Below are positions 1-64,000 of a DNA stretch of 64,000 nt, one piece after another; position 1 is the stretch's first letter; the number at the start of each line of letters is the position of its first letter. Under the pieces are notes generated by a model. The model had not been told where the DNA came from. It saw nothing but the letters and a program-made list of their open reading frames with translations, and made no database searches. The translations under genes were made by a program, and so were the position numbers. The stretch is from Pseudomonadota bacterium (GTDB taxonomy: Bacteria; Desulfobacterota; Binatia; Binatales; Binataceae), in NCBI GenBank assembly GCA_021325355.1, contig JAJPHI010000031.1:1-64000 (forward strand), written 5' to 3'.

Positions 1-1
1 C

Positions 2-895
2 GCCGTCGGCCAGGCGCTCGATGCGGCTGTGGTCGAGGTTTCAAGCTATCAGCTCGAAACCATCGTCGCGTTCAAACCGCACGTCGCGATTCACCTCAAC
101 CTGAGCCCTGACCATCTCGATCGCTACGCGGGGCTGGCCGAATACGCGGCGGCCAAGGCCCGCATTTTCGCGAATCAGACGACGGCCGACTGGGCGATCC
201 TCAACCGCGAAGATCCGGAAGTCTGGCGGTTGGCGCCCGAGCTGCGAGCGACCGTGATTGCCTTCGGCCGCACGCCGCCGCCCGAGCGCCCGGCGGTATG
301 GCTCGACGCGGAGGCGGTGCGCTTCGAGTTGGGATGCCGCACCGGCGCGATCGACCTCGCCCGCTTCAGCCTGCCCGGCGACCACAACCGCATCAACGCG
401 GCAGCGGCGGCTGCGGCCGCTCTCGCCATGTGCGTCGAACCGCGCACGATCGCCGCCGCCCTCGCCGCGTTTCGAGGCCTGCCGCATCGCCTCGAATTTG
501 TCCGCGAGCATCGCGGCGTGCGCTACGTTGACGATTCCAAGGGCACCAATGTCGGCGCGACGCTCGAAGCGCTGGTGGCGACGCCCGCACCGATCATTTT
601 AATCGCCGGCGGCGTCGACAAAGGCGGCTCCTACCAACCCCTCGTGCGGCCCATCGCCGACAAAGTGATGCTCGTGATTCTGATCGGTGCGGCGCGCGAG
701 CGGATGCGCGCGGCCTTGCACGGCGCCGCGCCGCTCGAGTGCGTCGCGACCCTGCCGGAAGCAGTCGCTCTGGCGGCGGCGCGGGCCCCTGCCGGCGCCA
801 CCGTTTTGCTCTCGCCGGCCTGCTCCAGTTTCGATCAATTCAAGGACTATGCAGAACGCGGTCGTCTATTTCAGGAGCTGGTTCGCGCGCTCTGA
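2..895 (+). CDS. murD: UDP-N-acetylmuramoylalanine--D-glutamate ligase MurD, 5' truncated by window
   Basis: Cytoplasmic ATP-dependent ligase that adds D-glutamate to UDP-MurNAc-L-Ala in peptidoglycan precursor synthesis. The reading frame is open to the window edge, so the N-terminal part is missing; the visible part starts just before the family motif VEVSSYQLE. Also visible are LSPDHLDRY (Mur central domain), VDDSKGTN (start of the C-terminal domain), the GGVDKGG stretch and the C-terminal LSPACSSFDQF signature, so the central and C-terminal domains are intact. It is followed by ftsW with a 47-nt overlap, the usual dcw order. The family call is secure; only the start is unknown. Confidence 0.95.
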   Translation, partial: AVGQALDAAVVEVSSYQLETIVAFKPHVAIHLNLSPDHLDRYAGLAEYAAAKARIFANQTTADWAILNREDPEVWRLAPELRATVIAFGRTPPPERPAVWLDAEAVRFELGCRTGAIDLARFSLPGDHNRINAAAAAAAALAMCVEPRTIAAALAAFRGLPHRLEFVREHRGVRYVDDSKGTNVGATLEALVATPAPIILIAGGVDKGGSYQPLVRPIADKVMLVILIGAARERMRAALHGAAPLECVATLPEAVALAAARAPAGATVLLSPACSSFDQFKDYAERGRLFQELVRAL

Positions 896-1997
896 AGAGC
901 TCTCACGGCGCCGCGTCGATCCCTGGCTCGCCGCGCCTGCCGGGGTGCTGATCGTGCTCGGCCTCATGATGGTCCTCGATGCGACCTATTTTCTCGGCCG
1001 GGCGCAGTCGGGCGACCCGTTCCGTTACTTCATGGCGCAGCTTGTCCACGTCGTGATCGGTCTCGCGGTCTGCGCCGCGCTCTCGCAGTTCTCCCTGAGG
1101 GGACTCCGCCGCATCGCGCTGCCGCTCGGTGCGCTCGCCCTCATCATGCTGCTGCTCATCTGGGTGCCCGGACTGGGCGTCGCTCGCGGCGGGGCCCGGC
1201 GATGGCTGCGCGCTGGACCGCTGCTGCTCGAGCCTTCGGAGCTGGTCAAGCTCGGTCTGGTCTTCGTGCTGGCGGCGCTGCTCGCCCGCCGCGACACCGC
1301 GATTGAACATTTCGAGCGCGGACCCCTGCCGGCATTTCTGCTGACGGCGCCGCTCGCCCTCCTGACGCTGATGCAGCCGGACTTCGGTGCGACCGTCATG
1401 ATCGTCATCCTGATGCTCGGGATGCTGTTCGCCGCCGGCACCCGGGCGCTTCATCTCGCGCTGCCGGGCGGCGCGGCGCTGCTGCTGCTCGCGCTCGAGG
1501 CTATCGCCCAACCCTATCGCCTGCGGCGCTTCGTCGGCTTTCTGAACCCGTGGCAAACCGCGCGCGGAGCGGGCTTCCAACTGGTTCAGTCGTTCATCGC
1601 GCTCGGCATGGGCGGGGCCTGGGGACAGGGACTCGGCCTCGGCCGCCAGAAAATGTTCTACCTCCCGCAGGCGCATACCGACTTTATCTTCGCCGTTATC
1701 ACCGAAGATTTCGGCATCGCCGGCGCGCTCCTCGTGATTGCCTTCTTTCTCATCATCCTCGTGCGCGGGATGCGTATCGCGCGCGGCGAAACCGATCCGT
1801 TCGCGAGCCTGCTCGCCGTCGGCCTGACGCTGCTCCTCTCGCTGCAGGCTGTGATCAATATCGCCGTGGTTATCGGCCTGACGCCGACCAAGGGTCTGCC
1901 GCTGCCGTTTCTCAGTTACGGCGGGACCTCAACCATCACCGCCCTGACGGCGCTCGGCGCGCTGCTCGCCTTGTCGCGGAGAGTCGCCCCCCAATGA
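849..1997 (+). CDS. ftsW: Lipid II polymerase / division protein FtsW (SEDS family)
   Basis: Septal peptidoglycan glycosyltransferase of the SEDS family, in the inner membrane. The 382-residue product is almost entirely hydrophobic segments (about ten helices) and ends with the SEDS signature GLTPTKGLPLPFLSYGG. The ATG at 849 gives a short cytoplasmic N-terminus (MQNAVVYFRSW) and a normal family length; longer in-frame extension into murD would add non-homologous residues. The start lies 47 nt inside murD and the stop overlaps murG by 4 nt (ATGA), so translation is probably coupled. No separate promoter is evident. Confidence 0.95.
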   Translation: MQNAVVYFRSWFARSEELSRRRVDPWLAAPAGVLIVLGLMMVLDATYFLGRAQSGDPFRYFMAQLVHVVIGLAVCAALSQFSLRGLRRIALPLGALALIMLLLIWVPGLGVARGGARRWLRAGPLLLEPSELVKLGLVFVLAALLARRDTAIEHFERGPLPAFLLTAPLALLTLMQPDFGATVMIVILMLGMLFAAGTRALHLALPGGAALLLLALEAIAQPYRLRRFVGFLNPWQTARGAGFQLVQSFIALGMGGAWGQGLGLGRQKMFYLPQAHTDFIFAVITEDFGIAGALLVIAFFLIILVRGMRIARGETDPFASLLAVGLTLLLSLQAVINIAVVIGLTPTKGLPLPFLSYGGTSTITALTALGALLALSRRVAPQ

Positions 1998-3079
1998 GAG
2001 TGCTTATCGCGGGCGGCGGCACCGGTGGCCATCTCTTTCCCGCCGTGGCGGTGGGCGAGGAAATCCTCCGTCAAGCGCCGGAGAGCACCGTCCTTTATGC
2101 CGGCGCCAGCAACGGTTTCGAAGCGCGCTGGCTGCCGCAGCACGGTCTGCCGTGCGAACTGATGGCGGTGCGCGGATGGACCGGCAAGGGCCCGCTGACC
2201 CGTCTCCGCGCCCTGAGCGAATTCGTCGCCGCGATCGCCCAGGCGCGGCGGCTCATCCGCCGTTTCCGGCCCGACCTCGTGCTGGGTGCCGGCGGTTACG
2301 TCTCGGCGCCGTTCGCCGTGGCCGCGGCCGCCTCGCGCGTGCCGCTCGTGCTGATGGAGCAGAACACGCGGCCCGGGATGACGAATCGCCTGATGGGGCG
2401 CCTCGCCGACCGGATCTGCCTTGGTTTCGCCGATGCCGCCCCGAGCTTTGCCGCCGATCGCGTGGTGGTTTCCGGCAATCCCGTGCGCTTCAGATGGAGC
2501 GGGGCGGCGCCCCGCGACTCCGCCGATCCGCTTCAAATCCTTGTTTTAGGCGGCTCGAGCGGCGCCCATCGTCTTAATCTCGGTGTCCTAAAAGCCTTTG
2601 AAATTGATGCAAAAAGCGTTATAAATTGGCGGATTACGCATCAGACCGGCGAAGCCGATCAAGGGATGGTAGCGGAGGGGTATGCGCGGATGAGGCTCGC
2701 GGCCACAGTCGTGCCGTTTATCGACGATATGGCGTCCGCTTTGCGCGGCGCCGATCTGGTCGTCGCGCGCGCCGGCGCCATGACCGTGACCGAAATGGCG
2801 CTCGCCGGCCGTCCCGCCATCTTCGTTCCCTATCCGTTCCATCGCGATCGCCAGCAGGAGTTCAACGCGCGCGTGCTGGTCCGCGCCGGCGCCGCGCGCA
2901 TCGTCGCCGACGATCAACAACTAGGCGCAAATCTCGCCCGCGAGTTAATCGAGCTCACCGCTGACAGGGCCGCGCTGCTCGAGATGGGCCGCCGTGCGCA
3001 GGCTACCGCCCGACCGTGCGCCGCCGCCACCGTCGCTCAGGTATGTTTCGCCGTCGTCCGGGAGCGTCGCGCGGCATGA
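1994..3079 (+). CDS. murG: Undecaprenyl-PP-MurNAc-pentapeptide GlcNAc transferase MurG
   Basis: Peripheral membrane GT28 glycosyltransferase that converts lipid I to lipid II. The 361-residue product begins MRVLIAGGGTGGHLFPA (glycine-rich lipid-binding loop). It has GAGGYVSAP and MEQNTRPGMTNR, a GGSSGAHRLN motif opening the C-terminal domain, and RAGAMTVTEMA with the UDP-GlcNAc pocket that follows it. Starts on the ATGA overlap with ftsW and ends on an ATGA overlap with murC. Codons for about residues 180-220 (nt 2535-2650) are markedly AT-rich compared with the rest of the cluster and contain a promoter-like sequence listed separately. The protein itself reads through without a break. Confidence 0.96.
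   Translation: MRVLIAGGGTGGHLFPAVAVGEEILRQAPESTVLYAGASNGFEARWLPQHGLPCELMAVRGWTGKGPLTRLRALSEFVAAIAQARRLIRRFRPDLVLGAGGYVSAPFAVAAAASRVPLVLMEQNTRPGMTNRLMGRLADRICLGFADAAPSFAADRVVVSGNPVRFRWSGAAPRDSADPLQILVLGGSSGAHRLNLGVLKAFEIDAKSVINWRITHQTGEADQGMVAEGYARMRLAATVVPFIDDMASALRGADLVVARAGAMTVTEMALAGRPAIFVPYPFHRDRQQEFNARVLVRAGAARIVADDQQLGANLARELIELTADRAALLEMGRRAQATARPCAAATVAQVCFAVVRERRAA
2598..2625 (+). promoter_or_regulatory. Candidate sigma70-type promoter inside murG
   Basis: TTGAAA (2598-2603), a 16-bp spacer and TATAAA (2620-2625) give 5/6 matches to each consensus hexamer. The site sits in an AT-rich patch in an otherwise very GC-rich cluster. It would drive murC-murB-ftsQ-ftsA-ftsZ. Internal promoters inside coding genes are known in the E. 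coli dcw cluster; activity here is inferred. Confidence 0.45.
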
Positions 3080-4497
3080 CAACCGTCGCCACCGCCCTGC
3101 TCGCGCGTCCGCGCCGTCTGCATTTCATCGGCGTCGGCGGCGCCGGCATGAGCGGCATCGCCGAGCTCTGTCAGCGCCTGGGCTTCGTCGTCAGCGGCTG
3201 CGATCTGCGCGAGACGCCGGTCACCACGCGGCTCGCCGAACTCGGCGTTGCGGTCGCCTACGGGCACCATCCGAGTCACCTGTCGGCGGAGCTTGACGCG
3301 GTCGTGATTTCCGCCGCCGTGAAGTTCTCGAACCCCGAGGTCGCGGCCGCGCGCGCGGCGAAGATTCCCGTGATTCCGCGCGCCGAGATGCTCGGTGAGC
3401 TCCTGCGCCTCGCCAAGGTCGGTATCGCGGTGGCCGGCACTCATGGCAAGACCACCACCACCTCGCTCATCGGTCTCATCCTCGAGGCCGCCGGTCTCGA
3501 TCCCACCGTCGCCATCGGCGGCCGGCTGCGCGCGCACGGCGCCAACGTGAGACTCGGCCAGGGCGAGTACATGGTCGCCGAGGCCGACGAGAGCGACGCT
3601 TCCTTCCTGCTGCTCACGCCGACCTTCGCCGTCGTGACCAACATCGATCCTGAACACCTCGACCATTATGGAACTATCGAACGCGCCTGCGAGGCCTATC
3701 TGAGCTTCATCAATCGCGTGCCTTTTTTCGGCGCGGTGATGCTCGGGCTCGACAGTCCTAACGTGCGCGGCCTGCTGCCCCATGTGCGCAAGTCGGTGGT
3801 GACCTACGGCGTCGCGCCCGACGCCGATTTGCGCGCCGAAAATATCGTTATCGACGGACTGACCACGAGCTTTGCCGTAAGCCGCAGGAACCGGATGCTC
3901 GGTCAGGTGACGCTGCCAACGCCGGGCTATCACGTTGCCCTCAACGCCCTGGCGGCGATCGGCATCGCGCTCGAAATCGGCCTCGACTTCGCGACGGCGG
4001 CGCGCGCCCTCGCGAGCTTCGGTGGGATCGCGCGCCGCTTCGAGATCAAGGGCGAGGCGGCGGGCCGTATTGTGCTCGACGACTACGCGCATCATCCGGC
4101 GGAAATCCGCGCCACCCTCGCCGCCGCCCGGGCGGCGTTCCGCCGCCGTATCGCGGTCGTCTATCAGCCGCATCGCTACACCCGTCTGCGCGACCTTTTC
4201 GACGACTTCGTCACCGCTTTCGACGACGCCGACGTTCTCTACCTGACCGAGGTCTATAGCGCCGGTGAAGAGCCGATCGCGGGTGTGTCCGCACGGCATC
4301 TTTACGAAGCGATGCGCGCGCGCGGCCATGCCGACGTGCGCTACCTTGGCGGCGAAGCCGAACCGGCCGCGCGCGTCGCGCGCGAATCGGCGGCCGGCGA
4401 TCTGATTGTCTCGATGGGCGCGGGCGACGTTTATCAGCTCGGCGAGCAGGTGCTCGCCCTCCTCGACGAAACGAGGTCTGCCGATGAGCGCGCTTGA
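3076..4497 (+). CDS. murC: UDP-N-acetylmuramate--L-alanine ligase MurC
   Basis: Cytoplasmic ATP-dependent ligase for the first amino acid of the stem peptide. 473 residues, a normal length. Motifs in order: GVGGAGMSGIAELC (N-terminal Rossmann-type domain), GTHGKTTTTSL (ATP P-loop), EADESDASFL, IDPEHLDHY, and DDYAHHPAEI at the start of the C-terminal domain, with YQPHRYTRL after it. The ATG at 3076 overlaps the murG stop by 4 nt; an upstream in-frame ATG at 3016 would lie inside murG and add unrelated arginine-rich residues. The 3' end overlaps murB by 14 nt. Confidence 0.96.
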   Translation: MTTVATALLARPRRLHFIGVGGAGMSGIAELCQRLGFVVSGCDLRETPVTTRLAELGVAVAYGHHPSHLSAELDAVVISAAVKFSNPEVAAARAAKIPVIPRAEMLGELLRLAKVGIAVAGTHGKTTTTSLIGLILEAAGLDPTVAIGGRLRAHGANVRLGQGEYMVAEADESDASFLLLTPTFAVVTNIDPEHLDHYGTIERACEAYLSFINRVPFFGAVMLGLDSPNVRGLLPHVRKSVVTYGVAPDADLRAENIVIDGLTTSFAVSRRNRMLGQVTLPTPGYHVALNALAAIGIALEIGLDFATAARALASFGGIARRFEIKGEAAGRIVLDDYAHHPAEIRATLAAARAAFRRRIAVVYQPHRYTRLRDLFDDFVTAFDDADVLYLTEVYSAGEEPIAGVSARHLYEAMRARGHADVRYLGGEAEPAARVARESAAGDLIVSMGAGDVYQLGEQVLALLDETRSADERA

Positions 4498-5386
4498 GCG
4501 GAGTTTGCGCGAGCGCTTCGGCGCGCGCCTGCGGGTCGATCATCCCCTCGCCGAGTTGACCTCGTTCAAAATCGGCGGTCCCGCCGATCTCTTTCTGCTC
4601 GCCGAAGACGAGGACGAACTCGCCGCCGCGCTGACGCTCGCCCGGCGTCACGACGTGCCGGCGTTCTGCCTCGGTGCGGGCACCAACCTGCTCATCAGCG
4701 ATCGCGGTATCCGCGGCCTCGTCGTCAAGCTCGGCGCCGCCTTTGGCGCGATTACGATCGACGGCGTCGCCGTCAGCGCCGGCGCCGCGGCGCAATTCGG
4801 CGACGTCGCGCGGCTGACCGCGGCGCGCGGTCTCGCCGGCCTCGAATTCGGTGAAGGAATTCCCGGCACCGTCGGCGGCGGGCTCGTCATGAATGCCGGC
4901 GCCTTCGGCGGCGAGATGGCGCGGGTGGTAACCGCCGTCCATGGCGTCGATCAAGACGGCGCGCGTCGCCGCCTGCCGAGCGAACAAATCGGCTTCGCTT
5001 ATCGGCGCACCAGTCTGCCCCGGGGCTTCGTGATCACGCGCGCCGACTTCCACCTCGCGCCCGGCGACACCGCGGCCCTGGACGCGCGGGTGCGCGAGAT
5101 TCACGCGCGGCGCCTCGCGCGGCAACCCCGCGATCTGCCGAACGCCGGCTCCGTTTTCAAGAACCCACCGCAGGCCTTTGCCGGCAGATTGCTCGAAGCC
5201 GCGGGCCTCAAGGGCGTGCGCCAGGGTGGGGCGGCGTTCTCTGAATGCCATGCAAATTTTATCGTCAATCTCGGTGGTGCACGTGCCGCCGACGTCCGCG
5301 CCCTGATCGATCTGGCGCGCGACCGCGTCAAGGTACAGACTGGGATCACACTCGAAACGGAGGTTCGGCTCGTCGGCGAGTGGTAG
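4484..5386 (+). CDS. murB: UDP-N-acetylenolpyruvoylglucosamine reductase MurB
   Basis: FAD- and NADPH-dependent reductase completing UDP-MurNAc synthesis. 300 residues. The FAD-binding half carries TSFKIGGPADL, GAGTNLLISD and GIPGTVGGGLVMNAGAFG. The C-terminal half carries the YRRTS region and NAGSVFKNP, whose Ser is the family's catalytic acid. The ATG at 4484 is inside the end of murC and gives the expected N-terminus. There is no ddl gene between murB and ftsQ; instead a 7-bp GC hairpin (5391-5407) fills the short gap. Confidence 0.95.
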   Translation: MSALERSLRERFGARLRVDHPLAELTSFKIGGPADLFLLAEDEDELAAALTLARRHDVPAFCLGAGTNLLISDRGIRGLVVKLGAAFGAITIDGVAVSAGAAAQFGDVARLTAARGLAGLEFGEGIPGTVGGGLVMNAGAFGGEMARVVTAVHGVDQDGARRRLPSEQIGFAYRRTSLPRGFVITRADFHLAPGDTAALDARVREIHARRLARQPRDLPNAGSVFKNPPQAFAGRLLEAAGLKGVRQGGAAFSECHANFIVNLGGARAADVRALIDLARDRVKVQTGITLETEVRLVGEW

Positions 5387-5455
5387 CAGGGGCGCGCGTG
5401 GCGCGCCGAGCAACGCGCAAACGCAGGGCGTTTGCAGTGGTCGAGGTGGTTGGTG

Positions 5456-6169
5456 GTGGCGGCGAAACGGTCAAAAGCGAACGAGCGAACCCAATGGACC
5501 GGGCGACTGGCGGGCCTGGCCCTCTGCAGCTTTTTCGCCTTCGGCGTGCTGACCGGTTTGAGCTCGAGCGGTCAGGACGTTGCCGCCCGCCTGCAACGCC
5601 TGCTTCCCGCTCTGCGGCTCTTCCCGCCGCGGCTTCGCCCCCATCCACCGACGGCAGAGCCCGCTGCCGACGCCATCGCCCTGGTCGAGCATCCTGACGG
5701 CTTTTATCAGCTCGACACGGCCGGCGCGCTGCACGGCCCGGTGGCGTCCTCGACGGTCAACGATCTGCCGATTATGAGCGGCGCCGCGCTGGCTGACGCG
5801 TCGGCGCAACGGCTGCTCGACTACGCGTCGATCATCGTGCGCGCCGAGGCGGGACTGGGTCTTAGAATCTCCGAGATGCGGATCGAGGGCGCCGCTACCG
5901 CAACCCTTTTCCTTGATCGGCCGCCCTTGCCGATAACCCTGGACCTCGATCACGCCCCCGTTGAAATTGCGCATGCCGCGCAGGTGCTCACGCTCTGGCA
6001 GGCGCACTGGAACCTGCTCGCGGCGCTCGACTTGACCGTGCCCGGCGAAGCGGTTGCGCGGCTGCGTCCGGCGGCGTTTCAAACGCCCCGGCGCGATCGC
6101 GCGACCAGCCTCAATCGCGTGATGGCGCGCCGCGACCTGCGCGCCGAGGAGGCGGCGCCGCTCCGATGA
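5456..6169 (+). CDS. ftsQ: FtsQ/DivIB-like cell division protein, divergent and short
   Basis: Bitopic division protein expected to link FtsB/FtsL to the divisome. Identified mainly by its position between murB and ftsA and by architecture: about 15 basic residues, one membrane helix (LAGLALCSFFAFGVLTGL), then a periplasmic part with FYQLDTAGALHG and LPIMSG, typical of the FtsQ beta domain. The stretch of about 45 residues between helix and beta domain is Pro/Leu/Arg-rich and does not resemble a POTRA domain, which FtsQ normally has there. No ATG is available. A Shine-Dalgarno GAGGTGG at 5443-5449 favours GTG at 5456 (GTG 5453 and TTG 5432 also possible). The stop overlaps ftsA by 4 nt. Confidence 0.75.
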   Translation: MAAKRSKANERTQWTGRLAGLALCSFFAFGVLTGLSSSGQDVAARLQRLLPALRLFPPRLRPHPPTAEPAADAIALVEHPDGFYQLDTAGALHGPVASSTVNDLPIMSGAALADASAQRLLDYASIIVRAEAGLGLRISEMRIEGAATATLFLDRPPLPITLDLDHAPVEIAHAAQVLTLWQAHWNLLAALDLTVPGEAVARLRPAAFQTPRRDRATSLNRVMARRDLRAEEAAPLR

Positions 6170-7383
6170 GAACCATCTGCAGCGCGCTCGACGTCGGCAC
6201 CAGCAAGGTGTGCGCCTTGCTCGCCGAGTGCGGCGAGGATCATGCGCCGACGATTCTCGGTTACGGTCTCGCCCCCTGCACCGGTCTGCGCAAGGGCGTG
6301 GTGGTCAATATCGAAGCCACGGTCGAGGCGATTCGCGCGGCGACCGCCGAGGCCGAGCGCGGCGCCGGCGTGCATTTCGGTCCCACGGTGGTCGGTGTGG
6401 CCGGCGCGCATATTCGCGGCCTCAACAGCCATGGCATCGTCGCCGTGCGCGGCGGCGAGGTCGGCACGCGCGACGTCGAACGGGTGATCGAAGCCGCGCG
6501 CGCCGTTGCCATCCCGCTCGATCGGCAGGTCCTGCACGCGCTGCCCCAGCAGTTCGCCGTCGATGATCAGGAAGGCGTGCGCGATCCGCTCGGCATGGCC
6601 GGGGTGCGGCTCGAAGCCCGCATCCATATTGTCACCGCCGCCCAGAGTTACGGCCAGAACCTGATGAAGTGCTGTGAGCGCGCCAATCTGCCGCCGGTCG
6701 AGCTGATGTATGAGGCGCTCGCTTCGGCCGACGCCGCGCTGTTCCCCGAAGAGCGCGAGCTCGGCGTGGCCCTCATTGATATCGGCGGCGGCACCACCGA
6801 TATCATCGTCTTCCTGAACGGCGCCGTGATGCATACCGCGGTGGTGCCAATCGGCGGCAATCACCTGACCAGCGATATCGCGGCCGGTCTGCGGACCCCG
6901 CTGGCCGAGGCCGAGCGGCTGAAGATCAATCACGGTATCGCCACGAATCTTATCGTCGGTCGCGATGAGATCGTGCAGGTTCCGGGAGTCGGCGGACGCG
7001 ATCCGCGCGCCATCGGCCGCCATCTGCTGGGCGAGATTATCGAACCGCGTATGGAAGAGATTTTTTCCATGGCGCAGCGCGAGATCGTGCGTTCCGGAGT
7101 GGCCGATAGCCTCGGCTCCGGCGTGGTTCTGGTCGGCGGGACTTCGTTGCTCGAAGGCACCCAGGAACTGGCCGAGCGCATTTTTAACCTGCCGGTGCGC
7201 CGCGGCTTGCCGCTCAATCCCCGGGACATGCCCGAACCATTGATGAAACCGATGTACACCACGGCGGCGGGACTGCTGATGCGCGCTGCCCGGCAGAAGG
7301 CCAGCGCTCACAGCAACGGACGCGGCGGTCGCTGGGGCTGGCTGCGCACCCGGGTCGGCGACTGGATGCGGGAGTTTTTCTAG
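6166..7383 (+). CDS. ftsA: Cell division protein FtsA (actin-like FtsZ anchor)
   Basis: Actin-like ATPase that tethers FtsZ to the inner membrane and recruits later division proteins. 405 residues. ALDVGTSKVCAL is the phosphate-1 loop, followed by the SHS2/1C domain, then DIGGGTTDI (phosphate-2) and LVGGTSLLEG (adenosine motif). The C-terminus WGWLRTRVGDWMREFF is an amphipathic helix matching the FtsA membrane-targeting sequence. Starts on an ATGA overlap with ftsQ; 78 nt separate it from ftsZ. Confidence 0.96.
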   Translation: MRTICSALDVGTSKVCALLAECGEDHAPTILGYGLAPCTGLRKGVVVNIEATVEAIRAATAEAERGAGVHFGPTVVGVAGAHIRGLNSHGIVAVRGGEVGTRDVERVIEAARAVAIPLDRQVLHALPQQFAVDDQEGVRDPLGMAGVRLEARIHIVTAAQSYGQNLMKCCERANLPPVELMYEALASADAALFPEERELGVALIDIGGGTTDIIVFLNGAVMHTAVVPIGGNHLTSDIAAGLRTPLAEAERLKINHGIATNLIVGRDEIVQVPGVGGRDPRAIGRHLLGEIIEPRMEEIFSMAQREIVRSGVADSLGSGVVLVGGTSLLEGTQELAERIFNLPVRRGLPLNPRDMPEPLMKPMYTTAAGLLMRAARQKASAHSNGRGGRWGWLRTRVGDWMREFF

Positions 7384-7461
7384 TAACTCGAAACGGTGGC
7401 AGTGCGGAGAGCGGATGTGAGTACAACAACCATGAGGATGAGGGGTGGAGGAGAGGCCGGG

Positions 7462-8766
7462 ATGATCGAATTGGTCGAAAGTGTGGATCCGGGAGCCCGT
7501 ATCAAAGTGATTGGTGCCGGCGGATGTGGTGGCAATGCGGTCAATCACATGATCGCCGCCGGCCTGCGCAACGTCGAATTTATCTCGGTCAATACCGACT
7601 CCCAGGCGCTCAAGGCCAATATCGCGCCGGTGCGGATGCAGATTGGCCAGATGCTGACCAAGGGCCGCGGCACCGGCGGCAATCCGGAGATCGGTCGCAA
7701 GGCCGCCCTCGAGGACGAAGAGGCGCTCCGCGAGGCGATCGGCGACGCCGAGATGGTCTTCGTCACCGCCGGCATGGGCGGCGGTACCGGCACCGGCTCC
7801 GCTCCGGTCATTGCGCGGATCGCGCGCGAAGGCGGCGCCCTGACCGTTGGCGTCGTCACCAAACCGTTTCAGTTCGAAGGCCGCAAGCGCATGGCCCAGG
7901 CCGAGGAGGGGATGCGCGAACTGAAGAACGCGGTCGATACCCTGATTACCATCCCCAACCAGCGTCTCCTTTCGATCGCGAGCCGCACCACTTCGCTCAA
8001 GGAAGCCTTTCAGAAAGCCGACGACGTCCTGCTCCAGGCGGTGCGCGGCATTTCCGAACTGGTCACGGTGCACGGTCTCATCAATCTCGATTTCGCCGAT
8101 GTCCGCTCGATCATGGCCGAGATGGGCATGGCCATGATGGGTGCGGCGCGTGCCTCCGGTGAAAATCGCGCGCTCGAGGCCGCCCAGCGCGCCATCTCGA
8201 GTCCGTTGCTCGAGGACGTCTCGATCAAGGGCGCCCGCGGCCTGCTGATCAACGTCACCGGCGGCCCCGAGATGTCGCTTTACGAGGTGAACGAAGCCGC
8301 GAGCCTCATCCAGGAAGAGGCCCACGAGGACGCCAACATTATCTTCGGCGCCGTCATCGACGAGAACCTCGCCGACGAAATCCACGTCACCGTCATCGCC
8401 ACCGGCTTCGGTGAACGCGAGCTGGAACGCGGGATGTCGCGCTATTCGTCATCCGGGGCGGCGATCACGACACCGGTGATGGCGGCCTCCACGCGGCCGA
8501 TTGATCCGATTCAGCCGCAGCCGACCACCACGCTCGCGGCGCCGCCGGTCGCTACCCCACCGCCGCCACCACAGAATCCGCTGTTCCAGAATCGGCCGGT
8601 CCGCCGTCTGGGCATGATCGTGGACGACAGCACGCTGGATATCCCGGCGTTCAAGCGGCGCGCGGAAAATGGTCGCGAGGGGCCCACGCGGATGGCGCAG
8701 AACGATCCCGCTGAGGGCGATGACCGGCTCGATATTCCGGCCTTTCTGCGCAAACCGGGCGACTAG
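7462..8766 (+). CDS. ftsZ: Cell division GTPase FtsZ with two C-terminal conserved peptides
   Basis: Tubulin-like GTPase forming the Z-ring. 434 residues: short N-tail, [17 protein letters not shown], tubulin signature [10 protein letters not shown] (about residue 108), and the T7 loop [11 protein letters not shown]. These are followed by a Pro/Thr/Gln-rich linker from about residue 340. ATG 7462 is chosen because a strong purine-rich SD (GGAGGAGAGG, about 7446-7455) precedes it; upstream in-frame starts at 7396 and 7432 lack this. The tail has two copies of the conserved terminal peptide: LDIPAFKRR (residues 392-400) and LDIPAFLRK (423-431). Most FtsZ proteins have one. Last gene of the dcw operon. 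Confidence 0.97.
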
Positions 8767-8812
8767 CCGGAATTCGCCCCGCCCTTTGAAGCGGGCCGTG
8801 ACTTGATGGCTG

Positions 8813-8835
8813 CGCGCGGCCGTTGACGCCGCGCG
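8813..8835. terminator. GC hairpin between convergent ftsZ and pckG
   Basis: CGCGCGGC and GCCGCGCG arms pair over 8 bp around a 7-nt loop (8821-8827). There is no U-tract on either strand, so termination is inferred from its location between two converging genes. Confidence 0.3.
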
Positions 8836-8942
8836 GGCCTGGGTCATGCGGCGGTCGAGACTGCGAGGACGTCCGGAGAGGACGGGACGCCCGCGAATAC
8901 CGGGTAATCGCTGATCCTTAAGAGCGGTTCAGCAACGGCGGC

Positions 8943-10718
8943 TCAGCCTGCGAGCCGACGGCTCAGCTCGCGATGCTTTTCCGTGAGCTCGGCCGGCAGT
9001 GTCGCCCCGATACTCTGCAGGAACTGCGCGGCCGATTCGAGCTCGACGCGCCATTCATCGGGATTGACGGCCAGCGCCTGCTCGAGCTGGCGCGGCGAGA
9101 TCTCGAGGCCGTTCAGGTCCAGCTCGCCGGGCGCGGGAACGATCCCGACGGGAGTTTCGCGGCCGCTGACCTTGCCGTCGATTCGATCGAGCATCCACTT
9201 GAGCACGCGCAGGTTCTCGCCGTAGCCCGGCCATACGAAATTGCCGTTGCCGTCCTTGCGGAACCAGTTGACCATGAAGATGCGCGGCGGATGGCTGATC
9301 TTCGCGCCCATCGCGAGCCAGTGGCGGAAGTAGTCGCCGATGTTGTAGCCGCAAAACGGCAGCATCGCCATCGGATCGCGGCGCACCACGCCCACCTGTC
9401 CGGCGGCCGCCGCAGTGGTCTCGGAGCCCATCGTCGCGCCCATCAGCACGCCATGCACCCAACTCGTTGATTCGAGCACGAGCGGCATCGTGGTGGCGCG
9501 CCGTCCGCCGAAGATAATGGCCGAAATCGGCACTCCCTCGGGATCTTCGGCGTGCGGCGAAAGCGCCGGATTGTTGGTCATCGGCGTGGTGAAACGGCTG
9601 TTCGGATGCGCCGCCTTGGCGCCTGAACCCGCCGTCCACGGTTTGCCCCGCCAGTCGATAAGACCCGCCGGCGGCGGCGCGTCCATGCCCTCCCACCAGA
9701 TATCGCCATCCGGCGTCATCGCGACATTGGTGAACAGCGAGTCGTGGCCCACCATGCGCATCGCGTTGGGATTCGAGCGGGCGCTGGTTCCGGGCGCGAC
9801 GCCAAAATAGCCGTTCTCCGGATTGATCGCCCACAGCCGGCCGTCAGGACCGATCCTGAGCCAGCCGATATCGTCGCCCACCGTAAACACCTTCCAGTCG
9901 CCAAGCGCCTGCGGCGGCAGGAGCATCGCCAGGTTGGTCTTGCCGCAGGCACTGGGGAACGCGGCCGCGATATAGCGGGTCTCGCCCTGCGGATTGCGCA
10001 GGCCGACGATGAGCATATGCTCGGCCATCCAACCCTCGGTCCGTCCGAGCCAGCTCGCGATCCTGAGGGCAAAACACTTCTTGCTCAGTAGCGCGTTGCC
10101 GCCGTAGCCGCTGCCCACCGACCAGATGGCGTTGTCCTGGGGAAAATGACAGATGAAGCGCCGCTGGGGATCGAGATCGAGCGTACCGTGCAGCCCGCGA
10201 TTGAAATGCTCCGACTCCCCCAGCAAAGCGAGCGCCGCGCGGCCCATCCGCGTCATGATTCGCATGCTCAGCGCCACATAGATGCTGTCGGTAATCTCCA
10301 CGCCGACCTTGGCGAACGGTGAGCCGAGCGGTCCCATCACGTAGGGGATCACGTACATCGTGCGCCCCCGCATCGAGTCCTTCAGCAGCGCGCCGAGCTT
10401 GTTGTAGGCCTCGTCCGGCGCCATCCAATGGTTCGTTACCCCGGCGTCGTCCTTGTTCGGCGTGCAGACGAAGGTGACTTCTTCGGTGCGCGCGACGTCG
10501 TTCGGATTCGAGCGATGGAGATAACAGCCGGGACGTTTTTGCGGATTCAGCGGGATCAGCACGCCGCTCGCAACCGCCTCCGTCGTCAGGCGATCACGCT
10601 CGGCCGCCGAACCATCGCAGATAACGATCTTTTCCGGTGAGGTCAGCCGGGCAACGTCCCCGATCCAGGCGTTCAGGGCGGGGTTGGACGTCAGATGTTT
10701 GTCGGGGTCACTACTCAC
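8943..10718 (-). CDS. pckG: Phosphoenolpyruvate carboxykinase (GTP)
   Basis: Cytosolic gluconeogenic enzyme: oxaloacetate + GTP to PEP + CO2 + GDP. 591 residues, the length of the GTP family rather than the roughly 530-residue ATP family. The kinase P-loop FPSACGKTN is typical of GTP-PEPCK, and further family stretches include VTNHWMAPDEAYNKL, YVIPYVMGPLGSP, GGNALLSKKCFALRIA and WWEGMDAPPP. The start is GTG at 10718 (no upstream alternative). Monocistronic, converging on ftsZ, with a candidate promoter upstream at 10794-10822. Confidence 0.96.
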   Translation of the reverse strand: MSSDPDKHLTSNPALNAWIGDVARLTSPEKIVICDGSAAERDRLTTEAVASGVLIPLNPQKRPGCYLHRSNPNDVARTEEVTFVCTPNKDDAGVTNHWMAPDEAYNKLGALLKDSMRGRTMYVIPYVMGPLGSPFAKVGVEITDSIYVALSMRIMTRMGRAALALLGESEHFNRGLHGTLDLDPQRRFICHFPQDNAIWSVGSGYGGNALLSKKCFALRIASWLGRTEGWMAEHMLIVGLRNPQGETRYIAAAFPSACGKTNLAMLLPPQALGDWKVFTVGDDIGWLRIGPDGRLWAINPENGYFGVAPGTSARSNPNAMRMVGHDSLFTNVAMTPDGDIWWEGMDAPPPAGLIDWRGKPWTAGSGAKAAHPNSRFTTPMTNNPALSPHAEDPEGVPISAIIFGGRRATTMPLVLESTSWVHGVLMGATMGSETTAAAAGQVGVVRRDPMAMLPFCGYNIGDYFRHWLAMGAKISHPPRIFMVNWFRKDGNGNFVWPGYGENLRVLKWMLDRIDGKVSGRETPVGIVPAPGELDLNGLEISPRQLEQALAVNPDEWRVELESAAQFLQSIGATLPAELTEKHRELSRRLAG

Positions 10719-10793
10719 GAGACGGCTCCGTTGTGAGCCGCATACCGCGCAACGGTTTGAAGCCTGCGGCTCGGGGTCAGTGATACCCAGCGA

Positions 10794-10822
10794 AGTTTAG
10801 CAGCGTTATTAGAAGACGGCAA
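10794..10822 (-). promoter_or_regulatory. Candidate promoter for pckG
   Basis: On the minus strand, TTGCCG (10822-10817), a 17-bp spacer and TAAACT (10799-10794), 4/6 matches each, lie 76 nt before the GTG start in a 203-bp gap that is AT-richer than its surroundings. Inferred from consensus only. Confidence 0.3.
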
Positions 10823-10921
10823 CGGAAAGCGTTACGAGTTATTAGCGCGGCTCGTCCGCCGCGATCCGCTTCGCGCGGTCGCCGACAGCGCTCGGCATCC
10901 GCTAGCGGCGGCCCGGCAAGG

Positions 10922-11572
10922 TCAGATCTTCTGCTTGGTCTTGTGCCAGTCGGCGAGGAAACGCTCGAGCCCGATCGCGGTCAGCGGATGCTCGAGCATC
11001 TGCCGCATCACGTTGAACGGCACCGTCGCGACCTGCGCCCCAGTCTCGGCGGCGCGCAACACGTGATTGGGCGAACGCAGCGAGGCCACCAGCACCTGCG
11101 ACGGATACGCGTAGTTGCGCAGGATCCGCACCAACTGCTCGACCATCGCAAAACCGTCGTGGCCGAGATCGTCAAGCCGGCCGACGAAGGGTGACACGTA
11201 CGTCGCGCCGCACTTCGCCGCCGCCAGTCCCTGCAGCGGACTGAACACCAGCGTGACGTTGACCCGGATACCGCGCGCGCTCAGCGCCTTGGTGGCCTTC
11301 AAGCCGTCGATCGTGAGCGGGCACTTCACCACCACGTTGGGATGAATCTGGGCGAGCTTCTGCCCCTCTTCGCACATCGCCGCGGCTTCGGTCGCCACAA
11401 CTTCGGCGCTGACCGGCCCGTCAATCGCCGCGCAGATCTCCCGCAGCACCTCGGCGTATGGGCGCCCGGTCTTCGCCAACAGGCTCGGATTGGTGGTCAC
11501 ACCGTCCGCCAAACCCCAACTGACGGCTTCACGAACTTCGCTCAGGTCGGCGGAGTCAACAAAAAATTTCAT
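10922..11572 (-). CDS. tal: Transaldolase / fructose-6-phosphate aldolase-like protein
   Basis: Class I aldolase of the small transaldolase (TalC/MipB/FSA) group in the non-oxidative pentose phosphate pathway. The 216-residue product begins MKFFVDSADLSEVREA and has GVTTNPSLLAK. K83 in VVKCPLT is the Schiff-base lysine, and VNVTLVFS and YVSPFVGRLDD are also typical. The length fits the short subfamily. Sequence alone cannot separate transaldolase from fructose-6-phosphate aldolase activity. Third gene of the dapL-folK-tal operon, with its ATG overlapping the folK stop by 4 nt. Confidence 0.9.
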   Translation of the reverse strand: MKFFVDSADLSEVREAVSWGLADGVTTNPSLLAKTGRPYAEVLREICAAIDGPVSAEVVATEAAAMCEEGQKLAQIHPNVVVKCPLTIDGLKATKALSARGIRVNVTLVFSPLQGLAAAKCGATYVSPFVGRLDDLGHDGFAMVEQLVRILRNYAYPSQVLVASLRSPNHVLRAAETGAQVATVPFNVMRQMLEHPLTAIGLERFLADWHKTKQKI

Positions 11573-12132
11573 TTCGTGGCTACCTCAGGGCGGCGCGTTC
11601 GAGGGCGCAACAGCTCGGCGCGCGCCAACGTCACCCGCTGCGGTGATTTGAGCTGGGCCAACAGCTCGGAAATGGTCTTGTTCGATTGCGGATGGGTCAG
11701 CGACGGGGCCAGCTCCGCCATCGGTGCGAGCACGAAACGCCGCTCGTGAAGCCGCGGATGCGGTACGACGAGATGCGCTGAATTAATCACTTCGTTGTCG
11801 AAAAACAGCAGATCGAGATCGATCGTCCGCGGCAGCGGCCGCTTCGGCGCGCGCCGGCTCGACGCCTGCCGGCGCCGTCCCAGCGCCTGCTCAATCGCCA
11901 GCAGTTGGCGCAGGAGCGCGTCGGCGTTCATTTCCGTTGCAATCTCGATCACACCGTTAAGGAAGGCGCCCTTGAGCTCCCCGACCGGCTCCGTTTCGTA
12001 AATCGACGATTGCCGCACCACCTGGGTCTTGGGCAGCGCCGCGATGCGCACGATGGCCTGGCGATAGTTTTCTGCACGATCGCCGAGGTTCGATCCGATT
12101 CCAATAAACGCCCGATGGGGCATCTCCTTCAC
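11569..12132 (-). CDS. folK: 2-amino-4-hydroxy-6-hydroxymethyldihydropteridine pyrophosphokinase
   Basis: HPPK, which transfers pyrophosphate from ATP to 6-hydroxymethyl-dihydropterin in folate synthesis. Motifs: AFIGIGSNLGDR at the N-terminus, YETEPVG, FLNGVIEI, RTIDLDLLFF with the Mg-binding acidic residues, and HPRLHERRFVL. 187 residues with GTG at 12132, which overlaps the dapL stop (GTGA). An in-frame ATG at 12123 is possible but lies directly on the purine-rich stretch that would serve as its SD. About 20 C-terminal residues beyond the usual domain are basic. Confidence 0.93.
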   Translation of the reverse strand: MKEMPHRAFIGIGSNLGDRAENYRQAIVRIAALPKTQVVRQSSIYETEPVGELKGAFLNGVIEIATEMNADALLRQLLAIEQALGRRRQASSRRAPKRPLPRTIDLDLLFFDNEVINSAHLVVPHPRLHERRFVLAPMAELAPSLTHPQSNKTISELLAQLKSPQRVTLARAELLRPRTRRPEVATK

Positions 12133-13295
12133 AGCCGCAACGCGCGGAGACGTTCAACTGCAGCCTGCAGTCGGTCGCTGGCGACCGTCAAAGAGAAGCG
12201 CACGTAGCCCTCGCCGCACTTGCCGAAGCCCGATCCGGGCGTGATCACCACGCCCGCCCGGCGCAGCACCTGCTCGGTCAGCGAAGTTGAACTGTAGCCT
12301 TGCGGCACCTTCGCCCACAGGTAAAAGGTCGCCCGCGGCGGCGCGCATTCGAGCCCGATCTCACGCAGCGCGCCGACCATCAGATCGCGCCGCTGCTGAT
12401 AGATGGAACAATACTCGCGCACCGTGCGATCATCGGCGTCGAGCGCAGCGATCGCGGCCTCCTGCACCGCCTGAAACACCCCCGAATCGACGTTGGTTTT
12501 GACCGCCCCCAGCGCCGCTATCAGCGCCGCATTGCCGAGCGCAAAGCCGACCCGCCAGCCGGTCATCGAATAGGTCTTCGACAGCGAATGAAACTCGATT
12601 GCGCACTCGCGCGCGCCCTCGATCTGCAGCACGCTCGGCGCCCGATAGCCGTCAAATGCGATCTCGGAATACGCGATGTCGAAGGCGAGAATGATATTGT
12701 TGCGGAGGCAGAACTCGACCGCCTGACGGAGAAACTCGGGTTCGACGGTGGCGGCGGTCGGATTGTTCGGATAATTGAGCCACATCAGCTTTGCCCGTCG
12801 GGCAACTTCCCCCGGAATCGCGCCGAAGTCCGGCAGAAAGCCGTTCTCCGCCCGCAGCGGCATGAAGTACGCCTCGCCGCCGCTGAAGACGCATCCCGAG
12901 TAATAGACCGGATAGCCCGGGTCAGGAATCAGCACGATATCGCCCGGATCGACCACCGCCGTGGCGAAATTGGCGATACCCTCCTTCGAACCAATCAGCG
13001 CGCAGGCTTCACGCGCCGGATCGAGGCTCACGCCGAAGCGCCGCCGATACCATCCGGTCGCCGCCGCACGAAAACGATCAAGGCCTTGGTAGTCCGGGTA
13101 GCGATGGTTGGCCGTGTCATCGGCCGCCCGCTTCAACGCCTCAACGATAAAGCCGGGTGTGGGCAGGTCGGGATCACCGATACCGAGGCTGATCACATCC
13201 ACCCCGGTCTGTTGGACTTCGCGTTTCACCCGATCCAACTCGGCGAAGAGATAAGGCGGCAACAGACCTAGTCGAGCAGCGGCTTTGATCAGCAC
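12129..13295 (-). CDS. dapL: LL-diaminopimelate aminotransferase DapL
   Basis: PLP-dependent fold-type I enzyme converting tetrahydrodipicolinate directly to LL-diaminopimelate, bypassing the succinylase/acetylase steps. 388 residues. The N-terminus LGLLPPYLFAELDRVKREV and DVISLGIGDPDLPTP match DapL rather than generic class I aminotransferases. NYPNNPT and SLSKTYSMTGWRVG follow, with the PLP lysine at K240. Starts with GTG at 13295. The presence of dapB in the same window supports the lysine/peptidoglycan role. A related alanine or aspartate aminotransferase is the main alternative. Confidence 0.85.
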   Translation of the reverse strand: MLIKAAARLGLLPPYLFAELDRVKREVQQTGVDVISLGIGDPDLPTPGFIVEALKRAADDTANHRYPDYQGLDRFRAAATGWYRRRFGVSLDPAREACALIGSKEGIANFATAVVDPGDIVLIPDPGYPVYYSGCVFSGGEAYFMPLRAENGFLPDFGAIPGEVARRAKLMWLNYPNNPTAATVEPEFLRQAVEFCLRNNIILAFDIAYSEIAFDGYRAPSVLQIEGARECAIEFHSLSKTYSMTGWRVGFALGNAALIAALGAVKTNVDSGVFQAVQEAAIAALDADDRTVREYCSIYQQRRDLMVGALREIGLECAPPRATFYLWAKVPQGYSSTSLTEQVLRRAGVVITPGSGFGKCGEGYVRFSLTVASDRLQAAVERLRALRL

Positions 13296-13732
13296 CGGTA
13301 TGGGTCAACTCCCGCAAAAAGCGATGCAAAATTATTAACATAACCCGCGCAAGGTTCGAAATCGCGAGACTTCGCCACCCTCGGGAACCGTCGCGATTCT
13401 CCACAACGCCCGCCAGGGATATCCACAAGACGCGTCCCGCAGGTGCCCGCCGACGGCGCCGCACGATATAACTTTTGCTTGTGTCAGGGGCTTTGTGATG
13501 TTAGACAATCTTCTGCTCAGGAGGCCGCAGCCGAAGGTCATGATGATCATGCACTCGCCCCGCATTGACCGCAGACAAAAGTGCTGCTACTTAAGCCGAC
13601 GCACTCAGATTAGCGCGGATCGCAGTAAGGGCGGATCGCAGTAGGGGATGATGATGACCAGGAGGGGCGGCGCGATCCCGCGCACGCACAGTATCGACAC
13701 GGAGCCGCCGGGGAGGGCCAGTTAGACACCAG
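13296..13732. other. 437-bp divergent intergenic region between dapL and actA
   Basis: No convincing gene; one open frame of about 50 codons from 13498 lacks an SD and family features. The region must hold the promoters of both divergent operons. It includes AT-rich stretches at 13320-13345 and 13460-13510, an imperfect 16-bp tandem repeat (13615-13646), and a purine-rich SD-like stretch (about 13711-13719) before actA. Two DnaA-box-like nonamers (near 13397 and 13419) each have one mismatch and may be chance. Confidence 0.5.
13615..13646. repeat. 16-bp tandem direct repeat upstream of actA
   Basis: Two adjacent copies of GCGGATCGCAGTA(A/G)GG (13615-13630 and 13631-13646) differ at one base. 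They lie about 87 nt before the actA start codon. This could be a recent slippage duplication or a regulator site. Confidence 0.6.
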
Positions 13733-14254
13733 ATGGGTACCACCAACCGTATCCTGATCCCGATAGCTCTGCTGATTTTTATCGGCGGCGCCTTTACTGT
13801 CGCGTTTTCGGAGCGTCCCTGGGCCCCGCGGGCCGACGTCGAACAGCCCATCCCGTTCAGCCATCGCGTCCATGCCGGTATCAACAAAATTCCCTGTCAG
13901 TATTGCCACGAGTATGCGCGCGTCTCGGCGACCTCCGGCGTGCCGCCGGTGGCGCGCTGCGTCGGATGCCACGGCAGCAGCCTGCTCGGCGGTATCGAGC
14001 CCATCACCCAGCCCTGGACCGATACCCATCAGCCGCCCTTCGAGATTCGCTGGAACCGGGTCTACACGCTGCCCGACTTCGTCAAGTTCGTGCATAAGCC
14101 GCACATCTGGGCCGGCGTCGCCTGCCAGGAGTGCCACGGTCCGGTCGAAACCATGGATCGGGTCGTCCCGGTTCATGAAATCAACATGGGTTTCTGCCTC
14201 AAATGTCATGAACAACGCGGTGCCACGCAGGACTGTTTTGTCTGTCACCACTAA
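13733..14254 (+). CDS. actA: Alternative complex III pentaheme cytochrome c subunit ActA
   Basis: Membrane-anchored periplasmic multiheme cytochrome of the quinol-oxidising alternative complex III (ACIII). 173 residues with one N-terminal helix (about residues 6-24). Five CxxCH heme-c sites lie at residues 55-59, 76-80, 131-135, 155-159 and 168-172, the number known for ActA. Additional His residues (H44, H47, H99, H121, H124, H148, H173) are available as distal ligands. First gene of the respiratory operon; actB starts 13 nt downstream. The heme count, order and following genes make the call firm. Confidence 0.93.
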   Translation: MGTTNRILIPIALLIFIGGAFTVAFSERPWAPRADVEQPIPFSHRVHAGINKIPCQYCHEYARVSATSGVPPVARCVGCHGSSLLGGIEPITQPWTDTHQPPFEIRWNRVYTLPDFVKFVHKPHIWAGVACQECHGPVETMDRVVPVHEINMGFCLKCHEQRGATQDCFVCHH

Positions 14255-14267
14255 TTGGGGAGCGTGA

Positions 14268-17246
14268 ATGTCGGACGGACTCAGCAGACGTACGTTTCTT
14301 AAGCTGGCGGCGACCGCCGGCGCGGCGACCGCGATTCCCGGATGTGAGCCGGCGGCGCGCAAAATCGTGCCGTATGTAATCCCGGACGAAAACATCATTC
14401 CGGGCGTGCCCTCGTACTACGCGACGCTCTGCAACGAATGCGACGCGGGATGCGGCGTTATCGCGAAAATTCGCGAAGGCCGCGTCATCAAGCTCGAGGG
14501 CAATCCCAACGATCCGATAAGCCAGGGAGCCATCTGCGCGCGCGGTCAGGCCGCGCTGCAGGGAGTCTATAATCCCGACCGCCTGGGCAAGCCCAAGCGC
14601 CGCCTGCCGGACGGCACGCTCCGCGAGATTAGCTGGGAAGACGCGCTTAAGCTCCTCAACGATCGTCTCGCCGCCGCCGCCAAGGCGGGCAAGGATCGAG
14701 TGGCCTTCATCGGCGCCTCGCAAGGGCCGACGCTCGACAAGATCGCCGTGACCTGGGCCCAGGCCTACGGCAGTTCCCGCGTGGCCTTCTGGGCGCGCAT
14801 CAATGATGAGCCGGCGCGCGCGGCCGCCGACGCCTGCTTCGGCCGTCGCGATCTACCGGTTTACCGGCTCAACCAGGCTCAGGCGATCGTGTCCTTTGGC
14901 GCCGATTTCCTCGAAACCTGGGGTTCGCCGGTCGAACAGACGCGGCAATTCGCCGAATTCCGCACCCCCCGGGACGGGACCAACGGCGTGACCATCGGCA
15001 AGGCCGCCTACGTGAGTCCCAGGATGGGGCTGACGGGCGCCAAGTCGGACCTCTGGGTCGCGGCCAATCCCGGCACCGAGGGCGACGTCGCGATGGCGGT
15101 GCTGAACATCATCGCAAGCCAGGGATGGCTGGCGAAAAATGCCGCCGTCGATGCCGAGGCGGTCAAGAAATTTACCGCCGCCTTCGATCCCGCCAGCGTC
15201 AGCCAGCGGTCGGGTGTTGCTGTCGATCAGCTCAATCAGCTCGCCGCCTGGCTCGGTCAGGCCGACGGCGCGCTCGCGCTCGCCGGCGGCGACGATCCCC
15301 AGGCCTATATCGCGGCCTATCTCATCAATGCGCTGACCGGCAACGTCGGCAGAACGATGGTCTTTCTCGAGGGCGCGCCGGCCGAAGCGACGACCCGTCC
15401 GGAGGAGGTTCACGCGATCATCCGCGCGATCAGTTCCGGCGCGGTCGACGTCGTGGTGGCGGCGGGCGGGGCCAATCCGGTCTTCACGATGCCGAGCGAG
15501 TGGGGCGCCGCCGCCGCGATCAAGGGCGCGCCGTTCCTCGTCTGGATGGGTGAAGTGCCGGACGAAACCGCCGCGGGCGCGCACCTGCTCCTCCCGACGC
15601 ATCATCCGCTCGAGAGCTGGCGCGACAGCGCGCCGCGCGCCGGCGTCTATGGTCTCGGGCAGCCGGTGATGCAGCCGGTCTTCGCCAGTCGGCCGCTGCA
15701 CGACGTGCTTATCAGTTCGGCGCAAAACGCCGCCGCCGGACAGACGATCGCCTGGGAGAACGCCCAGGATGCGATCACCTCGGCGTGGCAGGACCTCCAG
15801 GGCAAGCTGGCGCCTTCGGCCAATGCCACTGATTTCTGGAACCAGGCGCTGCGCACCGGCGGGGCCTTTCAGGAAGCCGCCGTCACCGCGGTCACGCTCA
15901 AGGGCGATGTGCTCAACACGCCGCTCGCGCCGCGCGCCGAAAGCCGCAGTCAGTTCACCCTGGTCGGCTTTCCGCACATCTTTTTCTATGACGGCCGCGG
16001 CGCCAACAAGCCCTGGCTGCAGGAAATTCCCGAACCGACCAATCAGATTGTCTGGGATGGCTGGGTCGAAGTTCATCCGGAGACCGCCGCCCGGCTGGGC
16101 CTGCAAACCTACGAGTCGACCTATCTGTATGGTGGAATCAACGTGCTCGAGATCGCCACGCCGAGCGGGCGTCTCGAACTGACCGCCAACGTGACGCCGC
16201 TAGTCAAGCCGGGCGTGCTCGCCGCGCCGATCGGTCAGGGTCATACCGCTTACGGCCGCTACGCGAAGGGCCGCGGCGTCAACCTGTGGGAATATCTGCC
16301 CGCCGGCTCGCGCGCCGTGCCGGTCACCGTCCGTGTGCTCGAAAAGCAGTACAAGATCGTCACGCCGCTCGGCAAAAGCGACATGATGGGGCGTTCCATC
16401 GTCGAAGCCATGAGCGTCGAGGAGCTGGCCGCCGGCAGGCAGCCGGAAATCGTCCGCGAGGAAGAGGCCGACACCCCCAAAACCGCCTATGAGATGTACG
16501 ATCCCTGGAAATATCCCGGGCATAAGTGGGGAATGACCGTCGACGTTCAGGCATGCACCGGATGCAGCGCGTGCGTCGCCGCCTGCTATGCCGAAAACAA
16601 TCTTCCCGTGGGCGGCAAGTTTGAGGTCGATCGCGGTCGCATCATGTCCTGGATTCGGATCGAGCGGTTTATTCCGACCGCCGCCGAAGCCGCCAAGGCG
16701 CCGAATCTCTATATCGCTCCGATTATGTGTCAGCAGTGCGATCACGCGCCGTGCGAGCCGGTCTGTCCGGTCTTCGCCTCTCATCACACGCCCGAGGGGC
16801 TCAACGCGCAGATCTACAACCGCTGCGTCGGCACGCGCTTCTGCGAAAACAACTGTCCGTACAAGGTCAGACGCTTCAACTGGTTCCAGGCCGAATGGCC
16901 GGAGCCGCTCAACCTGCAACTCAATCCCGACGTTACCGTGCGCGGACCCGGCGTGATGGAGAAGTGCACCTTCTGCATCCAGCGCATCACCACCGCCGAG
17001 ATTGACGCGCGCACGGCCAACCGGCAGTTGGTCGACGGCGAGATCATCACGGCCTGCGCCCAGGCGTGTCCGGCGCGCGCGATAACCTTCGGTGATTTGA
17101 ACGATCCGAACAGCGCGATCATCAAGCGGCGGCTCGAAAACAGCGCGCGCTCCCACAACCAGGGCCGCACCTATACGATGCTGCCGGAGTTCAATGCGCT
17201 CCCGCAGGTTACCTATCTCAGAAGCCTCTATTGGGAGAAGGCATAG
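14268..17246 (+). CDS. actB: ACIII iron-sulfur subunit ActB (molybdopterin-like plus FeS domains)
   Basis: Periplasmic peripheral subunit of ACIII, 992 residues. Tat motif SRRTFLK (RR at 7-8) with a possible lipobox cysteine (C26). The N-terminal domain resembles molybdopterin oxidoreductases. Its start has C55-x2-C58-x3-C62-x27-C90, a full [4Fe-4S] pattern of that superfamily. The C-terminal NrfC-like domain has CTGCSACVAAC (from C763), CQQCDHAPCEPVCP, CVGTRFCENNC (from C853) and a final CTFC...CAQAC set. In the third set, Thr856 replaces the second Cys, which fits the single [3Fe-4S] cluster known for ActB. Immediately followed by actC. Confidence 0.93.
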   Translation: MSDGLSRRTFLKLAATAGAATAIPGCEPAARKIVPYVIPDENIIPGVPSYYATLCNECDAGCGVIAKIREGRVIKLEGNPNDPISQGAICARGQAALQGVYNPDRLGKPKRRLPDGTLREISWEDALKLLNDRLAAAAKAGKDRVAFIGASQGPTLDKIAVTWAQAYGSSRVAFWARINDEPARAAADACFGRRDLPVYRLNQAQAIVSFGADFLETWGSPVEQTRQFAEFRTPRDGTNGVTIGKAAYVSPRMGLTGAKSDLWVAANPGTEGDVAMAVLNIIASQGWLAKNAAVDAEAVKKFTAAFDPASVSQRSGVAVDQLNQLAAWLGQADGALALAGGDDPQAYIAAYLINALTGNVGRTMVFLEGAPAEATTRPEEVHAIIRAISSGAVDVVVAAGGANPVFTMPSEWGAAAAIKGAPFLVWMGEVPDETAAGAHLLLPTHHPLESWRDSAPRAGVYGLGQPVMQPVFASRPLHDVLISSAQNAAAGQTIAWENAQDAITSAWQDLQGKLAPSANATDFWNQALRTGGAFQEAAVTAVTLKGDVLNTPLAPRAESRSQFTLVGFPHIFFYDGRGANKPWLQEIPEPTNQIVWDGWVEVHPETAARLGLQTYESTYLYGGINVLEIATPSGRLELTANVTPLVKPGVLAAPIGQGHTAYGRYAKGRGVNLWEYLPAGSRAVPVTVRVLEKQYKIVTPLGKSDMMGRSIVEAMSVEELAAGRQPEIVREEEADTPKTAYEMYDPWKYPGHKWGMTVDVQACTGCSACVAACYAENNLPVGGKFEVDRGRIMSWIRIERFIPTAAEAAKAPNLYIAPIMCQQCDHAPCEPVCPVFASHHTPEGLNAQIYNRCVGTRFCENNCPYKVRRFNWFQAEWPEPLNLQLNPDVTVRGPGVMEKCTFCIQRITTAEIDARTANRQLVDGEIITACAQACPARAITFGDLNDPNSAIIKRRLENSARSHNQGRTYTMLPEFNALPQVTYLRSLYWEKA

Positions 17247-18620
17247 ATGGCGGCGGCAGTCGAAAGCGGAATCACGACGGAATCCCCGACCCTGATTGAG
17301 GTTGACCGGCAGGCGCAGTTTGCGTTCTCGCCGGGCGGTGTGAAGTATTGGCTCTGGGTGCTGTTCTGCGCCGGTCTGACCGCTTTGGGCGGCGCCTACT
17401 GGCTGCACCAAATCTATTACACCTTCAATATTACCGGGTACGGCCAGCCGACGATGTGGGCGGTGTATATCACCAACTTCGTCTTCTGGGTCGGTATCGC
17501 GCACTCGGGCACGCTCATTTCGGCGATCCTTTACCTCTTTCGCGTGCGCTGGCGCACCGGCATTTTCCGTCTCGCCGAAACCATGACGGTCTTTGCCGTG
17601 GCTACGGCGGGTCTGTTCCCGCTGATCCATCTGGGTCGCGTCTGGAATTTCTATTGGCTCGTGCCTTATCCCAACGAGCGCTCGCTGCAGCCCGATTTCC
17701 GCTCGCCGCTCGTATGGGACCTGTTCGCGATCAGCACCTATCTGACGATCAGCGTCATGTTCCTCTTTACCGGCATGATTCCGGATATCGCCAATGCGCG
17801 CGAAAAGGCGACCGGCTTCCGGCGCATCCTTTATTCGATCCTCTCGTTCGGATGGCAGGGGACCGACCGCCAGTGGCGGAATTTTTCGATGGTTTACCTG
17901 CTGCTCGCCGCCTTCGCGACGCCCCTCGTGCTCTCGGTCCACAGCGTCGTCTCCTGGGACTTCGCGATGACGCAGTTGCCCGGATGGCACAGCACTATCT
18001 TTGCTCCCTATTTCGTCGCCGGCGCCATCTTCTCCGGATGCGCCCTGGTGCTGACCCTGGCCATCCCGATGCGCCGACTGATGAAGCTCGAGAATCTCAT
18101 TACGATCTGGCACCTCGACTGCCTCTCCAAGATCGTGCTGCTGACCTCGGTCGTGATGACCTACTCGTACGCCACCGAGTCCTTCATGGTGTGGTACACC
18201 GGCGATCCGATCGAGCTCGCGACCTTTCACGAACGCTACTTCGGTCCCCAGGGCTACTGGTTCTGGCTGATGATCTTCTGCAATTGCGTGGTGCCGCTGC
18301 TGCTCTTCATTCCGACCGTGCGGACCACCACGATCTGGCTCTTTATCGTTTCGATCTTCGTGAATATCGGGATGTGGCTCGAGCGCTTCGTGATTATCAG
18401 CGGTTCGCTCTCGACCAATCAGGATCCCTCGCAATGGAAGTTCTACATGCCCTTTGCCACCGAGATCGCCATCACTATCGGCAGCTTCGGCTGGTTCCTG
18501 ATGAACTTCTCCCTGTTCGCCAAGTTCCTCCCGATCGTGTCGACGACTGAATTGAAGGACGGTATCAAGTATCTGCGCCAGGCAGTGCGCGAAGTCTATC
18601 CCTATCGGCGGGCGGCATGA
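17247..18620 (+). CDS. actC: ACIII quinol-oxidising membrane subunit ActC (NrfD family)
   Basis: Integral membrane subunit thought to hold the quinol site next to the [3Fe-4S] cluster of ActB. 457 residues with about ten hydrophobic helices. It has NrfD/PsrC-family features including HSGTLISAILYLFR, LIHLGRVWNFYWL and SVVSWDFAMTQLPGWHSTIFAPYFVAG read in segments. Begins 0 nt after the actB stop (TAG then ATG) and overlaps actD by 4 nt. Family and operon position agree. Confidence 0.93.
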   Translation: MAAAVESGITTESPTLIEVDRQAQFAFSPGGVKYWLWVLFCAGLTALGGAYWLHQIYYTFNITGYGQPTMWAVYITNFVFWVGIAHSGTLISAILYLFRVRWRTGIFRLAETMTVFAVATAGLFPLIHLGRVWNFYWLVPYPNERSLQPDFRSPLVWDLFAISTYLTISVMFLFTGMIPDIANAREKATGFRRILYSILSFGWQGTDRQWRNFSMVYLLLAAFATPLVLSVHSVVSWDFAMTQLPGWHSTIFAPYFVAGAIFSGCALVLTLAIPMRRLMKLENLITIWHLDCLSKIVLLTSVVMTYSYATESFMVWYTGDPIELATFHERYFGPQGYWFWLMIFCNCVVPLLLFIPTVRTTTIWLFIVSIFVNIGMWLERFVIISGSLSTNQDPSQWKFYMPFATEIAITIGSFGWFLMNFSLFAKFLPIVSTTELKDGIKYLRQAVREVYPYRRAA

Positions 18621-19165
18621 GCGAAGCAATCTCCCTAATCTCGACCTTTGCGACGGACGAGGACTGCGCGCGCGGCATCGAGGCCCTGCACGCGGCGCAC
18701 ATCCATAATTTCCGCGCCTTTTATCCGTATCCCAGCGAGCCGCTGCTCGAGGCCGCGAACGAAGCGCGTGGCCTCGGTCGCAGCCCCGTGCGATGGTGGG
18801 TGCTGACCGGCGGCCTCACCGGCTTCCTGAGCGCCATCGCCCTGACCATCGGGACCTCGCTCGAATGGAACCTCAATACCGGCGGAAGGCCCGTCGCTTC
18901 GATTCCGCCCTATGTCGTCATCATGTTCGAGTTGATGATCCTGTTCGGCGGAATTTCCGGCGTTATCGGCTTTTTCTTCCATAGTCGGATGCCGGTCTTT
19001 GACCCCGAACCGGGTTACCGTTCGCGCTTCAATGCCGACAAGTTCGGGCTGGTCGTGCAGTGCGCGGAAAACGAAGTATCACGCTGTGAGAGCATATTGC
19101 GCGGCGCCGGTGCCGAGGATATCCAACGCGAGGCGGCGCCCGCAGCGGCTGCCCACGGTCACTGA
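18617..19165 (+). CDS. actD: ACIII subunit ActD (DUF3341 family)
   Basis: Small membrane subunit of ACIII. 182 residues. The N-terminal soluble segment has the family's FYPYPSEPLLEA region. Two hydrophobic helices follow (about residues 57-78 and 95-117), then a C-terminal soluble part ending in an Ala-rich tail. It lies between actC and actF, overlapping actC by 4 nt. In typical ACIII operons a monoheme gene, actE, follows actD; here only 15 nt precede actF. Confidence 0.9.
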   Translation: MSEAISLISTFATDEDCARGIEALHAAHIHNFRAFYPYPSEPLLEAANEARGLGRSPVRWWVLTGGLTGFLSAIALTIGTSLEWNLNTGGRPVASIPPYVVIMFELMILFGGISGVIGFFFHSRMPVFDPEPGYRSRFNADKFGLVVQCAENEVSRCESILRGAGAEDIQREAAPAAAAHGH

Positions 19166-19180
19166 GAGTTGGTGGGGAAG

Positions 19181-20392
19181 ATGAGCGATCAGCAACCGCA
19201 ATCGCTGGGCGCGGCCGCCGTCCGATCATTTCGCGCGCCCGTCGAGCCGGATTGGCAGCGGGTGAATCTAATCGGCGGCGTGCTCGCCGTAATCGGTATC
19301 ATTGGCTTCGTCGTCGCACTCGGCCTGGGTGACGCGCGCCGTGTATGGCTCGCCTATCTGGTCAGCTTCCTGTTCTTTCTCGGCGTCGCCCAGGGCGGAG
19401 TTCTGCTGTCCGTCGGCTTCTATCTGGCGCAGGGTCGCTGGACGCGCCGCGCGGTGCATTACCGGGTCGCCGAGGCCGGATGGCCCTTCCTGCTGCTCGC
19501 CATCGTGCTGTTCGCCGGCGTCTATCTCGGCCGTGCCCGGATCTTCCCCTGGATTGCCCATCCGGTGGCGAAGAAGGCCGCCTGGCTCAACGTGCCCTTT
19601 CTGTTCACCCGCGACTGGATCGCCATTATCGTGATGGGTCTCGTGAGCGCATGGTTCGTGCACCTCTCGCGCGGCCCCGCCGCCGCGGCATGGACCAGCG
19701 AGCCCGCCACCATCGAGATGCCGCCGACCGGCATTCGCCGCCTCGGTCCGATCCTCGGTATTCTCTATATCTATCTCTACACGATGCTGGCCATTGATCT
19801 GATCATGTCGCTGTCGCCCCTCTGGCACAGCACCCTCTTCGGCTGGTGGTGGTTCGCGATGTGCTTCTGGAGCGGGATTTGCGCCGCGAGCTTCGTCGCC
19901 ACGCGCTTCTATCGTGCGCTCGGCGAAGGCAACGTCTTTCGCGATCCCACCGTGCTGCACGACTTCGGCAAGCTCGTCTTCGCCTTCTCGATCTTCTGGA
20001 TCTATCTCTCCTTCGCGCAGTACCTGGTCATCTGGTATGGCGACCTGCCGACCGAGACCTTCTTTATTCTGCTGCGTTTCTGGCATCAGCCCTGGACGTA
20101 CCTCAGTTGGAGCGGTCCCTTCCTTATCTGGCTGGTGCCGTTCACGGTGTTGATGGCGGTGCCGCCGAAAAAGAATCCCGCGGTCCTCGGGACGGTTACG
20201 GTGCTCGGCCTCATCGGCGTATGGATCGTTAACTACATCATGATCGTGCCGTCACTCTTCCCCAACCATCTGCCGCTCGGTTGGGTAGAACTTGCAATCG
20301 CCGCCGGTTTCCTCGGTTTGTATATCCTCTGTGCAGTACCCGGACTGAGGCTCGCCGCGCGCGCCGCCGCAGCCTCACCCGACGAGCTATGA
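19181..20392 (+). CDS. actF: ACIII membrane subunit ActF (ActC paralogue)
   Basis: Second NrfD-like integral membrane subunit of ACIII, proposed in characterised complexes to contribute to a proton path rather than quinol binding. 403 residues with about ten helices. SPLWHSTLFGWWWFAM parallels the corresponding ActC segment. ATG at 19181 is preceded by GGGGAAG, and an in-frame TTG at 19169 is less likely. The stop overlaps the coxB start by 4 nt (ATGA), tying ACIII and the oxidase into one transcription unit. Confidence 0.92.
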   Translation: MSDQQPQSLGAAAVRSFRAPVEPDWQRVNLIGGVLAVIGIIGFVVALGLGDARRVWLAYLVSFLFFLGVAQGGVLLSVGFYLAQGRWTRRAVHYRVAEAGWPFLLLAIVLFAGVYLGRARIFPWIAHPVAKKAAWLNVPFLFTRDWIAIIVMGLVSAWFVHLSRGPAAAAWTSEPATIEMPPTGIRRLGPILGILYIYLYTMLAIDLIMSLSPLWHSTLFGWWWFAMCFWSGICAASFVATRFYRALGEGNVFRDPTVLHDFGKLVFAFSIFWIYLSFAQYLVIWYGDLPTETFFILLRFWHQPWTYLSWSGPFLIWLVPFTVLMAVPPKKNPAVLGTVTVLGLIGVWIVNYIMIVPSLFPNHLPLGWVELAIAAGFLGLYILCAVPGLRLAARAAAASPDEL

Positions 20393-21444
20393 CGATGCCA
20401 TTCAGACTCAATCGATGCCGCATTGCGACCTGGTCAGGGCTGACGCTCCTGCTCTTGAGCGTCGTCGGATGCGCGCCGCCGCCCGGCACGCATTACCGCC
20501 TCGATACGCTGTCGCCGCGCTCGGCGCTGACCCAGCGCTTCTACGATATCTTCGTCGAAGTCACGGTAATCGACATCATCGTTCTGATTATCGTCGTCGC
20601 GATCTTTGTGCTTGCCCTGATGGTCTTCTCGACCCGCACGGGCGAGCCCACTGAGTTTTCCTGGCGCACCGACGTCTTTCTTGAAACCGCCTGGATCGTC
20701 ATCCCGATGATCCTCGTCATCGCCATCGCCATTCCCACGGTCAAGACCATTATCGAAACCCAGCCCTATACCTGGTCGCCCGATACGCTCGAGGTTCGCG
20801 TGATCGCCCATCAGTGGTGGTGGGAGTTTCGTTACCCCTCGACCGGGGTCGTCACCGCCGATGAGGTGCATATCCCGGTCAATCGGCAAATCAACTTCGC
20901 GATGGTCAGCCGCGACGTCATTCACAGCTTCTTCATGCCCGCCCTCGGCGGCAAGCGCGACGTCGTTCCCGGTCAGGAGAACCATATCACGCTGACCGCC
21001 AACACGCCCGGTGAATACTGGGGTCAGTGCACCGAGTTCTGCGGCGACTCGCACGCCAATATGCGCTTCCGCGTCTTCGTCGATACGCCCGAACAGTTTG
21101 ACGCCTGGACCAAGCATCAGCTCTCGGCGCCGGTCCATCCGACTGAAGGACTGGCGGCCGAAGGCGCCAAGATCTTCGCTGACGCGCCCTGTGCGGTATG
21201 TCACACGGTGCGCGGTATCAGCGGCCTTTCACCGCAGTATACCTACGGTTTCCGCGGACCCGACCTGACTCACTTCGGCAGCCGGGGTACCATCGCCGGC
21301 GCGATTATGGATAATACGCCCGAGAATCTGGCGCTCTGGATCCACAATCCCGATGCCGTCAAACCGGGCGCGAACATGCCGACCTTGGGTCTCAGTGGTC
21401 ATGACCTTAACGCTCTGGTGGCTTATCTAGAAAGCCTTAAGTAG
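20389..21444 (+). CDS. coxB: caa3-type cytochrome c oxidase subunit II with C-terminal cytochrome c
   Basis: Electron entry subunit of the terminal oxidase. 351 residues: lipoprotein-type signal with SVVGC, two membrane helices, cupredoxin CuA domain and a fused c-type cytochrome. The CuA ligand motif is C214-T-E216-F-C218-G-D-S-H222-A-N-M225, preceded by the aromatic QWWWEFRYP. The heme site is C268-A-V-C271-H272, with NMPTLG near the end supplying the axial Met. The fused cytochrome can receive electrons directly from ACIII, which matters because no ActE is encoded. Confidence 0.95.
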   Translation: MTMPFRLNRCRIATWSGLTLLLLSVVGCAPPPGTHYRLDTLSPRSALTQRFYDIFVEVTVIDIIVLIIVVAIFVLALMVFSTRTGEPTEFSWRTDVFLETAWIVIPMILVIAIAIPTVKTIIETQPYTWSPDTLEVRVIAHQWWWEFRYPSTGVVTADEVHIPVNRQINFAMVSRDVIHSFFMPALGGKRDVVPGQENHITLTANTPGEYWGQCTEFCGDSHANMRFRVFVDTPEQFDAWTKHQLSAPVHPTEGLAAEGAKIFADAPCAVCHTVRGISGLSPQYTYGFRGPDLTHFGSRGTIAGAIMDNTPENLALWIHNPDAVKPGANMPTLGLSGHDLNALVAYLESLK

Positions 21445-21456
21445 AGGCAGGCAAAA

Positions 21457-23913
21457 ATGGCTGCGCAACCAAGACCGATTCACGCTGAACAAACCAGCTA
21501 CCTCGAAGGTGGCGGCATCTACGGCTGGCTCACCACCATCGATCACAAGCGAATCGCCGTCTTGTATGGCGTGACGGCCGTGTTTTTCATGGCGCTCGGC
21601 GGCTTCGAGGCGATGGCCGTCCGCACGCAGTTGATGTACCCCAATAATCACTTCCTGTCCGCCCAGACCTATAACCAGTTCTTTACCACTCACGGCCTCA
21701 CGATGATCTTCCTGGTCATCATGCCGCTCGAGACCGGTTTCTTCGGCAATTTCCTTATCCCGCTGCAGATCGGGGCGCGCGACGTCGCCTTTCCGCGCCT
21801 CAACGCATTGAGCTACTGGATCTTCCTCTTCGGCGCCATCACGCTGAATCTCGGCTGGCTCTACGGTGGACTGCCCAACGGCGGATGGTTCGGGTACGCC
21901 AATCTGACCGAACGCTACTATTCGCCCGGTCCGAATATCGACTTCTTCGATCTCGGTCTGCTGGTGCTCGGCGTCTCCTCGGTGATGAGCGCGCTGAACT
22001 TCTTCGTCACCATCATCAACATGCGCGCGCCGGGGATGACCTTCTTCCGGATGCCGCTCTTTATCTGGTCGATCCTTGTCACGGTCATTCTCATCCTGCT
22101 CGCCTTCCCCTCGTTGACCGTGGGACTCATCTTCCTGTTCATGGATCGCTACTTCGATACCCATTACTATCGCGTCATTGCCGGCGCGACGCCGATCCTC
22201 TGGCAGCATCTCTTCTGGATCTTCGGTCACCCCGAAGTGTACATCATGATCCTCCCCGCCTTCGGGCTGATCTCGGAGGTCATCCCGGTCTTTTCCGGAA
22301 AGCCGCTGTTCGGCTATCCCATGATGGTCTACGCGATCATCGCGATCGCCTTCCTCTCCTACGGAGTGTGGGGCCATCACATGTTCGCCACCGGGATGGG
22401 GCCGGTCGCCGATATGACCTTCTCGGTCACCTCCCTGCTGATCGCCATCCCGACGGGAATCAAGATCTTCAACTGGCTATTTACTGTCTGGGGCGGACGC
22501 CTGCGCTTTACCACCGCCTATCTTTTCGCCCTCGCTTTCGTCATCCAGTTTACTATCGGCGGCCTCAGCGGGATGATGCATGCGAGTCCGCCGATCGACC
22601 TCGAGCAGACCGATAGCTACATCATCGTCGCTCACTTCCATTATGTGCTCGGCTTGGGCGCGCTCTTCGCGATTCTCGCGGGCTTCTATTTCTACTGGCC
22701 CAAAGTCACCGGTCGGATGCTCAGTGAAACCCTGGGCAAATGGCACTTCTGGCTCGCCGTCTGGTCTTTCAATGCAACCTTCTTCCCGATGCACTTCCTC
22801 GGTGAGCTCGGGATGCCCCGGCGCATCTATACGTATGCTCCCCACATGGGCTGGGATTTCTGGAACAAGTGGGAGACCTGGAACGCCTATATCATCGCCC
22901 TGTCCTTCATTCCCTTGCTGCTCAATATCTACTGGTCGCTGACCAACGGCGAGCGCGCCACCGAAGATCCCTGGGATGCGCGAACGCTCGAATGGTCGGT
23001 GCCGACGCCGCCGCCGATCTATAATTTCGCCGAAGTGCCGACCGTTACCGCGCGCGACGCCTTCTGGGTTGCCAAGTACGGCAGCGTCGAGGCTTCCGGC
23101 CTCACGCAGAGCGCTCCGGCTATCGCGCCGGCGCTGGTCGATGTAAGTAAGATCCATATCCCCGCACCCTCGCTCTATCCGCTCCTGATGGGTCTCGGTA
23201 TCTTCGGGATGGCGCTCGGGATGCTCATCGGATGGTATCGCGTCATCTTCACCGCGATGGCTCTGTTGGTCTTCTCGGCCATCGCGATGGCCTTCGAATA
23301 TCCGAACTGGGGTGAGGAAAATCCCCACGCCGTGGCCGAAAGCTTCCTGGGCCTCGATAGTCGCAAGGTCGGTATGTGGAGCTTCATCGGTTCCGAAACC
23401 GTGTTCTTCGCCTGCCTGATCTCGACCTACATGGTCTATAAATCACGCAGTCTCGGCGTTTACGACGCCGGCATCCTGAATATCCCACTGACCTCCTTCA
23501 GCACCTTCGTCCTGCTGACCTCGAGTCTCCTGATGGTGCTGGCGCTCGCCGCCTTCCAGCGCGACGATCACAAGTGGGGCACGATCTGGCTCATCGGCAC
23601 CGCCCTCTTCGGCTGTATCTTCCTCGGCGGTCAGGTTTATGAGTTCGGGGATTTCTGGCTCGAGCACGGGATGGTCTTCAACGCCAACCTGTTCAGTCAA
23701 TGCTTCTATACCCTGGTCGGTTTTCACGGCTTCCACGTCTTTATCGGCGTCGTCTGGCTGCTGGTGATGGCCTTTGCGGGCATCTTCGGCAAGCTCAACG
23801 CCAAACGCTCGCTGGCCGTCGAGATTTGCGGCCTCTACTGGCACTTTGTTGATATCGTCTGGGTCGTTATCTTCGTGTTGGTCTATCTGATGAGGACGGT
23901 GAAGGGCGCATGA
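21457..23913 (+). CDS. coxA: Cytochrome c oxidase subunit I-III fusion
   Basis: Catalytic heme-copper subunit fused to subunit III, 818 residues in the inner membrane. Type A1 features of subunit I are present. D109 in RDVAFPRLN is the D-channel entry. GHPEVY holds H258, E260 and cross-linking Y262. HH in GVWGHHMF is the CuB pair, K336 in PTGIKIF is the K-channel, and HFHYVLG holds the heme ligands. Residues from about 570 onward are the seven-helix subunit III (FIGSETVFFA, GFHGFHVFIG, YWHFVDIVW). All residues needed for proton-pumping oxygen reduction appear present. The gene overlaps the subunit IV gene by 4 nt. Confidence 0.95.
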   Translation: MAAQPRPIHAEQTSYLEGGGIYGWLTTIDHKRIAVLYGVTAVFFMALGGFEAMAVRTQLMYPNNHFLSAQTYNQFFTTHGLTMIFLVIMPLETGFFGNFLIPLQIGARDVAFPRLNALSYWIFLFGAITLNLGWLYGGLPNGGWFGYANLTERYYSPGPNIDFFDLGLLVLGVSSVMSALNFFVTIINMRAPGMTFFRMPLFIWSILVTVILILLAFPSLTVGLIFLFMDRYFDTHYYRVIAGATPILWQHLFWIFGHPEVYIMILPAFGLISEVIPVFSGKPLFGYPMMVYAIIAIAFLSYGVWGHHMFATGMGPVADMTFSVTSLLIAIPTGIKIFNWLFTVWGGRLRFTTAYLFALAFVIQFTIGGLSGMMHASPPIDLEQTDSYIIVAHFHYVLGLGALFAILAGFYFYWPKVTGRMLSETLGKWHFWLAVWSFNATFFPMHFLGELGMPRRIYTYAPHMGWDFWNKWETWNAYIIALSFIPLLLNIYWSLTNGERATEDPWDARTLEWSVPTPPPIYNFAEVPTVTARDAFWVAKYGSVEASGLTQSAPAIAPALVDVSKIHIPAPSLYPLLMGLGIFGMALGMLIGWYRVIFTAMALLVFSAIAMAFEYPNWGEENPHAVAESFLGLDSRKVGMWSFIGSETVFFACLISTYMVYKSRSLGVYDAGILNIPLTSFSTFVLLTSSLLMVLALAAFQRDDHKWGTIWLIGTALFGCIFLGGQVYEFGDFWLEHGMVFNANLFSQCFYTLVGFHGFHVFIGVVWLLVMAFAGIFGKLNAKRSLAVEICGLYWHFVDIVWVVIFVLVYLMRTVKGA

Positions 23914-24257
23914 GCGAGTCTGCAGTCGAACACGTTACCGCACCGGCCCACCACGCCGCCGCCGAGTCCCATCATCCGACCGCGGTCCAGTATCTCGTGG
24001 TGGCCGGCATCCTGACGGTGCTGACCGTTTGCGAAATCGGCGTTTACTACATCCCGGCTTTGCAATCGGTCTTGGTGCCGCTACTGCTTATTCTTTCGGC
24101 CGGCAAATTTTATCTGGTCGCCGCCTACTACATGCATCTGCACTTCGACAGTCGGATCTTCTCGGGGCTTTTCTTCTTCCCGCTGACGCTCGCCGCGCTC
24201 ATCCTGATCTCACTGACGCTGCTGTTGGGTTTTCTCGCTCACCATCCCGGTCCGTAG
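23910..24257 (+). CDS. Cytochrome c oxidase small subunit IV
   Basis: Prokaryotic COX4-type accessory subunit, 115 residues with three hydrophobic helices (about 27-44, 48-68, 82-108). It has a His-rich N-terminus and the family's KFYLVAAYYMHLHFDSRIF-type central segment. Its position immediately after the I-III fusion, with an ATGA overlap, and before ctaG supports the call. Sequence conservation in this family is low, so context carries weight. Confidence 0.85.
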   Translation: MSESAVEHVTAPAHHAAAESHHPTAVQYLVVAGILTVLTVCEIGVYYIPALQSVLVPLLLILSAGKFYLVAAYYMHLHFDSRIFSGLFFFPLTLAALILISLTLLLGFLAHHPGP

Positions 24258-24258
24258 T

Positions 24259-25071
24259 GTGATTTGGGAAGCTGATCCCGCGACGCTCATCGTCCTGGCC
24301 CTGCTGGTCGGAGGGTATGCCGCCTTCGCCCTCGCGCTGAAGCGATGGCCGACCGTCATCCAACTGATTGCCTTCAGCGGCGCCATCCTCGCCATCGTCG
24401 GCGCCCTCACCGGGCCAGTGGACGAACTGGTCAAGCAACGTTCGTTCGCGCTCTATATCTTTCAGCAGTTGGTGCTGGTGTTTATCGCGCCGCCGCTCAT
24501 TCTTGCCGGCACCCCGGACTGGATGGCGCGTCCGGTCCTGACCCATCGCCTGATTGAGCCGCTCGCGCGCTTCCTGACTCGCCCCCTCGTCGCCTACATC
24601 CTCTTCGGCGCGGCCTTCGCCCTGGTGCACTTCCCGCCGGTCTGCGACCGCGTCTGTCATGTGCATCCCGTCTATGGCGACGTCGATACCGTTCTGCTGC
24701 TCGTCGGCCTCATCCTGTGGTTCCCGCTGCTGAGTCCGCTGCCCGAGTATCCCCGCCTGTCCTACCCGATGCAGGTGATGTACATCTTCCTGCTGATGAT
24801 TCCGATGACCGCCGTAGCCGCGCCGATCACGATGGCGCAGTCGGTCGTCTACATCTACTACGTCGAAGGGCCGCATCCTTTCGGGCTTTCGCCGATGGCC
24901 GACCAGGTGCTCGGCGGCATCATCATGTGGGTGGGGCAGGGCGTCTATCTGATGTTCGTCTTCAGCGCGATCTTCTTCCGCTGGGCGCGTCGCGAAGACG
25001 AGACGCCGCCATTCAATCGGCGACCGGTACCGCTCCGACCCCTCCCTCGGCAGCGCTCGCACGCCATCTAG
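24259..25071 (+). CDS. ctaG: Cytochrome c oxidase assembly protein, caa3_CtaG family
   Basis: Multi-pass membrane protein of the Bacillus-type CtaG family, linked to caa3 oxidase assembly and probably copper insertion; it is unrelated to Cox11. 270 residues with about seven helices. Conserved His/Pro segments include LALKRWPTVIQL, QQLVLVFIAPPLIL and LVHFPPVCDRVCHVHPVYG; the Cys/His cluster could bind metal. Starts with GTG at 24259, 1 nt after the preceding stop. Probably the last gene of the respiratory operon. Confidence 0.87.
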   Translation: MIWEADPATLIVLALLVGGYAAFALALKRWPTVIQLIAFSGAILAIVGALTGPVDELVKQRSFALYIFQQLVLVFIAPPLILAGTPDWMARPVLTHRLIEPLARFLTRPLVAYILFGAAFALVHFPPVCDRVCHVHPVYGDVDTVLLLVGLILWFPLLSPLPEYPRLSYPMQVMYIFLLMIPMTAVAAPITMAQSVVYIYYVEGPHPFGLSPMADQVLGGIIMWVGQGVYLMFVFSAIFFRWARREDETPPFNRRPVPLRPLPRQRSHAI

Positions 25072-25306
25072 CTTTTCGCGCTTTCGCCACCGCTTCGACG
25101 CCGCTTAATCTCCGGCCCGTGCCTCCGCGCGCCGGACAGGGGGCTTGTGCCGATGCCCAAAAAGGCCTAAAGCGGTGATATGAACGGAAGCGAGCCGTTC
25201 ATCCGATAGCGGAGGGTAATCCTAACGCCTACCTCAACCCATTCCAGATAGCCTCAGCTAGCTGAAGCAGGCGCTCGCCCGAAAACTCTCACGTGCGGAG
25301 GGTCCT
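25072..25306. other. 235-bp intergenic region with stem-loops
   Basis: No gene seen. Contains a perfect 8-bp stem ATGAACGG/CCGTTCAT (about 25179-25201) with a 7-nt AAGCGAG loop. The palindrome TCAGCTAGCTGA lies near 25252-25263, and GGAGG sits just before the ATG at 25307. The spacing suggests a structured 5' leader for the downstream membrane-protein gene, but it matches no riboswitch I recognise. Confidence 0.35.
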
Positions 25307-26323
25307 ATGCATCACTCAAAGGTACGCATCGTCGGCGAGGGAATTGTTGCGGGGCTGATTGGCGGAGCGGTGATCGCCGCCTGGTTCTTCCTGTTTGATG
25401 CCATCAATGGACGTCCCTTGTGGACGCCCGCGATGCTCGCCGGCGTCCTGCTGCACGGCGCGCAACAGCCCGTCGCGATGACCAGCGCGGCCTGGGGCCT
25501 GGTCGCCGAGTACAGCGTGGTGCATTTTCTCGCCTTCGCCGCTATCGGCGCGATCGGTGCGCTCTTTATCGATGCCGCCGAGGATAATCCCGAGCTCTTC
25601 GCCCCGCTCCTGATTTTTGCCATCGGCTTCGAAGTCTTTTTCATCGCCATCCTGATGCTTGCCGGACCGGTTGCCGCCGCCGCGATGCCCTGGTGGAAGA
25701 TCCTTGCCGGCAACCTGATGGCGACGGCGGCGATGCTCGCCTGCTTCTTCTGGTTCGAGCCGGTCCTGCTCGAGAATCTGCTCGGTCCGTGGGTCGCCGT
25801 CGCGCGCGAAGGCGTCATCTCGGGGCTGATTGGCGCGGTGATTATCGCCGTATGGTTTCTTATCGCCGACTATGCCGCCGGCCGACCGTTCCATACGCCG
25901 GCCTTGCTCGGCGCGCTAATCTTCAGCGGCCTCGAGCCGACCGGTCCGGTTGCGCCGACCCTGGCCCTGGTGCTCGGCTATACCGTTCTGCATTTTTTCG
26001 CCTTCATCATGTTCGGCATCGCCGCCTCGATTACGATGGCGGCGTCGGAGCGCGAACCGCTGGTCTCACTCGGTGTGTTGGTGCTGTTCGTCTGGTTCGA
26101 GGTGAGCTTCGTCAGCTTCGTTGATTTCCTCAATCAGCGCACCACGGCCGAGCTCGGATGGTGGAATATCATCGGCGGCAATCTGCTCGCGCTCGCGGCA
26201 ATTATCGCCTATTACGAATGGGGTCATCCGCGCGTCTTACCGCGGATGCTCGAACAGTGGCGGCGTATCCGCGACGAGCCCGCGAGCGACCAGCCGCAGC
26301 GCGCCCAGCCGGCTCATCGCTAG
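25307..26323 (+). CDS. Internally duplicated multi-pass membrane protein, function unknown
   Basis: 338 residues, eight predicted membrane helices arranged as two similar halves. The first half has EGIVAGLIGGAVIAAWF, then GRPLWTPAMLAG, then VVHFLAFAAIGAIGALF. The second half (from about residue 165) has EGVISGLIGAVIIAVWF, GRPFHTPALLGA and TVLHFFAFIMFGIAA in the same order. WWKILAGNLMA and WWNIIGGNLLA also match. The C-terminal tail is charged. ATG at 25307 has GGAGG about 6 nt upstream. It follows the oxidase genes on the same strand, but the 235-nt gap suggests separate regulation. I do not recognise a named family. Confidence 0.85.
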   Translation: MHHSKVRIVGEGIVAGLIGGAVIAAWFFLFDAINGRPLWTPAMLAGVLLHGAQQPVAMTSAAWGLVAEYSVVHFLAFAAIGAIGALFIDAAEDNPELFAPLLIFAIGFEVFFIAILMLAGPVAAAAMPWWKILAGNLMATAAMLACFFWFEPVLLENLLGPWVAVAREGVISGLIGAVIIAVWFLIADYAAGRPFHTPALLGALIFSGLEPTGPVAPTLALVLGYTVLHFFAFIMFGIAASITMAASEREPLVSLGVLVLFVWFEVSFVSFVDFLNQRTTAELGWWNIIGGNLLALAAIIAYYEWGHPRVLPRMLEQWRRIRDEPASDQPQRAQPAHR

Positions 26324-26336
26324 GTCTTTGGCGCGT

Positions 26337-27134
26337 TCAGAGGCCAAGCACGTCGCGCATCGAATAGAGGCCGGGCGGCTGCTTCTCGATCCAGGCGGCC
26401 GCCCGCAAAGCGCCGCGCGCCAGGCCCTCGCGACTCTGCGCCCGATGGGTCAGCTCGAGGCGTTCGCCCTGACCGCCGAAGAAGACCGTATGGTCGCCGA
26501 CGGCGTCGCCCGCTCGCAGACCGAAGACGGCAATCTTCCCGGGCTCGCGCACCCCGGTGATACCTTCGCGGCCGAAGATCGCATTGGCCTGGAAATCCAG
26601 CCCGCGCGCCTCGGCGATCGTCCGGCCGAGGGCGAGCGCCGTTCCGCTCGGCGCATCGATCTTCGTGCCGTGATGGATTTCAAGGACTTCCGCGTCAAAG
26701 TTGTTGAGGATCTTCGCGACCTCGGCGGTGATCTTCATCAGCACATTGACGCCCACGCTCATGTTGGGCGCGATCACAGTGCGCGTGCGCGCCGCCAGTC
26801 TGCGGGCGCGCGCTTCCATCTCCGGGGTGAAGCCGGTTGATCCGATAACCATCGCGGCTCCGCTCTCCGCCGCGACCTCGAGATGCGCGAGCGCCGCCGC
26901 CGCATTGGTGAAATCGAGCGTGACCGTGTCCGGACGAGCGAGCGTCGAATAATCGGCGGTCACGGCTATTCCCAGCCGACCCACCCCCGCGAGTTCACCG
27001 GCGTCCTGGCCGACGAAGCCGCTTTCCGCCGCTTCGAGCGCTCCCGCCAGTTCGAAGGGTTTCTCCCGCGCGATTATCGAGACGAGCAGGCGACCCATGC
27101 GGCCGCCGGCACCTGCAACGATGACCCTGGTCAT
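26337..27134 (-). CDS. dapB: 4-hydroxy-tetrahydrodipicolinate reductase DapB
   Basis: NAD(P)H-dependent reductase that supplies the DapL substrate for lysine and meso-diaminopimelate. 265 residues. GAGGRMGR binds nucleotide, followed by DFTNAAAALAH and GSTGF. EIHHGTKIDAPSGTAL holds the catalytic His pair, Lys and substrate-binding loop. ATG at 27134 is preceded by AGGAGG at good spacing; an in-frame start at 27161 adds residues not in the family. Downstream member of the gpsA-small protein-dapB unit and convergent with the duplicated membrane protein gene. Confidence 0.95.
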   Translation of the reverse strand: MTRVIVAGAGGRMGRLLVSIIAREKPFELAGALEAAESGFVGQDAGELAGVGRLGIAVTADYSTLARPDTVTLDFTNAAAALAHLEVAAESGAAMVIGSTGFTPEMEARARRLAARTRTVIAPNMSVGVNVLMKITAEVAKILNNFDAEVLEIHHGTKIDAPSGTALALGRTIAEARGLDFQANAIFGREGITGVREPGKIAVFGLRAGDAVGDHTVFFGGQGERLELTHRAQSREGLARGALRAAAWIEKQPPGLYSMRDVLGL

Positions 27135-27179
27135 CCCGATGCCTCCTGCCGGGAACCCCAATGGCGGCCGGCGCCGCGC

Positions 27180-27437
27180 TCAGGCCGTTGCGGCCGGCGC
27201 TGCCGGTGCTGCCGGAGCCGCCGCGGCCCCGGCGCTCGCGCCGCGCTTCGCCTTGAAGTGCTCTTCGCACAGGCTGCCGCGAAACCATCGCTTGCGGCAT
27301 TTCTCGAAGGTGCAGGTCTTATAGCGGGGCTTCGGCATTTCGCCATGCCGCCACATCCGATAGTGCTTGCGACAATAACCCTTACCGACCACTTCGCGGC
27401 TGCACTCGGCCGCTTTGCAGGTTCCCTTGTTGGCCAT
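27180..27437 (-). CDS. Small protein with two C-x4-C-x9-C-x2-H zinc-type motifs
   Basis: 85 residues. Two identical metal-site spacings occur: C7-x4-C12-x9-C22-x2-H25 and C42-x4-C47-x9-C57-x2-H60, each surrounded by basic residues, then an Ala/Pro-only tail from about residue 68. It resembles small basic proteins annotated as 'vegetative protein' in myxobacteria and relatives; function is unknown. Binding of two zinc ions and perhaps nucleic acid is inferred from the Cys/His spacing and charge. Lies 18 nt after gpsA and 45 nt before dapB on the same strand. Confidence 0.85.
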   Translation of the reverse strand: MANKGTCKAAECSREVVGKGYCRKHYRMWRHGEMPKPRYKTCTFEKCRKRWFRGSLCEEHFKAKRGASAGAAAAPAAPAAPAATA

Positions 27438-27455
27438 TAAATCCTTGCGTGCCTC

Positions 27456-28454
27456 TCAGCTTCCAAATTCGGCTTTCAACTCACGCCTGAGCAATTCTTC
27501 AACCATCGTGGCGGGCTTCAACCCCTCGTAGAGCACCCGATAGACGGCATCCACGATCGGCATTTCGACGCCGCGCCGCGCAGCCAGCATACGGATACTG
27601 GCGGAATTTGTCATCCCCTCGGCCACCGGGACGCCAGGCGCCGATGCCGGCGGGCGTTCACCGCGCGCGATCATCAGGCCGAGGCGACGATTGCGCGAGA
27701 AATCGCTGGTGCAGGTCAGCACCAGATCGCCCAGCCCGGCGAGCCCGGCAATCGTGTCCGCACGCCCGCCGCTCGCCACCGCCAACCGCGTCATTTCGGC
27801 GATACCGCGCGTGATCAGGCCGGCGCGCGCGCTCGAACCGAGCTCGAGCCCGTCCGCTATCCCGGCGGCGACCGCGATCACGTTCTTGACCGCGCCGCCC
27901 ATCTCCACGCCGACCATATCCAGGCTGCTGTAGATCCGCAGGCGCGGCGCGGCAAAGAGCCTCTGCACCTCCACCGCGACCGTTTCCGTGGCCGCGGCCG
28001 CGACCAGCGCCGCCGGCTTGTCGCGGGCGAGCTCCGCGGCGAACGCCGGCCCGGAGAGCACCGCAAGCGAGTCGCGCCCGACACCCAGCGTCGCCAGCAT
28101 CCGGCTCATCGTCATCTGCGAATCCGGTTCGAGGCCCTTGGTCACGCTGATGACGATCGCGTCGGCGGCAATCGCGCTGCCGAGCGGCGTCAGCGCCGCG
28201 CGGGCAAAGCGCGACGGTACCGCCATCACGATGAACTGCGCGGTTGCGACCGCGCGCGGCCAATCGCTCGTCAGCTCGAGGTTCGGCGGCAGCTCCACTC
28301 CCGGCAGATAGCTCTCATTGCACCGCTCCCGGATGAGCTCGGCGCAATGCTCCGGGCGGCGCACGCAAAGCGTCACCGATCGGCCGCGTCGCGCGAGGAT
28401 CACCGCCAGCGCAGTACCGAAGGCGCCCGCGCCGAGAACCGTTATCTCAGTCAT
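27456..28454 (-). CDS. gpsA: NAD(P)-dependent glycerol-3-phosphate dehydrogenase
   Basis: Reduces dihydroxyacetone phosphate to sn-glycerol-3-phosphate for phospholipid synthesis. 332 residues. It has GAGAFGTALA at the N-terminus (Rossmann loop), VTKGLEPDSQ, SGPAFAAELARDKP, GGAVKNVIAVAAGIADGL (catalytic Lys region), and TRGIAEMTRL plus GLGDLVLTCTS in the C-terminal helical domain. Length and motifs are standard. Upstream gene of the small zinc-motif protein and dapB. Confidence 0.95.
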   Translation of the reverse strand: MTEITVLGAGAFGTALAVILARRGRSVTLCVRRPEHCAELIRERCNESYLPGVELPPNLELTSDWPRAVATAQFIVMAVPSRFARAALTPLGSAIAADAIVISVTKGLEPDSQMTMSRMLATLGVGRDSLAVLSGPAFAAELARDKPAALVAAAATETVAVEVQRLFAAPRLRIYSSLDMVGVEMGGAVKNVIAVAAGIADGLELGSSARAGLITRGIAEMTRLAVASGGRADTIAGLAGLGDLVLTCTSDFSRNRRLGLMIARGERPPASAPGVPVAEGMTNSASIRMLAARRGVEMPIVDAVYRVLYEGLKPATMVEELLRRELKAEFGS

Positions 28455-28488
28455 TGCTCGACCGCTCGTAGCGCTGGATCGCCTCCTC

Positions 28489-28842
28489 CTAGTGGCGACC
28501 GTCGAAATGCTCGATCCTCAACCGGCCCGGTTCGACGCCTTCGACGCAGCGCAGATTCACATCGATCTTATCCGGATCGGAACGCGGGACGTAGAACGAC
28601 GCCACGCCGCATCGCCGACAGAAGTAATGCCGCGCCACGCCGGTATTGAAGCGATAAACCGCGAGCTCCTCCCAGGCCGTCAGCAGTCGAAAGCGCTCGC
28701 GCGCGACGATCCAGTGGATATAACCCTTCTTCGCGCAGATCGAGCAGTTGCATACGATCGCGCGTTCGATTGGTCCACGCACTTCGAAGGCGACCGCCCC
28801 GCAGTGGCATCCCCCGCGATAAAGCCCCGCCGCCTGGTCCAT
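28489..28842 (-). CDS. GFA/CENP-V family zinc protein
   Basis: 117 residues of the glutathione-dependent formaldehyde-activating (GFA)/CENP-V family. Zinc-binding cysteines are in GCHCGAVAFEV (C12, C14), CNCSICAKKG (C31, C33, C36) and YFCRRCGV. Members of this family are often annotated as formaldehyde-activating enzymes, but few have proven activity, so substrate is not assignable here. Lies 34 nt upstream of gpsA on the same strand. Confidence 0.88.
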   Translation of the reverse strand: MDQAAGLYRGGCHCGAVAFEVRGPIERAIVCNCSICAKKGYIHWIVARERFRLLTAWEELAVYRFNTGVARHYFCRRCGVASFYVPRSDPDKIDVNLRCVEGVEPGRLRIEHFDGRH

Positions 28843-28951
28843 AGCGCGACTCTGTCTCAGGCTCGCGCGCCGCGCAAATGCCCGGGCACTACAAAAACCG
28901 TGAGCGTTTGCGCTACAAGAATGACAATCCTCGACGCTTTAGGAACCAACG

Positions 28952-30145
28952 ATGGATCTCAGCGACACGCCGGAACAGGCCGAGTTCCGCGCCCGCGCGC
29001 GCGCCTGGCTCGAACGCAACAAGCCCACCGATATCGCCGACCGCGGCTTCGCCCTCGCCATCGATGACGCGACCGTGCGCCGGCTCAAGGACTGGCAGCG
29101 GAAACTCTACGACGCTGGCTATCTCGGTATCTCCTGGCCGGTCGAGTATGGCGGTCAGGGTAAGACCATCGTCGAAAGCGCCATCTTCAACGAAGAGGTG
29201 GCGCGCGTCCGCGCGCCCGCCCCGCTCAATGAACTCGGCCTCTCGATGGGCGCGCCGACTATCCTCGAACATGGCACCGAAGAGCAGAAACGCCGCTATA
29301 TCCGCAAGATCCTCACCTGCGAAGAGATTTGGTGCCAGGGCTTCTCCGAACCGCAATCCGGCTCCGATCTCGCCGCCCTGCAAACCCGGGCGGTGCTGGA
29401 CGGTGATCACTTTATCGTCAACGGGCAGAAGGTCTGGACCTCGATCGGCCATCTCGCCGACTGGTGCATGCTGCTGGTCCGCACCGATCCCAGCGCGCCC
29501 AAGCATCGCGGCATCTCCTACCTGCTGGTCGATATGCACAGTCCCGGCGTGACCGTGCAGCCGCTGCGCCAGATGACCGGCGAAGCCGAATTCAACCAGA
29601 TGTTCTTCGAGGAGGTCCGCGTCCCGCGCGAAAATCTCCTCGGTCCGCTGAACGGCGGATGGGGCGTCGCCCTGACCACCCTGATGAACGAACGCGCGAC
29701 GCTTTCGCTCGCCCTCGTGATGCGCTTTCAGAACGTTTTCCAGGATCTCGCCGCGCTTGCCCGCAAGGGCCTCGCCGACGGTTCCTGCAAGCTCGATCGC
29801 CGCCTCGTCCGCCAGACTCTCGCCCAGTTCTATATCGACGTCGAGTCGATGAAGTATCTCGCCTACCGCAACTTCTCGCGCCTGCAGCGCGGCGGCACGC
29901 CCGGTCCCGAAGGTTCGATCTCGAAGCTTTTGTGGAGCGAGCTCAACCAGCGCATGAACGAATTCGCGCTCGCCCTCCAGGGCCCGCACGCCGCCTTGAA
30001 CGAGGACTCGCCCTACATCGTCGATGACGGCCGCTGGCAATACGGCCTGATGCGATCGCGCGGCAACACCATCGAGGAGGGTACCTCCGAAGTCCAGCGC
30101 GGCATTATCGCCGAACGCCTGCTCGGCCTGCCGAAAGGCTACTGA
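28952..30145 (+). CDS. Acyl-CoA dehydrogenase family protein
   Basis: FAD enzyme of the acyl-CoA dehydrogenase fold, 397 residues, for alpha/beta-desaturation of a CoA thioester. The N-terminal helical domain starts TPEQAEFRARARAWL. GISWPVEYGGQG, WCQGFSEPQSGSDLAALQT and GQKVWTS lie in the FAD/beta domain. The C-terminal end EEGTSEVQRGIIAERLLGLP is the usual FAD/CoA-contact region. The substrate cannot be read from the sequence. Ends 22 nt before a strong terminator. Confidence 0.92.
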   Translation: MDLSDTPEQAEFRARARAWLERNKPTDIADRGFALAIDDATVRRLKDWQRKLYDAGYLGISWPVEYGGQGKTIVESAIFNEEVARVRAPAPLNELGLSMGAPTILEHGTEEQKRRYIRKILTCEEIWCQGFSEPQSGSDLAALQTRAVLDGDHFIVNGQKVWTSIGHLADWCMLLVRTDPSAPKHRGISYLLVDMHSPGVTVQPLRQMTGEAEFNQMFFEEVRVPRENLLGPLNGGWGVALTTLMNERATLSLALVMRFQNVFQDLAALARKGLADGSCKLDRRLVRQTLAQFYIDVESMKYLAYRNFSRLQRGGTPGPEGSISKLLWSELNQRMNEFALALQGPHAALNEDSPYIVDDGRWQYGLMRSRGNTIEEGTSEVQRGIIAERLLGLPKGY

Positions 30146-30161
30146 GCGAGCGCGATCGCCC

Positions 30162-30206
30162 AATAAAAAGGGGCGCGGCCTTCCGCACCGCGCCCCTTAA
30201 GTTTGC
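30162..30206. terminator. Bidirectional intrinsic terminator
   Basis: Perfect 11-bp GC-rich stem (30168-30178 with 30188-30198), 9-nt loop. On the plus strand it is followed by AAGTTT; on the minus strand by a T-run (complement of AATAAAAA at 30162-30169). It serves convergent acyl-CoA dehydrogenase and esterase genes. Confidence 0.85.
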
Positions 30207-30220
30207 CGCGCCAAACGCGA

Positions 30221-31108
30221 TCAGGCGGTATGTTCGATCACGTACTGTCCGATCCGATCGATTGCCTGCTGGCCCTCCGGCAGCAGTTTCGCGTACACGT
30301 GCCACACGTGGATCATCTCCGGCCATACCTCGAGATCGACCTTCACGCCCGCAGCTTTGGCTTTGGCCGCCACCCGGGTCGAGTCGTCGAGCAGCGTCTC
30401 GGCATCGCCCACCTGGATCAGCATCGGCGGTAATCCGGTGTAGTCGCCATGCAGCGGCGACGCCAGCGGATTCTTCGGATCGGCATTGCCGACATAGGCC
30501 TTGGCCATGTCGAACAGCCCCGCCGATCCAACCATCGGATCGGCCTTGGCGCGCGTCTTCATCGATTCGCCGGTGCCCTCCATGTCGCTCCATGCCGAAA
30601 TCGGCACGGCGCAGGCGGGGAGGGGAACCTTGTCGTCGCGCAGCTTGAGCAGGGTCGCCAGCGTGAGCCCGCCACCCGCCGAATCGCCCGAAATCGCGAT
30701 TTTGCCGGGCTTGTAGCCCTGCGCCAACAGCCATCGATAGGCCGCCGTCGCGTCTTCGACCGCTGCCGGAAACGGATGCTCGGGCGCGAGCCGATAGTCC
30801 AGGGCGAGGCATTTGGCCTTCGCCGCCCGGCTGATCCGCGCGATCATCGCGCGATGCGTATTGATCGAGCCCATCACGTAGCCGCCCCCATGCAGGTACA
30901 GGATCACCCGATCCTCGGCGGCCCCCGGCGCGCAGATCCACTCGGCCGGCACGCCGCCCGCTTCGAGCTTTTCGCACTTGACGTCCGGCGCCACTTTTTC
31001 CGCAACCTTCTCCATCCCGCCGCGCATCTGCGCAACGGTCGTATCCGGCTTGGCCGGCGGCACCGAGCGGATAAGGTCGAGCACCTTCTGCAGTTGTTGA
31101 CTGGCCAT
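30221..31108 (-). CDS. Alpha/beta hydrolase, hormone-sensitive-lipase (family IV) type esterase
   Basis: 295-residue cytoplasmic esterase. The oxyanion motif HGGG is at residues 73-76, the nucleophile elbow GDSAGG has Ser143, and DYRLAPEHPFPAA is characteristic of the HSL family. The acid falls in GDAETLLDD and the catalytic His in MIHVWH near the C-terminus. ATG at 31108 has GGAGGAG upstream. Acts on short-chain esters in characterised relatives; the natural substrate here is unknown. Convergent with the acyl-CoA dehydrogenase gene. Confidence 0.9.
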   Translation of the reverse strand: MASQQLQKVLDLIRSVPPAKPDTTVAQMRGGMEKVAEKVAPDVKCEKLEAGGVPAEWICAPGAAEDRVILYLHGGGYVMGSINTHRAMIARISRAAKAKCLALDYRLAPEHPFPAAVEDATAAYRWLLAQGYKPGKIAISGDSAGGGLTLATLLKLRDDKVPLPACAVPISAWSDMEGTGESMKTRAKADPMVGSAGLFDMAKAYVGNADPKNPLASPLHGDYTGLPPMLIQVGDAETLLDDSTRVAAKAKAAGVKVDLEVWPEMIHVWHVYAKLLPEGQQAIDRIGQYVIEHTA

Positions 31109-31236
31109 CTTCTGGTCTCCTCCCGTTCGAGGGTTTGAGCGTCGCTGCTGTTCTTGGTTAGCACAACCCGCGCGCGAGCTGTTAACTCCACCCGTGCCGC
31201 CCGCACCGCCGGATCATCCCCATCGCCGCGCGGGAT

Positions 31237-31617
31237 TTATCTGGCAGGCTCCGCCTGCGCCGCGACGAACTGCCGCAGAATATCGATCCGCAGCGGCAGC
31301 TTGTCGCCCAGCCAGAGCGCATTGACCGCGTGATCCGCGATCGCATCGCCGGTATCCGGATGCACCAGGATATTCAGCCCCGCCCGATTGATCATCAGCC
31401 ACGGCACGATCCGGGCGAACTCCGCAGGATCGAATTTCACCTGGTACATCGCCTGCGGATGGGGTCCGACGGGTTCGTCGCGCCATCGGCCCATCACCAC
31501 CTCGAAACGCTGCTCGATCTCCGCGCGCAGCCGCGCCGCCGTGCCGCGCGACGCATCATCGTAATAAATGTGCGCATGGTAAAAGCGAATCGTTGACGAA
31601 TCGACCGGGTACGCCAT
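31237..31617 (-). CDS. DOPA 4,5-dioxygenase-like family protein
   Basis: 126 residues of the small DOPA-dioxygenase-like family. Conserved stretches are RFYHAHIYYDDASR, GPHPQAMYQVKF, PWLMINRAGLNILVHPDTGDA and DHAVNALWLG, which together provide the His residues expected for a non-heme iron site. ATG 31617 is preferred because AGAGG lies 8 nt upstream; GTG 31626 would overlap that SD. Activity on catechol-type compounds is inferred from the family only. Confidence 0.85.
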   Translation of the reverse strand: MAYPVDSSTIRFYHAHIYYDDASRGTAARLRAEIEQRFEVVMGRWRDEPVGPHPQAMYQVKFDPAEFARIVPWLMINRAGLNILVHPDTGDAIADHAVNALWLGDKLPLRIDILRQFVAAQAEPAR

Positions 31618-31893
31618 CTTCGTCACCTCTCGGCGAGTCTCGCTCGATCCCGCGCGTCAGGCAAACCCCGGTGCCGCGATGGGAAAGCGGGTGACCGCGC
31701 CGCGCGGACCTATCACCCCGCGCTGCGCTTTACGCCGTGCCGTCGCTCGACTAGAAGTCAAACTGGATTTTAGGCGGCCCCGCCGAGAACCCGGCGATCG
31801 TCAGCCGGCCGTGAGGCGCGCGGAGCGCGTCTTCGCGTGTCGCAGCCGTCCCCGGTTCCGGTGAACACGACTGTCGAAGGAGCAATGAAGTCT
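31618..31893. other. 276-bp divergent intergenic region
   Basis: Separates the DOPA-dioxygenase-like gene (-) from an amidohydrolase gene (+). Mostly GC-rich with no reading frame of recognisable family. A short AT-richer patch around 31755-31772 could hold a promoter. An AAGGAG at 31878-31883 sets the downstream start. Confidence 0.4.
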
Positions 31894-33015
31894 ATGGCAA
31901 ACACCATCATTTCCAAACCGATCATCTCGTCCGATTCGCACATCATGGAACCGCCCGATTGTTATATCGCGCGCATCGACCACAAGTACCGCGACATTGC
32001 GCCCAAGGTCGTATGGGACGAGAAGGGCGGCGATACCTACGTTATCGAAGGGATGAAACAGACCATCCCGATGGGCCTCGTCGCCGCCGCCGGCGTGCCG
32101 GCCCAGGAACTCGCGACGTCCGCGCGCTTCGCGAAATTCGACCAGCTCCATCGCGGCGGATGGGACCCCGAAGCCCGCATCCCCGACCAGGATCGCGACG
32201 GCGTCGCCGCCGAAGTGATCTATCCGAGCGTCGGCATGATCCTCTGCAATCATCCCGATCCCGACTACAAAAAAGCCTGCTTCGACGCCTACAACCTCTG
32301 GATCGCCGACTACTGCTCGCATCATCCCGACCGTTTGCTCGGCCTCGGCCAGACCGCGATGCGCACGCCGGACGAAGGCATCAAAGACCTCGAAAAGATG
32401 AAGGCGATGGGCCTGCGGGGCGTCATGATGCCCGGCTTCCCCGTCCAGGAAGACTACGACAGCAAAATTTACGATGAATTCTTCGAAGCCGCCGTCGCGA
32501 TGGGGATGCCGCTCAGCTTCCATATCCTGACTTCGCGCGAGGGTATCGCCGTCGCCAATCGCGGCCCGCGCATGAATTCCTTCATGTCCATCATCCGCGC
32601 CAACCAGGACATCATGGGCATGTTCGTCCTCGGCGGGATCTTCGAGCGCCATCCGAAACTGCGCATCGCCTGCGTCGAGGCGGATGCGGGCTGGGTGCCG
32701 CATTTCATGTATCGGCTCGATCACGCCTACGATCGCCATCGCTACTGGCTGACCGTTGACAAGCTCTCGAAGTATCCCAGCGAATACTTCGCCGAACACA
32801 TCTACATGACCTTTCAGGATGACTGGGTGGCCTTCAAGAGCGCCGATATGCTCAACCCGCGCCGCCTCATGTGGGCCAATGACTTCCCCCACAGCGATTC
32901 GACCTGGCCAAACTCCCAGGAGTTGCTGAAGAAGCATTCGCAGACCCTCACCGAGGATCAGAAAAACTGGATCATGCACGACAACGTCGCCGAGTTTTAC
33001 GGACTCGCCGCCTAG
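31894..33015 (+). CDS. Amidohydrolase family protein (amidohydrolase_2 / decarboxylase-like)
   Basis: 373-residue TIM-barrel metal hydrolase of the PF04909 type. IISSDSHIMEPPD supplies the N-terminal metal region. GLGQTAMRTPDEGIKDLEK and MGMPLSFHI hold further barrel strands, ERHPKLRIACVEADAGWVPHF follows, and WANDFPHSDSTWPNS holds the conserved Asp and His. ATG 31894 is placed 10 nt after AAGGAG; ATG 31885 is only 1 nt after it. Relatives include ACMS and related decarboxylases, so hydrolysis versus decarboxylation is open. A paralogue lies at 55154. Confidence 0.88.
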   Translation: MANTIISKPIISSDSHIMEPPDCYIARIDHKYRDIAPKVVWDEKGGDTYVIEGMKQTIPMGLVAAAGVPAQELATSARFAKFDQLHRGGWDPEARIPDQDRDGVAAEVIYPSVGMILCNHPDPDYKKACFDAYNLWIADYCSHHPDRLLGLGQTAMRTPDEGIKDLEKMKAMGLRGVMMPGFPVQEDYDSKIYDEFFEAAVAMGMPLSFHILTSREGIAVANRGPRMNSFMSIIRANQDIMGMFVLGGIFERHPKLRIACVEADAGWVPHFMYRLDHAYDRHRYWLTVDKLSKYPSEYFAEHIYMTFQDDWVAFKSADMLNPRRLMWANDFPHSDSTWPNSQELLKKHSQTLTEDQKNWIMHDNVAEFYGLAA

Positions 33016-33155
33016 CGCGGCGCGCGCGCCAGCAGCGACGTCAGGCAATGGCCGATCGCTTCACTTGCGGACCGGCGCCGCCGCCCCCGCAGGTGAAGCC
33101 CTTCCGGCGCCCGCCCCGATGCCGGACGCTCGACACTTGAACGGAGGACCATGCG

Positions 33156-33602
33156 ATGCTCCAGCGACTCTTTCACGTCAATATCTGCGTCCGCGATATG
33201 GAGCGCTCGATTCGTTTCTATCAGGATCTCGGCTTCACCAAGGTCAACGACTTCACGCTGGATGATCCGAGCGTCGGCGACGCCCTCGGGCTCAAGGCGC
33301 GCAAACTGCGCGGCGTGTTCATGCGCCTCGGCGACGATCCTCACGCGCCTGTGCTCGACCTCGTGCAGTTCATCGATCCGCCGCCGCAGGGCGCGCCGTA
33401 CCCGACGCTCAACAATATCGGCATCTGCCGCATCGCTTTCACCGTCGATGACCTCGACCGGACCTATGCCGAGCTGCGCGATAAAAAAGTTGATTTCGTC
33501 GCGCCGCTGAAAAAAATCAACGGTCCCGGCGGTTCCACGATAGGCGTCGTCTGCTTCAAGGACCCCGACGGCACCATCCTCGAACTGATCAGCGGGATGT
33601 AG
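33156..33602 (+). CDS. VOC (glyoxalase/bleomycin resistance/dioxygenase) superfamily protein
   Basis: 148 residues with the VOC fold: LFHVNICVRDMERSIRFYQDLGF at the first beta-alpha-beta module and RIAFTVDDLDRTYAELRDKKVDF plus FKDPDGTILELI at the second, giving the usual His/Glu metal positions. ATG 33156 has GGAGG about 8 nt upstream. It ends 4 nt before the PRISE-type reductase gene, so the two are probably cotranscribed, perhaps with the amidohydrolase upstream. Substrate unknown. Confidence 0.9.
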   Translation: MLQRLFHVNICVRDMERSIRFYQDLGFTKVNDFTLDDPSVGDALGLKARKLRGVFMRLGDDPHAPVLDLVQFIDPPPQGAPYPTLNNIGICRIAFTVDDLDRTYAELRDKKVDFVAPLKKINGPGGSTIGVVCFKDPDGTILELISGM

Positions 33603-33606
33603 TCCG

Positions 33607-34698
33607 ATGGCGCGCCGCAAAGTGCTCGTCGCCGGTGCCTCGGGACTGGTCGGCCACGCCGCCGTGCGTCATTTCGCCGGCCTCCCCGATTGCGAAGTCG
33701 TCGCCGTCTCGCGCCGCACACCTGCCGCCGTTCCCGGCGCCCGCTTCGTCGCCGTGGACCTGCTCGATCAACGCGCCTGCGCCGAGTTGTTCAGCACTCT
33801 TAGCGACGTTACGCACCTCGTCTACGCGGCGGTGAACGAAAAGCCCGGCCTGATGGAAGGCTGGCGCGATCGCGAGCAGATGCAGACCAATCTGACGATG
33901 CTGCAGAATCTGTTCGAGCCGCTCGAAGCCGCCGCCAAAAATCTCCAGCACGTCACCCTCCTGCAGGGAACCAAGGCCTACGGCGCCCATCTCGGCCCGA
34001 TCGCGATTCCGGCGCGCGAGCGCGCCCCGCGCCATCCCCATGAGAACTTCTACTGGCTGCAAGAGGATTATCTGCGCGCCCGCCAGCCCGGCAAGCGATG
34101 GGCCTGGACCATCCTGCGTCCGCAACTCGTCATCGGCGAAGCGGTCGGCAGCAATCTCAACGTCATCCCCGCGATCGGCGTCTACGCGGCGATCCGCCGC
34201 GAAGCCGGTCTCCCGCTCTCCTATCCCGGCGGTCCGCGCCTGATTTTCGAGATGGTCGACGTCGATCTGCTGGCCCGCGCGATGCACTGGGCGGCCGACA
34301 CCCCGCTCTGTCGCAACGAAATCTACAACATCACCAACGGCGATGTCTTCGTCTGGTCCGAAGTCTGGCCGACCATTGCCGAGGCCCTTGGCATGAAGGT
34401 CGGACCGCCGCAACCGCTCTCACTCGCCGCCACAATGCCGCAATATGCCGCGCAATGGGCCGCCATCGTGCGCAAGTATCAACTCCGCGCGCCGGAAGAT
34501 ATGCATGCCTTCGTCGGCGAGTCCTTCCATCTGGCCGACTTCACTTTCAACACGGCGGGCCGGCACGAGGGCGTGACGCTGGTCAGCACGATCAAGGCGC
34601 GCCAGCACGGTTTCCATGACTGTATGGATACCGAGGACATGCTGCGCAAATGGTTTCGCCGTTTCCAGGAATTGAAACTGCTGCCCCCCGTGGTCTAA
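33607..34698 (+). CDS. PRISE-type short-chain reductase (progesterone 5-beta-reductase/iridoid synthase-like)
   Basis: 363-residue NADPH-dependent reductase of the extended SDR class. VLVAGASGLVGHAAVRH binds nucleotide. HLVYAAVNE, LLQGTKAYGAHLG and ENFYWLQEDYLRA match the diagnostic PRISE motifs, with the catalytic Lys in GTKAYG and Tyr in NFYWLQED. In plants this family reduces enone double bonds of steroids and iridoids, and bacterial homologues act on small enones. The natural substrate is unknown. It follows the VOC gene by 4 nt. Confidence 0.88.
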   Translation: MARRKVLVAGASGLVGHAAVRHFAGLPDCEVVAVSRRTPAAVPGARFVAVDLLDQRACAELFSTLSDVTHLVYAAVNEKPGLMEGWRDREQMQTNLTMLQNLFEPLEAAAKNLQHVTLLQGTKAYGAHLGPIAIPARERAPRHPHENFYWLQEDYLRARQPGKRWAWTILRPQLVIGEAVGSNLNVIPAIGVYAAIRREAGLPLSYPGGPRLIFEMVDVDLLARAMHWAADTPLCRNEIYNITNGDVFVWSEVWPTIAEALGMKVGPPQPLSLAATMPQYAAQWAAIVRKYQLRAPEDMHAFVGESFHLADFTFNTAGRHEGVTLVSTIKARQHGFHDCMDTEDMLRKWFRRFQELKLLPPVV

Positions 34699-34762
34699 AA
34701 AAGGCACAGCCGCCTCGAGTTTTCTCGGCCAAGCCACCAACCCGGTTCATGAGGAGCTGATT

Positions 34763-35923
34763 ATGGCTGCAACGATCAACGGTGAATGCGATCCCCGCTT
34801 CGCGCGCGTCCGCGACGCCTTCGCGGAAAACTTCGCGAAACGCGGCGAGGTCGGCGCGGCCGTCTCGGTCGTCGTCGACGGCCGCTGCGTCGTCGATCTC
34901 TGGGGCGGGCACGCCGACAAGGCCAAAACCACGCCCTGGAACCGCGACACCATCGTCAACGTCTGGTCCACCACCAAGGGTCTCTGCGCGATGTGCGCCC
35001 ATCGCCTCGCCGATCAGGGCAAACTCGATCTCGACGTCCCGGTGGCCAATTACTGGCCCGAGTTCGCCGCCGCCGGCAAAGGCTCGATCAAAGTTACCCA
35101 GCTCCTCAACCATAAGGCGGGCCTCGCCGCGATTCGCGCTCCCCTGCAACTCGATGACGTCTTCAACTGGACCCGGGTCACCGAGGAACTGGCGCGCCAG
35201 GAACCCTGGTGGACCCCCGGCAGCAAACACGGCTACCACGCCATCACCTTCGGCTGGCTCGTCGGCGAAGTCGTCCGCCGCGTCAGCGGCAAGAGCCTCG
35301 GCACCTACTTCCGCGACGAGATCGCCCGCCCGCTCGGTGCCGAAGCCTACATCGGCATCGGTCCCGAATTCGACGCGCGCACCGCCGAAATCATCTTCGC
35401 GCCGCCGCCGCAACCCGGTGAACCCAACCTGTTTGCCGAGATGCTCAAGGATCCGACCTCCGTCAGCGCCATGGCGATCTTCAATCCGCCGGCGCTCTTC
35501 CAGGCGACGACCACCAATTCGCGCGCATGGCGCGCCGCCGAAATCCCCGGCGCCAACGGCCATGCCAACGCCCGCGGCCTCGCCCGCATCTACGGCGCGC
35601 TCGCCCGCGGCGGCGAGATCGACGGCATTCGCGTCCTGAGCGCCCGACAAATCGGCCGCTGCTACACCGAACAGTCCAATGGCCCCGACGCCGTCCTGCC
35701 GATTACCACCCGCTTCAGCCTCGGCTTCATGCTCTCCCAGCCCGAAGCGATGCTCGGCCCGAATCCGCGCGCCTTCGGTCATCCCGGCGCCGGCGGTTCG
35801 CTTGGCTTTGCCGATCCCGACGCCAAAGTCGGCTTCGGCTACGTCATGAACCAGATGAGCAGTGAAGCGCTGATGGATCCGCGTCCCAAGGCCTTGATCG
35901 ACGCCATCTACGCCTCGCTGTAG
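34763..35923 (+). CDS. Serine hydrolase, beta-lactamase/EstB (family VIII esterase) type
   Basis: 386 residues of the class C beta-lactamase fold. S69-T-T-K72 is the SxxK nucleophile motif. LNHKAGLAAI and WTPGSKHGYHAITFGWLVGEV include the Tyr of the YxN-equivalent (here Y-H-A), and GHPGAGGSLGFADP provides the C-terminal HxG-like element. No signal peptide, so an intracellular esterase is more likely than a lactamase. ATG 34763 has GAGGAG about 7 nt upstream. Confidence 0.9.
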   Translation: MAATINGECDPRFARVRDAFAENFAKRGEVGAAVSVVVDGRCVVDLWGGHADKAKTTPWNRDTIVNVWSTTKGLCAMCAHRLADQGKLDLDVPVANYWPEFAAAGKGSIKVTQLLNHKAGLAAIRAPLQLDDVFNWTRVTEELARQEPWWTPGSKHGYHAITFGWLVGEVVRRVSGKSLGTYFRDEIARPLGAEAYIGIGPEFDARTAEIIFAPPPQPGEPNLFAEMLKDPTSVSAMAIFNPPALFQATTTNSRAWRAAEIPGANGHANARGLARIYGALARGGEIDGIRVLSARQIGRCYTEQSNGPDAVLPITTRFSLGFMLSQPEAMLGPNPRAFGHPGAGGSLGFADPDAKVGFGYVMNQMSSEALMDPRPKALIDAIYASL

Positions 35924-35939
35924 GCATCGTTCACCCGCG

Positions 35940-35977
35940 CCGCAGCGTCGCGCTCCCGTGAAGAGCCGACGCTGCGG
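35940..35977. terminator. Large hairpin between convergent genes
   Basis: CCGCAGCGTCG (35940-35950) pairs perfectly with CGACGCTGCGG (35967-35977), and an inner GCTC/GAGC stem extends it. There is no U-tract, but the position between convergent genes supports a terminator or attenuating structure. Confidence 0.5.
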
Positions 35978-35995
35978 TCGCCGCCACCGACCGCC

Positions 35996-37126
35996 TTAGC
36001 GGCCGACTACCACGCCTTCGCGACTCAGCGCGTCGCACTGCGCCTCCTCGAGGTCGATCGCGCCGCCGATTTGCGCTTCATCGAGCCGCACCGCACCGAC
36101 CGCGCGAAACTCCTCGCCGAGGATCAGATCCCGCCCGATAACGGCGCGTGAAACCTCGAGCGCGGTCCCGCCGCGATTCTCGAACACCCCGTTCATGCAC
36201 AGGAAGGATCGGCCGACCGTGGCCTCGGCAAACGAGACGCTCCCCTGCGCCAGAAAGCGGCCGTGCATCCGGACATTGCCGCCGACCCGGATCCGTTCCG
36301 CGGCCAGCGCGATTCCGCCCGCGTTCTGAAAAATTCCTCCCACACAAAAAAGATCGCCGCCAATCGCCGCTTCGCCCAGATGCACCGCGCCCTTCGCGCT
36401 GAACCACTCGCCGAGCACCGCGCGACCCGCCACCTCGATTCGCTCGGCCAGCAGCGCGTCGCCGCCCGGCGTCGCGAACGATCCGTGCGGACAATACAGA
36501 TCGCGCCCGATCTTCGCGCCGCGGAGCTTAACCGTCCCGCGCGCTCTGAACTGATGGTTCAGCGCGACGTTCTGGGCGATCCGCGCGCCTTCGCCATCCA
36601 GCGCGATACTTTCAGGATTCTCGAAATTGCCGTGCGCGCAGTAGAGCATCCCGCCGATCACCGCCTCGCGCAGGCTGACGCCGCCCCTCGCCGCAAAGCC
36701 GTTGGCCGCCATCACATGACCCGCGATCCGCGCGCCGTCGAGGCCGACCGCCGGACCATCGTCGGAGGTGCAGCTTGCGCCGTTGAACGATACGCTGCCG
36801 CCGATTACCGCGCGGTCGAGCCGCACCGCGCCGCCGACGCGGCTGCCTTCGCAGAGCTGGAAGTCGCCGGCGATCCGCGCGCCCTCCGCGGCGATTCCCC
36901 CGAGCTCGCATCCGCTAATCAGCAGTGTTTCAAGGCGCGCCGCGCGGAGATCCAGCGGACGCTCGAATGTGCAGTCGGTGAAGATCAGCGGAACCGTGAC
37001 GCGCGTCCCCGCGAGGTCGAGCGTCCCGACGATCGTTGCCCCCTCCAGCGCGATCATTGACTCGCCCCGCGCCGCGGCCGTGCGCATCCGTTCGCCGAGC
37101 GTCGCGCCGTCCAGTGTTGCCGTCAC
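35996..37126 (-). CDS. Beta-helix repeat protein, function unknown
   Basis: 376 residues made largely of about 47-residue repeats. Successive units share IGGDLYC-like cores: IGGMLYCAHGNFEN, IGRDLYCPHGSFAT, IGGDLFCVGGIFQN and VGRSFLCMNGVFEN. Each is followed by a Gly-Gly turn, a Leu-start strand and an F-x-A-x-G-x-V stretch. Periodic small/hydrophobic residues suggest a right-handed parallel beta-helix, as in pentapeptide-like repeat proteins. No signal peptide or catalytic motif. Starts with GTG at 37126. Single gene on the minus strand, divergent from the SMP-30 gene. Confidence 0.8.
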   Translation of the reverse strand: MTATLDGATLGERMRTAAARGESMIALEGATIVGTLDLAGTRVTVPLIFTDCTFERPLDLRAARLETLLISGCELGGIAAEGARIAGDFQLCEGSRVGGAVRLDRAVIGGSVSFNGASCTSDDGPAVGLDGARIAGHVMAANGFAARGGVSLREAVIGGMLYCAHGNFENPESIALDGEGARIAQNVALNHQFRARGTVKLRGAKIGRDLYCPHGSFATPGGDALLAERIEVAGRAVLGEWFSAKGAVHLGEAAIGGDLFCVGGIFQNAGGIALAAERIRVGGNVRMHGRFLAQGSVSFAEATVGRSFLCMNGVFENRGGTALEVSRAVIGRDLILGEEFRAVGAVRLDEAQIGGAIDLEEAQCDALSREGVVVGR

Positions 37127-37227
37127 CGTCTTCGGATTCTTAGCGCTTTCGCGGCCGATAATGCTATCGTCCCCCTCGTCGCGGAACTTGCGGTAATCTC
37201 ACCACGAAATCGCGGAGGGCTCAGCAG

Positions 37228-38154
37228 ATGCCTACCTTCTCAGTCAGTCAGATCGAAGTGTTCGGACGCGGCGTGCTCAAGGCCGAGGGCGTCGTCGTCG
37301 ACAAGGCCAATTGCGTCTACGGCGGTGGCCGCAACGGTATCATGTACAAGGTGACGCCCGACGGCAAAGTCGCGGAGCTCGTCCATCTGCCGAGCGGCTC
37401 GATTCCCAATGGCGTCACGATGGATCGCAATGGCGACATCATCTACTGCGATCTCGGCAAGGAGGCCGTGATGCGGGTGACGCAGGACGGCAAGGTCTCG
37501 ATGGTCGCCGATCGCGCCGGCGACCTGCCGCTCTCGCTGCCGAACTTCGCCACCTACGACGCCGAGGGCAACCTCTACGTCTCGAATTCCAGCACCAGCA
37601 ATATCCACAAGATCGGCGATGAACTGACCAATCCACAGCCCAAGGGCGCGCTCTGCCTGATTCGCAAAAACGGCCGCAGCGAGGTTATCGCCACGGACCT
37701 CTACCTCGCCAACGGCACCGCCATCGATCCCCGGGAAGAAGCGGTCTATGTGCTCGAGTCCACCCGCTTCGATTGCCTGCGCATTCCCATCAAAAAAGAC
37801 GGCACTCACGGCAAACCCGAGGTCTTCTCGAAGGGCTTTCCCGCGATCCCCGACGGGATGGCCTTCGATGCGGATGGCGACCTGTACATCACCCTGCCCG
37901 GCAAGGGCAAACGCCCCGAAGATCCGCCCAAAGACAAGATCCTCCTGCCGACCAATCAGATTTTGAAGGTCGATAAGAACGGCAACTGGACGATGCTGAT
38001 CGATGATCCGAAGAGCGAAAAGCTCGACCATCCGACCAACTGCGCCTTCGGCGGCCCCGGCCTGCAGGATCTTTATTTCGCCAACCTCGAAGGCGAACAC
38101 TTCAGCCGCGTGCATACCAATTTCCGCGGTCATCCGCTGTATCACCAGCGCTGA
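37228..38154 (+). CDS. SMP-30/gluconolactonase-type beta-propeller protein
   Basis: 308 residues with repeated propeller blades: GVVVDKANCVYGGG, PNGVTMDRNGDIIYCD, PNFATYDAEGNLYVSN, ANGTAIDPREEAVYVLES, PDGMAFDADGDLYITLPG. These fit the SMP-30/gluconolactonase/strictosidine-synthase fold with its Ca-binding acidic and Asn residues. No signal peptide. ATG 37228 has GGAGGG upstream. Probably a lactonase or esterase of a catabolic pathway; the substrate is unknown. Confidence 0.88.
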   Translation: MPTFSVSQIEVFGRGVLKAEGVVVDKANCVYGGGRNGIMYKVTPDGKVAELVHLPSGSIPNGVTMDRNGDIIYCDLGKEAVMRVTQDGKVSMVADRAGDLPLSLPNFATYDAEGNLYVSNSSTSNIHKIGDELTNPQPKGALCLIRKNGRSEVIATDLYLANGTAIDPREEAVYVLESTRFDCLRIPIKKDGTHGKPEVFSKGFPAIPDGMAFDADGDLYITLPGKGKRPEDPPKDKILLPTNQILKVDKNGNWTMLIDDPKSEKLDHPTNCAFGGPGLQDLYFANLEGEHFSRVHTNFRGHPLYHQR

Positions 38155-38183
38155 CCCGCGCTCAGCCGGCCCCCGCGATCAGC

Positions 38184-38226
38184 CGAAACAAAACCACGCC
38201 GGAGCTGGTTTCAAGCTCCGGCGTGG
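38184..38226 (-). terminator. Intrinsic terminator for the luciferase-like gene
   Basis: Perfect 13-bp stem CCACGCCGGAGCT/AGCTCCGGCGTGG (38194-38206, 38214-38226), 7-nt loop. Read on the minus strand the hairpin is followed by GGTTTTGTTTC, a U-rich tail, so it terminates the minus-strand gene ending at 38254. It may also block read-through from SMP-30. Confidence 0.8.
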
Positions 38227-38253
38227 CCACCAATGGGCCAGCGCGAATTTGCT

Positions 38254-39585
38254 CTAACGCAGACCGAGCTCCGTCAGCGGACCGCGATCGGCCACCGCAT
38301 CCCGCTTCACGCCCGCGCGCAAGACGACCGATCCCGGCGTTCGCTGGAAAGGATCGGGCAGGTCGATCTCCTTGGCGTAGTCATGCAGAGCCGGCATCAC
38401 CTCCTGCGCGAAAAGCCGCATGCTCGCCATCCGCTCTTCGTTGCTCACCGGTCCCTGCACGCTGAACATGATGAACACGCCCGGCCGCAGGATTTTCAGG
38501 ATCGATTTAATTTTCGGCGTCACCGTCGCCGGCGTTCCGGCGATCACCTGGTAATTGCGCTTGACCTTCTCGAGCCCCGCCACCAGCTTGCGATGCACTT
38601 CGGCGTAATCGACCGGCGCTTCGTCGCCGCCCCGGGCCTGCTGCGTCAGCTTCTCGCCGCTGACCCCCAGCCAACTGCCGGTCGGCTGCTTGGCCAGCGC
38701 CCGAATCGCGCTCTTTGAATTATAGCCCGGCGGCATCGTGAACTCCGGCGCCGAGAAGGCATTCTGCCCGCCGCCGTAAACGAAGTTTTCCGCGATCTTA
38801 TCCGCCTTCTCCTGGCTGTCGGCGACCACCGTCGGAATCAGGTAGCCGAAATTCTCCGGCCCCGCCTGATAGCCGTGCTTCGCCGCCTCGTCGGCATAGT
38901 AGTCCCACAGGTCGCAGGTCGGTCCGAGCATCGTGCCGAGCCCGATATACGGATAGCGATGCTCCGCGCACCACTTCACCGTTTCCGGACTGATTACCCC
39001 GGGAATCCACATCGGCGGATGCGGCTTCTGGTAGGGCAGCGCCCAGGGATTGACGTGCCGATAATGAAAGTGTTTGCCCTCGTAACGCCACGGCCCGGGC
39101 CGCGTCCACGCCTGCACGATAAAATCGTGCGCCTCGTTGAAGTACTCGCGATTGTAGGCCGGGTTGGCGTTGTTGAAAAACTGCTCGCTGCCGGCCCCGC
39201 GCACCCATCCGGTGATCAGCCGCCCGCGCGAGATCAGGTCGATCTCGGCCAGCTCCTCGGCCATCCGCAGCGGATGCTTGATGACCGGCAACGGATTGCC
39301 AATCAGCACGATTTTCACCCGCTTCGTGCGATACGCCAGCACCGCCGCCTCGACATTCATCACGCTGCCCATGCAGAAGGGGTTCCCGTGATGCTCGTTC
39401 AGGGCGACGACGTCGAAGCCCAACTCCTCGGCGTAGCAATACTCGTCCAGGTAGTAGTTGTAATCGTCGGCCGCCTTGTCGCGATCGAAGTATCTGTTCG
39501 ATACGCCGAAGAACGCGCGATTTTTCAGCACGACCTCCTCCGGCAGCCATCTGTAGGGACGTTCGGTGAAGTAGCCAATCTTCAT
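38254..39585 (-). CDS. LLM-class flavin-dependent monooxygenase
   Basis: 443-residue bacterial-luciferase-like TIM barrel using reduced flavin. The family segments are MKIGYFTERPYRW, YAEELGFDVVALNEHHGNPF, RTKRVKIVLIGNPLPVIKHPLRMAEELAEIDLISRGRL (read in parts), GWVRGAGSEQFF, and KPHPPMWIPGVISPETV. ATG 39585 has GGAGG upstream. Such enzymes oxidise alkanes, sulfonates or ketones in various bacteria; which applies here cannot be told. A minus-strand alpha/beta hydrolase gene lies just upstream, possibly in the same unit. Confidence 0.9.
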   Translation of the reverse strand: MKIGYFTERPYRWLPEEVVLKNRAFFGVSNRYFDRDKAADDYNYYLDEYCYAEELGFDVVALNEHHGNPFCMGSVMNVEAAVLAYRTKRVKIVLIGNPLPVIKHPLRMAEELAEIDLISRGRLITGWVRGAGSEQFFNNANPAYNREYFNEAHDFIVQAWTRPGPWRYEGKHFHYRHVNPWALPYQKPHPPMWIPGVISPETVKWCAEHRYPYIGLGTMLGPTCDLWDYYADEAAKHGYQAGPENFGYLIPTVVADSQEKADKIAENFVYGGGQNAFSAPEFTMPPGYNSKSAIRALAKQPTGSWLGVSGEKLTQQARGGDEAPVDYAEVHRKLVAGLEKVKRNYQVIAGTPATVTPKIKSILKILRPGVFIMFSVQGPVSNEERMASMRLFAQEVMPALHDYAKEIDLPDPFQRTPGSVVLRAGVKRDAVADRGPLTELGLR

Positions 39586-39689
39586 CTGGGGCTTTCCTCC
39601 CGGGAGCTCCGCGCTCGTCGAGCTAGTGACGCCGGCACCGGCGTGCGACGATGCGGTCGCGGCCGCTGCGGCATCGTTGCGCCATTTGC

Positions 39690-40475
39690 CTACTCTGCCA
39701 AAAATCCGCCGACCGCGCGACTGAACTCCGCCTCGCGTTCGATCTCCGGGCGATGGCCCGCGCCGTCGATCTCGACCACCCGGCAGTTCGCCAGCGCCGC
39801 GCGATAGCCGTCGATACAGCCGCGCGGCACCACCTGGTCCCGCGTGCCCCAGACCAGCAGCGTGGGCGTCCTGACGCCGTAAAGCAGATGCGGCAGACTC
39901 GGATTATGCATGTACGGCTCCCAGCCGAGTCGCGCCGTCTCCGCCCGCGCATCTTCGAACGCCTCGAACTGCTCGGGGGTCATCTCGCCGCCGTAGATCC
40001 GACCGAACTCCGGGGTGTTCTCGGGATCTGCGACCGTCGCCCGCAGATGCCGTCGGATCGTCAATTCGAAGAAGTCCAGAATCTCGCCGTCCTGCGGCTT
40101 TATCCCCATCGGCGCGACCAGCACCATCCGCGAAAACACGTGCGGACAGGCGGCGGCCATCTCCGCCGCGATAAACCCGCCCGCCGAAAAGCCAATCACA
40201 TCGATCGGCGCGAGGTTAAGCTCGCGCAGCACCTGCGCGTAAAGCCCCCCCAAATCGCGATAGCTGCGCACCCAGTCGACGCGCGCACTCTGCCCGAAGC
40301 CCGGCTGCAGCGGGATGATCTCCTCGCGCCGATCCGCCAACCAGGCATTCCACGCCATCCAGCCCGGATAGCCGAGCTCGTCATGCAGGATCAATAGCGG
40401 CTTCCCGCTCCCGCCCCTGACGATGCTCAGTTCGGTGTTCGCCGCCTTGATCACATCTTTTGTCCAGTTTGCCAC
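39690..40475 (-). CDS. Alpha/beta hydrolase
   Basis: 261 residues. The nucleophile elbow is GFSAGG (Ser about 97), the acid is in WGTRDQVVP, and the catalytic His is in DGAGHRPEIE near the C-terminus. LILHDELGYPGW takes the place of the HG oxyanion loop. GTG 40475 is chosen because GAGG lies about 6 nt upstream; TTG 40487 is the alternative. In gene order it precedes the luciferase-like monooxygenase by 104 nt, which contains GC hairpins. C-C hydrolase, lactonase or esterase activity is equally possible. Confidence 0.87.
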   Translation of the reverse strand: MANWTKDVIKAANTELSIVRGGSGKPLLILHDELGYPGWMAWNAWLADRREEIIPLQPGFGQSARVDWVRSYRDLGGLYAQVLRELNLAPIDVIGFSAGGFIAAEMAAACPHVFSRMVLVAPMGIKPQDGEILDFFELTIRRHLRATVADPENTPEFGRIYGGEMTPEQFEAFEDARAETARLGWEPYMHNPSLPHLLYGVRTPTLLVWGTRDQVVPRGCIDGYRAALANCRVVEIDGAGHRPEIEREAEFSRAVGGFLAE

Positions 40476-40688
40476 GTTACGCCTCAATTCATCCGGTCGC
40501 TTCGATCAAAAACCTCGCCTGTCAATTAGCAAAAGCCCTTCAACCGCGAAACGTCGACGGGTCGCGGTCTGACAACCATTCGCGCAAATTCATCCCCTAG
40601 ATTTCTTAAAGCTTGCCTCTTCCCATGCGATGTGTCATGAGAAGCCAAGACGTTCTGACTAAACCGAATTTCTGCAGGTAAGATCGCT

Positions 40689-42119
40689 ATGAAGTTTAGA
40701 ATCCTAAATCTCCCGCAAACTCGCGAAATTCTGCCAATATTCCTTTTTGCCGTGTTTTCCGGGCTTCTCCTCCCCGGAGTTGCGCTCGCACAAACTCTCC
40801 CGCAAATCGATACGCACACCGATTCCGGCGGTAGCTTTACCAACTACCAGCCCAATGGTCCGACCAACGAAGCGACCAGTCCGTTCTTCCAGGCGCTCGG
40901 TTCCAATGGCCGGACCTGCCAGACCTGCCATGAGCCCGGCGACGCCTTCGGACTGAGTCTCACCGATATCAACAATATCTACACCGCCACCAACGGCACC
41001 GATCCGCTCTTCGCCGCCGTCGACGGCGCCGACTGTATCGATCAGCCGAACTCGCACACGATGCTGCTCAAGCACGGCCTCATCCGCATCATGCTGCCGA
41101 TCTCGCCGACCACCTATAACGGCTCGGTGCCGAACTTCACGGTCAAGGTGACGCGCGATCCAACCAAATGCGAGCTCTCGAACGCCAACGTGCAGGCCGC
41201 CTGCCAGGCCGAGTTCGGTCCCGGTTATCAGTGCATCTCTCTCTATCGTCGCCCCTTGCCGGCAACCAATGTCAATTTCCTCGGCAATCTGATGTGGGAC
41301 GGTCGCGAGCCTAATCCCATAACCTTCGGACTCACCGCGGCGCTCGAGCAACAGGCGAGCGACGCCGTCACCGAGCACGAACAGGCCGCCTCACCGCCGA
41401 CTTCCGCTCAACTGAGCGCGATTGCGAGCTTCGAGGAAGGGCTCTACACGACCCAGACTTCGGACAACAACGCCGGCTCGCTCGACGGCAATGGGGCCAC
41501 CGAATCCCCGCAGGAGCTCGCTTCGCAGCCCTTCTCCTACGGCCTCAACAGCACCAACCGCCCCGGATTCAACGAGAACGTGTTCACCTTCTTCTCCGCC
41601 TGGTCGAGCCTGACCGGCACGGACCCGGTTTCCGAAGCCGAAGAATCCATCGCCCGCGGCGAAACCGACTTCAATACAATCGTGTTCAACGACGGCGCCA
41701 CCAAAGTGACCTGCAGCAACTGCCACAACGATCCCAACGTCGGCAATAACTCGAATAATCCGGCCAAGATTATCCACTATGGAACGGACTTCGCCTTCGA
41801 TCCCACCCTGGACACGGCCAGCTATATGCCGACCTTCTCCATCCAATGCATTCCGCCGCAGCCCTTTTCCGGCGTCAGCGGAACCTCGACCGTCGCCACC
41901 ACGACCGACCCCAGCCGCATTCTGATTACCGGCGTCTGCGGCGATGAGGGCGGCGTCAAGATCCCCTCGCTGCACGGCCTGCTGGCGCGCGCGCCGTACT
42001 TCCGCAACGGTTCGGCGGCAACCCTCGCGACGGTGATTACTTTCTACAACACTCACTTTAACATCGGCCTGACCAGCCAGCAGCAGACCGATTTGCAGAA
42101 CTTCCTCGGCGCGCTCTGA
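40689..42119 (+). CDS. Diheme cytochrome c peroxidase/MauG-like protein, copy 1
   Basis: 476-residue exported cytochrome. Signal peptide with cleavage likely after VALA (about residue 34). Heme sites are C77-Q-T-C80-H81 and C342-S-N-C345-H346. The C-terminus YFRNGSAATLATVITFYNTHFNIG and a final LQNFLGAL resemble the end of cytochrome c peroxidases and MauG, but the usual YFHDGS is YFRNGS. Conserved extra cysteines (in DCIDQP, KCEL, AACQAE, QCISLYRRPLP) suggest disulfides. It has a close paralogue 317 nt downstream. Substrate unknown; a periplasmic redox role is inferred. Confidence 0.82.
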   Translation: MKFRILNLPQTREILPIFLFAVFSGLLLPGVALAQTLPQIDTHTDSGGSFTNYQPNGPTNEATSPFFQALGSNGRTCQTCHEPGDAFGLSLTDINNIYTATNGTDPLFAAVDGADCIDQPNSHTMLLKHGLIRIMLPISPTTYNGSVPNFTVKVTRDPTKCELSNANVQAACQAEFGPGYQCISLYRRPLPATNVNFLGNLMWDGREPNPITFGLTAALEQQASDAVTEHEQAASPPTSAQLSAIASFEEGLYTTQTSDNNAGSLDGNGATESPQELASQPFSYGLNSTNRPGFNENVFTFFSAWSSLTGTDPVSEAEESIARGETDFNTIVFNDGATKVTCSNCHNDPNVGNNSNNPAKIIHYGTDFAFDPTLDTASYMPTFSIQCIPPQPFSGVSGTSTVATTTDPSRILITGVCGDEGGVKIPSLHGLLARAPYFRNGSAATLATVITFYNTHFNIGLTSQQQTDLQNFLGAL

Positions 42120-42140
42120 TGCGCCGCAGATGAGGACCTT

Positions 42141-42168
42141 GGCCGGCGCCGTCCTCGCGGCGCCGGCC
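42141..42168 (+). terminator. GC hairpin after cytochrome copy 1
   Basis: GGCCGGCGCCG (42141-42151) and CGGCGCCGGCC (42158-42168) form a perfect 11-bp stem with a 6-nt loop, 21 nt after the stop codon. No U-tract, so strength is uncertain. Confidence 0.45.
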
Positions 42169-42291
42169 TGACCTCGATACGCCCGACCACCGATAAGCCG
42201 CCGTCCCCGAATATCCGACCGCCGCATTAGGATGGCCAAGTTACGATAATAATGCGGAACAATTGCTCAGTTCAGCCTGCTATGGGCCCGA

Positions 42292-42322
42292 TGATAGAAA
42301 ACCGGCTGAAGCGTGATAGAAA
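42292..42322. repeat. 9-bp direct repeat spaced by two helical turns
   Basis: TGATAGAAA occurs at 42292-42300 and 42314-42322, a 22-bp period placing both on one face of the helix. It ends 15 nt before a TATACT element. The layout fits an activator or repressor site for cytochrome copy 2; the regulator is unknown. Confidence 0.4.
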
Positions 42323-42436
42323 TAAGTCGCTTGCGTTATACTGGCCTTTATGCGATTAGATGCTCTGACGCTCTGTCTTTGATTTGGGTGCTCTGGCCCT
42401 TATTTGATTGTTCGACAAGCAGCAGGGGAGGTTGCA

Positions 42437-43846
42437 ATGTCGCTTAAGCAGTTACCGCAGAGATTTATCGCGGTATCCATCGTTATCCTCGCGGCCGTGA
42501 TGATCATCGGCCTCTGCCGTGCAGGCGCCGCCCAGGCGCAGACCCTGCCTCAGGTCGATACCCATACCGAGCCCGGCGGCGGAACCTTCGTCAATTATCA
42601 GCCGGCCGGTCCGTCGTCCGAAACCGGCGCCTTCTTCCAGGCCCTCGGCACCAACGGCCGTACCTGCGAAACCTGCCACGAGCCTGCCGACGCTTTCGGC
42701 CTGAGCCTCGCCGATATCCAGAGTCGCCCGCTCTCCGATCCGCTCTTTGCCGCCGTCGATGGCGCCGATTGCCTCGATCAGCCGACCAGCCATAACCTGC
42801 TGCTGAACTACGGCCTCATCCGCGTCATGCTGCCCATCTCACCCGTGACTTTCACCGGCGCCACGCCGAACTACGTCATCAAGGTCCTCAAGGATCCCAC
42901 CAACTGCCAATTGAACAACCCCAACGTGCAGGCGGCCTGCGTGCAGGCCTACGGCCCCGGCGCCCAATGCATCTCGGTCTATCGCCGACCGCTGCCGACG
43001 ACCAACATGAGTTTCCAGAGTGTCCTGTTCTGGGACGGCCGCGTGCCCAGTCCGCAGACCATCGGCTTGACCGCCGCCCTGAACCAGGTTGATATCCACG
43101 CCACCGAGACTCACGAGCAGACCGGGCAGCCCACTGCCGCCCAGTTGGCCGACATGGCGGCTTTCCAGGAGGGCCTCTACTCGACCCAGGAGACCGATGC
43201 TATCGCCGGCAGTCTGACCGCCAACGGCGCCACGGAATCCGCCCAGAACCTCGCGAACATCACGGCGCCGGCCTTTTACTATGGGATCAACCAGCCGCTG
43301 ACGCCCGGTTTCAACGTCAACGCCATGACCTTCTTCAATGCCTGGTCGAGCCTGACCGGCACCGACCCGGTCTCGCTCCAGGAAGAGTCGATCGCCCGCG
43401 GGGAGGGCCTCTTCAACGATCTCCGCTTCAGGGTCGGCCCGAATCCAAAAAATATCTCCGGCTGCACCGGATGCCACAATGATCCGAACGTCGGCGACGC
43501 CTCCGATGTCCCGGTCCTGATGACCCAGGTGGCTAACGACGCACCCAACGATCCGACGCTCGAAACCGGCAACTACCTGCCCGAGTTCTCGATTGCCTGC
43601 CCCGGCAAGAATCAGCCGGTGACCCTCACCACCGATCCCGGTCAAGTGCTGATCGACGGCAATTGCAACGATGTGCGCAAGGTCAAGACTCCGACCCTGC
43701 ACGCCCTGCTCGCGCATCCGCCGTATTTCCGCAGCGGCGCCGCCGCAACCCTCCAGCAGGTCGTGACCTTCTATAATGTGCACTTCAATATCGGGATGAC
43801 CGCGCAGCAGCAGACCGATATGGTGAACTTCCTGGGCGCCCTCTAA
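42437..43846 (+). CDS. Diheme cytochrome c peroxidase/MauG-like protein, copy 2
   Basis: 469-residue paralogue of the preceding cytochrome. Signal peptide ending AQA, followed by TLPQVDTHTEPGG, nearly the same as the mature start of copy 1. Heme sites C77-E-T-C80-H81 and C343-T-G-C346-H347. Shared blocks include FFQALGTNGRTC, DPLFAAVDGADC, ISVYRRPLP, NAWSSLTGTDPVS and FNIGMTAQQQTD. The C-terminal motif is YFRSG, again without the His of YFHDG. ATG 42437 has GGGGAGG upstream. A strong terminator follows. Confidence 0.82.
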   Translation: MSLKQLPQRFIAVSIVILAAVMIIGLCRAGAAQAQTLPQVDTHTEPGGGTFVNYQPAGPSSETGAFFQALGTNGRTCETCHEPADAFGLSLADIQSRPLSDPLFAAVDGADCLDQPTSHNLLLNYGLIRVMLPISPVTFTGATPNYVIKVLKDPTNCQLNNPNVQAACVQAYGPGAQCISVYRRPLPTTNMSFQSVLFWDGRVPSPQTIGLTAALNQVDIHATETHEQTGQPTAAQLADMAAFQEGLYSTQETDAIAGSLTANGATESAQNLANITAPAFYYGINQPLTPGFNVNAMTFFNAWSSLTGTDPVSLQEESIARGEGLFNDLRFRVGPNPKNISGCTGCHNDPNVGDASDVPVLMTQVANDAPNDPTLETGNYLPEFSIACPGKNQPVTLTTDPGQVLIDGNCNDVRKVKTPTLHALLAHPPYFRSGAAATLQQVVTFYNVHFNIGMTAQQQTDMVNFLGAL

Positions 43847-43867
43847 GCCCTCGAAAATTCTCGGCCC

Positions 43868-43906
43868 GGGGCGGCGTCGCTAAGGCGATGCCGCCCCGCC
43901 TTTTCT
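43868..43906 (+). terminator. Intrinsic terminator after cytochrome copy 2
   Basis: GGGGCGGC/GCCGCCCC 8-bp stem (43868-43875, 43890-43897) extended by five inner pairs, TAA loop, then GCCTTTTCT. It lies 21 nt after the stop and abuts the 3' end of uvrC on the other strand. Confidence 0.8.
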
Positions 43907-45996
43907 CAGACCTCTTCCGTTCGCGGCGCGCCGTCCTCCGACGCGATCAGTTGCAACTGGCCGTTGCCCGCGTCGAGATATTCCTGCGCGATCCGATCCT
44001 CTTCGCGTTCGACGCGATCCTCCTGGTCGAGCAGCGCCGTCATCGAATCAAGATGGCGCCGAATCTCTTCCGCCAGTTCCCGATTCACGCCCTTCACCAG
44101 CGCCAGTTGCTCGACCGACGCTTCGCGAATCCGCCGCAGGCTCCCGAAATGGCGCAGCAGCGCGCGCCGCCGCACCGGCCCGATCCCTTCGATATCGTCG
44201 AGCACCGAGCGCAGGCGCGCCCGCCGCCGCAGCTCGCGATTGTAAGTGATCGCAAACCGATGCGCCTCGTCGCGAATCCGCACCAGCAGAAACAGCGCGG
44301 TCGAGTTCTTCGGCAGCACGATCGGGTCCTTGCGGTTCGGCAGGAAGACCCGCTCCTCGGATTTCTCGACCGCCCGCGCCCGCCGATCATTCAGCACGTG
44401 CTGCTTGGCCAGCGAAATCACGTCGATCTGCTCGAACAGGTCGTGCTCCTTCAACACTTCGACCGCCACGTTGAGCTGACCTTTCCCGCCGTCGATAACC
44501 CACAAATCGGGGAACTCGCCCTCTTCCTTGGCGCGCCGCAGACGCCGGCTCAGCACTTCGTAGAGGCTCGCGAAATCGTCCTGCCCCTCGAACGAGCGAA
44601 TCCGGTAGCGTCGATAAAGCGCCTTCTGCGGCTGTCCTTCATCGAAGGTCGCCTGCGATCCCACCACCATCGCGCCCTGCAGGTTCGAGATGTCGTAGCA
44701 TTCGATCAGCTTGGGCGAGTTGCGCAGATGGAGCCGTTTGCGCAGCTCTTCGAGCATCTGCTCCCGCGTGGTTTCGTTGTCGCGCCGCGAGCTGAAGCTC
44801 TGCCGCGCGTTCTGATTCGCCATCTCGAGCAGGCGCAGCTTGTCGCCGCGCTGCGGCACGATAATCTCGACCTTCCGTCCGCGCCGCTCCGACCACAGCT
44901 CGGCGCGCACCGCGGCGTCATCCAGCTCGACCGGCACGATCACTTCGTCGGGCAGGAACCGCGCACCCGCATAGAACTGCGTCAGCAGGTCCGCCAGCAC
45001 CTCCTCGTCCGGAAATTCGAGATCCTGGAAACTCCACGCCTGCGTGCTCGTCAGCTTGCCGTGTCGCACCATCAGCACGATCGCTTCGATGAAGCCGCCC
45101 TGCCGATAAAGTCCAAAAACGTCCTGGTCGCCGCCCCAATGATGCAGCACGGTCTGCCGCTCGACGGTCTTTTCGATCGCCCGCACCCGATCCCGCACGC
45201 GCGCCGCCTCCTCGAACTCGAGACGGTCGGCATGCGATCGCATCCGCTCGCGCATCTCCTTGAGGAGCTCGAGGTTGCGGCCTTCGAGCAGCATCTCGGC
45301 GGCATGCAGATGCCGGCCGTATTCCTCGCGATCGACCGGCAAACAACACGGCCCGAGGCAGCGCTTGATCTGGTACTCGATACAGGGCCGCGCCCGATTG
45401 CGGAACACCCCGTCCGAGCAGGTGCGCAGCGGAAAAACCTTGCGGATAACGTCGATCGTCTCGCGCAGACCGTCCGCCGATCCGAACGGACCGAAGTAGC
45501 GCCCGCCGTCCTTGACGATGCGCCGCGTCACCGTGATTCGCGGCCACGGATGGTTGGTGACCTTGGCGCTGAGATACGATTTGTCGTCCTTCAGCCGGAT
45601 ATTGTAGCGCGGCTTGTACTGCTTTATCAGGTTGTTCTCGAGAATCAGCGCTTCCTTCTCACTGCGCGCCACCAGCGTGTCGAAATCGTGCACCCGCCGC
45701 ATCAGGAAGCGCACCTGGAAACGCCCGTCTCCGCCCTCGCGAAAGTAGGCGCGCAGCCGCGCTCGCAACGATTTGGCCTTGCCTACGTACAAGACCTTGC
45801 CGCTCCGATCCTTGAGCAGATAGACCCCCGGTTCGACCGGTACCGTCTCGAGCTTGTGCGCGAAGGCGGCGGCCTCGCCGGCCGCCGCGTTATCCTCTTC
45901 GACGGGAGTCGCCGGCAAGGGCTCGGCCAGCGGCAAAGCCTGCTGATAATCGATCAGCGAGCCGTAACGCCGTCCGATCGTGTCGCCATCCGCCAT
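43906..45996 (-). CDS. uvrC: Excinuclease ABC subunit C
   Basis: Dual-incision nuclease of nucleotide excision repair. 696 residues. The N-terminal GIY-YIG domain has PGVYLLKDRSGKVLYVGKAKSLR, followed by a Cys-rich stretch (RTCSDGVFRNRARPCIEYQIKRCLGPC, read in segments). The UVR motif is LEFEEAARVRDRVRAIEK, and the RNase H-like nuclease domain has CYDISNLQGAMVVGS and VIDGGKGQL. Tandem helix-hairpin-helix follows around GIGPVRRRALL. About 50 residues precede the GIY-YIG domain and 50 acidic residues follow the HhH region; both extend the usual family length. A TATAGT element ends only a few nt before the ATG. Confidence 0.95.
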   Translation of the reverse strand: MADGDTIGRRYGSLIDYQQALPLAEPLPATPVEEDNAAAGEAAAFAHKLETVPVEPGVYLLKDRSGKVLYVGKAKSLRARLRAYFREGGDGRFQVRFLMRRVHDFDTLVARSEKEALILENNLIKQYKPRYNIRLKDDKSYLSAKVTNHPWPRITVTRRIVKDGGRYFGPFGSADGLRETIDVIRKVFPLRTCSDGVFRNRARPCIEYQIKRCLGPCCLPVDREEYGRHLHAAEMLLEGRNLELLKEMRERMRSHADRLEFEEAARVRDRVRAIEKTVERQTVLHHWGGDQDVFGLYRQGGFIEAIVLMVRHGKLTSTQAWSFQDLEFPDEEVLADLLTQFYAGARFLPDEVIVPVELDDAAVRAELWSERRGRKVEIIVPQRGDKLRLLEMANQNARQSFSSRRDNETTREQMLEELRKRLHLRNSPKLIECYDISNLQGAMVVGSQATFDEGQPQKALYRRYRIRSFEGQDDFASLYEVLSRRLRRAKEEGEFPDLWVIDGGKGQLNVAVEVLKEHDLFEQIDVISLAKQHVLNDRRARAVEKSEERVFLPNRKDPIVLPKNSTALFLLVRIRDEAHRFAITYNRELRRRARLRSVLDDIEGIGPVRRRALLRHFGSLRRIREASVEQLALVKGVNRELAEEIRRHLDSMTALLDQEDRVEREEDRIAQEYLDAGNGQLQLIASEDGAPRTEEV

Positions 45997-46097
45997 CCCC
46001 TCAACTATAGCACTGCGCGCTTTTGGGGTTGGCAGGATCGGATCGGGGTTGCTATCAATGCCCAGTCACCGCCGCTTCGAGGCAGGAGGTTCTCGTC

Positions 46098-46934
46098 ATG
46101 GGCAGGCTCGACAACAAGGTCGCCGTCATCACCGGCGCGGCGAGCGGGATGGGCCGCGCGACCGCCATCCGCTTTGCCGCCGAGGGCGCCGCTATCGTGG
46201 TCGCCGATCTCAACCAGGAAGGCGGCGAAAGCACGGTCCGGCAATGCCGCGAAAACGGCGCCCGCGCGGTCTTTCAAAAAACCGACGTCGCCAGTGAAGC
46301 TGACGTCAAGGCGATGATCGCGCGCGCCGTCAGCGAATTCGGCCGCCTCGATATCACCTATAACAACGCCGGACTGGTCGGCGCGCTGGGACCGCTCGAA
46401 GAGGTGACGGTCGAAGAGTGGGATCGCACCCAGGCCGTCCTCCTGCGCGGCGTCTTCCTCGGCATCAAGCATTCGATCGCGCCGATGCGCCAGGCGGGCG
46501 GCGGCTCGATCATCTCGACCGCCTCGATCGCCGGGATGCGCGGCGGCTTCGGCCCTCATCCCTACAGCGCCGCCAAGGCCGGCGTGATCAACCTCACCCA
46601 GTGTGCCGCGGTCGAGTTCGCCAAGGACCGAATTCGCGTCAACTGCATCTGCCCCGGCGGCATCGACACCCCCATCATGGGACGGCGCGCCAGCGAATCC
46701 AGCGGCGCCGAAGCCCAGGCTCACGCCCAGCCGCTGCAACGGATCGGCCAGCCCGAAGATATCGCCAACATGGCCCTCTTCCTCGCCAGCGACGAGTCCG
46801 AGTGGATTACCGGAACCTCGATGCTGGTTGACGGCGGCTTCATGGCCCGCGCCCATTCCTTCGGCCGCATGACCACCGCCACCTGGGCCAACTTCAAAGG
46901 CTATGTCGGCCCCTCCTTCGAAATTAAAAGCTGA
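46098..46934 (+). CDS. SDR family oxidoreductase, tandem copy 1
   Basis: Classical NAD(P)-dependent short-chain dehydrogenase, 278 residues. TGAASGMGRA binds cofactor, NNAG lies at the active-site base, S in SIISTASIAG and YSAAKAG supply the Ser-Tyr-Lys catalytic residues, and CPGGIDTPI follows. ATG 46098 has AGGAGG 8 nt upstream. About 80% identical by eye over the N-terminal half to the next gene, so the pair arose by tandem duplication. C-terminal ends differ. Substrate unknown. Confidence 0.92.
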   Translation: MGRLDNKVAVITGAASGMGRATAIRFAAEGAAIVVADLNQEGGESTVRQCRENGARAVFQKTDVASEADVKAMIARAVSEFGRLDITYNNAGLVGALGPLEEVTVEEWDRTQAVLLRGVFLGIKHSIAPMRQAGGGSIISTASIAGMRGGFGPHPYSAAKAGVINLTQCAAVEFAKDRIRVNCICPGGIDTPIMGRRASESSGAEAQAHAQPLQRIGQPEDIANMALFLASDESEWITGTSMLVDGGFMARAHSFGRMTTATWANFKGYVGPSFEIKS

Positions 46935-47000
46935 CCCTTCGCGCGATCGCACAGCAGCTTCCGAACGAGCTTAAGATCCATCAGAGGAGAAACCACGATC

Positions 47001-47834
47001 ATGGGCAGACTCGATAACAAGGTGGCGGTGATTACCGGCGCGGCCAGCGGGATGGGCCGGGCGACCGCAATCCGCTTTGCCGGTGAAGGCGCGGCGATCG
47101 TTATCGCCGATCTGAATCAGGAGGGCGGCGAAGCGGCCGTCCGCGAATGTCGCGAAAACGGCGGCCGCGCCGTCTTCCAGAAAACCGACGTCGCCGACGA
47201 GGCCCAGGTCAAGGCCGCTATCGCCCGCGCCGTCAGCGAGTTCGGCCGCCTCGATATCACCTACAACAATGCGGGACTGGGCGGCGCGCTCGGCCCCATC
47301 GAAAATACAACCGTCGAAAACTGGGATCGCACCTTCGCCGTGCTGCTCCGCAGCGTCTTCCTCGGTATCAAACATTCGGTCCCGGAGATGCGCAAAGTCG
47401 GCGGCGGCTCGATTATCTCTACCGCCTCCATCGCCGGTATCCTCGGCGCCGCCGGTCCCCTGGTCTACAGCGTCGCCAAGTGCGGCGTGATCCATCTCAC
47501 CCGGTGCGCCGCCGTCGAACTCGGCAAGGATCGCATCCGCGTCAACTGCATCTGCCCCGGCGGTATCAACACCCCGCTGCTCCACAAGCATATCCCCGGT
47601 GGCGAAGAGGCGACCCGGCAGTTGCTGCAGAATATCCAGCCGATCCCCAAAGTCGGCGATGGTGACGATATCGCCGGGATGGCCCTCTATCTGGCGAGCG
47701 ATGATTCGCAATGGGTCACGGGCACCGCGATGGTCGTCGACGGCGGCTTCGTCGCGCGCGGGAGCTTCCTCGGCGGCCCCTCGGTCTTCGACGTTCCCAC
47801 GCGCTGGTCCGGGCCGAGCTTCGAGAAGGATTGA
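47001..47834 (+). CDS. SDR family oxidoreductase, tandem copy 2
   Basis: 277-residue paralogue of the preceding SDR, 66 nt downstream, sharing the start MGRLDNKVAVITGAASGMG. Catalytic region SIISTASIAG and YSVAKCG, then CPGGINTPL. The substrate-loop region after the Tyr-Lys motif (HKHIPGGEEATRQLL) differs clearly from copy 1 (GRRASESSGAEAQA), which suggests a changed substrate range. Convergent with uvrB, 22 nt apart. Confidence 0.92.
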   Translation: MGRLDNKVAVITGAASGMGRATAIRFAGEGAAIVIADLNQEGGEAAVRECRENGGRAVFQKTDVADEAQVKAAIARAVSEFGRLDITYNNAGLGGALGPIENTTVENWDRTFAVLLRSVFLGIKHSVPEMRKVGGGSIISTASIAGILGAAGPLVYSVAKCGVIHLTRCAAVELGKDRIRVNCICPGGINTPLLHKHIPGGEEATRQLLQNIQPIPKVGDGDDIAGMALYLASDDSQWVTGTAMVVDGGFVARGSFLGGPSVFDVPTRWSGPSFEKD

Positions 47835-47856
47835 AGCGCAGCCGGCGCCGACCGCT

Positions 47857-50064
47857 CTAGTCGAGCCGATCGGGCCGGAGCTTCAGGCGGCCCTGCCGCG
47901 CCGGCTTGGCCGTGCGCGGCCCCCGGGCGCCCACCGGACGCGGTGCGGCGTTCGCGCGCGTGCCGCCTGCGCTCGCCGCGCCAGCGGCTGCGGGCGCGCT
48001 CCCCGGCGGGGCGGCGGGCGGCGCCGGCGTCCGCTCGAGGCCGAAAACCTGCCGCTCGAGCCGCTTGATCCGATCCCGCAGCTCGGCCGCCCGCTCGTAA
48101 TCGAGCTTGTCCGCCGCCTCCATCATTCGCCGCCGCAGATTGCTGATATGATCCGGCAGCTCGTGCGCGGGCACCGATTCATCCTCCGCCGGCACTTTGG
48201 TCGGCGTATCAACTTCCGGCACCACCGCCCATTCCGGCGAATACATCTCGACCAGCGACGCATCGATCGCCTTGGTGATCGTCGTCGGCGTGATGCCGTG
48301 CTGCTCGTTGTAGGCAATCTGCTTGGCGCGCCGCCGCTCGGTCTCCTCGATCGCGTTCCGCATCGATCCGGTTACCGTGTCCGCATACATAATCACCTTG
48401 CCGCGCAGATTGCGCGCGGCGCGGCCAATCGTCTGGATCAGCGAGCGGGCGTTGCGCAGGTACCCTTCCTTGTCGGCGTCGAGGATCGCCACCAGTGATA
48501 CTTCCGGAATATCCAGTCCCTCGCGCAGCAGATTGATCCCGACCAGCACGTCGAACTCGCCCTTGCGCAGGCTGCGGATTATCTCGACCCGCTCGATCGT
48601 CTCGATATCCGAATGCATATAGCGAACGCGCACGCCCAGATCGTGATAATAGTCAGTCAGATCCTCGGCCATCTTCTTGGTCAGACAGGTCGCGAGCACG
48701 CGTTCGCCCGCCGCCGCCCGCTTGCGGATCTCCTCCAGCAAATCATCGACCTGGGTGCCGGCCCGGCGCACCTCGATCTCCGGATCAATCAGACCGGTCG
48801 GCCGGATGAGCTGCTCGACCACCAGCCCGCCCGACTTCGCGAGTTCCCAGTCGCCCGGCGTCGCCGAGACATAGATCGCCTGGTTGACGAAGCCTTCCCA
48901 TTCCTCGAAGTTCAACGGCCGATTATCCAGCGCCGACGGCAGCCGGAAACCATACTCGACCAGCGTGCTCTTGCGCGATCGGTCGCCCCGATACATCCCG
49001 CCCAACTGCGGAATCGTCACGTGGCTCTCGTCGATGAAGCACAGATAATCCTTGGGAAAATACTCGAGCAGCGTCGGCGGCGGCTGCCCCGGCGCGCGAC
49101 CCGTCAGATGACGCGAGTAGTTTTCGATTCCCGGACAGAAACCCATCTCCGCCAGCAGCTCCAAGTCGTACAGCGTGCGCTGCTCGAGCCGCTGCGCCTC
49201 GAGCAGCCGATTCTCGCGGCGAAAGAACTCGAGCCGCTCCTTCAATTCCTCCCGGATATTGCGCACCGCCGTCGCCATCCGCTCCGACGTCGTCACATAG
49301 TGCGACGCCGGATAGATCGCCACCGCCTGCAGCTTGCGGATCACCCGGCCGCGCAGCGGATCGATCTCGCTCAGCGCCTCCACCTGGTCGCCGAAAAATT
49401 CGATCCTGACCGCGCGGCTCTCTTCATACGCCGGAAACACCTCGACCGTGTCCCCGCGCACGCGAAATGTCCCGCGATGGAAATCATAGTCATTGCGCTG
49501 ATACTGAATCTCGATGAGCTTGCGCAGGACGCGATCGCGTTCGATCGTCTGCCCCTCCTCGAGAAACACCAGCATCTCGAAATATACTTCCGGCTCGCCC
49601 AGCCCGTAGATGCACGAAACCGATGCGACGATTACCACGTCGTTGCGCTCGAGCAGTGCCTTGGTCGCCGAATGCCGCAGTTTGTCGATTTCGTCGTTGA
49701 TGCTCGCGTCCTTCTCGATATACAGATCGGTCGAGGGTACGTACGCCTCCGGCTGATAGTAATCGTAGTACGACACGAAGTAGCGGACCGCGTTCTCCGG
49801 AAATAGACTCTTGAACTCGTTGTAAAGCTGCGCCGCCAGCGTCTTGTTCGGTGCCAGCACCAGCGTCGGCCGGTTCACCTGCGCGATCACGTTCGCCATG
49901 GTGAAGGTCTTGCCCGATCCCGTCACCCCCAGCAGCACCTGATGCTTCACGCCGTCGCGCACGTTCTGCGCGAGCGCCGCGATCGCCGCCGGCTGATCAC
50001 CCTCCGGCCGATAGCCCGAGACCAGCTTGAACACCCCTTCGCGACTGCGCGCCAACGGCAGCAT
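47857..50064 (-). CDS. uvrB: Excinuclease ABC subunit B
   Basis: DNA damage-verifying helicase-like subunit, 735 residues. [14 protein letters not shown] is Walker [13 protein letters not shown] forms the beta-hairpin that probes [14 protein letters not shown] is the DEAH-type Walker B, and the C-terminal helicase motifs run through GRAARN. The UVR motif [20 protein letters not shown] near residue 655 pairs with UvrC. Some 60 residues of Ala/Pro/Arg-rich low-complexity sequence follow the UVR motif, beyond the normal end of the family. Divergent from the ABC export operon. Confidence 0.96.
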
Positions 50065-50365
50065 CCCTCGATAGTAGCACCGTGGCGCCGGCCGACGCGA
50101 CGGCGCCGGCGCGCCGCCACGAGCCCTGAAGCGTGCCGACGGCCAGCCAACGGTCGCGCCGTCCCGCCCTCCGCCGCGCGAAATTAACCGTCGCGTAACC
50201 CCTCCCGCACGCCGCGCCGCGTCCGCCGCCCACTTCTTATATTGACACTGGCCCTTGCCGTCGCTTTATTAGTCCGTTGTTTGAGCGCCTGAATTTGTCG
50301 CGATTCCGCAACGTCCTATTTTTTAGCCGAAGGACCAGGAGGAAGGTGGGCGCGGCTGCGCAGCC
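50065..50365. other. 301-bp divergent intergenic region, uvrB / ABC operon
   Basis: No gene seen. The half near uvrB is extremely GC-rich with inverted repeats. The half near the ABC operon is AT-richer and holds the candidate promoter at 50242-50270, a GGAGGAAGG SD around 50339-50346 and a 12-bp palindrome directly before the start codon. Confidence 0.5.
50242..50270 (+). promoter_or_regulatory. Candidate promoter of the ABC export operon
   Basis: TTGACA (50242-50247, 6/6), a 17-bp spacer and TTTATT (50265-50270, 4/6), about 95 nt before the ATPase start codon, in an AT-rich stretch. Good sigma70-type geometry; untested. Confidence 0.5.
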
Positions 50366-51139
50366 ATGATCGAGGTCAGAGACCTTACCAAAAGCTACGG
50401 CAATTTCGTCGCGGTCAAAGGCATTTCCTTCAAGGCTGAGAGCGGCCAGATTCTCGGCTTTCTCGGACCCAACGGTGCCGGTAAAACCACCACGATGCGC
50501 ATTATTACCGGCTTTATGCCCGCCACCTCCGGCACCGTCATCATCGACGGTCTCGATATCTTCGCCAACTCGCTCGAAGCCCGCCGCCTCATCGGCTACC
50601 TCCCGGAAACCCCGCCGCTCTATTCCGATATGCGCGTCGACGCCTACCTGCGCTTCGTCGCCCGACTGCGCGGCGTCCGCCGCAACGAAGTCGCCGACGC
50701 CGTCGCTCACGTGCTCGAAGTCTGCGGCCTCACGGAGATGGCCCATCGGATTTGCGGCCAGCTCTCGAAGGGTTATCGCCAGCGCGTCGGCCTCGCCCAG
50801 GCGCTGATTCACAATCCGCCCGTGATGATCCTCGACGAGCCGACCATCGGGCTTGACCCGCGGCAGATCCATGAAATCCGCGAGCTCATCCGCAGCTTCG
50901 CCGGCGACCGCACGATCGTGCTGTCCACCCACATCTTGCCCGAAGTCTCGCAGATCTGCGATCGCGTGGTGATTATCAACGACGGCCGTATCGCCCTCGA
51001 AGAACAACTGTCCGATATCCCCGCCGGCACCACCCTCGAAGAGGTCTTCCTCGCCGCCATCGCCCGCGAGGATCACGCCGCCGATACCGCCCCCGAAGAG
51101 ATGCTCGAAGAAGTCGGCGCCGGCCATTCCGAAGCCTGA
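50366..51139 (+). CDS. ABC transporter ATP-binding protein, GldA-like
   Basis: 257-residue ATPase of an ABC-2 type transporter. Walker A GPNGAGKTTTMR, Q-loop region GYLPETPPLYSDM, signature LSKGYRQRVGLAQAL, Walker B VMILDEPTIGLDP, and switch His in STHILPE. The tail after residue 235 is acidic. Together with the permease and GldG-like protein it matches the GldAFG arrangement, named for gliding motility in Bacteroidetes but widespread in non-gliders. The SD lies unusually far (about 20 nt) from the ATG, with a GGCTGCGCAGCC palindrome (50354-50365) between them. Confidence 0.9.
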   Translation: MIEVRDLTKSYGNFVAVKGISFKAESGQILGFLGPNGAGKTTTMRIITGFMPATSGTVIIDGLDIFANSLEARRLIGYLPETPPLYSDMRVDAYLRFVARLRGVRRNEVADAVAHVLEVCGLTEMAHRICGQLSKGYRQRVGLAQALIHNPPVMILDEPTIGLDPRQIHEIRELIRSFAGDRTIVLSTHILPEVSQICDRVVIINDGRIALEEQLSDIPAGTTLEEVFLAAIAREDHAADTAPEEMLEEVGAGHSEA

Positions 51140-51143
51140 AACC

Positions 51144-51917
51144 ATGCGCAACACCCTCACCATCGCCGCCAAGGAGCTCCAGGGCTATTTCGTCCAGCCC
51201 GTCGCCTACGTCGTGCTCACCGTCTTCCTCCTGCTCGGCGGATGGTTCTTCTTCGCGATGCTCCGGCAGTTCGACGAGATGATCCAGATCATCCAGATGA
51301 TGGGGCAGGCGTCCGAGCTCCAGCAGATGAACCTCAACGCCCGCGTCATCGATCCGCTCCTCCACGACCTTTCGATCGTGCTCGTCATCGTAATGCCGGC
51401 GCTGACCATGCGCGTCTTCGCCGAGGAAAAACGCACCGGCACCTACGAACTGCTGCTCACCGCGCCCATCCGCACCGGCGAAGTGGTCGCCGGTAAATTC
51501 ATCGCCGCCGCCACCTTCACCCTCATCATGGTCGCCGCCGCCTGGATCTTCCCTGTCATCCTGATGATCTTCGGCAACCCCGAAGTCGGCGTGATGTTTG
51601 CCGGCTATCTCGCCCTCGCCCTCCTGGCCCTGACCTTCGTCGCGGTCGGCCTCTTCACCAGTTCGCTCACGCAGAACCAGATTATCGCCGCCATCAGCTC
51701 CTTCGGCCTGCTCATCCTCCTCTACGTTATCTCGTGGCCGGCCGAAGCCGGCGGTGGCACCATCTGGTCGATCCTCGGTTATCTCTCGCTGCCCGAACAT
51801 TTTTCGACCATGGTCCGCGGCGTCATCGATACCAAGGACATCGTCTTCTTCCTCAGCGCGATCCTGCTTGCGCTGTTCCTCACGCAACGCTCAGTCGAGT
51901 CCGCCCGTTGGCGCTAG
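51144..51917 (+). CDS. ABC-2 type permease, GldF-like
   Basis: 257 residues with six hydrophobic helices, beginning MRNTLTIAAKELQGYFVQPVAYV. It has the family feature FAEEKRTGTYELLLTAPIRTGEVVAGKF in segments, typical of ABC-2 permeases that sit with GldG-like proteins. It begins 4 nt after the ATPase stop. Function would be export or membrane-linked energy coupling for an unknown substrate. Confidence 0.88.
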   Translation: MRNTLTIAAKELQGYFVQPVAYVVLTVFLLLGGWFFFAMLRQFDEMIQIIQMMGQASELQQMNLNARVIDPLLHDLSIVLVIVMPALTMRVFAEEKRTGTYELLLTAPIRTGEVVAGKFIAAATFTLIMVAAAWIFPVILMIFGNPEVGVMFAGYLALALLALTFVAVGLFTSSLTQNQIIAAISSFGLLILLYVISWPAEAGGGTIWSILGYLSLPEHFSTMVRGVIDTKDIVFFLSAILLALFLTQRSVESARWR

Positions 51918-51976
51918 ATGGTCGCGCGGCGTCGTTTTCACCCAGGCACCTTGGCAAAGGCAGGTAGAGTTATCCG

Positions 51977-53551
51977 ATGAGGCGTTCATCGGCATTGACC
52001 GGCATCCTCGGCCTCGTACTCCTGATCTTCGGGCTCATCGGCTATGCCCTGACCAGCGGCGGCTTTGCCCGCCTGTACATTTTCGTCAACCTCATCGTCG
52101 GCGGCTTTGCCGTCATCGGCTGGCTCGCCGCGAGCTGGAGCGATCTCGGCTCTATCGCCGGTCAGCGCCGCACGCGCTACGGCGCCAATGCCGCGGTCTA
52201 CTCGGTCGGTTTCGTCCTGCTCCTCGTCGCCGCCAACTTCCTCGCCTCGCGCTACCATCGTCAATTCGATCTCACGGCGCAAAAGGTCTTCAGCCTCTCA
52301 CCGCAATCCGTCACCGTCGTCAAACAGTTGAAGAAGCCGCTCAAGCTTTACGGCTTCGTGCAAGGCGGCCACAGTCCCACTGCCGAATCACTCTACCAGC
52401 AGTATGCCTACGCCTCCCCGCTGATTACCTATGAGCTGGTCGATCCCAACAAGCATCCCGAGCTCGCCGAGCGCTTCAAAGTCACCACCATGGATACCAC
52501 GCACTTGCAGTACGGCGGCGATACCGGCTCCGGCAGCAACGTCACCGACCTCAATGAAGGCGCCATCACCAACGGCATCATGAAACTGATCAAGTCGGGC
52601 AGCGGCCAGACCGCCTGCTTCGCTATCGGCGAGGGCGAGGCCGACCCCGACGAAGCCCTGCAGCCCGGTGGCTTCAACGAATTTCAGAAGGGCCTCGAGG
52701 GCGAGAACTTCCAGGTTAAAAAAGTCGTTCTCGTCTCCGAGCCCAAGGTGCCCGACGACTGCGCCATCCTTATTCTCGCCGGACCGACCCGCCCCCTGGT
52801 GCCCCATGAGCTCGACGCCATCACGCAATATCTTGACGGCGGCGGGCGGATGCTCGCGATGCTGCGGCCGCAGCGCCCCGATAAAGCTTACGACGAAACC
52901 GCCCTCGTCAACCTGCTCGGCGACTGGGGCGTCAAGGTCGGCAATAACGTGGTCGTCGATCAGGTGGTGCGCCTGTTCGCCGGCCCCGCCCTCGGTCTCG
53001 ACCCGACCGTCAATATGTACCCCACTCACGAAATCACCTACGGCTTCAACAAGCAGACGGTCTTTCCGATGGTGCGCACGGTCGATCCGATCGATCCCCC
53101 CAAACCGGGCCTCGACGTCACTTCACTCGCCAAAACCTCCGATACCTCGTGGGCCGAAACCGATCTGAATTCCCTCTTCAACAAGCAGACCGCCCACTTC
53201 GACGCCGCCACCGATACCAAGGGCCCGGTCAGCGTCGCCGTCGCCGTTGAGGCCAATCTCGACCAGCTCAAACGCGGCAAAGGCACCGCCCGGATGGTCG
53301 TCTTCGGCGATACCGATATCGCCGACAATCAGTACATCGACAACTTCTTCAACCGCGACTTTCTCATGAACAGCGTCGATTGGCTCGCCGGCCAAACCAA
53401 TTCCATCACCATTCGCCCCAAGTCGCTCCGCGCTTCGCGGTTCAACCTGACCATCCAGCAGTTCGATATCGTCTTTGTCCTCTCGGTCCTGCTGATTCCC
53501 GAACTGCTGCTGCTCACCGGCCTCGCCGTCTGGTGGCAACGGCGCAACTAG
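51977..53551 (+). CDS. GldG-family ABC-type auxiliary protein
   Basis: 524 residues. Three N-terminal helices (about 5-25, 32-52, 74-93), then a large extracytoplasmic domain, then one C-terminal helix (about 496-518). The extracytoplasmic domain opens QFDLTAQKVFSLSPQSVTVVKQLKKPL, typical of the GldG/uncharacterised ABC-type family. VFGDTDIADNQYIDNFFNRDFLMNSVDWL marks its end. 59 nt after the permease gene. It is expected to work with the two preceding proteins; what is transported is unknown in most bacteria. Confidence 0.87.
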   Translation: MRRSSALTGILGLVLLIFGLIGYALTSGGFARLYIFVNLIVGGFAVIGWLAASWSDLGSIAGQRRTRYGANAAVYSVGFVLLLVAANFLASRYHRQFDLTAQKVFSLSPQSVTVVKQLKKPLKLYGFVQGGHSPTAESLYQQYAYASPLITYELVDPNKHPELAERFKVTTMDTTHLQYGGDTGSGSNVTDLNEGAITNGIMKLIKSGSGQTACFAIGEGEADPDEALQPGGFNEFQKGLEGENFQVKKVVLVSEPKVPDDCAILILAGPTRPLVPHELDAITQYLDGGGRMLAMLRPQRPDKAYDETALVNLLGDWGVKVGNNVVVDQVVRLFAGPALGLDPTVNMYPTHEITYGFNKQTVFPMVRTVDPIDPPKPGLDVTSLAKTSDTSWAETDLNSLFNKQTAHFDAATDTKGPVSVAVAVEANLDQLKRGKGTARMVVFGDTDIADNQYIDNFFNRDFLMNSVDWLAGQTNSITIRPKSLRASRFNLTIQQFDIVFVLSVLLIPELLLLTGLAVWWQRRN

Positions 53552-53573
53552 TCAATCGCGCGCATCGCTCGTC

Positions 53574-55055
53574 ATGTCTCTGCGCAATACGCTCGTCGTC
53601 TTCATCCTGCTGATCATCGTCGGCGGCTATGCGCTCTACCTCAACCATCAGCCGCCCCCCGAGGCCAATCCCAAGGTCTATCACCTCGACGCCAAGGACA
53701 TTCGTTCCATCGAGCTCAAGTCGCCCGATCGCGATATCGTCGTCGAGCGCGCCGGCGCCGGCAAATGGAACATCACCAAACCCGTCAACGCGCCCGCTGA
53801 CAGCGGCACCGTCGATTCCATCGCCAACCAGATCGCGAGCCTCGAAATCACCGGCACCGCCGATGAACATCCGACCGACCTCGCGCCCTTCGGCCTCGCC
53901 GTCCCCGCCGTCACCGTGACCGTTGTCACCACCGACGGCAAAACCCTTCCCTCGATCATGGTCGGCAGGCAGGCGCCCATCGGCAACGCCGGTTTCATCA
54001 AGGTGGCCGATAAGCCCGCGGTCGTGATGGTCGCGCCGTCGTTCGCCGCCGATGTCAATCGTCATGTCAACGACCTGCGCTCGCGGAGCCTCTTCCCCGC
54101 GCTCAACCCGCTCGACGCCGATCGCATCGTGATGCGCCGCGCGACCGGCACCCTCGAACTCACCCGCACCAACGACAAGTGGATGATCACTCGGCCGACC
54201 AGCTATCCCGCGGATAACGAAGCCGTCCTGCGCCTGCTGCGCCTCCTCGACAACGTCCGCCTGACCGATTTCGTCGATGACGCCAAGCCCGACCTTGGCA
54301 AGTACGGCCTCGCCAACCCCTCGCTGGCGATTACGCTCTATGCGCCGGATCACAAGGACGGCCAGACGCTCGCCTTCGGCTATGTCGATCCCAAGGTCGG
54401 CAGCAACGCCGTCTACTCGCGCACCGGCACCGCTCCCGATGATCCCGTCTATACCGTCACCAAGGATGTCTTCGCGTCGGCCGACGTCGGTTATGACGAT
54501 CTCCGCGACAAGACCGTCGTGCGCTTCGATCCATCCAAAGTCAGTCGCGTGACGCTCACCGGCGCCGGCCTCGATGAAACCGTCGAGCGCCATGGCAAAA
54601 ATCAATGGCTCGTCACCGCCGACGGCAAGAGCGCGCCCGCCGAACAGCCCGTCGTCCAGAGCCTGCTCGATCAACTGCACACCCTCACCGCCAAGGCGAT
54701 CGTCGAAGATAACCTGACCGATCCCCAACGCTACGGGATGGTCACGCCGGCGATTACCATCGCGATGTTCGACGACGGCGGCAAATCGCTCGGCGTCGTG
54801 CGCGCCTCGCTGCTCGAAATCACCACCAAACCGCAGAGCTCCGACGAAAAGGTCGAGACGCGCCATCAGGCCTACGCCACCACCAGTCTCGACTCCGACG
54901 TCTATCAGATCGAGCCGCAAGCCGTGCAGGATCTGCGCAACACCGCCGACCGCCTCCACAGTGACGCGGTGCCGACGCCAACGCCGTCACCCACGAGCTC
55001 ACCCACCGCGCATCCGTCCGCGTCTCCCGCCGCGTCGCCGGTCGCGCCGCATTAA
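53574..55055 (+). CDS. DUF4340 family exported protein
   Basis: 493 residues with a single N-terminal membrane anchor (about 6-21, LVVFILLIIVGGYALYL). Repeated beta-rich modules follow, with recurring W-x-I/V-T-x-P segments (GKWNITKPV, DKWMITRPTSYPAD, NQWLVTADGK), as in DUF4340. A Thr/Pro/Ser/Ala tail of about 25 residues ends the protein. DUF4340 genes commonly follow gldG-type genes, and here the gap is 22 nt. Function unknown; extracytoplasmic partner of the GldG-like protein is inferred. Confidence 0.85.
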   Translation: MSLRNTLVVFILLIIVGGYALYLNHQPPPEANPKVYHLDAKDIRSIELKSPDRDIVVERAGAGKWNITKPVNAPADSGTVDSIANQIASLEITGTADEHPTDLAPFGLAVPAVTVTVVTTDGKTLPSIMVGRQAPIGNAGFIKVADKPAVVMVAPSFAADVNRHVNDLRSRSLFPALNPLDADRIVMRRATGTLELTRTNDKWMITRPTSYPADNEAVLRLLRLLDNVRLTDFVDDAKPDLGKYGLANPSLAITLYAPDHKDGQTLAFGYVDPKVGSNAVYSRTGTAPDDPVYTVTKDVFASADVGYDDLRDKTVVRFDPSKVSRVTLTGAGLDETVERHGKNQWLVTADGKSAPAEQPVVQSLLDQLHTLTAKAIVEDNLTDPQRYGMVTPAITIAMFDDGGKSLGVVRASLLEITTKPQSSDEKVETRHQAYATTSLDSDVYQIEPQAVQDLRNTADRLHSDAVPTPTPSPTSSPTAHPSASPAASPVAPH

Positions 55056-55153
55056 CGGCCGCCGCACCTCCACCCCCGATCTTCGCGATTCTTGTGCTCG
55101 ACCGCGAAATGCGCGAAGCTCCTCACAGCTAGCCATGAAGTCGAGGAGACACC

Positions 55154-56350
55154 ATGAGTTACACCATCATCGATGTTGATACGCACGTAACCGAAACGCC
55201 CGATCTGTGGACAAGCCGCGCTCCCGCTAATATCCGCGATAAGGTGCCCCGCACGATCACCGACGAGCATGGCACCGTCCGCTGGGTGCTCGGCGACAGC
55301 AACAGTCTGCTCGCCAGCGCCGGCATGACCGCCACCGCCGGCCGCGGCAGCTTCGCCAAACCGCCGAAAACCTACGAAGAGATGCATCCCGGCGCCTACG
55401 ATGCCAAGGCCCGCCTCAAGTACATGGACGAGATGGGCATCTGGGCGATGGTCATGTATCCCAACGTCGGCGGCTTCGGCGCGCAGCAGTTCCTGAAACT
55501 CAACGACCCCGATCTCATGATCAAGTGCGTCCAGATCTACAACGACTGGCAAACCGAATGGGCCTCCGCCGACTCGCGCCGCCTCATCCCGATCACCTCG
55601 ATCCCCTTCTGGGACGTCAACCAGGCCGTTAAGGAAATTCGCCGATGCGAGAAAATGGGCCATCGCGGCATCCTCTTTACCGGTGAGCCGCAGTATTACG
55701 GCCTGCCGCTCCTTGGCGATAAGCACTGGAACCCGCTGTGGGAGGTCGCCTGCGAACTCGACCTGCCGCTCAGCTTCCATATCGGCTCGGGCGACATGAC
55801 CGAGGGTCTGCTCAAGCAGAAGATGGAAATCTACGGCAAGATGGCTTCGTTCACCGAGCTCGCCGTCGAGATCTTCCTGCGCAACGGCCTGCAGTTGAAT
55901 GACCTCTTGTTCTCCGGCGTCCTCGCCCGCTTCCCCACTATAAAGTTCGTCTCCGTCGAAAGCGGCATCGGCTGGATTCCCTTTATGCTCGAGGCCGCCG
56001 ACTACCAGTACAAAGGCAACAGCGTCGCCAAGCTCCAGCCCGAGTTCGGCGATATGCTGCCCTCCGAATACTTCGCCCGCAACGTCTACGCCTGCTACTG
56101 GTTCGAGCAGATCGCCCCGCGCCGCCTCATCGACAAAATCGGCGCCGACAATATCCTCTTCGAAACCGATTTCCCCCATCCGACTTCGCTCTACGGCGAG
56201 GAGGTCTTTGCCCGGATCAAAGGCGGCCTCGAGGATTGCGAAGAGTCGGTCCGCCGCAAGATCCTCTGGGACAACGGCCAGAAGCTCTACAAGGTCGCGC
56301 CGCCCACTGCCGCGGACGAAAAGCGCCAGGCGGCCGCCCTCGCCAACTAG
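55154..56350 (+). CDS. Amidohydrolase family protein (amidohydrolase_2), paralogue of 31894
   Basis: 398 residues. The N-terminal IIDVDTHVTETPDLW corresponds to the metal-binding start of the PF04909 barrel. DEMGIWAMVMYPNVGG, ELDLPLSFHIGSGD, FPTIKFVSVESGIGWIPF and FETDFPHPTSLYG follow in the order seen in the 31.9-kb amidohydrolase, though overall identity is low. GAGGAG lies upstream of ATG 55154. The conserved Asp in the last block is the likely catalytic/metal residue. Substrate unknown. Confidence 0.88.
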   Translation: MSYTIIDVDTHVTETPDLWTSRAPANIRDKVPRTITDEHGTVRWVLGDSNSLLASAGMTATAGRGSFAKPPKTYEEMHPGAYDAKARLKYMDEMGIWAMVMYPNVGGFGAQQFLKLNDPDLMIKCVQIYNDWQTEWASADSRRLIPITSIPFWDVNQAVKEIRRCEKMGHRGILFTGEPQYYGLPLLGDKHWNPLWEVACELDLPLSFHIGSGDMTEGLLKQKMEIYGKMASFTELAVEIFLRNGLQLNDLLFSGVLARFPTIKFVSVESGIGWIPFMLEAADYQYKGNSVAKLQPEFGDMLPSEYFARNVYACYWFEQIAPRRLIDKIGADNILFETDFPHPTSLYGEEVFARIKGGLEDCEESVRRKILWDNGQKLYKVAPPTAADEKRQAAALAN

Positions 56351-56380
56351 CCGCTTCGTCCGACTGACGTAATCTCAACG

Positions 56381-56408
56381 CGGCCCTCTCCCCGAGCGGA
56401 GAGGGCCG
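56381..56408 (+). terminator. Hairpin terminator after the amidohydrolase gene
   Basis: CGGCCCTCTCC (56381-56391) and GGAGAGGGCCG (56398-56408) form a perfect 11-bp stem with a 6-nt loop; downstream sequence CCGTTCTTCG is only weakly T-rich. Confidence 0.6.
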
Positions 56409-56486
56409 CCGTTCTTCGCCATCCTTCACCAACGATCCCGTGCCCGACCGCCCAACTTCGCCCATGCCGATTATCCGCGACGCCGC

Positions 56487-56492
56487 TATAAT
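56487..56492 (+). promoter_or_regulatory. polA: Perfect -10 element immediately before polA
   Basis: TATAAT (56487-56492) ends 8 nt before the polA ATG at 56501, so transcription would begin at or next to the A of the start codon. No Shine-Dalgarno sequence is visible and no good -35 hexamer was found at 16-18 bp. A leaderless polA mRNA is a reasonable inference. Confidence 0.4.
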
Positions 56493-56500
56493 CACTCTCG

Positions 56501-59095
56501 ATGGCTGAAGCGCGCCGCACGCTCTACCTCGTCGATGGCTCGGGCTATGTCTTCCGCGCCTTCTTCGCGCTCCCGCAACTGAACAACTCGCGCGGGATGC
56601 CCACCAATGCCGTCTACGGCTTCATCCGGATGCTCATGAAGCTGCTGAAGGACGCCCGCCCCACCCATATCGCGGTCGTCTTCGACGCCCCCACCAAAAC
56701 CTTCCGCGACGACCTCTTCCAGGACTACAAGGCCAACCGCGTCGAGACCCCCAACGATCTCGTGCGCCAGATCCCCTACATTCATCGCGCCGTCGACGCC
56801 TTCAAAATCCCCCGCCTCGTCATCGACGGCTACGAGGCCGACGACGTTATCGGCACCCTTGCCGTCAAAGGCGCGCGCGACAGCTTCGATACCGTCATCG
56901 TCACCGGCGACAAGGATTTCATGCAGTTGGTCGGTCCCCATATCACCCTGTGGGATACGATGAAGGACGAGCGCGTCGCCGCCCGCCAGGTCAAGGAAAA
57001 ACTCGGCGTCGATCCCGCTCTCGTCATCGATCTCATGGCGCTCACCGGCGACGCCATCGACAACATCCGCGGCATTCCCGGTGTCGGCGAAAAGAAGGCA
57101 AGCGCGTTGATTCAGCATTTCGGCTCGCTCGAAAAGGTCTTCGCCAATCTCGATCGTCTGCGCGAAGTCCCCGGCATCGGCCCGAAACTCGTCGCCGCAA
57201 TCAGCGCTCATCGTGCCGACGCCGAGCTCGCGCGCAAGCTCGTGACCATCGCGACCGACGCCCCCCTGCAACTGCAACCCGACGACTTCGCCTGGTCCGG
57301 CGCCGATCACGACGCGCTCATCGCCCTGATGCGTGAACTCGAGTTCGGGAGCCTCGTCGCCGAACTCGCTCCCGCAACCGTCGCAGCCCCTCCCGCAGCC
57401 GAAATCACCGAAGTCCGCATCGATGAGCAGCGCCTCCCCGCGCTCCTCGACGACTTGCGCGCCGCCGATCGCCTGAGCCTTCACCTCGGCGGCGACGCCG
57501 CCGGCGCCATCGTCCTGAAGCTAAAGGCCGCCGGCCGTCCCGCCCTCTACACCCTCGCCCGCGATCTCCTTCCGCGCGCGCGCGAACTGCTCGCCGCCCC
57601 CCGGCCCGCCAAAGCCTGCCACGACGTCAAACGCCACCTCAACCTCCTGCGCCGCTACGGCGTCGCGCTCGACGGCGTCCAGTTCGACACGATGCTTGCC
57701 GGCTTCCTGATCAATCCCGGCAAGCCCGAACCCGCGCTCGACGACCTCTACCACGAGCACCTCGCCCCGCTCGGCGGACCCGCCGCCCCCGGCGCCGAAC
57801 CGCTCGCCGTCGAAGCCCTCTGGGATACCCTCGCCACCGCCCTGGATCGCAATCAGCTCGTGCGCCAGTTCAGCGAAATCGAACTGCCCGTCGCCAAAGT
57901 CCTCGCCGAGATGGAAGCCACCGGCATCGGTATCGACGCCTCCGCCTTAAAGCAGATGTCCGCCGAGTTCGGCCGCGAGCTCGCCCAGCTCGAAAGCGAA
58001 TGCTTCCGGCTCGCCGGCCGCGAGTTCAACCTCAACTCGCCCCTGCAATTACGCGACATCCTCTTCAATGACCTGAAACTGCCGACCAAGGGTCTCAAGA
58101 AAACCAAGAGCGGCTTCTCCACCGATGCCGACGCGCTCGAGAAACTCGCCGCCGCCCATCCCTTGCCGCGCAAACTCCTCGAATACCGCGCCCTCGCCAA
58201 ACTCAAATCCACCTACTGCGACGCCCTCCCCGAGCTGATCGATCCCGCCACCGGCCGGCTCCATACGTCGTTCCACCAGGCCCTCACCGCCACCGGCCGC
58301 CTGAGCTCCACCGAACCCAACCTCCAGAACATCCCGACCCGCACCGAAGAGGGACGGCGCATCCGCCGCGCCTTCGTCGCCGACCCCGGCCGCATCCTGA
58401 TCTCGGCCGACTACTCGCAGATCGAATTGCGCGTTCTCGCCCATCTCTCCGATGACCCCACCCTGGTCGAGGCGTTCGCCCGCGGCGAGGATATCCACGC
58501 GCGCACCGCCGCCGACGTCCTCGGCGCCGCCAAAGACGACCGCGAGGCCCGCCGCCTCGCCAAGGTCATCAATTTCGGCATCATCTATGGTATGGGACCA
58601 CAGCGGCTCGCCGCCGAGCTCGAAATTCCGCTCGCCGAAGCCCAGGCCTATATCAAACGTTATTTTGAACGCATGCCCGGAGTTAAATCCTACTTCGACC
58701 AGACCCTCCGCGACGCCCGCGAACGCGGCTACGTCACCACGATGTTCGGGCGCCGCCGCTACCTCCCGGAACTCAACGGGCCCGACGGCGGCGCCCGCGC
58801 CCAGGCCGAGCGCATTGCCATCAATACCCCCATCCAGGGCACTGCCGCCGACCTGATCAAACTCGCGATGGTCCGTCTGGCCGCGATGCTTTCGGCCGCC
58901 TCGATTCGCGCTAAAATGGTCCTGCAGGTCCACGACGAGCTGTTGATCGAGGCCGACCGCGACGCCGCTGCCGCCGCCGCTACCGCGATTCGGAGCGCGA
59001 TGGAGGACGTCGCTCAACTTAAGGTGCCGCTGATGGTCGATCTTAAGGCCGGTTCCAATTGGGCCGAGATGCTCCCCCTTACCCCGACCGCTTGA
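56501..59095 (+). CDS. polA: DNA polymerase I, proofreading residues absent
   Basis: 864 residues. The 5'-3' exonuclease domain (about 1-295) has YLVDGSGYVFRAFFALP, FDAPTKTFRDDLF, GYEADDVIGTLA and GVGEKKASALI. The middle domain occupies the 3'-5' exonuclease position, but the DxE motif (FDTET in E. coli) is replaced by LSLHLGG and the later Asp region by DVKRHLN, so proofreading should be absent. The polymerase domain (about 480-864) is intact: DYSQIELRVLAHLS near residue 637, the KVINFGIIYGMG finger helix, and VHDELLIE near 810. Used for Okazaki fragment and repair synthesis. Confidence 0.95.
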   Translation: MAEARRTLYLVDGSGYVFRAFFALPQLNNSRGMPTNAVYGFIRMLMKLLKDARPTHIAVVFDAPTKTFRDDLFQDYKANRVETPNDLVRQIPYIHRAVDAFKIPRLVIDGYEADDVIGTLAVKGARDSFDTVIVTGDKDFMQLVGPHITLWDTMKDERVAARQVKEKLGVDPALVIDLMALTGDAIDNIRGIPGVGEKKASALIQHFGSLEKVFANLDRLREVPGIGPKLVAAISAHRADAELARKLVTIATDAPLQLQPDDFAWSGADHDALIALMRELEFGSLVAELAPATVAAPPAAEITEVRIDEQRLPALLDDLRAADRLSLHLGGDAAGAIVLKLKAAGRPALYTLARDLLPRARELLAAPRPAKACHDVKRHLNLLRRYGVALDGVQFDTMLAGFLINPGKPEPALDDLYHEHLAPLGGPAAPGAEPLAVEALWDTLATALDRNQLVRQFSEIELPVAKVLAEMEATGIGIDASALKQMSAEFGRELAQLESECFRLAGREFNLNSPLQLRDILFNDLKLPTKGLKKTKSGFSTDADALEKLAAAHPLPRKLLEYRALAKLKSTYCDALPELIDPATGRLHTSFHQALTATGRLSSTEPNLQNIPTRTEEGRRIRRAFVADPGRILISADYSQIELRVLAHLSDDPTLVEAFARGEDIHARTAADVLGAAKDDREARRLAKVINFGIIYGMGPQRLAAELEIPLAEAQAYIKRYFERMPGVKSYFDQTLRDARERGYVTTMFGRRRYLPELNGPDGGARAQAERIAINTPIQGTAADLIKLAMVRLAAMLSAASIRAKMVLQVHDELLIEADRDAAAAAATAIRSAMEDVAQLKVPLMVDLKAGSNWAEMLPLTPTA

Positions 59096-59175
59096 ACCCT
59101 CGTGCGCCCCTTTTGCCCACCTTCCCGACCCCGCCCCGAGGCTGAATTTCCTTTCATCGCCTCCGTCTAACCCAT

Positions 59176-59754
59176 TTGAGTAAACCAGCGCGCCCAGTGG
59201 CCGACGAGACCGAGCTCATCCAACGGGCGAGCAGCGGTGACGCGCAAGCCTTCGGCACGCTGGTCGAGCGCTATCAGCGGCGAGTGATCGGCGTCGCCAT
59301 GGCCGTCGTCCACAACCCCGATGATGCCCTCGAACTGGCTCAGGAAACGTTCGTCCGCGCCTATGAGAATCTGTCCAAATTCGAATCCCGCTCGAGCTTC
59401 TCGACCTGGCTCTATCGCATCGCCGCCAATCTCGCGATCGATTTCCGCCGCCGTGAAGGCCGCTACACTGTCCTGCGCGGCGAGGAAGGCGAAAATGAGC
59501 TCTCCCGCCTGCCCAGCGAGGCCCGCAACTCCTTCGAGGAACATGCCCGCGGCGAACTCAATGCCCATCTGCGCCGCGCTCTCGATGAGTTGACGCCGGA
59601 GCATCGTGCGGTGATACTTCTGCGAGAAGTGGAAGGCCTCTCCTACGACGAAATCAGCGAGGTGCTCCGATGTCCCCGTGGCACCGTGATGAGTCGTCTC
59701 CATTATGCGCGCAACCGCCTCCGCGCGCTGCTTAAGGACCTCGAATCGGATTGA
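59176..59754 (+). CDS. ECF-type RNA polymerase sigma factor
   Basis: 192 residues. Region 2 has AFGTLVERYQRRVIGVAMAVV, DALELAQETFVRAYENLSKF and SFSTWLYRIAANLAIDFRRR. Region 4 has LDELTPEHRAVILLREVEGLSYDEISEVL and GTVMSRLHYARNRLR. No regions 1 or 3, so it is an ECF (RpoE-like) sigma. Starts TTG at 59176; GTG at 59200 would also keep region 2 intact. The partner anti-sigma gene starts 4 nt downstream. Likely responds to an envelope or redox signal. Confidence 0.92.
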   Translation: MSKPARPVADETELIQRASSGDAQAFGTLVERYQRRVIGVAMAVVHNPDDALELAQETFVRAYENLSKFESRSSFSTWLYRIAANLAIDFRRREGRYTVLRGEEGENELSRLPSEARNSFEEHARGELNAHLRRALDELTPEHRAVILLREVEGLSYDEISEVLRCPRGTVMSRLHYARNRLRALLKDLESD

Positions 59755-59758
59755 GCCT

Positions 59759-60406
59759 ATGGTTTCCTGTAGCGAGATTCAGCTTCTCCTCGGCCCCTTC
59801 GACGATGGCGAGCTCGAACCGCACGAAATGCAGGACGTCGCCCTGCATATCGTCACCTGTCGCGACTGTAATGCCGCCCTCGAAGACTACCGCGCCCTCG
59901 GCGTCGCCCTCCGCAATACCGTCCGCCCGCCCGCCGTCGATCTCACCCCCGCGGTGCTTGCCCGCCTCGAGGCGATGCCGCGGCCATGGCGCCATCGCGT
60001 CCGCGCCTTCATCGAGTCCTTCGGCCGCATCGGCACCGCCATCGAGGTCGTCAGCCTCGCCGCCGTTACCGCCGTCCTGACCGTGGTAATCGCCAATCCC
60101 GCCGTCCAGAAACTGGTCAAGGGCCCCACCCACGACTCGCCGCCGCTCCTCACCTCCTCCCTCCCGCGGCCGGTCGCGCCGATCGCCTTTGCGCGAACCT
60201 CCTCCCCGGCCCGGCGGATGACCCCGGCGGTCGCCAGCTCAACCCCCGTCAATCAGTTCGCCGCGACCGAACCGCCCGAGGTCCAGAGCGCCAGCGCGAT
60301 GCAGGATCTCGCCGCCGAACTCGGCGCCGGCGATAGTCAATCGGTCGCCGTCTGGAACGAACCCAATACCCATACCACCGTCGTCTGGGTGCCCGATCAG
60401 CCCTGA
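59759..60406 (+). CDS. Zinc-finger (ZAS) anti-sigma factor
   Basis: 215 residues. The N-terminal cytoplasmic domain has the zinc anti-sigma motif H30-x3-C34-x2-C37, within LHIVTCRDCNAAL. One membrane helix follows (about 95-116), then an extracytoplasmic Pro/Ser/Thr-rich part. It would hold the adjacent ECF sigma inactive until a signal. ATG 59759 is 4 nt after the sigma stop; an in-frame ATG at 59705 lies within the sigma gene and lacks family similarity. Confidence 0.85.
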   Translation: MVSCSEIQLLLGPFDDGELEPHEMQDVALHIVTCRDCNAALEDYRALGVALRNTVRPPAVDLTPAVLARLEAMPRPWRHRVRAFIESFGRIGTAIEVVSLAAVTAVLTVVIANPAVQKLVKGPTHDSPPLLTSSLPRPVAPIAFARTSSPARRMTPAVASSTPVNQFAATEPPEVQSASAMQDLAAELGAGDSQSVAVWNEPNTHTTVVWVPDQP

Positions 60407-60409
60407 CCT

Positions 60410-61012
60410 ATGCGTCGCTTCAAAGGGCTTGTGATGCTGCCGCTCTGGATCGCGGCGATCTCGGTCGGTATCGTCTACGCCGCCTCCGACGCCGGCCGCG
60501 ATCAGCCCATCAAAATCCAGGTCGAATCGATTCAGGCCCGCTATGCCGATACCAGCGCCGTCGCCCTGCGCCGCTCCGTGCCCGTCCGGATGGATCCGCG
60601 GCTCAACCAGAGCGGCCTCTCCGATCGCCTCCGCCTGATGTTTGACTACTCCGAGTACCAGCTCGTCCGCCGCCAGAGCGCCAACTCCACCTGCGGCGGC
60701 GCCGTCGCCTTCAACCTCCCCGGCGGCCATATCCTGCACGTCGCGCCGCTCGCCGTCGAGGACAACGAACTCGCGATGGACCTCGCGATGTTCGAGGGCG
60801 ACCGCATGATCATGCGCCTGCCCTTTCGCCTGTCGGCCGGCGGGATGCTGATGCTGGTCGATCAGCACGCGCCCAACCGTTTTTACATCACCGCCATCTC
60901 CGCCGAGGGCCCGCAACTCCGTCCACAGGCAAGTGTCGTCCCCGTTCCGCAGATGCCCGCCATTCCCCCGGTCGAGCCCATCCCGCTCCCCGCCTTCATC
61001 CAGCCCTGGTAA
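60410..61012 (+). CDS. Exported protein of the sigma/anti-sigma operon, function unknown
   Basis: 200 residues. An N-terminal signal peptide or anchor (MRRFKGLVMLPLWIAAISVGIVYA) is followed by a single globular domain (SDRLRLMFDYSEYQLVRRQS, NLPGGHILHVAPLAVEDNELAMDL in parts, RFYITAISA) and a Pro-rich tail after about residue 175. Starts 3 nt after the anti-sigma stop, so it is cotranscribed. It may be a sensor-side partner or periplasmic effector of the regulon. I do not recognise the family. Confidence 0.8.
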   Translation: MRRFKGLVMLPLWIAAISVGIVYAASDAGRDQPIKIQVESIQARYADTSAVALRRSVPVRMDPRLNQSGLSDRLRLMFDYSEYQLVRRQSANSTCGGAVAFNLPGGHILHVAPLAVEDNELAMDLAMFEGDRMIMRLPFRLSAGGMLMLVDQHAPNRFYITAISAEGPQLRPQASVVPVPQMPAIPPVEPIPLPAFIQPW

Positions 61013-61544
61013 CCCCCACCCGTCCCGCCTCCGCTCCTCCTCCCGCAGCTTCCTTAGCCGGTCGTCAGCCCCGGCCTTCCCCTCCTTCCATTGCCAGCGC
61101 CGATGCGAAACTGACCCGGGTCGCCGATTGAAAACTGACCCACTTCGGCGTGGGATACTCCAAAGCGGAGGTCCTCATGCTGGTGGCGGAGGAAGCAGTG
61201 GAGATCTGGGTTTTGAGTCGTCAAGGGCAGGGCATCCGCAAGCTCGCGCGCATTCGATTCAAAGAAAAAGGAAAATACGGTGAGAGATGCCACCGTCGCT
61301 GAAATCCCGTCCGACGCACCGCTCCTTACTCGGGCGGCTACAGCATCCTGAAGGATGTCTCGCGACGCTACGACCGGGGCTTTGTTCCAGTTTTTCAACA
61401 ACCTGCGTTCGAATGCCGCGGTCAAGGTCAAAATCAAAATGGTGCGGATCCGGCCGGTCTCCCGCCACGATAACCGCCCAACATAATCAACGGCCACGCA
61501 TCGGTTGCGGCCTCGCTAATCGCTCCATTCACCGCTCGCTATCC
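61013..61544. other. 532-bp non-coding stretch containing a transposon relic
   Basis: No intact gene. 61013-61106 is C-rich with no features. 61107-61302 holds IS21-type end repeats and the start of an istA gene. 61324-61400 contains a second transposase fragment in a different frame. The rest to 61544 is unassigned and of lower GC than the neighbours. Confidence 0.6.
61107..61400 (+). pseudogene. Relic of an IS21-family transposase (istA) with terminal repeats
   Basis: A 41-codon frame (ATG 61177 to TGA 61302) begins MLVAEEAVEIWVLSRQGQGI, matching the N-terminal helix-turn-helix of IS21 IstA, then diverges. From about 61324 another frame reads PYSGGYSILKD and, shortly after, FVPVFQQP, which resemble internal IstA segments. 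So the gene has suffered deletion and frameshift. Upstream, AAACTGACCC occurs at 61108-61117 and 61132-61141 (24-bp period), like the repeated ends of IS21 elements. No IstB remains. Non-functional. Confidence 0.6.
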
Positions 61545-62312
61545 TCATCGCGGAGCCATCCGTAACGCCCCGTCGAGCCGAATCGTCTCGCCGTTCAGCA
61601 TCGCATTCTCCACGATATGACGCGCCAGCGCCGCGAACTCCTCCGGATGGCCCAAACGCGACGGAAACGGAATCTGCGCCCCCAGCGCCTTGCGCGCCGG
61701 CTCCGGCAGCGTCGCCAGCATCGGCGTGTCGAACGTCCCCGGCGCGATCGTGCACACGCGAATCCCTGACGACGCGAGGTCGCGGGCGATCGGTAACGTC
61801 ATCCCGACCACGCCGCCCTTCGACGCCGAATAGGCCGCCTGACCAATCTGCCCGTCGAAGGCGGCAATCGACGCCGTATTGATAATCACCCCGCGCTCGC
61901 CGTCGGCGTTCGGCGCATTCTTCGCCATCTGCGCCGCCGCCAGCCGAATCACGTTGAAGGTCCCTACCAGGTTGACCTGGATCACCCGGTTGAACAGTTC
62001 GAGCGAATGCGGCCCGTCCTTCCCAATCGTGCGCTGCGCCCGACCAATCCCCGCGCAGTTGACCGCGATATGCACCGCGCCGAACCGCGCGACCGTCTGC
62101 GCAATCGCGCTCTCCGTTTCGGTCCCCGAAACCACGTCGGCCGGCGTAAAGAGCCCGTTGCCGCCGAAGCTCTCCGCCAGTTGCGGACCCGGTGAATTCG
62201 GCAGGTCGATAATCGCCACCCGCGCCCCCGCCGCCGCGAATTCCCGCGCGGTCGCCCCGCCTAATCCCGATCCGCCACCGGTGATCACCGCAACCGCGTC
62301 CTTCAGTTTCAT
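61545..62312 (-). CDS. SDR family 3-hydroxyacyl-CoA dehydrogenase-like (HSD17B10 type)
   Basis: 255 residues. [12 protein letters not shown] binds NAD, the NCAGIG core follows, and Ser in [25 protein letters not shown] with Tyr/Lys gives the catalytic set. The long insert [22 protein letters not shown] (read in parts) and [10 protein letters not shown] are typical of the type 2 3-hydroxyacyl-CoA dehydrogenases. It would act in fatty-acyl or branched acyl-CoA oxidation. ATG 62312 follows GAGG; an in-frame start at 62393 overlaps acpS and adds unrelated residues. Confidence 0.9.
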
Positions 62313-62379
62313 GATGCCCTCGATCGCTGGTTTTTGAAGAATTGTGCTGTCTGGCGCGCGCGCCGTAAAGCCGCCGCGG

Positions 62380-62769
62380 CTAGCCTTCGGCAATCACGTG
62401 CGCGATCGCCATCGTCGCCGTATGGGTCAGGCTCACCTGCAGGCGCGCAATCCCGCGCCCCGCGGCGAACTCCGCCGCCTTGCCGTGCAGACGAATCAGC
62501 GGCGGCCGGCCCCGCTCCCGCGCCACTTCGATCTCCTGCCATCCCGCATGCCGATTCCAGCCGGTGCCAAGCGCCTTCATCGCCGCCTCCTTGGCGGCAA
62601 ACCGCGCCGCGTAGCTCTGGTAACGCGCGCGCCCGCGTCCTTCGCAATAAGCCCTTTCGCCAGCGGTGAAGACGCGCCGCCGAAACCGCTCGCCCGTAAT
62701 CGGGTTGCCGAGCGCTCGCGCGATCCGCTCGACTTCGATTATGTCAATCCCCGTACCGACAATCGCCAT
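62380..62769 (-). CDS. acpS: Holo-[acyl-carrier-protein] synthase AcpS
   Basis: Transfers 4'-phosphopantetheine from CoA to acyl carrier protein. 129 residues. [14 protein letters not shown] carries the Mg-binding Asp; [29 protein letters not shown] and [15 protein letters not shown] are the further family signatures (Glu-Lys of the KEA motif, His of SLTH). ATG 62769 gives the canonical start; the longer frame from 62808 lacks homology. Precedes the SDR gene by 67 nt on the same strand. Confidence 0.94.
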
Positions 62770-62988
62770 GATCTGCTGCGATGACCTGCTGCCGTGACCT
62801 GCCGCCATGACCTGCGCTCGCTCGGCGACCCGCCTGTTGCTTTGCCTGCCGCCTCGCCGGCCGACTCTCGCCGGTCCTCCGCGAAGCGCCGCACGACCAT
62901 AGCAATCCCGCCGCCCGCGCGTAAGCCCTGAGGCTTGCGAGCCCGACGCTCCGGCCCTATTGTGCCTTTCGCGAGGTTTGAAAACCCG

Positions 62989-63222
62989 ATGGCCAAGCTC
63001 AAGACCACCGTTAACAAAGCCAAATGTATCGCCAGCGAAGACTGTATGCAGACGGCGCCCGGCGTCTTCCAGATGGGCGACGATGACAAGGCCGAGGTTT
63101 ACAATCAGACGGGCGCCCCCGACAACGTCATTCTGGCCGCGGCGCGCGCCTGCCCGGCCAAGGCGATCACCGTAATCGACGAGGAAACCGGCGCTCAGCT
63201 CGTCCCCGCACCGAAGAAATGA
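62989..63222 (+). CDS. Small ferredoxin with three cluster cysteines ([3Fe-4S] type)
   Basis: 77 residues. The cysteines are C13-x5-C19 and C55-P, i.e. the usual second ligand is missing (A15/S16 in its place), as in single-cluster [3Fe-4S] ferredoxins that serve cytochrome P450 systems. APGVFQMGDDDKAEVY and AARACPAKAITV are standard for that group. No P450 gene is in the window. ATG 62989 with a purine-rich GAGG about 14 nt upstream. The soluble electron carrier's partner is unknown. Confidence 0.88.
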   Translation: MAKLKTTVNKAKCIASEDCMQTAPGVFQMGDDDKAEVYNQTGAPDNVILAAARACPAKAITVIDEETGAQLVPAPKK

Positions 63223-63321
63223 TCTTTTCAGTCAACCCACCCGCCACGCCGCAGTCGCGACGTTTTGTCAAGTAGCGATGACAGCCACCGATGTAAAAAC
63301 TTGTCAATAACCAGAAATTCC

Positions 63322-63330
63322 TGTGGATAT
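63322..63330. promoter_or_regulatory. DnaA-box-like nonamer
   Basis: TGTGGATAT is 8/9 identical to the reverse complement of the DnaA box TTATCCACA. It lies 25 bp before the first parS site. A single one-mismatch box is weak evidence alone. Confidence 0.2.
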
Positions 63331-63354
63331 CTCGTCCCCGCCGCACCCGTGTAA

Positions 63355-63370
63355 TGTTTCACGTGAAACC
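63355..63370. promoter_or_regulatory. parS site 1 (ParB-binding palindrome)
   Basis: TGTTTCACGTGAAACC matches the conserved bacterial parS 16-mer at 15 of 16 positions. ParB loads at such sites to segregate the origin region. Its 19-bp separation from a second copy makes chance unlikely. Confidence 0.88.
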
Positions 63371-63389
63371 TCGGCGCCCGGCCTTTCGA

Positions 63390-63405
63390 TGTTTCACGTG
63401 AAACA
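63390..63405. promoter_or_regulatory. parS site 2 (perfect ParB-binding palindrome)
   Basis: TGTTTCACGTGAAACA is identical to the consensus parS palindrome. It starts 35 bp after the start of site 1 and ends on the A of an ATG (63405), just ahead of the acetyltransferase gene. Confidence 0.92.
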
Positions 63406-63452
63406 TGTATCGTCCGGTTTACAGTGACTATCTTGTCTCACGCGGCGGACCA

Positions 63453-63983
63453 ATGACTACTGACTCGTCGCGATCATTTCCCCGCGCGCGCGTTAAAAAG
63501 GTCCGCGAGCGCGCCGCCCCCGATGCCATCAGCCTCGCGCAAACGCACAACGCAGCGCGCATCAGGCCGCTGCTCGAAGCTGCCGGCTTCCTGACCGTCG
63601 GCCTCGACCATCCCGGCATTTGCGTCATCGCCGCGACTCGCAACGCCGAAGTCATTGGCGTCGTCGCCGTCGAGACGATCGTCGATTGCGCGCTGATGCG
63701 ATCGCTCTTCGTCACGCCATCGATGCGCCGGCGTGGAATCGGCACCCGCCTTGTTGCGGCGGCGCGCGCGGCCGCGGTAACCCGCGGCGCCCGCACCCTC
63801 TATACCTTGGCCGACGCTGCAGCCGCACCGTTTCTCGCCCGGTGCGGTTTCGGCGCCGCCGATTATCGCGCAGCACTCGACGAACTCAGCGGATGCCCTC
63901 TGGCGGACTATCTTCAAACGCATCGCGGGCCGGCGCTCGCCTGGAAGCTCGACGTCTCGGCCGACGGCATCATCAACCGTTGA
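63453..63983 (+). CDS. GNAT family N-acetyltransferase, ArsN2-like
   Basis: 176 residues of the acetyl-CoA-dependent GNAT fold. ALMRSLFVTPSMRRRGIGTRLVAAA holds the beta4 strand and the R-x-x-G-I-G pyrophosphate loop. ARTLYTLADAAAAPFLARCGF and the C-terminal LSGCPLADY region resemble ArsN2-type acetyltransferases, but no arsenic genes are adjacent, so the substrate is uncertain. About 30 basic residues precede the domain. ATG 63405 is in frame but sits on parS site 2; ATG 63453 is preferred although its SD is weak. Confidence 0.78.
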   Translation: MTTDSSRSFPRARVKKVRERAAPDAISLAQTHNAARIRPLLEAAGFLTVGLDHPGICVIAATRNAEVIGVVAVETIVDCALMRSLFVTPSMRRRGIGTRLVAAARAAAVTRGARTLYTLADAAAAPFLARCGFGAADYRAALDELSGCPLADYLQTHRGPALAWKLDVSADGIINR

Positions 63984-64000
63984 GGCTGCCGCGGTAATGC

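Follow-up and report, generated by a model that had tools for sequence, protein, structure and literature searches.

A pair of parS sites in an intergenic gap

The window, that is the whole stretch of DNA analysed (64,000 nucleotides), comprises the initial 64 kb of contig C1 (107,673 bp) in a draft genome of 35 unordered contigs (3,357,406 bp, 95.3% complete, contamination estimate 0.05). The PolA of this source genome was closest to those of the MAGs L018 (Candidatus Binataceae, 68%) and L014 (Deltaproteobacteria, 67%), Candidatus Binatus soli following at 61%, and the genome probably belongs to the Binataceae. Near the right end of the window, a ferredoxin-like gene (62989..63222, + strand, Pfam Fer4_13) and a GNAT acetyltransferase gene (63453..63983, + strand, Pfam Acetyltransf_1) were separated by a gap of 230 bp (63223..63452), which contained a pair of parS sites and a composite element. 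The window was searched with TGTTTCACGTGAAACA, allowing up to three mismatches, and only two matches were found. parS site 1 (TGTTTCACGTGAAACC, 63355-63370, + strand) carried one mismatch at its outermost (last) base, and parS site 2 (63390-63405, + strand) was an exact 16-bp palindrome. The starts of the two sites were 35 bp apart, and the pair agreed with the 16-bp palindromic parS consensus. By chance 0.07 matches were expected in the window, and two matches were obtained in 0 of 100 shuffles. A sequence-only reading of this DNA had described two parS sites, one of consensus sequence and one with a single terminal mismatch, in a gene-free gap; the mismatch search confirmed the sites, and the gap proved to be the 230 bp between the ferredoxin-like and GNAT genes. 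The likeliest start of the acetyltransferase gene was 63453, with an alternative in-frame ATG at 63405, the final base of parS site 2. An effect of ParB on this neighbouring gene is possible. Regulation of the acetyltransferase as the main role of the pair was thought unlikely; the orientation of the neighbouring genes varied among parS loci.

parS sites are dispersed over the source genome

We found that the 14-bp core of parS, GTTTCACGTGAAAC, occurred at 24 sites in the genome and was invariant in all of them, while the backward control of the core gave 0 matches. Eleven of the sites were exact 16-mers, nine had one change and four had two, in the outer bases only. Nine sites were clustered at C19:3737-7268 around rsmG/gidB, parA, and parB, the genes and sites together occupying C19:3.7-7.3 kb, with dnaA at C19:34.8 kb. 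The remaining fifteen fell into 12 scattered loci on eight contigs: C1 (the window pair), C6, C14 (two loci), C19 at 175 kb, C20 (a pair at 107 kb and single sites at 265 and 407 kb), C25 (two loci), C26, and C32 (a pair). All 15 scattered sites were intergenic according to a custom crude gene caller, which called 79% of the 1.19 Mb of sampled DNA coding. One of them, at C14:187420-187435 (L119:9921), was located about 250 bp upstream of smc (C14:187689). The genome carries cognate ParA and ParB as well as an SMC gene; its sole ParB_N match was on C19, and the nearest solved chains to this protein were ParB/Spo0J.

As the sequence-only reading had expected, the genome has parB and dnaA; both were on C19. 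Its placement of the window in the origin-proximal centromere region, a view that it held to be incompatible with many copies spread evenly over the chromosome, was not supported. The parS loci were dispersed over eight contigs, and parA, parB, rsmG/gidB, and the nine clustered parS were located on another contig, C19, in an assembly whose contigs are unordered. Proximity to oriC/parAB was true of the nine C19 sites; the window pair and the 13 others were not beside parAB.

GC skew switches polarity at parS loci

Raw GC skew was determined in flanks that extended to 9 kb at most and were shorter where a contig or stretch ended (left flanks of 1.4 kb in L117 and 3.7 kb in L118 and L121), and was negative on the left and positive on the right at 13 of 13 parS loci. 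The skew at the window parS was origin-like in this respect, as the sequence-only reading would have it, and the minus-to-plus switch expected of an oriC was present at the parS loci generally. At fourfold-degenerate sites, skew was higher on the right than on the left at 13/13 loci and on both gene strands, with a strict change of sign at 11 of the 13 (the exceptions being L126 and L128). Pooled fourfold skew was -0.15 (genes on -) and -0.35 (genes on +) on the left, and +0.32 (genes on -) and +0.17 (genes on +) on the right. When sites were separated by gene strand, codon family, and next base (at least 60 sites per side), right exceeded left in 61/61 codon contexts. Since all of these contexts concurred, the switch was not caused by gene direction or by one polar motif. 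Moreover, every switch at a parS locus ran minus-to-plus, and we infer that random inversions, which would yield both polarities, do not explain the switches.

The left arm of the switch at the window locus spanned 1..63370; fourfold skew there was about -0.16 at first and deepened on the approach to parS, reaching -0.59 near 60 kb. Past the window, at 66-82 kb of C1, it was +0.34 to +0.44. Cumulative skew over C1:1-81999 reached its minimum at 64,417, which is about 1 kb away from parS. Among the 11 other scattered loci, examined in stretches of 16-20 kb, 10 had their minimum within 4.1 kb of parS; L126 had a weak switch, with its minimum 8.2 kb from parS. On C19, the skew switch coincided with the parS cluster, not with dnaA. 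Averaged over loci, skew peaked 10-20 kb from parS (-0.39 and +0.46, a distance covered by the fetched stretches of few loci); by 40-50 kb it had dropped to about 0.05, and at 70-100 kb it was about 0.1.

The size of the switch was further measured as the jump between 9-kb windows, the C19 parS cluster being left out for its closeness to the contig end. Jumps ranged from 0.131 to 0.847 at 12/12 scattered loci, with L119 at 0.51. Control jumps at 95 positions more than 20 kb from any parS had a mean of -0.024, an S.D. of 0.070, and a maximum of 0.117, in 9-kb windows that overlap and are not independent. The controls included parS-free contigs, of which 20 of 27 were sampled, the longer ones in part (several stretches of C17, 277 kb, C12, 187 kb, C7, and C3); skew on them was mostly weak (-0.31 to +0.25 in 5-kb bins). 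On contig C20, fourfold skew formed a sawtooth. It was -0.29 (72-84 kb) and +0.32 (120-132 kb) flanking the 107-kb site, near zero over 168-228 kb, and -0.26 (240 kb) and +0.10 (288 kb) flanking the 265-kb site. Ahead of the 407-kb site it was -0.23 (384 kb), and the switch there was weak, skew being negative at both 432 kb (-0.19) and 456 kb (-0.49). The strong negative value at C20:456-468 kb (-0.49) was located at the contig end, with no parS rightward on the contig; an additional switch may lie past the C20 end at 479 kb.

A composite element accompanies most scattered parS

Alignment of the scattered loci revealed a composite of parS, a TCC(A/C)CAGG box, and TTGAC in 11 of the 12. Box 1 (TCC[A/C]CAGGAA-like) was located +23 to +29 from the parS core and TTGAC +81 to +87; a second box near +48 to +50 was clear in four loci (L123, L124, L125, and L128). 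In the window, box 1 is a putative DnaA-box-like sequence (TATCCACAGGAA, 63318..63329, - strand) separated by 26 nt from the parS site 1 core, and contains TATCCACA at 63322-63329. The position of box 2, assigned by alignment, holds a degenerate sequence and a poor box at this locus (TTATTGACAAGTTT, 63297..63310, - strand). The CTTGACA element (63266..63272, - strand) follows 47 nt past the CACAGGA of box 1. CACAGGA-N38..58-TTGAC had nine matches in the genome, seven of them at parS loci, where the spacer was 47 nt in 7/7; it was 45 and 56 nt in the other two (C4 and C14). No -10 element at the customary spacing was seen by eye in the aligned copies, and TTGAC was rejected as a -35 promoter element.

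The box resembled a DnaA box, and L128 had two perfect TTATCCACA. One or two box-like sequences were found per locus, not the cluster of three or more expected at an oriC, and no boxes were found at L119. TATCCACA was not enriched in the genome (33 occurrences versus 38 for the backward control; 5 of the 33 inside composite elements), and it was absent from C19:1-40 kb. Mean AT content at the loci was 0.62 versus 0.55 in 284 control gaps, 21% of which reached 0.62. Comparison of the window element with plasmid and phage records gave short weak matches only (6 and 1 records respectively).

A stand-alone DnaA-C-domain protein was considered as a cofactor and rejected as incidental. Its gene in the source genome was flanked by a Mor-like gene (just below the Pfam cut-off) and a CI/S24-type repressor gene, and was on account of these neighbours treated as a prophage gene. 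A small DnaA-domain-IV protein was seen amid phage-like genes in L013 (C20:476 kb). A second, non-dnaA DnaA-C match was found in g1 (2/2 genomes), g6 (1/1), g7 (4/4), g13 (2/3), and G009 (1/2 of g9), and in none of the genomes of g15 (0/4) and g10 (0/2).

The window junction in relatives

The junction of the ferredoxin and GNAT genes was compared in L014, L016, L017, and L019; the L018 stretch stops at the ferredoxin gene and was outside this comparison. The gap in these four relatives was about 8-55 bp between alignment ends, versus 230 bp in the window, and the exact parS core was absent from their stretches. Because all four had short gaps and no exact core, the window element was, judging from these alignments, probably gained in the source lineage. 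Skew at the junction was flat in L014, L016, and L019. In L017 it rose gradually across some 14 kb, from -0.37 to +0.28, and the junction itself showed no abrupt step. A core with one mismatch was present in L019 at 3089; it lay some 0.6-0.9 kb from the ferredoxin gene and junction and had no switch. Over 50366-63983 of the window, the transport-like genes, ferredoxin, and GNAT were reordered and reoriented relative to polA when compared to the same four relatives, a block order pointing to an inversion or rearrangement near the window locus.

parS and skew in other genomes

Of 57 genomes, 47 contained the parS core, the source genome among them. In addition to the 24 sites of the source genome, there were 10 in G001, a member of the same genus; further counts were 19 in G021, 16 in G023, 12 in G015, 11 in G026, 9 in G032, and 8 in G033, with 0-6 in other family members and 0-3 in other families. 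The possession of at least eight sites required five changes on a polA tree (30 genomes, quick method). Loss of SMC was rejected as the cause of relaxed parS placement, SMC matches being present in 34/34 genomes, 30 of them above the cut-off.

The sequences around parS were examined in these genomes. G021, which belongs to another genus, had the arms GGCGAAGAT-parS-ATCTTCGC followed by TTTGCCGTGAAA, and most G001 loci had a (T)CCACAAGTTTC-like sequence near parS together with TGTTTCACGCGAAACA variants. Dispersed homologous copies, as expected of REP/MITE-like mobile repeats, were observed, most strongly in G021 and G015. Homology between arms extended to 215 bp (81%) in G015 and to 236 bp (78%) in G021; the arms of the source genome were weaker (up to 103 bp at 72%). 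In L263-L280 (G015 and G026), parS was located inside dispersed repeats whose arms included TTAGTTCAGGAGAAC and GTGGTCGGAAATGGTGCTGT; some of these seem to occupy orthologous positions in the two genomes. Conserved positions of scattered parS among the source genome, G001, and G021 were sought in 20-kb comparisons of the parS-surrounding stretches (13 of 16 G021 loci), and none were found except a possible pair, L124/L150.

Raw skew was higher on the right than on the left at 10/13 loci of G021 (13 of 16 fetched) and, more weakly, at 7/7 loci of G001. Jumps in equal windows at scattered loci were upward at 10/12 in G021 (mean 0.31) and 5/6 in G001 (mean 0.20). The scattered parS of G015 and G026 were mostly without a switch (6/9 and 4/7 positive, means 0.06 and 0.02), two scattered loci of G015 reaching a jump of 0.2, whereas the parAB loci of both genomes had one. 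G030 showed mild switches at its parAB locus (-0.18/+0.14) and its single scattered locus (-0.11/+0.10). G013 and G014 had almost no skew, parAB included (raw skew only for G014). Since the scattered G015 and G026 copies mostly lacked a switch and G013/G014 had almost no skew, parS alone was insufficient for a switch; copy age or something else must matter beyond parS.

Comparison with known systems

Bacteria are held to begin replication at one origin per chromosome. Noc of the Firmicutes, with its dispersed NBS, provides ParB-family binding sites away from the origin. The scattered loci are likewise putative ParB-family sites away from the parAB cluster, but they are parS, not NBS, and no second ParB_N protein that could be a Noc paralogue was found in the source genome. 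As in chromosomal ParABS, the source genome has consensus parS, a canonical parA/parB pair, and nine sites clustered around parAB; unlike it, the genome has another fifteen sites, spread over 12 loci and eight contigs, and a skew switch accompanies each locus. The loci share with a bacterial DnaA-dependent oriC the switch from minus to plus and DnaA-box-like sequences, but number about 13 instead of one, with one or two boxes each and apparently no marked AT-rich stretch, and do not lie beside dnaA.

PMC5815017 cites a survey (Livny 2007) that placed parS almost exclusively near ori, and states that a second parS cluster in Caulobacter is not tolerated farther than about 500 kb from the native cluster. 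From skew, Xia 2012 (PMC3269012) and Gao 2015 (PMC4403523) proposed several origins for some bacteria, with a caveat of rearrangement, and Ori-Finder 2022 (PMC10225481) cites a natural single-chromosome Vibrio cholerae strain in which two oriCs are functional. The source genome resembles these in having several skew switches per chromosome, but its switches number about a dozen; all of them have parS, and a common composite element is present at most. Multi-origin archaeal chromosomes, as described in PMC3269012, also show several upward skew changes at start sites; the source genome differs in its bacterial host, in parS at every switch, and in its shorter skew range. In the literature searched, which included few subscription papers and no preprints, nothing tied dispersed parS to skew switches, and the search for Binatota and replication origin found no paper.

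Dispersed replication start sites as the preferred reading

The most economical account of a bulk minus-to-plus switch independent of gene strand would be fork departure in both directions. We favour, at a probability of about 0.5, regular or occasional initiation at parS loci, with DnaA or another initiator acting at the boxes and ParB tagging the start region. In this reading the 13 dispersed parS loci act as polarity switches, the window pair providing for ParB binding at one of them, and each locus would serve as an extra or alternative origin in a subset of rounds or cells. An initiator, plausibly DnaA, would bind the TCC(A/C)CAGG box or boxes, forks would depart both ways, and the parS tag would let ParB, ParA, and SMC capture the new start region. 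Long-term leading/lagging mutation bias would leave an excess of G on the right and of C on the left, fading over some 40 kb because the points at which forks meet, stall, or begin elsewhere vary. Coupling between ParB and the initiator is possible, because ParA of Bacillus subtilis regulates DnaA even with parS separated from oriC (PMC7614844).

Counting for start sites are the switch at 13/13 loci in raw and fourfold skew and in 61/61 codon contexts, the cumulative minimum close to parS on C1, jumps above all controls, a single polarity, the constrained spacing of the element, the C19 switch at the parS cluster, relatives that have neither the element nor a sharp switch at the junction, and the upward jumps at 10/12 loci of G021. 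Counting against them are the fading of skew within about 40-50 kb, faster than long forks would give, the mostly switch-free copies of G015 and G026, and G013/G014 without a switch even at parAB. Unenriched TATCCACA, unremarkable AT-richness, the jump at box-free L119, the weak L126, and the draft, unordered state of the assembly weigh on the same side. That about a dozen dispersed origins are compact elements of parS and initiator box, spreading as a repeat family and turning over between genera, is a tentative extension of this reading. If true, origin and centromere would travel together. parS-tagged, origin-like switches at a dozen places would provide a direct test of the single-origin and parS-near-ori rules, and a lineage with such switches would be a bacterial parallel to the multi-origin archaea.

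The polarity could instead be due to ParB itself. If dispersed parS served ParB and SMC only, as extra condensin-loading or Noc-like marking sites, skew would arise where forks pause and restart at ParB complexes, or through something travelling away from these complexes, and not from regular initiation. One ParB gene together with an SMC gene, a parS core invariant at 24/24 sites, the switch at L119 without boxes, and a skew range of tens of kb agree with such a role, but parS without a switch in G013 and at most G015 and G026 loci does not. To our knowledge, there is no route from ParB or SMC to a bulk strand-specific mutation bias, and we consider this explanation unlikely. Somewhat less probable again is a dispersed repeat with parS as a chance passenger and no chromosomal role, the coincidence with skew reflecting where copies insert or persist. 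A repeat of this kind would account for arms that are homologous within a genome (over up to 215 bp in G015 and 236 bp in G021) and different between genera, and for the G015 and G026 copies that mostly have no switch. It would leave unexplained why switches occurred at 13/13 loci of the source genome, centred near parS, why no jump of such size was found at 95 control positions, and why the spacing of box and TTGAC is rigid.

We also weighed whether a fragmented or chimeric MAG, rearrangement, or horizontal transfer made many false switches out of one ordinary origin. The genome is in 35 unordered contigs, and Xia (PMC3269012) and Gao (PMC4403523) warn of extra skew changes from rearrangement or transfer. 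Such an artefact is nevertheless very improbable, given three switches within contig C20 and two each within C14 and C25, a single polarity, core genes such as polA and smc on these contigs, the low contamination estimate (0.05), and a similar pattern in a second genus (G021).

parS on viral contigs

parS was also observed on viral contigs. In five of them (L313, L318, L324, L327, and L332), parS was located amid five TTATCCACA boxes within about 160 bp, and skew was negative on the left and positive on the right. Domain scans of one L313 gene and six L324 genes gave terminase, T7-like helicase-primase, lysozyme, and ArdC-N. The cluster of parS and boxes in this group may be a phage origin that borrows host ParB and DnaA. 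Nine further viral contigs (L315, L317, L319, L322, L325, L326, L328, L329, and L330) shared an extended palindrome, GCTACT-parS-AGTAGC, with conserved flanks, and would on this sequence likeness form a second group of parS-carrying phages.
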